A stretch of DNA of 19,778 nucleotides from positions 1 to 19,778 of the forward strand of contig CANRXD010000002.1 in the NCBI GenBank assembly GCA_947643685.1. Reading direction: 5' to 3'. The notes under the pieces were generated by a model that saw only the letters and a list, made by a program, of their open reading frames with translations, did no database searches and was not told the origin of the DNA. Both the position numbers and the translations under genes were made by a program. Of the stretch, positions 1 through 19,778 are shown in pieces. Numbering within the stretch: the stretch's first letter is position 1; each line of letters starts with the position of its first letter. Origin of the DNA: an uncultured Clostridium sp. (GTDB lineage Bacteria > Bacillota > Clostridia > Lachnospirales > Lachnospiraceae).

Positions 1-8
1 TCGCTCAT
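1..8 (-). CDS. Start of a divergent gene leaving the window (partial)
   Basis: On the minus strand an ATG at 8-6 is preceded by an AAAAGGAG Shine-Dalgarno sequence at 18-25, with nine bases between GGAG and the ATG. Only the first two and two-thirds codons (Met-Ser-...) lie in the window, so no product can be named. The call rests only on the good ribosome site. If real, this gene is divergent from tetR and could share its control. Confidence 0.35.
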
Positions 9-35
9 GATACTGCACTCCTTTTATGTGTGATT

Positions 36-63
36 CGTAACTGTTCCTTACCCTCGCAGTTAC
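36..63 (-). repeat. Copy of a 28-nt dispersed imperfect palindrome (GTAACTG...CAGTTAC)
   Basis: Read on the minus strand, this 28-mer begins GTAACTG and ends CAGTTACG, so its ends pair. The same pattern recurs with changes at 7412-7439 and 11034-11061 on the plus strand. All three copies lie in gene leaders. This one is upstream of the divergent gene at the left edge. Confidence 0.55.
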
Positions 64-183
64 TGTTTTTCTATATTTGAATTTTATCTGACAATGAGGG
101 GCAGGTCAAATTGGACATTTTTTCTGATTCATAGCCTGATAGCTATGAAACGAAAAAATGATTTGGCCGGAGCTATCTGGCTG

Positions 184-206
184 CCGTTCAGATGCCCCCT
201 GAACGG
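184..206. repeat. 8-bp inverted repeat CCGTTCAG-N7-CTGAACGG
   Basis: Arms 184-191 and 199-206 pair perfectly around a 7-base loop. The same arms with a 7-base loop occur at 3875-3897, and the second loop resembles the reverse complement of this one. The two are therefore copies of one element. No T run follows, so it is not an obvious terminator. It lies in the gene-free stretch 9-487. Confidence 0.55.
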
Positions 207-277
207 TTGCCCTGCCTGTCCCTTTTCTCCCGGATACGGGGAAAACAGCGTTGACAGAATCCTTTTCCCGGTTTAAG

Positions 278-406
278 CTAAGGAAATGCTGATTAAATCA
301 GCATTTCCTTAGAGCCTCCGGCGGAGGCACACGAATTTGCAAAGGAATTTGCCGCTTCGCGGCGCAAATTCGGCGCGGGAAACGCTTTAATCAGCGTTTT
401 CCTAAG
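278..406. repeat. Composite intergenic palindromic element, about 129 bp
   Basis: A perfect 16-bp stem (278-293 with 297-312, loop TAA) is followed by a 6-bp GCCTCC/GGAGGC hairpin (314-328), a hairpin based on GAATTTGC/GCAAATTC (about 333-370), and a final stem GGAAACGCT/AGCG(T)TTTCC (about 377-402). The outer ends (278-297 and 386-406) are imperfect inverted copies of each other. It has no coding capacity I can recognise. The architecture fits a non-autonomous mobile repeat or a BIME-like element. It ends 20 bases before the tetR -35 box. Confidence 0.5.
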
Positions 407-426
407 AAAATGTAACAATGACAGGA

Positions 427-455
427 TTGACATAATGGAAAATATTCAGTAAAAT
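427..455 (+). promoter_or_regulatory. Sigma-A type promoter of the TetR-family regulator
   Basis: TTGACA at 427-432 and TAAAAT at 450-455 are separated by 17 bases. The operator palindrome at 460-474 falls over the expected transcription start, which suggests autorepression. Confidence 0.7.
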
Positions 456-459
456 AATT

Positions 460-474
460 ACTAACAATGTTAGT
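460..474. promoter_or_regulatory. TetR operator 1: ACTAACA-A-TGTTAGT
   Basis: This is a perfect 15-bp odd-centred palindrome just downstream of the tetR -10 box and just before its ribosome site (AAGGAGG, 478-484). Near-identical palindromes recur at 1140-1154 and 1165-1179 in the next promoter. That fits binding by the regulator encoded between them (inference). Confidence 0.7.
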
Positions 475-487
475 TTAAGGAGGAATT

Positions 488-1081
488 ATGAGAGGAAAAG
501 GACTGACTATGGACGTGATCGTCAATGCCGCTGCAACTCTGGTGGTGGAAAAAGGATATAATAATTTTTCCGTCAGGGAGCTGGCGCAGAAGCTTGGGTG
601 CCAGGCGGCTTCCCTTTATAATCATATTGGCAGCTTTGATGATGTGAACCGGGAGGTAGGAAAGCTGGCTGCAAAACGGATGAATGACGAGCTGGAGGCT
701 GCCTCCATGGGAAAGGAGAGCGACAAAGCTCTGGAAGCACTGGCTCACGAATACCGGCATTTTGCGAAAAACAATTACCAGCTGTACCAGGCCATCATGG
801 GGCTTCCTGCCCTGGACCAGAATGACAGTCTGCGGGTGGGGAGGGAGAGCCTTCTTGTCATGAGAAAAGTGGTTCACCAGTATAAAATTTCAGAGGAGGA
901 TGCCGTCAACTTTTCCAGGTGCTTAAGAGGCGCTCTTCACGGCTTTGTCTCCTATGAGATGGCCGGGTATTATACCAGGAAGAATGTTCCGATAGAAGGA
1001 AGCTTCCGGTTTCTGATTCAGGGGCATATCGACTGGATACACCGGCTGGAGCAGAACGAAATGGAGAAAATGAAAAAGTAA
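488..1081 (+). CDS. TetR/AcrR-family regulator with WHG-type C-terminal domain
   Basis: This 197-residue protein is probably the local repressor. Residues about 8-55 form the TetR helix-turn-helix, with recognisable LVVEKGYNNFSVRELAQKLG and AASLYNHI segments. The remainder matches the WHG/TetR_C_33 ligand-binding type: its 'LYQAIMGLP' and 'ALHGFVSYEMAGYY' segments are typical of that group. The start is well placed after AAGGAGG at 478-484. Operator palindromes at its own promoter and in the promoter of the following operon (1133-1161) suggest autorepression plus control of operon 1. The effector is unknown. A CoA thioester or acid substrate of the pathway is plausible, but that is inference. 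Confidence 0.88.
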   Translation: MRGKGLTMDVIVNAAATLVVEKGYNNFSVRELAQKLGCQAASLYNHIGSFDDVNREVGKLAAKRMNDELEAASMGKESDKALEALAHEYRHFAKNNYQLYQAIMGLPALDQNDSLRVGRESLLVMRKVVHQYKISEEDAVNFSRCLRGALHGFVSYEMAGYYTRKNVPIEGSFRFLIQGHIDWIHRLEQNEMEKMKK

Positions 1082-1132
1082 GAATAGTAACAAAAAATCT
1101 GCGCGTTCACGGTAAAAATTAAAGAAAAGATA

Positions 1133-1161
1133 TTGACAAACTAACGGTGTTAGCTTATAAT
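1133..1161 (+). promoter_or_regulatory. Strong promoter of operon 1 (TTGACA-17-TATAAT)
   Basis: Consensus TTGACA at 1133-1138 and consensus TATAAT at 1156-1161 have the ideal 17-base spacer. One operator palindrome fills the spacer and another covers the likely start site. A promoter this strong would need repression, which fits the adjacent tetR. Confidence 0.85.
1140..1154. promoter_or_regulatory. TetR operator 2 in the promoter spacer (ACTAACGGTGTTAGC)
   Basis: Palindrome CTAAC-GGT-GTTAG (1141-1153) lies exactly between the -35 and -10 boxes. It shares its half-site ACTAAC with the tetR operator. Occupancy would block RNA polymerase. Confidence 0.7.
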
Positions 1162-1164
1162 CAA

Positions 1165-1179
1165 ACTAACAACGTTAGT
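1165..1179. promoter_or_regulatory. TetR operator 3 over the transcription start (ACTAACAACGTTAGT)
   Basis: Near-perfect 15-bp palindrome four bases past the -10 box. It is centred 25 bp from operator 2, which would allow two dimers side by side. Confidence 0.7.
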
Positions 1180-1221
1180 TTTTTGATATATGGGAAACTT
1201 CAGTTCCCATATATCAAAAAA
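1179..1221 (+). repeat. 18-bp perfect leader hairpin near the mRNA 5' end
   Basis: Arms 1179-1196 and 1204-1221 pair perfectly around a 7-base loop. The 5' arm starts with T and the 3' arm ends with A, so no U tract follows the stem and it is not an intrinsic terminator. It would begin roughly ten bases after the predicted transcription start, a position typical of 5' stabilising stem-loops. A further 125 bases of leader (1222-1346) follow with no ORF or riboswitch I recognise. Confidence 0.65.
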
Positions 1222-1346
1222 GCAGCTGCACTGCGGCGGCGCACATGATGCACATAAGAAAAATGGCTGCCGGCAGGGCCGCGCTCCGGCGCAAATGTTT
1301 GCCAGGGCGCACACTTTTAAAACCTTAGAAGAAAGGAGTGTTTTAA

Positions 1347-2555
1347 ATGGCAGAAGGACCTTTAAGCGGAGTAAAGGTAGTGGAATACTGCGACTTTATT
1401 TCAGGACCATATTGTACAAAGCTACTTGCCGATCTGGGCGCAGAGGTAATTAAAATTGAGAGACCGGAAGGTGACTCGGCAAGAAAGAGAGGCCCGTTTT
1501 TACATGATAACCCGAATCCGGAGCTGTCCGGACTGTTTCTTTACCATAACACAAACAAGAAGGGTGTGACCCTGAATCTGGAATCACCCGCAGGCCGCAG
1601 CATTTTTAAAAAGCTGGCGGCGGAGGCAGATATTTTAGTGGAAGATACGGCACCGGGGACCATGGAGGAACTGGGCCTTAATTACGGGGAATTAAAAAAA
1701 GACAATGAAAATCTGATCATGCTTTCCCTGACGCCCTTTGGACAGACAGGGCCTTATAAAGATTACAAGGCATATTACCTGAATATTTACCATGCCAGCG
1801 GAGCCGGCTATGTGCTTCCGGCAGCGTCCCCCAACGCGGACAGAGAGCCCATAAAAGGCGGCGGCTATGTGGGAGAAAGCGACGTGGGCGTGTATGCGGC
1901 TGTGAGCCTCATGGGCGCTCTTTACTGGAGAAACGCAGGAGGCACCGGCCAGTATATCGACGTTTCCAAGCAGGAAGCCATGATGTGTCTGGAAAGAATG
2001 AACATTGTCCGTTACTATATGATCGGCTCCAGCCCGTCCCGTGTGGGCGTGAACCGTGTCCGGGATACGCTGTTACAGTGTAAAGACGGCGGGTATATCA
2101 TCGTGGTTCTCTATCCCCAGAAGCAGTGGGAGGGCATCATAAAAGCCCTTGGAAATCCCGACTGGGCCAATCATGCCCCTTTCCTTGAGCAGAAGGAGAG
2201 GGATAAACACTTTGAGGAAGTGAAGATGCACCTGCGTGAGGAGGCCATGAAATACAATACGGAAGAACTGTTCTTTAAGATTCAGGCGGAGGGAACGGCA
2301 TGTGCTCCCATCTGTTCCGCAGAGCAGGTATACAATTCGCCTCAGACTAAGGCCAGAGAGTTCTTCACGGAAATTGATCATCCGGCAGCGGGAAAGTTGA
2401 TGTATCCGGGGCTTCCCTATAAGCTTTCCACCATGACACCTTCCGGAAACCAGGGCGCGCCCCTTTTAGGACAGCACAACGAGGAGATTTACACAGAACG
2501 TCTTGGATATGCAAAAGAAGATCTGGTACGGTTAAAAGAAGCCGGAGTGATTTAG
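1347..2555 (+). CDS. Class III CoA-transferase (CaiB/BaiF family), paralogue A
   Basis: This 402-residue protein has the usual length for a formyl-CoA-transferase-like enzyme, which moves CoA between carboxylic acids. The N-terminal segment 'LSGVKVVEYCDFISGPYCTKLLADLGAEVIKIE' is the family nucleotide/CoA fold signature, split here as 'GPYCTKLLADLGAEVIKIE' at about residues 20-38. 'TGPYKDYKAYYLNIYHASG' and 'GTGQYIDVSKQEAM' also match. By hand alignment to formyl-CoA transferase, the catalytic Asp position holds Glu177 (GESD motif), with Asp179 nearby. The start follows GAAAGGAG (about 1331-1338). It is first in operon 1 and clearly diverged from the two 404-residue paralogues downstream, so it may use a different acid. 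Confidence 0.9.
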   Translation: MAEGPLSGVKVVEYCDFISGPYCTKLLADLGAEVIKIERPEGDSARKRGPFLHDNPNPELSGLFLYHNTNKKGVTLNLESPAGRSIFKKLAAEADILVEDTAPGTMEELGLNYGELKKDNENLIMLSLTPFGQTGPYKDYKAYYLNIYHASGAGYVLPAASPNADREPIKGGGYVGESDVGVYAAVSLMGALYWRNAGGTGQYIDVSKQEAMMCLERMNIVRYYMIGSSPSRVGVNRVRDTLLQCKDGGYIIVVLYPQKQWEGIIKALGNPDWANHAPFLEQKERDKHFEEVKMHLREEAMKYNTEELFFKIQAEGTACAPICSAEQVYNSPQTKAREFFTEIDHPAAGKLMYPGLPYKLSTMTPSGNQGAPLLGQHNEEIYTERLGYAKEDLVRLKEAGVI

Positions 2556-2571
2556 GAAAGGAGGAGGAACT

Positions 2572-3786
2572 ATGTTTCAGGATGCTTTAAAGGGAATCAG
2601 AATCGCAGATTTCAGCTGGGTATGGGCGGGCCCCTATGCCACCTCTCTCCTTTCTTATATGGGAGCGGAGGTCATTAAGATCGAGAGCCGGGGCCGTGTG
2701 GACCAGACGAGAAAGGGATCCATCATGAACGGGGACAATTTTAACGGCTACGATTCCTCCCCCACATTCAACAATGCCAACTTAAACAAGCAGAGCATTT
2801 CTATTGACATTACAAAGCCGGAGGGGGCCAGGATCGCCAGAAAACTGGTTTCCCAATGTGATATTGTGGTGGCCAACATGCGTCCAGGGAAAATGGCAAA
2901 GCTGGGCCTTGGCTATGAGGATTTTAAAAAAGTAAAAGAGGACATCATTGTTCTGGAATCCTCGGGGTTCGGAGCAACGGGCCCCTATAAGGGATTTGCG
3001 GGATTTGCGCCGATTTTTGCATCTTTCGGCGGCCTGGCTTATCTGACCGGATACGAGGACGGCGCCCCCAATGTGATGAGCGGCGTCCAGGACATGCGGG
3101 CGGCCACCACATCGGCCTTTGTTCTGATTGCGGCCCTTTTGCACCGCCAGAAGACAGGAGAGGGGCAGTACATAGATCTTTCTTCTTCCGAGTGCTTAAG
3201 CACTTTGGTGGGACCGGAATTAATGGAATATTCCATGAACCGGCGTTCCCCGTTCCGTCACGGAAATGAGGATGCCATCATGGCTCCCCATAACTGTTAC
3301 CGGACAAAGGGAGAAGATAAGTGGATCAGCATTGCCGTGGCGGACGATAAGGAGTGGGAAGCCCTTCGGAATGCCATGGGAGACCCGGAATGGGCCAGGG
3401 ATGAAAAGTACGGAAATGTGTTTGACCGCTGGCAGAACCGGAAGGAGCTGGATATCCGAATGTCCGAGTGGACAAAGGATTTCACCGCGTATGAGCTTAT
3501 GGAAAAGCTTCAGAAGGCGGGAGTGGCAGCCATGCCGTCCTTTGATGCCGAAGAAATTTTAAATGATGACCACACGAAGGCCAGGGAGTTATTTACAACC
3601 GTAGAGCATCCGGCTCTGGGAGAGCAGCATGTGATGAATCCGGCCTGGAAGTTTTCCGAAACTCCGGCCAGAATAAGAAAGCCGGGACCTCTTCTTGGGG
3701 AAGACAACCTGGATGTGTGTACAAAACTTCTCGGGATGACAGAAGAAGAGGTAAGAAAGCTGGAGGAAGCGCAGATTTTATGGTAG
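2572..3786 (+). CDS. Class III CoA-transferase (CaiB/BaiF family), paralogue B
   Basis: This 404-residue CoA-transferase starts at the ATG after AAAGGAGGAGG, 16 bases after the previous stop. The N-terminal 'IADFSWVWAGPYATSLL' and 'GAEVIKIESR' segments define the fold. The predicted catalytic aspartate is Asp174 in 'GVQD', upstream of 'HRQKTGEGQYIDLS'. It is almost a duplicate of the gene at 5199-6413: same length, same Asp position, and long shared runs such as 'GFAGFAPIFASFGGLAYLTG'. Together the pair brackets a hotdog hydratase gene, which suggests a local duplication. It may form a hetero-oligomer with C or handle a related acid (inference). Confidence 0.9.
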   Translation: MFQDALKGIRIADFSWVWAGPYATSLLSYMGAEVIKIESRGRVDQTRKGSIMNGDNFNGYDSSPTFNNANLNKQSISIDITKPEGARIARKLVSQCDIVVANMRPGKMAKLGLGYEDFKKVKEDIIVLESSGFGATGPYKGFAGFAPIFASFGGLAYLTGYEDGAPNVMSGVQDMRAATTSAFVLIAALLHRQKTGEGQYIDLSSSECLSTLVGPELMEYSMNRRSPFRHGNEDAIMAPHNCYRTKGEDKWISIAVADDKEWEALRNAMGDPEWARDEKYGNVFDRWQNRKELDIRMSEWTKDFTAYELMEKLQKAGVAAMPSFDAEEILNDDHTKARELFTTVEHPALGEQHVMNPAWKFSETPARIRKPGPLLGEDNLDVCTKLLGMTEEEVRKLEEAQILW

Positions 3787-3791
3787 GAACC

Positions 3792-3818
3792 GTGAAAAGC
3801 GCCGCAGGCGATTTTCAC
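3792..3818. repeat. Intergenic hairpin 1 (12-bp stem, one mismatch)
   Basis: Arms 3792-3803 and 3807-3818 pair with one mismatch around loop GCA, directly after the stop of CoA-transferase B. No U tract follows. It is the first of three successive hairpins before the hydratase gene. Confidence 0.5.
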
Positions 3819-3826
3819 CGTTGCCA

Positions 3827-3870
3827 GGTATACGGCCCAATCGCGAAGCGATTCTAAATGGCTGTATGCC
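3827..3870. repeat. Intergenic hairpin 2 (two-part stem)
   Basis: An outer 11-bp stem (3827-3837 with 3860-3870, including G-U pairs) encloses a 6-bp AATCGC/GCGATT stem (3839-3844 with 3848-3853) with loop GAA. Confidence 0.5.
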
Positions 3871-3901
3871 GTAACCGTTCAGGGGATATCTGAACGGTTA
3901 C
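3871..3901. repeat. Intergenic hairpin 3 (12-bp perfect stem), copy of the 184-206 repeat
   Basis: Arms 3871-3882 and 3890-3901 pair perfectly around a 7-base loop. The core CCGTTCAG...CTGAACGG is shared with 184-206. It directly abuts hairpin 2. The trio could be a processing or attenuation site that tunes expression of the genes on each side (inference). Confidence 0.55.
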
Positions 3902-3940
3902 CAGTTGTGAAAAAAGAAAGAATGAAAGGAGCAATTACAT

Positions 3941-5182
3941 ATGGCAGGAACGTATGACGAGAAAAATGACTGGGACCATCTCTCAGATGAAGACTGGAAC
4001 AAAAAACTGGATGAAAAGGTTGAGGAGTTTAACGGAGGCCGCGGAGAGGTTGTGATTCCGCCGCCGTCCTTCGCGGTCATGGATGATGAGTATGTAAGAG
4101 GCATTAACTACAAGTATGTAACCGAAGATTTGATCCGCCATTTTGCTGACGCGTGCGGAGATCCAAACCCCTTCTGGAGAGATCCCACATATATTCAGAG
4201 CACCCGCTGGGGCGGATTTATTGCACCGCCGTTATTTGAGACCTGCATCGCCTTTGGTTCCTCCTTTGGCGGACGTCTCAGGGTGCCTGGGATTGCCAGA
4301 CTGGCCGGCGGCAGCAAACATATCTATAAACAGCCCATCCGCCCCGGCGACAGTTTTACCATTTATGACAAATACGAAGGCTTTGTGGAGAAGGAGGTAA
4401 CAAACAAGCCGTACCGTATGTTCATTGAGAGCGCCCCCCGATATTATATCAATCAGCGGGATGAAGTGGCCGCCATTGAGGTTCACCGGAACATTTACAT
4501 GGCCACGCCTCCGGGAAAACGCGGCAAGAAGAAAGAAGCGAGAATGTACCAGGATAAGGTGAGAAAGCCTTACACCGATGAGCAGATCGAGATGATTCAC
4601 GCCGCCTATGACGACCAGCTGGCCGGAAAGAACCGCCGCGGCGCGAAGATCCGTTACTGGGAAGATGTGAATGTGGGGGATGAGATTCCCACTGTTATTA
4701 AGGGGCCGGTTGACGTATCTGATGCCTGCGCCCGTACCATGGTAAGCTGCTACCCTTATGCCTATGCCATCAAATGGGCTGTTATGAGGAATCATTTACA
4801 GGCGCATCCGAAGGATCCGGAGACCAATGAGTATATTCTTCGCCGTGACTGGCATTACACCGACCATGCGGCCCATCTGTTCGGTTACCCTTACGCAAAT
4901 TCCGCGGGTGCGCAGAATGAGATGATGCTGGTCCATGGAATCACCGACTGGATGGGAGATGACGGCTTTGTAAAATCCGCCGACTCCCAGGACAGAAGAA
5001 TGGTATTCTTCGGCGATATGACTTATGTAAAGGGCAAGGTTGCAAAGAAGTACATTGATGAGGACGGAGATCATGTGGTTCTTGTGAACGTCTGGGGAGA
5101 GAACCAGGACGGCGTGCTGCATACAAAGACAGATTACGTAGTTAAGCTGGTATCCAGGGAAGCTTACGACAAACGGCTTTAA
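3941..5182 (+). CDS. MaoC-like / FAS1-type double-hotdog hydratase-dehydratase
   Basis: This 413-residue protein has two hotdog folds and probably adds or removes water from an acyl-CoA. The N-terminal half (about 50-180) resembles the FAS1-like dehydratase region, with 'ACGDPNPFWRDPTYI' and 'GGFIAPPLFE' motifs. The C-terminal half (about 225-405) resembles the MaoC domain, with 'RDWHYTDHAAHLFGYP' giving the likely catalytic Asp/His. The first 40 residues are charged and not conserved-looking. The start follows AAAGGAG near 3925-3931. It sits between paired CoA-transferases, so its substrate is probably an enoyl-CoA or hydroxyacyl-CoA made by them (inference). Confidence 0.85.
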   Translation: MAGTYDEKNDWDHLSDEDWNKKLDEKVEEFNGGRGEVVIPPPSFAVMDDEYVRGINYKYVTEDLIRHFADACGDPNPFWRDPTYIQSTRWGGFIAPPLFETCIAFGSSFGGRLRVPGIARLAGGSKHIYKQPIRPGDSFTIYDKYEGFVEKEVTNKPYRMFIESAPRYYINQRDEVAAIEVHRNIYMATPPGKRGKKKEARMYQDKVRKPYTDEQIEMIHAAYDDQLAGKNRRGAKIRYWEDVNVGDEIPTVIKGPVDVSDACARTMVSCYPYAYAIKWAVMRNHLQAHPKDPETNEYILRRDWHYTDHAAHLFGYPYANSAGAQNEMMLVHGITDWMGDDGFVKSADSQDRRMVFFGDMTYVKGKVAKKYIDEDGDHVVLVNVWGENQDGVLHTKTDYVVKLVSREAYDKRL

Positions 5183-5198
5183 TGACGGAGGGAATCCG

Positions 5199-6413
5199 AT
5201 GTTTAAGGATGCATTAAAAGGGATCCGGGTTGCAGATTTCAGCTGGATCTGGGCAGGACCATACGCGGCCTCCCTTCTGGGCTACATGGGAGCGGAAGTC
5301 ATAAAGATCGAAAGCCGGGCCCGTATCGACCAGACGCGGAAAGGGACCATCATGGATACCGACAATTTTGACGGGCTCAATTACTCTCCCACCTTTAATA
5401 ATGCAAACCTGAATAAAAAGGGAGTCTCCATTGATATTTCAAAGCCTGAGGGAGCGGCTCTTGCCAGGCGGATTGTGGCCAAAAGCGACATTGTCGTATC
5501 CAACATGCGTCCCGGAAAAATGGAAAAGCTGGGACTGGGATATGAGGCTTTAAAAATGGTAAAAGAGGACATCATTATGATTGAGTCCTCCGGTTTTGGG
5601 GCCACAGGACCCTATAAGGGCTTTGCAGGTTTTGCCCCGATTTTTGCCTCCTTTGGAGGCTTGGCCTATCTGACCGGATACGGGGACGGCGAGCCCAACG
5701 TGATGAGCGGAGTCCAGGACTTAAGAGCAGGAACCCTTTCGGCATTCATTGTACTGGCAGCTCTTTTGCACCGCCAGAAGACGGGGGAGGGGCAGTACAT
5801 AGACCTTTCCTCGTCCGAAGCTTTAAGTACCCTGATCGGACCGGAGCTTATGGAGTTTACCATGAACGGACGAAGCCCGCACAGAAACGGAAATGAAGAC
5901 GCCATTATGGCGCCCCATGGCTGCTACCGCTGTAAGGGAGACGACAAGTGGATCAGCATTGCGGTGGGAAACGACAGGGAATGGAAGGCCCTCTGCAAAG
6001 TCATGGGAGAACCGGAATGGTGCAGGAAAAAAGAGTATGCGGATATGCCCGGACGGTGGAAGAACCGAAAGGAGCTGGATTTGCGGCTGGAAGAGTGGAC
6101 CGCAAAGCATACCCATTACGAGCTGATGGGGCGGCTTCAGGAAGCCGGGGTCGCGGCCATGCCGTCCTTTGATGCCGAGGAGATCCTGAGGGACCCTCAC
6201 ACGAAGGCAAGAAACCTGTTTACAGCCGTCCATCATCCGAAAATCGGCGATCAGGTGGTCATGAATCCGGCCTGGAGATTTTCAGAGACTCCGGCCCGTA
6301 TTACCAAGGCAGGGCCTCTTATGGGGGAAAGCAATGATGAAATTTTCAGCGGCCTTCTGGGAATGACTCCGGAAGAAATCGAAATGCTGAAGGAAGAAAA
6401 GATAATTTATTAG
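5199..6413 (+). CDS. Class III CoA-transferase (CaiB/BaiF family), paralogue C
   Basis: This 404-residue CoA-transferase is a close paralogue of the gene at 2572-3786. 'VADFSWIWAGPYAASLLGYM' and 'GAEVIKIESR' mark the N-terminal fold, and Asp174 in 'GVQDLRAG' is the predicted catalytic residue forming an acyl-aspartyl anhydride. The start is 16 bases after the hydratase stop, with GGAGG upstream. The differences from B are scattered rather than clustered, consistent with an old duplication and retained function in both copies. The acid donor and acceptor are not deducible. Confidence 0.9.
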   Translation: MFKDALKGIRVADFSWIWAGPYAASLLGYMGAEVIKIESRARIDQTRKGTIMDTDNFDGLNYSPTFNNANLNKKGVSIDISKPEGAALARRIVAKSDIVVSNMRPGKMEKLGLGYEALKMVKEDIIMIESSGFGATGPYKGFAGFAPIFASFGGLAYLTGYGDGEPNVMSGVQDLRAGTLSAFIVLAALLHRQKTGEGQYIDLSSSEALSTLIGPELMEFTMNGRSPHRNGNEDAIMAPHGCYRCKGDDKWISIAVGNDREWKALCKVMGEPEWCRKKEYADMPGRWKNRKELDLRLEEWTAKHTHYELMGRLQEAGVAAMPSFDAEEILRDPHTKARNLFTAVHHPKIGDQVVMNPAWRFSETPARITKAGPLMGESNDEIFSGLLGMTPEEIEMLKEEKIIY

Positions 6414-6463
6414 GTCCGGGCACTGAGGGAAGAAACGAAGTCCGGACAGGAGGAGGTAACAAT

Positions 6464-7387
6464 ATGTTTACAGATTATGATGTAATGATTATCGGTTCCG
6501 GCTGTGCCGGTCTGGCTGCAGGCATCTATGCCGCCCGGGGCGGATATGAGACCTGCATTCTGGAAAAGGAGGCCATGGGCGGAGAGATGATGAGCCGCCA
6601 GCTCATTGAAAACTATCCGGGATTTGCAGAAGGCATTATGGGGCCGGACCTGGCAAGCCAGATGCTGGAGCAGGCATCCAACGCAGGCGCTGAGTGCGAG
6701 ACCGGAGAGGTCACATCCATTCAGGATAAGGGGAGCTATAAGATTATTAAGACCACAAACGGTTCTTATACCTGTAAGGGCGTGATACTGGCTTCCGGCT
6801 CCCATCCAAGGCTTTTAAATGTGCCGGGCGAAAAGGAGCTGTCAGCCAGGGGCGTATTTTACTGTGCGACCTGTGACGGTGCACAGTGCGCCGGAAAGCC
6901 GGTGGTTGTGGCGGGAGCCGGGGATTCCGGAATCACAGAGGCTCTTCTTTTAGAGAAGCTTGGCTGTAAGGTGACTGTGGTGGAGTTCATGGAGACGCCG
7001 AAGGCCTCTAAGGTCATGCTTGACAGGGCCGAAGAGAATCCCAATATTGAACTTCTCTGTAATACAAAGATCACCGGAATCCAGGGAGAAGACTGGGTGA
7101 CAGGTGTGGAAATCGAAGACAGGGAAAGCAAAGAGAAGAGAGTACTTGATGTGGAAGGCATTTACATAAGAATCGGACTTCTTCCCAACACTTCTTACGC
7201 AGAGGGCTGTGTGGAGTTAGCGCCCAGTGGACACGTGGTGGTGGACGGAAATATGAAGACATCGGCGGACGGCATCTATGCCGCAGGCGACATCCGCACA
7301 AATTCTCCGGCCCAGATGGCAACGGCTGTGGGGGACGGCGTTGTGGCCTATATGAATCTGAACCGCTACTTAAGTACACTGGAATAA
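6464..7387 (+). CDS. Thioredoxin-reductase-like flavoprotein
   Basis: This 307-residue member of the low-molecular-weight thioredoxin reductase family transfers electrons through FAD to a CxxC disulfide. The FAD-binding 'GSGCAGL' is at 11-17, the redox 'CATC' at 134-137, a second Rossmann 'GAGDSG' at 151-156, and 'YAAGDI' near the C-terminus. The usual NADPH-phosphate motif HRRxxxR is absent: the second strand reads 'VTVVEFMETPKAS' instead. An acidic residue after the strand points to NADH, or to a non-NADPH donor such as ferredoxin. It lies just upstream of the selenoprotein and is its likely redox partner (inference). The start follows AGGAGG, about ten bases upstream. Confidence 0.9.
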   Translation: MFTDYDVMIIGSGCAGLAAGIYAARGGYETCILEKEAMGGEMMSRQLIENYPGFAEGIMGPDLASQMLEQASNAGAECETGEVTSIQDKGSYKIIKTTNGSYTCKGVILASGSHPRLLNVPGEKELSARGVFYCATCDGAQCAGKPVVVAGAGDSGITEALLLEKLGCKVTVVEFMETPKASKVMLDRAEENPNIELLCNTKITGIQGEDWVTGVEIEDRESKEKRVLDVEGIYIRIGLLPNTSYAEGCVELAPSGHVVVDGNMKTSADGIYAAGDIRTNSPAQMATAVGDGVVAYMNLNRYLSTLE

Positions 7388-7398
7388 CCGGTTTTCAA

Positions 7399-7439
7399 TG
7401 GATTTTTACCGGTAACTGTGAGAACACAAAACAGTTATG
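7399..7439 (+). repeat. 41-nt repeat copy in the leader of the selenoprotein gene
   Basis: By eye it matches 11021-11061 at 33 of 41 positions, both starting TGGATTTTT and ending GTTATG. The inner 28 bases (7412-7439) match the inverted copy at 36-63. It lies immediately upstream of the AAGGAG ribosome site at 7441-7446, so it may form a structure in the leader. Confidence 0.6.
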
Positions 7440-7453
7440 AAAGGAGATAAAAC

Positions 7454-9229
7454 ATGAGCAGCGCAAATCAGTATGATGTTGTGTGGCCCGCGACCCCGAG
7501 TACCGTACAGGGAGCCAAACTTGCAAAACGGCTGGATACCCTGGAGGGAAAGGTAGTTGCCGAGCTGTGGGACTGGGTCTTTAAAGGAGACATCATGTTC
7601 GAGGCCTTTGAGGCGGAGCTTAAAAAGATGTATCCGGGAATCAAGCTCATAAGCTGGAGAGAATTCGGCGAGATTCACGGGGCCAATGAAAGGGAGGTAC
7701 TTGCTGAACTTCCAAAGAAATTCAAGGAATTCGGCGTAGATGCAGTGATCTGCGGCGTTGGCTGCTGAGGAAGCTGTATCGCCGCCGTGACGCGTGCAAG
7801 TATTTTAGTAGAAAAACTTGGGATCCCCACCGTAACGCTCTGCTGTGACGGATTTAAGACAGCAGGAAGCTTTACCGCAAAGGGTGAGGGCTATCCCAAT
7901 CTTCCGTTCGCAACTCATCCGGGACATGTAAATACAACCCCCAATGAGCAGGTATATAAAAATGCCGTGGATATTATGCTGGACATGGTGATCAAAGGCC
8001 TGACCGTGCAGCCAAAGGATGCGAAACCGAAGAAAGAACCGAAACCGCGAGATATTATTTTCTCCGGCAGTTATGAAGAAGTGAATGAGTATTTCCTTGA
8101 GAAGGAATGGAGCGAGGGACTTCCCATCGTGCCGCCGACTCTGGAAAAGGTGGATGCGTTCATGAAATTCACCAACCGGAAACCCGATGAGGTTCTTGGA
8201 ATTGTAAAGCCGGAGAACCGGAAAGCTACCGTCTGGAGCGTCGCTGTCAATGGGGTGATGAGCGGATGCCGTCCGGAGTACATGCCGATTCTCGTGGCGA
8301 TTACGGAAGCAATGTGCGATCCCTATTTCGCCCAGGAAAATCTGGGTCACACACCGGCTACCGAATGTATCATAATCCTCAGCGGAAGTCTTGTCAAGGA
8401 ATTAAATTTCAACTGCACCCAGGGTGCGCTGCGCCCGGGCTTCCAGGCCAACACCAGTATCGGACGTTTCTGGAGAATGTATCTGAGAAATGTCTGCGGT
8501 TTCCTGCCCCATAAGACGGACAAGGGCTGTTACGGAGACAATTTCCGAATCGTACTGGCGGAAAATGACGAATATCTGGAAGAGATCGGTTGGCAGCCTT
8601 ACCGTGTTGACAGAGGCTTCGCGAAGGAAGACAATGTGATTACCGTTATGACTCTGACAGAGAGAACACAGGCAATCGAGTGCGGCTGGCCGACGGCGGA
8701 GGGAATTCTTACGGCAATCGAAAAGCGTATGGCGGATAACCATATGTTTATTCAATTTTTCTTCCGGGGACAGCATATGATGCCCCTGGTGATTCTGACC
8801 CCCACTATTATCGACTCCCTGATCCGAGAGGGCTATACGAAGGAAACGGTGAAGGAGCACTTCTTTAAAGGGGCCAAATTCCGCCTGTGGAATTTAAGCA
8901 ACCGTCTGGCGGAGCGTTTTGTGACCGGTCTGGAGCAGGGCAACTGGCCTCAGTTTATCGGCACAAAGGAAGAGTATGGCGACTTTAAAGTAAATGCAGA
9001 CGGCAAACTGGAATTTTATGATGAAAACGGCAAATTGACCGATATGGGAGAGAACCGGTTTATTCAGATGATGGCCGACCCCAATGATTTCCAGCTGATC
9101 GTCAGCGGAGATCCGGCCCGTGACCATGCGATCATCGGCGCCCAGAACGGTTTCATGGGATGGCCCACCAGCAAAAAGGTGGAACTTCCGGAGAATTGGG
9201 AGGAACTTTTAAAGAACGTCAGAAAATAA
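7454..9229 (+). CDS. UGSC-type selenoprotein, UGA (7766-7768) read as selenocysteine
   Basis: A single frame runs from ATG 7454 (RBS AAGGAG) to TAA 9229, broken only by a UGA at codon 105. Reading it as Sec gives Cys104-Sec105-Gly-Ser-Cys108 and a 591-residue protein. This matches the motif of what I know as the 'UGSC family (seleno)protein'. The first domain (about 1-190) has 'VDAVI', then the Sec motif, then 'LVEKLGIPTVTLC', a pattern reminiscent of the Sec segment of the glycine and proline reductase B-type subunits (inference). The second domain (about 205-590) starts near 'DIIFSGSYEEV', includes 'GLPIVPPTLEKV', and has no function I can name. The downstream GTG at 7787 has no ribosome site. 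A SECIS-like hairpin follows the UGA. The neighbouring flavoprotein is a likely electron partner. Confidence 0.9.
7773..7801 (+). promoter_or_regulatory. Bacterial SECIS-like hairpin directly after the UGA
   Basis: Folded by hand: 7780-7782 pair with 7792-7794, U7779 is bulged, and 7775-7778 pair with 7795-7798 (one G-U). Two more pairs below (7774-7800, 7773-7801) flank a bulged A7799. The 9-base apical loop (7783-7791) contains GU at 7787-7788. A bulged U below a short upper stem with GU in the loop is the pattern recognised by SelB in E. coli fdhF. Counting the U of UGA as 1, the bulge is at 14 and GU at 22-23, close to 17 and 23-24 in fdhF. Confidence 0.65.
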
Positions 9230-9248
9230 TGGATTATAGGAGGGGATT

Positions 9249-9620
9249 ATGAGCGAAACTACTATTTTACTGCTTTGTCTGGCAGCAATTGTTATTTCCA
9301 TCGCCATCTGCTTTAAGACCGGCATCAATATGGGCCTTATCGCAATGACATTTGCGTTTTTAATCGGCTGTCTGTTCATGGGAGAAAAGGCAGCGGCAAC
9401 GGGAATCAATACGGTGGCCCTCTACGCAGCGGCCCAGATCGGAGCCCTTGCCACACCGATTTCGCCGTTTTCCACCGCCGGAGCCCAGTTTGTGGGACTG
9501 GCTCCCGATGATAAGTTAAGTGACACTCTGGTAAAACAGCAGTTCCTTCTTGCCATTGTGATGATGGCGGCCACTACCGTTGCGGCACTGTTTGGACTGT
9601 GCGGTATTTTTAAGCTTTAA
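9249..9620 (+). CDS. Short MatC-like membrane protein, apparent internally deleted transporter
   Basis: This 123-residue hydrophobic protein has an excellent ribosome site (AGGAGGGG, 9238-9245). Segments at about 4-22, 26-45, 53-70 and 97-120 are long enough to span the membrane. Residues 1-45 ('FKTGINMGLIAMTFAFLIGC') resemble the N-terminus of dicarboxylate carriers of the MatC family. Residues about 65-90 ('ISPFSTAGAQFVGLAPDD') resemble their C-terminal region. Family members have roughly 400 or more residues, so the middle appears to be missing in frame. It may be a remnant or a small membrane protein with another role. The intact transporter for this pathway would then be elsewhere. Identification is from memory of the family. 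Confidence 0.6.
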   Translation: MSETTILLLCLAAIVISIAICFKTGINMGLIAMTFAFLIGCLFMGEKAAATGINTVALYAAAQIGALATPISPFSTAGAQFVGLAPDDKLSDTLVKQQFLLAIVMMAATTVAALFGLCGIFKL

Positions 9621-9654
9621 CGGAACAGTTTAAGTTCCGGCGCCTTTGCCGGAA
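9621..9654. repeat. Two mutually exclusive intergenic hairpins
   Basis: CGGAAC/GTTCCG (9621-9626 with 9634-9639) overlaps TTCCGGC/GCCGGAA (9635-9641 with 9648-9654). The two cannot form together. They lie between the membrane-protein stop and the ACAGGAG ribosome site of the nitroreductase, so they could influence its translation. No T run is present. Confidence 0.4.
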
Positions 9655-9668
9655 ACAGGAGAAACTCT

Positions 9669-10256
9669 ATGAATGCTGTGATTGAAACCATATTAAAACG
9701 CCGGAGCGTCAGAGCCTATCAGGAGAAGCAGATTACAAAGGAGGAGCTGGATGCCCTTCTTACCTGCGCCCTGTATGCACCCACCGGAGGAAATTTACAG
9801 AACAGCCGGTTCCTTGTAATTCAAAACCCGAAGATCCTGGAAGAGTTAAACGGGGTGATTCGCCATGAGCTGGCCTCCAGAGAACCTGTGGAGGGTGAAA
9901 TGATGGCGAAGGGAATCCGAAGGGCCCGCCAGGACGGATATCACTTTATTTTTCATGCCCCCACACTCATAAGCGCCGTGGCCCCGGGAGACCATGAAAA
10001 CAGCATGGCTAACTGCTGCGTGGGCCTTGAAAATATTCAGATTGCTGCCGTATCCCTGGGACTTGGGGCATGCTGGAGCAATCAGCCCCACTGGCTGACA
10101 GATGTACCGGCTGTAAGGGAGATCTTCGGACGGCTGGGTTTAAAAGAAAATGAAGATATTTTCGGAAGTGTTTCCGTGGGGTATCCGGCCTTTGTGGCAA
10201 AGCAGGCCCCGGCCAGAAAAGAAGGGCGGATTTTCCTGGACCGGGAGCTGCCGTAA
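9669..10256 (+). CDS. Nitroreductase-family FMN oxidoreductase
   Basis: This 195-residue protein has the usual length for an FMN-dependent nitroreductase-family enzyme. 'ILKRRSVRAY' (8-17) is the N-terminal FMN-phosphate-binding signature, and 'CALYAPTGGNLQNSRFLVIQ' (34-53, split across the second helix) is typical. 'AAVSLGLGACWS' and 'GSVSVGYPAF' complete the fold. Members reduce nitro groups, quinones, enones or other activated double bonds, or act as dehalogenases. It is last in operon 1 on the plus strand, meeting aroM tail to tail. In this setting it may reduce an unsaturated intermediate, but the sequence does not settle this. Confidence 0.88.
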   Translation: MNAVIETILKRRSVRAYQEKQITKEELDALLTCALYAPTGGNLQNSRFLVIQNPKILEELNGVIRHELASREPVEGEMMAKGIRRARQDGYHFIFHAPTLISAVAPGDHENSMANCCVGLENIQIAAVSLGLGACWSNQPHWLTDVPAVREIFGRLGLKENEDIFGSVSVGYPAFVAKQAPARKEGRIFLDRELP

Positions 10257-10320
10257 GATTTTATACCAGTGTATGGATACATTTATTTTCAGGCCGGTTA
10301 TTTGGCGAAGTGTCAATGTG

Positions 10321-10986
10321 TCAACACACCAGCTCACAGATCATACGGGCCGTGAGAGTGCGGGGAAGGATCACAGGCTTTCCTGTAAGGGCCTGTATCC
10401 GTTCCTTCATTTCCACCGTATAGCCGATACAGTCAAGTAAAATAAGATCGGTTTCTTCAGGAATGGCCCTGGCGGCTTTAAGGACTTCGTCGGGGCCGTC
10501 GTAAGGAGAAACGGCGATCATATGGACCTGTCCGGCATGGGGAGACCATTTCTTTATTCCCTGGTCCATCTGCTCTCTGGCAGGAGTAAGGACCGTAAGG
10601 AAACGGCTTCCGACGGCGGGAATCAGGCCGGAAAGAAGCTTGTTGGGAAAGATAAGGGGAACATGGGATTTAAAATTATCCGGAAATTCTCCGGTACATA
10701 AAAAGAGGATCAGAGAGACCTCCTTTTTCTCCAGCTCATGAATACAGGTCTGAAGCCGCGGCAGAACATAGGACTCCCCAAAGGCCACAGATGTTTTGTC
10801 GGCCAGTCTGGATACGAGGACATGATCGCCGGGCAGGGGACGGAACGCGGCAATTTCTTCTTTTGTAAGACCGTCAAGACCGCCCATCTGGATAATTTCA
10901 ATGGATTTTCCTAAAATTGGTTCCATTTCAGGAATAAGATCGGTTCGCGGTGCCTGTCCTACCGTAATTGCGCCAATTTTTTTCAT
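10321..10986 (-). CDS. aroM: AroM-family protein
   Basis: This 221-residue protein starts at the ATG at 10986, five bases after AAAGGAG. An in-frame GTG six bases earlier is less likely. 'KKIGAITVGQAPRTDLIPEM' at the N-terminus and 'LLDCIGYT' near the C-terminus are the AroM signatures. AroM was named from the E. coli aroL-aroM locus and has no established biochemical function. Its fold is probably related to the Asp/Glu racemase group (inference). It is the only internal minus-strand gene and separates operons 1 and 2. Its company of acid-isomerising enzymes suggests a role on a related substrate, but that is speculation. Confidence 0.85.
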   Translation of the reverse strand: MKKIGAITVGQAPRTDLIPEMEPILGKSIEIIQMGGLDGLTKEEIAAFRPLPGDHVLVSRLADKTSVAFGESYVLPRLQTCIHELEKKEVSLILFLCTGEFPDNFKSHVPLIFPNKLLSGLIPAVGSRFLTVLTPAREQMDQGIKKWSPHAGQVHMIAVSPYDGPDEVLKAARAIPEETDLILLDCIGYTVEMKERIQALTGKPVILPRTLTARMICELVC

Positions 10987-11020
10987 AGACACTCCTTTCC
11001 TTGAACGAAGTAATCGTTTG

Positions 11021-11061
11021 TGGATTTTTGCCCGTAGCTGTGAGAGTACGGAACGGTTATG
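11021..11061 (+). repeat. 41-nt repeat copy in the aroM/prpF divergent spacer
   Basis: The second full copy of the element at 7399-7439 (33 of 41 matches by eye). Its inner part (11034-11061) also matches 36-63 in the opposite orientation. It lies between divergent genes, downstream of the aroM promoter and upstream of the isomerase gene. Confidence 0.6.
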
Positions 11062-11069
11062 CTATTTGG

Positions 11070-11099
11070 ATTTTAGCACAGGCCCGGCATGGTTTTCAA
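11070..11099 (-). promoter_or_regulatory. Candidate promoter of aroM (TTGAAA-18-TAAAAT)
   Basis: On the minus strand TTGAAA (11099-11094) and TAAAAT (11075-11070) are 18 bases apart. The leader to the aroM ATG would be about 75 nt and include the 41-nt repeat. No equally good promoter is visible for the plus-strand genes in the same spacer. Confidence 0.45.
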
Positions 11100-11126
11100 G
11101 AAGAACAAAGAAAAGAGGTAGAAACG

Positions 11127-12293
11127 ATGTATAAGCCAAACAGAAAAATTCCCTGCGTCTATATGCGCGGCGGCACCAGCAAAGCGGTTTTCTTTCATGA
11201 TAAGGACCTTCCAGAGGATGCGGCAGAGCGTGATAAAGTGATCTTAAGCGCATTTGGAAGTCCGGACAGACGTCAGATCGACGGCATGGGCGGAGCCAAC
11301 ACCTCCACCAGCAAGGTGGCGGTGATTAAAAAGAGTGAACGGCCGGGCATCGATGTGGATTATGATTTCGGCCAGGTAGATGTCAATGCCCCCATTGTGG
11401 GAAAGACCATGAACTGCGGAAATATTTCTTCCGCCGTCGGTCCCTTTGCCATTGACGAGGGCCTGGTAAAGGCAGTGGAGCCCATGACCGAGGTACATAT
11501 CTTTAACACAAATACACAGAAGGAAATTATCGCACAGGTTCCCGTAAAGGACGGGCGTGCCGTTACCGAGGGCGACTTTGCCATTGACGGCGTTCCGGGT
11601 ACAGCGGCAAAGGTGACCTTAAAATTTGTCGCCCCCCAGGGGGCGGCATCCGGAAAGCTGCTTCCCACGGGCCAGGGGAAGGATAGTATTGAAATTGAGG
11701 GAAAGAACTATGAATACAGCTTTGTGGATGCTGCCAATCCGGTGATCTTTGTACATCCGGAGGACTTTGGCGTAAAGGGAACAGAAATTCCGTCGGAGTT
11801 CAACGCCCTTCCAAACTGCAAGGAGATCTGCCAGATTTTGGAAATCATCCGCGGAACCGGGGCCGTTACTTTAGGTTTTGCCAAAGATTTAGAGGACGCC
11901 AGAGTCAACAGTCAGACACTTCCCAAGATCGCCTTTGCCACAAAGCCGGTGGACTACACGGCAGGAAGCGGCAAAGAAATCAAGGCGGGAGATGTGGACC
12001 TGGTGGGGAGACTGTTCTCCGTGGGTATGAAAATGATCGACGCCTACATGGGAACAGGAGCCATCTGTACCATCACGGCTGCCAATACACCGGGCACTAT
12101 TGTAAACGAAATCGCCAGAGAATCCCTGGGAACCGACCGGATTGAACACCTCCGTATCGGCCATCCCTGGGGCATCATGGATGCCTATGCGGATTTAAAG
12201 GTTCATGAGGACGGATCCCACGAGGTTTTAAGCGGAAATCTGGACAGAACCGCCAGACGCATCATGGAAGGTTTCGTTTACGTACGGGATTAA
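11127..12293 (+). CDS. PrpF-family acid double-bond isomerase
   Basis: This 388-residue protein, counted from ATG 11127, follows AGAGGT at 11114-11119. A longer frame from 11001 would run through the repeat and lacks a ribosome site. 'YMRGGTSKAVFF' (12-23), 'GMGGANTSTSKVAV' with Lys63, and 'MNCGNISSAVGPFA' with Cys97 match PrpF, the fold of diaminopimelate epimerase. Relatives isomerise 2-methylaconitate, or tautomerise 4-oxalomesaconate. It opens operon 2 with MmgE/PrpD next. The expected role is moving a double bond in an unsaturated tricarboxylate (inference). Confidence 0.9.
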   Translation: MYKPNRKIPCVYMRGGTSKAVFFHDKDLPEDAAERDKVILSAFGSPDRRQIDGMGGANTSTSKVAVIKKSERPGIDVDYDFGQVDVNAPIVGKTMNCGNISSAVGPFAIDEGLVKAVEPMTEVHIFNTNTQKEIIAQVPVKDGRAVTEGDFAIDGVPGTAAKVTLKFVAPQGAASGKLLPTGQGKDSIEIEGKNYEYSFVDAANPVIFVHPEDFGVKGTEIPSEFNALPNCKEICQILEIIRGTGAVTLGFAKDLEDARVNSQTLPKIAFATKPVDYTAGSGKEIKAGDVDLVGRLFSVGMKMIDAYMGTGAICTITAANTPGTIVNEIARESLGTDRIEHLRIGHPWGIMDAYADLKVHEDGSHEVLSGNLDRTARRIMEGFVYVRD

Positions 12294-12391
12294 CATGCAG
12301 AATTAACATGCGGGATTAACGCGTGGGGGTAACGCGCGGCATGAAAAGAATACGGCCCGGAAAGTCCGAAAGACAGGAGGAAAAAGAAAGG

Positions 12392-13759
12392 ATGCTGACG
12401 GAGCGATTTGCCGATTTTATTTATGATACCAATTTTGAGGATCTGCCAAAGAACATTGTTTCCCTGGCAAAGGAGCGGATTCTGGATTCCGTGGGAGCCA
12501 TCCTGGCAGGGGCCGGAAACTGGGCTTACAGGGATAAGTTTCTGGCAGCCTGCAAAGCGCAGGGATTGGGCGACTGTTCCGCTTTCACCACGGGAGATTT
12601 GAAATTTCCGGCGGCCCGGGCGGCCATGATCGACGCTACCTTCGGACATGCGGTGGAGCTGGACGACGGTCATAAATTTGCGGGGGCCCACGCGGGAACC
12701 GCCGTGGTTCCCGTAGCCTTAACCCTGGCCCGCCAGAACGGACTTTCCGGACGGGATGTGATCACCTCTGTGGTGCTGGGATATGACATTGTATACAGGA
12801 TTGCGGCCGCCATGGCGCCCCACCAGATTGATAAGGGCTTTCATCCCACCAGCAACGACGACACACTGGGAGCGGCGGCCACGGCCGGGAAACTTCTTTG
12901 CCTCACAAAGGAGCAGCTTGCAAACGCCCTGGGGCTTGCAGGGCTTTATGCGTCCGGACTTATGGAGGCCACAGTCACAGGACAGCTTTCCAAATGCGTC
13001 ATGGTGGGAAATTCCGCTGCCAGCGGAATGGCTGCCGTTTATTACGCGAAAGAAGGTATGGAAGGGACCATCAGCGTTTTTGAAGGAAAAGATGGCTTCT
13101 TCGCGGCAAAATCAAAGGATGTGAATGCAGACGCCGTCCTGGAGGGACTTGGAGAGAAATTCGTGATCACCGATACATACAGCAAGATGTATCCCACCTG
13201 CCGCCATGCACAGCCCGCCATCGAAGGCGCGCTGAATCTGATGGAGGAGTATGGATTCGGCCCGGAAGATGTGGACCATGTGTGGGTGGGAACCCATGAG
13301 GTGGCTTATACGCTGACCGGAAAAATAAAGAAGCCGAAGGATTCCGGCGAGGCAAAGTTCAGCTCTGCCTATGGGATTGCCATTGCCCTTTATGAGAAGG
13401 GCTTCGGCGTCTGCCATCTGAATCCGGAATACACAGAGAATCCCAAATATCTGGAGCTGGCGAACCGTGTTACCGTGGAACAGGACCCGGATGTCCAGGC
13501 CGTGTATCCCACAAAGCGGGGCGCAAAGGTAAAGATCTTTTTAAAGGATGGAAGAGAGCTGTCCACAGAGGTTTATGATTTAAAGGGTTCGCCCAACAAC
13601 CCGGTGGGATTTGAGGAGATAAAAAATAAATTCGTGGCCAATGTGAAAAATCTGATGACAGAAGAAGACTTAAAAAATCTGATCGACAGGATCATGAGCC
13701 TGGAAACCATGGATTCGGTGGAGCCGATCATGGAGATTCTGACAAAACCAATCGTATAA
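12392..13759 (+). CDS. MmgE/PrpD-family dehydratase-like protein
   Basis: This 455-residue protein is counted from ATG 12392, which follows ACAGGAGG (12373-12380). A GTG at 12323 would add 23 poorly conserved residues. The family includes 2-methylcitrate dehydratase, cis-aconitate decarboxylase and iminodisuccinate epimerase. Signatures include 'ERILDSVGAILAGAGNW' near the N-terminus, 'DATFGHAVELDDGH' with 'AGAHAGTAVVPVAL', and 'MYPTCRHAQPAIEGALNLM' in the middle. Because the family catalyses different reactions, dehydration/hydration or decarboxylation of a tricarboxylate are both possible. PrpF is encoded just upstream, as in methylcitrate-type clusters. Confidence 0.9.
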   Translation: MLTERFADFIYDTNFEDLPKNIVSLAKERILDSVGAILAGAGNWAYRDKFLAACKAQGLGDCSAFTTGDLKFPAARAAMIDATFGHAVELDDGHKFAGAHAGTAVVPVALTLARQNGLSGRDVITSVVLGYDIVYRIAAAMAPHQIDKGFHPTSNDDTLGAAATAGKLLCLTKEQLANALGLAGLYASGLMEATVTGQLSKCVMVGNSAASGMAAVYYAKEGMEGTISVFEGKDGFFAAKSKDVNADAVLEGLGEKFVITDTYSKMYPTCRHAQPAIEGALNLMEEYGFGPEDVDHVWVGTHEVAYTLTGKIKKPKDSGEAKFSSAYGIAIALYEKGFGVCHLNPEYTENPKYLELANRVTVEQDPDVQAVYPTKRGAKVKIFLKDGRELSTEVYDLKGSPNNPVGFEEIKNKFVANVKNLMTEEDLKNLIDRIMSLETMDSVEPIMEILTKPIV

Positions 13760-13762
13760 ATT

Positions 13763-13860
13763 GTAACAGTATCCGGAGTTTGCCGGCCGCCAAAATCAGG
13801 CAGGCCTGTCCCTGGCTTGTTGCTGTTACGTGAATAAGGACAGGAAAGCCAGTCTCCGGA
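13763..13860. repeat. Intergenic region with several interleaved inverted repeats
   Basis: GTAACAG/CTGTTAC (13763-13769 with 13823-13829), CCTGTCC/GGACAGG (about 13805-13811 with 13838-13844) and TCCGGAG/CTCCGGA (13772-13778 with 13854-13860) interleave, so they would form alternative or pseudoknotted folds. No terminator-like T run follows. They separate the prpD-like gene from leuC-like and could be a regulatory leader or degenerate repeats. Confidence 0.4.
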
Positions 13861-13881
13861 ATGTGGATGGAGAGGAAGAAC

Positions 13882-15159
13882 ATGGGAAAAACAGCGATTG
13901 TTAAGATTATGGAGCGGGCGGCCGGACGCAGTGTCTCGGTGGGAGAGAGAGTCTGGTGCAATGTGGATCTGGCTTCCGCCCGTGACTTCGGAGGGGCCAA
14001 CTGTGTGCTCCAGTTTGAAAAGGAGATGGGAAAAGACGCAAAGGTCTGGGACCCGGATAAAATTGCGTATACCTTTGATTTGCAGGCGCCGTCCCATTCA
14101 GAGAAGGTATCCAATAATCAGAAAATCATCCGTGAGTTTGCCAAAAGACAGGGCATCCGCCATGTGTTTGACATTAACCATGGCATCGGCCAGCACGTGA
14201 TGCTGGAGGCGGGGCTCATAAAGCCGGGCGATGTGGTCCTGGGAACGGACAGCCATATGAATCTTCTTGGAGCCGTGGGAGCCTTTGCCACAGGAAACGG
14301 GAACTCTGATATTGCGGCGGCATACATTAATGGCACCTGCTGGTTCCGCGTGCCGGAGACCATGAAAATCGAAGTGACGGGAACCTTTAAAAAGGGAGTC
14401 TGCATGCGGGATCTTCTGACGAGAATCGTCGGAGATCTGGGCGCCGGAGGCATGGATTTCCTGGCAGTGGAATTTACGGGAGAAACCATTGAGAGAGCCA
14501 CCCTGGCGGAGCGTATTACCCTCTGCTCCATGGTGACGGAAATGAGCGGAAAGGTGCCGCTCATCATGCCAAACGGCGAGGTGCTGGAATGGCTCTGTGA
14601 GCGTGCCGGAGAAGAAGTGAGAGAACGGGTAAGAACCCTGTCCGCGGATCCGGATGCCGAATACTGCCGGGTACTCCATTATGATGTGACCGATCTGGAG
14701 CCCCTCGCGTCCTGTCCCGATGCGCCGGACAATGTAAAGCCGGTTTCTGAGATCGCGGGGACCAGGGTGGACCAGATTCATATCGGTTCCTGTTCCAACG
14801 GAAGATACGAAGACTTTAAAGCGGCCTATGAGGTCCTTATGGCAGGGGGAGGAAAAATCGCTCCGTCCATTCGCGCCATCATTACCCCCAGTACCACCGA
14901 GGTACAGCTTAGGCTGGCCCGCGAGGGGATTCTGGCTGCATTTCTGGAGGCAGGCATTGTCTGCACGAACCCCACCTGTTCTCTCTGCACCGCGGAGCAT
15001 TACGGAGCGCTGCCGTCAGGCGACATCGGCTGTTCCACCACCAACAGGAACTTCATCGGAAAAGTGGGAAAGGGGAGTCACACCTACCTGATGAGCCCTA
15101 TGTCGGCTATGGCCACGGCAGTCCGGGGCTGTATCACGGATCCCAGGGAGATACTTTAA
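13882..15159 (+). CDS. Aconitase-family hydro-lyase large subunit (LeuC-like)
   Basis: This 425-residue protein, counted from the ATG after GAGAGG (an in-frame ATG 21 bases earlier is less supported), is the [4Fe-4S] large subunit of a hydro-lyase. Cluster ligands are probably Cys304 ('IGSCSNGR'), Cys366 and Cys369 ('NPTCSLC'). 'GTDSHMNLLGAVG' (121-133) and 'GCSTTNRNFIGKVG' (373-386) are classic. With the small subunit next to it, the enzyme adds water to or removes it from a branched di- or tricarboxylate. Known relatives include isopropylmalate isomerase, homoaconitase and dimethylmalate dehydratase. No other leucine genes lie nearby, so a catabolic role is more likely (inference). Confidence 0.88.
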   Translation: MGKTAIVKIMERAAGRSVSVGERVWCNVDLASARDFGGANCVLQFEKEMGKDAKVWDPDKIAYTFDLQAPSHSEKVSNNQKIIREFAKRQGIRHVFDINHGIGQHVMLEAGLIKPGDVVLGTDSHMNLLGAVGAFATGNGNSDIAAAYINGTCWFRVPETMKIEVTGTFKKGVCMRDLLTRIVGDLGAGGMDFLAVEFTGETIERATLAERITLCSMVTEMSGKVPLIMPNGEVLEWLCERAGEEVRERVRTLSADPDAEYCRVLHYDVTDLEPLASCPDAPDNVKPVSEIAGTRVDQIHIGSCSNGRYEDFKAAYEVLMAGGGKIAPSIRAIITPSTTEVQLRLAREGILAAFLEAGIVCTNPTCSLCTAEHYGALPSGDIGCSTTNRNFIGKVGKGSHTYLMSPMSAMATAVRGCITDPREIL

Positions 15160-15175
15160 AAGTGTTGCACGGCAG

Positions 15176-15213
15176 CCATGAGACGGCGCATGCTTGCATG
15201 CAGAGTCTCATGG
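15176..15213. repeat. Hairpin between large and small subunit genes
   Basis: Arms 15176-15184 and 15205-15213 (CCATGAGAC/GTCTCATGG) pair perfectly. The 20-base loop contains GCATGC-TT-GCATGC, a second palindrome. The two subunit genes are separated by 128 bases, unusual for a tight pair. The hairpin could stabilise or separate the mRNA halves. No T run follows. Confidence 0.5.
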
Positions 15214-15287
15214 ATATCGGGCAATCGACTTTCGTGGCATGTCCGTTTAATAAAGAAGGCCGCCAGCGGCGGTGATTGGAGGAAACG

Positions 15288-15803
15288 ATGAGCGTTTTAA
15301 AAGGAAGAGCGTGGGTGTTCTCCGATGACGTGGACACCGACCTGATTTATCACAATAAATACCTGGCCGAGACAGACCCCAAAAACATGCCCCAGTATTC
15401 CTTTGAGTATTATCCGGGAAAGGAGAATTTTGCAAAGGAAGCGAAGCCTGGGGACTTTGTGGTGGCCGGAAAAAATTTCGGCTGCGGCTCCAGCCGTGAG
15501 CACGCTGTGTATTGTCTTCAATATGCCGGGATTCCCTGCATCCTGGCGGAGACCTGCTCCAGAATTTATTACCGGAACGCCGTAAACAACGGCTATCCGG
15601 TGCTGTTTACCAAAGGACTCTCCGGGGCCATTAAAAATGGCGTCATAAAGGACGGGGACATGCTGGAGGTGGATATGGACAACGGAACCATAAAAAATCT
15701 GGATAATGGCAGTGAGTTTCACGGCGATGCGGTCAGCGACTTAGAAAAGGATATTATGAAGGCCGGAGGGCTGTTCCCGTACCTGAAGGCACAGAAAGGA
15801 TGA
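15288..15803 (+). CDS. Aconitase-family hydro-lyase small subunit (LeuD-like)
   Basis: This 171-residue swivelling-domain subunit pairs with the product of 13882-15159. The start follows GGAGG at 15278-15282, five bases upstream. 'SDDVDTDLIYHNKYL' (12-26) is the substrate-recognition loop region, and 'FGCGSSREH' (64-72) carries the catalytic serine. The loop sequence after 'DTDLI' differs from the usual isopropylmalate-type 'IIPARYL', suggesting another acid as substrate (inference). The next gene begins seven bases after this stop. Confidence 0.88.
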   Translation: MSVLKGRAWVFSDDVDTDLIYHNKYLAETDPKNMPQYSFEYYPGKENFAKEAKPGDFVVAGKNFGCGSSREHAVYCLQYAGIPCILAETCSRIYYRNAVNNGYPVLFTKGLSGAIKNGVIKDGDMLEVDMDNGTIKNLDNGSEFHGDAVSDLEKDIMKAGGLFPYLKAQKG

Positions 15804-15809
15804 CGGAGG

Positions 15810-16631
15810 ATGGAATATAAAAATGTGACGCTGCCGGCCCATGCCTGTAATTCCCATTTACATATCATTGACCCCGCATTCCCCAACGACGGCAAAGCCG
15901 AAGCCCAGAAAGGAACCGTGGAGGAATATAAAAAGCTGGCAGAGGAAATGGGCCTGGAGCGGGCCGTTTTCGTCCAGGCAAAGCCCTTTGGCACAGACAA
16001 TGCCTGTCTGGTGGACGCCATTGAAAAATTCGGACTGGACCGGGCCAGAGGAATCGCTGTGGTAAATAGCCAGGCAACCGATAAAGAACTGGAATATCTT
16101 CATGCACATGGAATCCGGGGCCTGCGGTTCAGCGTGTGGAATCCGGCCAATGCGGTGGTTTCCATGGATATATGCAAAAATCTGGCGGATCGAACAAAGG
16201 ACATGGGATGGAACATCCAGCTTCATATGAGCTCCGCCCAGCTTCTGGAACATGCAGAAATCATTGAGAGCCTGGAGAATAAAGTGGTTATTGACCATAT
16301 GGGACGGCTGAAACCGGAGCTTGGAATTTCGGACCCGGCCTTTCTTTGGATCTGCAAAAGGCTGGATAAAGGAAACACATGGGTAAAATTATCCGGCCCC
16401 TATTTAAATACCAGAGACAAAGAGCCCTGGGAAGATGCGGCCAGAGTGGCGCGGGCGTTTTCCGGATATGCACCGGAGCGGATGCTGTGGGGCAGTGATT
16501 TTCCCCATGTGACGGAGAAGGTGAAGCCGGATGAAGGGAAACTTTTGGAAACCATTGACCAGTGGTTTTTGTCAGAGCGGGAAAAACAGCTTGCCCTGGT
16601 GGAAAATCCGGCCCGGGTGTACGGATTTTAA
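15810..16631 (+). CDS. Amidohydrolase-family (LigI / pyrone-dicarboxylate-lactonase-like) protein
   Basis: This 273-residue TIM-barrel hydrolase belongs to the amidohydrolase-2 group. The metal-site 'HxH' is at 16-18 (SHLHI), a histidine in 'QLHMSS' and another in 'IDHMGRLKP' follow in the middle, and the terminal-strand Asp is in 'WGSDFPH'. Relatives such as LigI open the lactone ring of 2-pyrone-4,6-dicarboxylate; others are decarboxylases. GGAGG lies right against the ATG, with a better-spaced AAAGGA at 15795-15800, so the start is likely but not certain. Its neighbours suggest it releases an unsaturated tricarboxylate from a lactone (inference). Confidence 0.82.
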   Translation: MEYKNVTLPAHACNSHLHIIDPAFPNDGKAEAQKGTVEEYKKLAEEMGLERAVFVQAKPFGTDNACLVDAIEKFGLDRARGIAVVNSQATDKELEYLHAHGIRGLRFSVWNPANAVVSMDICKNLADRTKDMGWNIQLHMSSAQLLEHAEIIESLENKVVIDHMGRLKPELGISDPAFLWICKRLDKGNTWVKLSGPYLNTRDKEPWEDAARVARAFSGYAPERMLWGSDFPHVTEKVKPDEGKLLETIDQWFLSEREKQLALVENPARVYGF

Positions 16632-16675
16632 GCAGAATGGCCGGCCGAAAAGGACGGCAGAGAGGAGATATCATC

Positions 16676-16999
16676 ATGGAAATTAGAAAACCGGCAGTGG
16701 CCGGAACCCTGGAATCCAGTGACTGCCAGATTATCATCCGTCCCAATCCGGGCAATGGGATTGCCATTGATCTGGAGAGCGATGTGAAAATGATGTTTGG
16801 CGAGTCCATTCTGGAGACTGTGAAAAAGACTCTGGAGGAATTCGGCGTCGCGGATGCGGAGGTGGAAATCCGCGATAAGGGAGCTTTGGACTGTGTGATT
16901 AAATCCAGAATGCAGTGCGTTATCTGCCGTGGGGCAGAGGAACATTATGACTGGTCAAAGGAGGATGGAAAAGAATGGCAGAAAGAACAATCCGTCTGA
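16676..16999 (+). CDS. citD: Citrate lyase gamma subunit (acyl carrier protein), CitD
   Basis: This 107-residue protein, from ATG 16676 with AGAGGAGA upstream, closely resembles CitD. 'KPAVAGTLESSD' (5-16) matches the E. coli N-terminus. Ser14 is the expected attachment point for the 2'-(5''-triphosphoribosyl)-3'-dephospho-CoA prosthetic group. 'DKGALDCVI' is also shared. It carries the acyl group between the alpha and beta subunits. Its end overlaps the citE start by 25 bases, and it has about nine more C-terminal residues than the E. coli protein. No citC, citX or citG is in the window, so modification genes must lie elsewhere. Confidence 0.92.
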   Translation: MEIRKPAVAGTLESSDCQIIIRPNPGNGIAIDLESDVKMMFGESILETVKKTLEEFGVADAEVEIRDKGALDCVIKSRMQCVICRGAEEHYDWSKEDGKEWQKEQSV

Positions 17000-17880
17000 A
17001 ACGCACCAGCCTTTACGCCAGCGGCTCCAGTCCGGTCAACATGATTCAGGCAGTATTTTATAATGAGGACATGCTGATCTATGATCTGGAAGACTCAGTC
17101 CCGGCGGCGGAAAAGGATGCGGCGAGATTTTTAGTATATAACATGGTGAAGAACCACCGTCCAAAAGACAAGTATGTATGCATCCGCGTCAACGGCATCT
17201 ACTCGGAATATCTGGAAGAGGATCTGCAGGCGGCGGTCCGGGCCAATCCCGATGCCATCCGCATTCCCAAAGTGGAGTATGCCAGAGAGGTAAAAAATAT
17301 TTCAGAGCGCATTGGGGCAATTGAGGAAAAAATCGGCCTGGAAGTGGGGAAAATCGAGCTGATCTGCAACATTGAATCCTATATGGGCGTGATAAACGCC
17401 ATGGAGATTGCTCATTCTGATTCCCGTGTGGTAGCCATGGCCGTAAGCGCGGAGGATCTGACCGCCAGTTTAAAGGCCCAGAGAACAAAGAAAGGCCTGG
17501 AGGTGTTCTATGCAAGAAACGCGGTGCTCATGGCCTGCCGCGCAGCGGGAATTGACGCTCTGGATATCGTATTCAGCGACATCAACGATAAAGAGGGGCT
17601 TATGGAAGATACGGCCCTGGCAAAGAACCTGGGTTTTGACGGAAAGACCTGTATCCATCCAAGACAGATCGACACAGTGAATTCCTACTTCACCCCCGGC
17701 ACGAAGGAAATTAAATATGCCCTCCGCGTACTGGCGGCCGTGGAAGAGGGAAAGAAGAACCATAAGGGAGCCGTTACCTTAGACGGCGGCATGATCGACA
17801 AGCCCATGGAGCTTCGGGCTCTGACCACCCTCGCACAGGCCGAGGCGGCAGGTATCAATGTGAAAGGGATGGTGATTTAA
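16975..17880 (+). CDS. citE: Citrate lyase beta subunit-like, CitE (HpcH/HpaI aldolase family)
   Basis: This 301-residue protein, with AAGGAGG at 16958-16964, carries out the carbon-carbon cleavage step of citrate lyase (citryl-ACP to acetyl-ACP and oxaloacetate) or of close relatives. 'LIYDLEDSVPAAEKDAAR' (35-52), 'DAIRIPKVE', 'ELICNIES' and 'GFDGKTCIHPRQI' are the family signatures. The metal-binding acidic residues sit in the 'NIES' glutamate and a nearby Asp. The gene overlaps citD and is followed by citF after one base. Because CitE relatives also act on citramalyl- and malyl-thioesters, the true substrate may not be citrate. Confidence 0.92.
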   Translation: MAERTIRLKRTSLYASGSSPVNMIQAVFYNEDMLIYDLEDSVPAAEKDAARFLVYNMVKNHRPKDKYVCIRVNGIYSEYLEEDLQAAVRANPDAIRIPKVEYAREVKNISERIGAIEEKIGLEVGKIELICNIESYMGVINAMEIAHSDSRVVAMAVSAEDLTASLKAQRTKKGLEVFYARNAVLMACRAAGIDALDIVFSDINDKEGLMEDTALAKNLGFDGKTCIHPRQIDTVNSYFTPGTKEIKYALRVLAAVEEGKKNHKGAVTLDGGMIDKPMELRALTTLAQAEAAGINVKGMVI

Positions 17881-17881
17881 A

Positions 17882-19057
17882 ATGAAGAATGCAGTGGGAC
17901 GGGAAATCCCGGAAAAGATCGGGAATTATGTGGTTAAGCCCTATACAGGCGCTTATACGGGGGCGCCGTCCGGTGAGCCTGTACGTACCTTAAGGACGGC
18001 GGGAAAGCATGTGTCCGGAGACTGCAAAATTCTCCCTTCCATCGAAGAGGCGGTAAAAGCCGCAGGTCTTAAGGACGGCATGACCATTTCCTTCCATCAC
18101 AGCTTCCGCGAGGGGGATGAAATCGTCGGCCAGGTATTGACCGCCATCCGCGCTCTGGGAATCCGGCGTCTTCGATTTGCTCCCAGCGCTGTTGTGAACA
18201 TTAAAAATCCGTCCATTGTGGATTTTGTAAAAGATGGGACCATCGACAGAATCGAGGCCAGCGGAATCCGCGGAGAGCTTGGGGACGCGGTACTGGAAGG
18301 CCTTATGGAGGAGCCTGTGATTCTCCGTACCCATGGTTCCAGGCCCAGAGCCATAGAAGCGGGAGAGCTTATGGTTGACGTGGCCTTTATCGGCGCTTCG
18401 GCCGCCGATGAATACGGAAATGCCACCGGCCAGATCGGTCCCAATGCCTGCGGCTCCCTGGGGTATTCCTTTGTGGATGCACAGAATGCGGCAAAGGTCA
18501 TTGTGATTACGGATTATCTGGTGAATTATCCCTGTAATCCGGCCAGCATTTCCCAGCAGTATGTAGATTATGTGGTGAAGGTGGACCGGATCGGCGACCC
18601 GGATAAGATCGGAAAGGGCGCGGCCAGAATGACGAAGAATCCCAGGGATTTAATGATCGCCGAACGGGCGGCTGATGTAATGGCGGCTTCCCGACTGTTT
18701 AAGGAAAACTTTTCCTTCCAGACAGGGGCCGGGGCCATCAGCATCGCCTGTACCAATTATCTGGCAGACCGGATGGAAGCGCGGGGCGTAAAGGCAAGCT
18801 TTGCCCTCGGCGGCATTACGGCAGCCATTGTGGATATGTACAAAAAAGGCCTGGTGCGTGTCTTAGAGTGCAGCCAGTGCTTTGATGCCGTTGCGGCCAG
18901 AGCCATTGTGGAAGAACCGGGTCTTCAGGAACTGGCCGAGTCTTTAACGGGAGTTCCGAAACCCATTGAGACCACAGACCGGGTGGTCTGTGTTGTGGAA
19001 TACCGGGACGGCACGGTCATTGACGTGATACGGGAAATTAAGAAATGCAGAGAATGA
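17882..19057 (+). CDS. citF: Citrate lyase alpha subunit-like, CitF, internally shortened
   Basis: The alpha subunit normally swaps the acyl group on CitD for the substrate (acetyl-ACP:citrate CoA-transferase). This copy has 391 residues against about 510 in E. coli. Residues about 40-340 align well ('DGMTISFHHSFREGD', 'GSLGYSFVDA', 'NPASISQQYVD', 'FALGGITAAIVDMYKKGLVR'). Residues about 352-391 match the normal C-terminus ('LTGVPKPIETTDRVV', 'YRDGTVIDVI'). The roughly 120 residues expected between them are missing in frame. That part contains the GSDG/GASGGH-type CoA-transferase core and likely active-site glutamate. Transferase activity is therefore doubtful unless another protein supplies it. 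Confidence 0.88.
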   Translation: MKNAVGREIPEKIGNYVVKPYTGAYTGAPSGEPVRTLRTAGKHVSGDCKILPSIEEAVKAAGLKDGMTISFHHSFREGDEIVGQVLTAIRALGIRRLRFAPSAVVNIKNPSIVDFVKDGTIDRIEASGIRGELGDAVLEGLMEEPVILRTHGSRPRAIEAGELMVDVAFIGASAADEYGNATGQIGPNACGSLGYSFVDAQNAAKVIVITDYLVNYPCNPASISQQYVDYVVKVDRIGDPDKIGKGAARMTKNPRDLMIAERAADVMAASRLFKENFSFQTGAGAISIACTNYLADRMEARGVKASFALGGITAAIVDMYKKGLVRVLECSQCFDAVAARAIVEEPGLQELAESLTGVPKPIETTDRVVCVVEYRDGTVIDVIREIKKCRE

Positions 19058-19074
19058 TTACGGGCGTTTTCTGA

Positions 19075-19161
19075 CTGCCGTATAACCTCAGGGACGCGGC
19101 GAATATGCTGAACTTTTTTACCACCAACGGCCTACGGCGGGACTTGATGGAAAATTCGTAA
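19075..19161 (+). pseudogene. Possible C-terminal remnant of an unknown gene
   Basis: After citF a short open stretch reads LPYNLRDAANMLNFF then TTNGLRRDLMENS before TAA at 19159-19161. It has a natural protein composition but no start, since a TGA lies directly upstream at 19072-19074. It could be the tail of a gene cut by rearrangement. I do not recognise the family, and chance is not excluded. Confidence 0.25.
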
Positions 19162-19306
19162 CAGTTCAGCCTTGCATCTTCTTGCCCGCGTACCGCGGAC
19201 AAGAAGCTTATGGCATCCGCTTTATGAAGATTCCGAGTAAAAAACGCTTATGAAAACAAGTTTTCAACGCTTTTTTTACACAGAATCTTCGCAAGGCTGA
19301 ACTGTT
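19160..19306. repeat. 147-bp structured element with 16-bp terminal inverted repeats and two internal hairpins
   Basis: Perfect 16-bp outer arms (19160-19175 with 19291-19306) enclose hairpin A (CTTCTTG/CAAGAAG plus CCGCG/CGCGG, about 19178-19206) and hairpin B. Hairpin B has GAAGATTC/GAATCTTC (19226-19233 with 19283-19290), with GTAAAAAACG opposite CGCTTTTTTTAC inside. Drawn as RNA or single-stranded DNA it is a three-way junction. It lies between citF and the oppositely oriented next gene. It could be a mobile repeat, an RNA gene, or a bidirectional end-of-transcript structure. Confidence 0.55.
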
Positions 19307-19313
19307 CCATTGT

Positions 19314-19778
19314 TTACTGTCTCTCTATGTTCTTCAAATAAATGGTACTTCTTGCTGCACCTGCTTTTTTCAGCCAATTTTTTTCAATCATCGACTGCAA
19401 AATAATTCTCGCTCTCCGCTGTTTCACATTAAGAAGTTCCATCGCCTTATTTGTTGTTATTGAACCATTTTCTAAAACATACTCGTAAATGAGCTGTTCC
19501 TGTTCACTATCCGGCATTTTTACACTACTATCCGGCACTTTTTCGCCGGTATTCGGCATTTTTACAGTGTTATCCGGCACTTTATTTCCATTATCCGGCA
19601 CTTTTCCGGCACTGTTGTGGTCATTGAGGTCAGCGGTATCACTGATTTGACCTCGATAAATATTGATACGAAGATCAACTTCACCGCCAATAAACTCTGG
19701 CTCCCGCAATCCGGCTTTCTTTACTTTACCAATGATTCTTGGAATACCACTTCCCCAATGCTCAATTAAATTCATATA
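19314..19778 (-). CDS. C-terminal part of an AlbA_2/ATP-binding-type DNA-binding regulator (partial)
   Basis: The frame is open through the right edge (codon before the Met at 19775 is Tyr), so the N-terminus lies outside. 'NLIEHWGSGIPRIIGKVKKAG' (split as NLIEHWGSGIPRI, then KVKKAGL) and 'EPEFIGGEVDLRI' are typical of the C-terminal half of proteins with an AlbA_2 (Schlafen-like) domain. A linker with five tandem 7-residue repeats follows. The last 60 residues form a winged helix ('ITTNKAMELLNVKQRRARIILQSM'). Such proteins are often regulators found near mobile or phase-variable loci. It is not part of the catabolic cluster. Confidence 0.75.
   Translation of the reverse strand, partial: YMNLIEHWGSGIPRIIGKVKKAGLREPEFIGGEVDLRINIYRGQISDTADLNDHNSAGKVPDNGNKVPDNTVKMPNTGEKVPDSSVKMPDSEQEQLIYEYVLENGSITTNKAMELLNVKQRRARIILQSMIEKNWLKKAGAARSTIYLKNIERQ
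19500..19604 (-). repeat. Five tandem 21-bp (7-codon) repeats in the linker
   Basis: Residues 58-92 of the visible protein read as K-V/M-P-D/N-x-x-x repeated five times (KVPDNGN, KVPDNTV, KMPNTGE, KVPDSSV, KMPDSEQ). At the DNA level the units are similar but not identical. Repeat-number variation by slippage would change linker length in steps of seven residues without a frameshift. Confidence 0.75.

Follow-up and report, generated by a model that had tools for sequence, protein, structure and literature searches.

A very probable UGSC fusion selenoprotein with a GrdB-like selenocysteine domain in an uncultured Clostridium

Introduction

Selenoproteins of the UGSC family, as well as fusions of UGSC with a domain designated Unknown_1, were described in 2008 in the Global Ocean Sampling study (PMC2398784). 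In the parts of that study that deal with them, UGSC is presented as one of the selenoprotein families abundant in aquatic samples, represented by 255 Sec sequences, the UGSC domain is called probably thioredoxin-like, and the unknown domains fused to it are reported to contain, as a rule, at least one conserved Cys. Reviews from 2022 and 2026 name the family, in the passages that list it, without a function (PMC9312934, PMC13188914). The second relevant system is GrdB of glycine reductase; a GrdB-like pair has been proposed, in the portion of the source concerned with it, to cleave the C–F bond of fluoroacetate (PMC10838667). In passages of PMC2398784, PMC13188914 and PMC9312934 on UGSC and on GrdB or glycine reductase, no link between the two is stated.

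The gene analysed here is a fusion of this kind and is not a new one, as both the UGSC family and its fusion to an unknown domain are already published (PMC2398784). It shares the UGSC motif and its domain with the family of Pfam PF24696 and NCBIfam NF041046; the NF041046 model covers 147 positions, whereas the present protein runs on for a further ~400 residues. Like the UGSC/Unknown_1 proteins as outlined in PMC2398784, it joins a UGSC domain to a conserved unknown domain, and Unknown_1 is likely to be the C-terminal domain of the fusion. With GrdB and PrdB (selenoprotein B of glycine, sarcosine, betaine and D-proline reductases) and the fluoroacetate-linked FarB it shares a UG(T/S)C motif, located in a domain of remote homology, but in contrast to GrdB it has no third Cys (UxxCxxC) and no adjoining GrdE. 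Loci with such fusions include Alpha- and Betaproteobacteria, Chloroflexota, Paenibacillus and a Streptomyces. The leads that are new here are the relation of the selenocysteine domain to GrdB, a neighbouring thioredoxin-reductase-like (TrxR-like) protein with a CxxC motif, and paralogues that do not carry the redox set.

Results

A single reading frame across a UGA codon

The window is the whole stretch of DNA that was analysed, 19,778 nt in length, and its features are collected in Table 1. Positions 7454–9229 form one frame, in which the sole internal stop-type codon is the TGA at 7766–7768. Translation gave ...GVGC-U-GSC... with both sides of the TGA in the same phase, confirming the Cys-Sec-Gly-Ser-Cys motif (C-U-G-S-C) around a single UGA that an earlier note on this DNA had described. 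None of 2000 base shuffles of 7769–9226 remained open across the 486 codons. The likely start is the ATG at 7454, and a clear ribosome site, AAAGGAGAT, lies a few bases 5′ of it.

Reading with table 11 produced instead a protein of 104 aa (7454–7768) and one of 480 aa (7787–9229, GTG start), the split by ordinary gene callers that the earlier note had anticipated. The effect extends to the databases, which contain headless homologues: 51 of the 120 listed (of 2722) start with the MTR/VTR residues that lie just past the UGA column. That note was slightly wrong in stating that the downstream part has no ribosome site, as a GAGGA string directly after the T of the UGA and upstream of GTG 7787 is a weak look-alike; its first letters are forced, because the TGA-GGN codons overlap it.

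Table 1. Features of the window around the UGSC fusion gene
Feature	Position	Strand	Remark
TetR-type regulator	488..1081	+	
CaiB/BaiF type III CoA-transferase 1	1347..2555	+	similarity below curated cut-offs of named enzymes
CaiB/BaiF-like CoA-transferase 2	2572..3786	+	assigned from likeness to CoA-transferase 1 and homologous loci
MaoC-like / FAS1_DH_region protein, probable acyl-CoA hydratase	3941..5182	+	
CaiB/BaiF-like CoA-transferase 3	5199..6413	+	by resemblance
Thioredoxin-reductase-like flavoprotein	6464..7387	+	CATC redox motif; candidate electron donor
Shine-Dalgarno-like AAAGGAG	7440..7446	+	precedes ATG 7454
UGSC fusion gene, very probable selenoprotein	7454..9229	+	591 residues, Sec105, TAA stop included
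N-terminal UGSC domain, residues 1–189	7454..8020	+	Pfam PF24696 match at residues 9–178
Sec105 UGA codon	7766..7768	+	TGA 75/79, TGC 4/79
SECIS-like hairpin	7781..7797	+	5 bp, one bulged U, apical loop 7786–7791 (CGUGAC)
480-aa ORF	7787..9229	+	annotation artefact of ordinary gene calling
Cys131 codon	7844..7846	+	lost jointly with C104/U105/C108 in GGGASG paralogues
C-terminal domain, about 400 residues	8027..9226	+	invariant Cys272
MatC-like dicarboxylate carrier	9249..9620	+	internal in-frame deletion
Nitroreductase-family flavoprotein	9669..10256	+	

TGA or TGC at residue 105 across homologues

The codon for residue 105 was compared by tblastn in the window and 78 further loci, which rank highest among at least 582 confirmed relatives from a scan of named genome contigs and do not form a random sample. 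TGA was present in 75 of these 79 sequences, TGC in the remaining 4 (L011, L021, L022 and L023), and TAA or TAG in none; each TGC form is one continuous gene. Were the codon a true stop, TAA and TAG should also appear in the column and Cys forms should not continue past it, which argues that the UGA is read as selenocysteine. The pattern is that of a bacterial selenoprotein, with a conserved in-frame UGA, exchange for Cys and conservation on both sides. Homologues ending at this position as separate genes had been named as evidence against a fused product; the Cys forms run through it instead, and the column, as an alignment of Sec or Cys through the UGA, bears out both selenocysteine and a single product. 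From this comparison, UGA 7766–7768 very probably encodes selenocysteine and gives a protein of 591 residues. These loci also contain 16 additional, weaker copies, 13 with TGA, 2 with TGC and 1 with GGC; L012 (15730–17436) and L067 (996–2687) each contain a second UGA-bearing fusion copy.

Codon constraint and a SECIS-like hairpin after the UGA

Codon choice after the UGA was compared in the 75 TGA genes with the expectation from the same genes. Strong bias was seen for CGG at +9 (67/75, 15.2 expected), TTG at +8 (40/52, 6.2 expected), CCC at +5 (63/65, 20.2 expected), ACG (62/70, 27.4 expected), GCC at +6 (66/75, 29.3 expected) and GTG (66/75, 33.3 expected), a contrast that is somewhat inflated because the codons tested were the commonest ones, picked after they had been seen. 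No such bias was found for TGC at +3 (57/75, 62.1 expected) or GCC at +10 (35/71, 27.3 expected). Such apparent constraint on synonymous codons is what an RNA element would be expected to leave.

In the window, a hairpin could be drawn in this region with 17 nt between the UGA and the apical loop and G at the second loop position. Across 62 aligned sites (61 of the 75 main UGA sites and the second copy of L067), the six-pair stem, columns 15–20 with 27–32, held in 94.1% of cells, versus 23.2–50.6% with the partner slid. Of the 75 genes, 74 have the stem, 66 in the main register and 8 in a bulged one that was defined only after the window had been seen. A stem with G in the first two loop positions occurred at 324 of 13955 in-frame control positions of the same genes. 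The second loop position is G in 75/75 genes; as this base opens a Val codon that every one of the 75 contains, its invariance can be due to the protein.

The bacterial SECIS model of the 2026 review (PMC13188914) asks for a loop of 3–9 nt, a stem of 4–16 bp, G in the first two loop positions, a distance of 16–37 nt from the UGA and an energy of −7.5 kcal/mol or lower. The hairpin in the window agrees with it in loop (6 nt), stem (5 bp, one bulge), position of the G (second) and spacing (17 nt), but not in energy, which was −7.0 kcal/mol for window stretches of 41 to 51 nt and −5.9 for the hairpin itself. The window stretch folded no better than shuffled versions, 144 to 180 of 200 of which folded as well. 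RNAalifold (62 rows) returned 3 pairs and zero compensatory changes; only a single pair of the six varied at both positions, and covariation scores were higher for some of the slid versions. As compensatory changes were not obtained with RNAalifold, it is sequence conservation, biased codon use and better pairing than in the slid controls that speak for the hairpin. A scan of the window against Rfam at gathering level matched nothing. Taken with the codon column, these data make it almost certain that SelB reads UGA 7766–7768 as selenocysteine, aided by a hairpin just downstream.

Selenocysteine machinery in the genomes

The genome of the window (59.94% complete) encodes SelD (389.7 bits), which itself bears a UGA (MTSAAGUAAK); the protein adjoining it (locus L006, contig C34) is presumably YedF-like. 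A GrdE–GrdB pair is present on contig C192 (locus L093), and its GrdB carries a UGA. SelA, SelB and tRNA-Sec were each sought in this genome and none exceeded the cut-off. The set of Sec genes that the earlier note proposed to look for was recovered in part: SelD and a second UGA gene were found, and SelA, SelB and tRNA-Sec were not, in a genome that is 60% complete. A genome with no Sec machinery, which would have spoken against selenocysteine, is not what was observed, given SelD and the UGA-bearing GrdB. In the same-genus genome G001, selA, selB and tRNA-Sec all lie on one contig, and the fusion was not found there. The fusion was detected in 2 of 295 genomes of the window's order, the second match being 27% identical and without the stop; such rarity is as would be expected of an accessory trait.

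SelA was above the cut-off in 47 of the 50 fusion-bearing genomes, the exceptions being those of L008, L011 (a Cys form) and L027. Considering the genomes with the UGA form as main copy, 46 of 48 had SelA, versus 34 of 196 in the window's order, a background that is not lineage-matched, because many of the 48 are Proteobacteria. Genes near the fusion (136 from 56 loci, two of 138 left out) were compared with 140 far genes from 41 loci, both sets being capped in size; SelB winged-helix domains occurred in 4 of the 136 near neighbours. SelD is directly upstream of the fusion in L016, and tRNA-Sec was on the same locus in 2 of the 32 loci scanned (L018 and L064).

The N-terminal domain and its relation to GrdB

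The N-terminal domain scored 119.3 bits against Pfam PF24696 (gathering cut-off 25), which places it in the UGSC family, and 54.5 bits against the NCBIfam equivalog model NF041046 (UGSC_fam), below its cut-off of 125. In a profile comparison by hhalign, the selenocysteine domain aligned with the catalytic domain of GrdB over 105 columns with Sec on Sec (E 2e-7, probability 93.7; best of 60 column-shuffled controls, 27.5), a comparison made with few, shallow sequences, with C written for U and with shuffled controls only. This alignment supports remote homology between the domain and the catalytic domain of GrdB from glycine reductase. The curated cut-offs for GrdB and PrdB were not reached, the scores being 19.3, 12.3 and 12.2 bits against 300 (TIGR04483), 65.45 (TIGR01918) and 800 (NF040794), respectively. 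The sole match in the genome to PF09338, the GrdE/PrdA-type partner, precedes GrdB on contig C192, and none was found on the contig of the window (C2).

In a structural model, residues 28–190 had parallel α/β folds, and not thioredoxin folds, as structural neighbours among the matches listed. Sequence searches against solved structures gave only chance-level rows for the queries P0001 and A2 and none for the GrdB profile. Foldseek with the full model returned nothing at E ≤0.001 from the PDB copy and viral models.

The C-terminal domain

No Pfam or NCBIfam family exceeded its cut-off in the C-terminal domain, in keeping with the earlier view that it has no nameable function. At E values up to 1, these libraries gave chance-level rows, and 2 of 30 members also had a weak UGSC row. 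GrdE was considered as a relative and rejected, as hhalign gave no relation; the fusion also differs from the GrdB and GrdE pair in being a single chain. In the Foldseek list for this domain, rows 1–14 were all fumarate hydratases but weak (E 1.0e-3 to 4.4e-2), with TM values no higher than 0.24 (query) and 0.31 (target). Stand-alone C-domain genes were observed just downstream of the fusion in L063, L071 and L077, and the domain may therefore also act as a separate subunit.

Redox residues and paralogues without them

Residues 104, 105, 108 and 131 were compared in 65 aligned proteins. The combination C-U/C-C-C was present in 42 and G-G-G-T in 16; P0083 and P0087 keep C104 and C108 with Leu at 105 and Ser at 131, and 5 of the 65 rows are gapped there. 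Because the four residues are kept or lost together, Cys131 travels with the Sec centre, and Cys272 does not: the GGGASG paralogues keep the C-domain including Cys272 and are devoid of the redox set altogether. An intact EIHG stretch was found in 31 of the 120 listed database homologues, 22 of GGGASG type and 9 of Cys type. On one contig of a Lachnospiraceae bin (L008), TGC, GGGASG and UGA fusion paralogues occur at 662–2362, 5250–6890 and 9863–11611, respectively, an arrangement that suggests partner subunits.

Gene neighbourhood

The genes in the window run in the order TetR, CaiB, CaiB, MaoC-like, CaiB, TrxR-like, fusion, MatC-like remnant, nitroreductase. The operon with CoA-transferases and a flavoprotein noted before was thus recovered, with a MaoC-like protein in addition. 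In the MatC-like remnant, residues 1–49 match carrier residues 1–49, and residues 48–123 match 372–446 of the L008 homologue; the in-frame deletion is either real or an assembly artefact. For true thioredoxin reductase the cut-off is 343.45; the TrxR-like protein scored 318.1 and is on that account a relative.

Parts of this gene set were also seen beside the fusion in Desulfosporosinus (L009; MaoC-like, TrxR-like, MatC), Paenibacillus thalictri (L010; two CaiB, MaoC-like, TrxR-like, MatC), an Anaerolineales bin (L013; MaoC-like, TrxR-like, two CaiB) and a deltaproteobacterial bin (L015; MaoC-like, two CaiB, Tct carrier). Within 5 kb of the fusion, in the 46 loci that have 5 kb of flank in either direction, TrxR-like genes occurred in 21, MmgE/PrpD-like in 12, MaoC-like in 9 and CaiB-like in 7. 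Given the last two counts, the acyl-CoA context is not general, and only the TrxR-like link is broad. The motif CAxCD(G/A) was present in 29 of the 30 TrxR-like frames listed, that of the window included. In the more distant loci, Pyr_redox_2 was found in 17 of the 136 near genes and was absent from the 25 families listed for the 140 far genes, a list that reaches down to a count of 2. The TctC receptor was considered as a functional neighbour and rejected, being not clearly enriched (30/136 near, 23/140 far).

Proposed reaction and alternative explanations

From this gene context, a selenium-dependent step on an acid or acyl-CoA, as first suggested for the locus, is plausible. The specific reading that we favour, to which we attach about an even chance, is that one 591-residue selenoprotein would carry out TrxR-driven, GrdB-like reductive cleavage beside a carboxylate or acyl-CoA. 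Its elements of selenocysteine, a single chain, a GrdB-like Sec domain and a TrxR-like neighbour are well supported. Sec105 sits at the point where a strand (97–104) of the N-domain meets a helix (108–121). By analogy with GrdB, its selenol would attack the carbon next to the carboxylate or acyl-CoA and displace a hetero-atom group, and the Se-bound intermediate would be freed upon re-reduction of the selenol by way of Cys108 and/or Cys131. Electrons could pass from NAD(P)H through the neighbouring TrxR-like flavoprotein to the selenol. The C-domain, with invariant Arg, Asn, Asp and Glu and Cys272, may hold and activate the anionic substrate in cis, and the CaiB CoA-transferases and MaoC-like protein, judging by context, may pass the product into acyl-CoA catabolism. 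GrdB-like domains need not be limited to amines, because, in the relevant part of PMC10838667, such a pair is proposed to act on the C–F bond of fluoroacetate. Against the GrdB-like reaction stand the missing third Cys and the absence of GrdE beside the gene.

The strongest competitor, which we regard as somewhat unlikely, accepts selenocysteine and makes the protein a general thiol/disulfide oxidoreductase or a peroxide-repair protein reduced by the TrxR-like flavoprotein. The UxxC motif and the TrxR neighbour would suit such a role, as would the grouping of UGSC with Trx-like redox selenoproteins in the pertinent passages of the 2008 and 2026 papers (PMC2398784, PMC13188914), but it is opposed by the profile relation of the Sec domain to GrdB, by the large conserved C-domain and by the acyl-CoA and carrier genes that adjoin the fusion in several Firmicutes, Chloroflexota and deltaproteobacterial loci. 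An improbable alternative would have the selenol as a metal ligand or non-redox nucleophile in a hydratase, lyase or isomerase of dicarboxylates with its activity in the C-domain; the fumarate hydratase rows in the Foldseek list, themselves weak, point this way, as do the GGGASG paralogues, in which C-domain and Cys272 outlast the redox set. That UGA 7766 is a true stop between two genes of 104 and 480 codons, possibly translationally coupled, would accord with the table 11 reading and the GAGGA string but is highly improbable in view of the continuous Cys forms, the predominance of TGA with no TAA or TAG, the codon constraint and the co-occurrence with SelA.

Returning to GrdB-like cleavage, we tentatively extend it to the UGSC fusions at large, as a possibility that we consider rather doubtful: they may form a widespread single-chain GrdB-type class in which a new substrate-activating domain replaces GrdE, a dedicated TrxR-like protein is the donor, C–X bonds on carboxylates or acyl-CoAs are cleaved, and GGGASG paralogues are non-catalytic partner subunits. 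Were this true, reductive C–X cleavage by GrdB-type selenoenzymes would occur well outside amino-acid fermenters. The link of UGSC to GrdB, the TrxR-like donor candidate and, in some genomes, the CoA-transferases and carboxylate carriers reduce the choice of assays to a short list.

A separate tricarboxylate cluster was observed at 10321–19057 of the window, with PrpF-like, MmgE/PrpD-like, aconitase-type large subunit, amidohydrolase 2 and citrate-lyase-like CitD genes. It presumably also contains an AroM-like gene (first in the cluster, on the minus strand), an aconitase-type small subunit, a citrate-lyase-like CitE and CitF.
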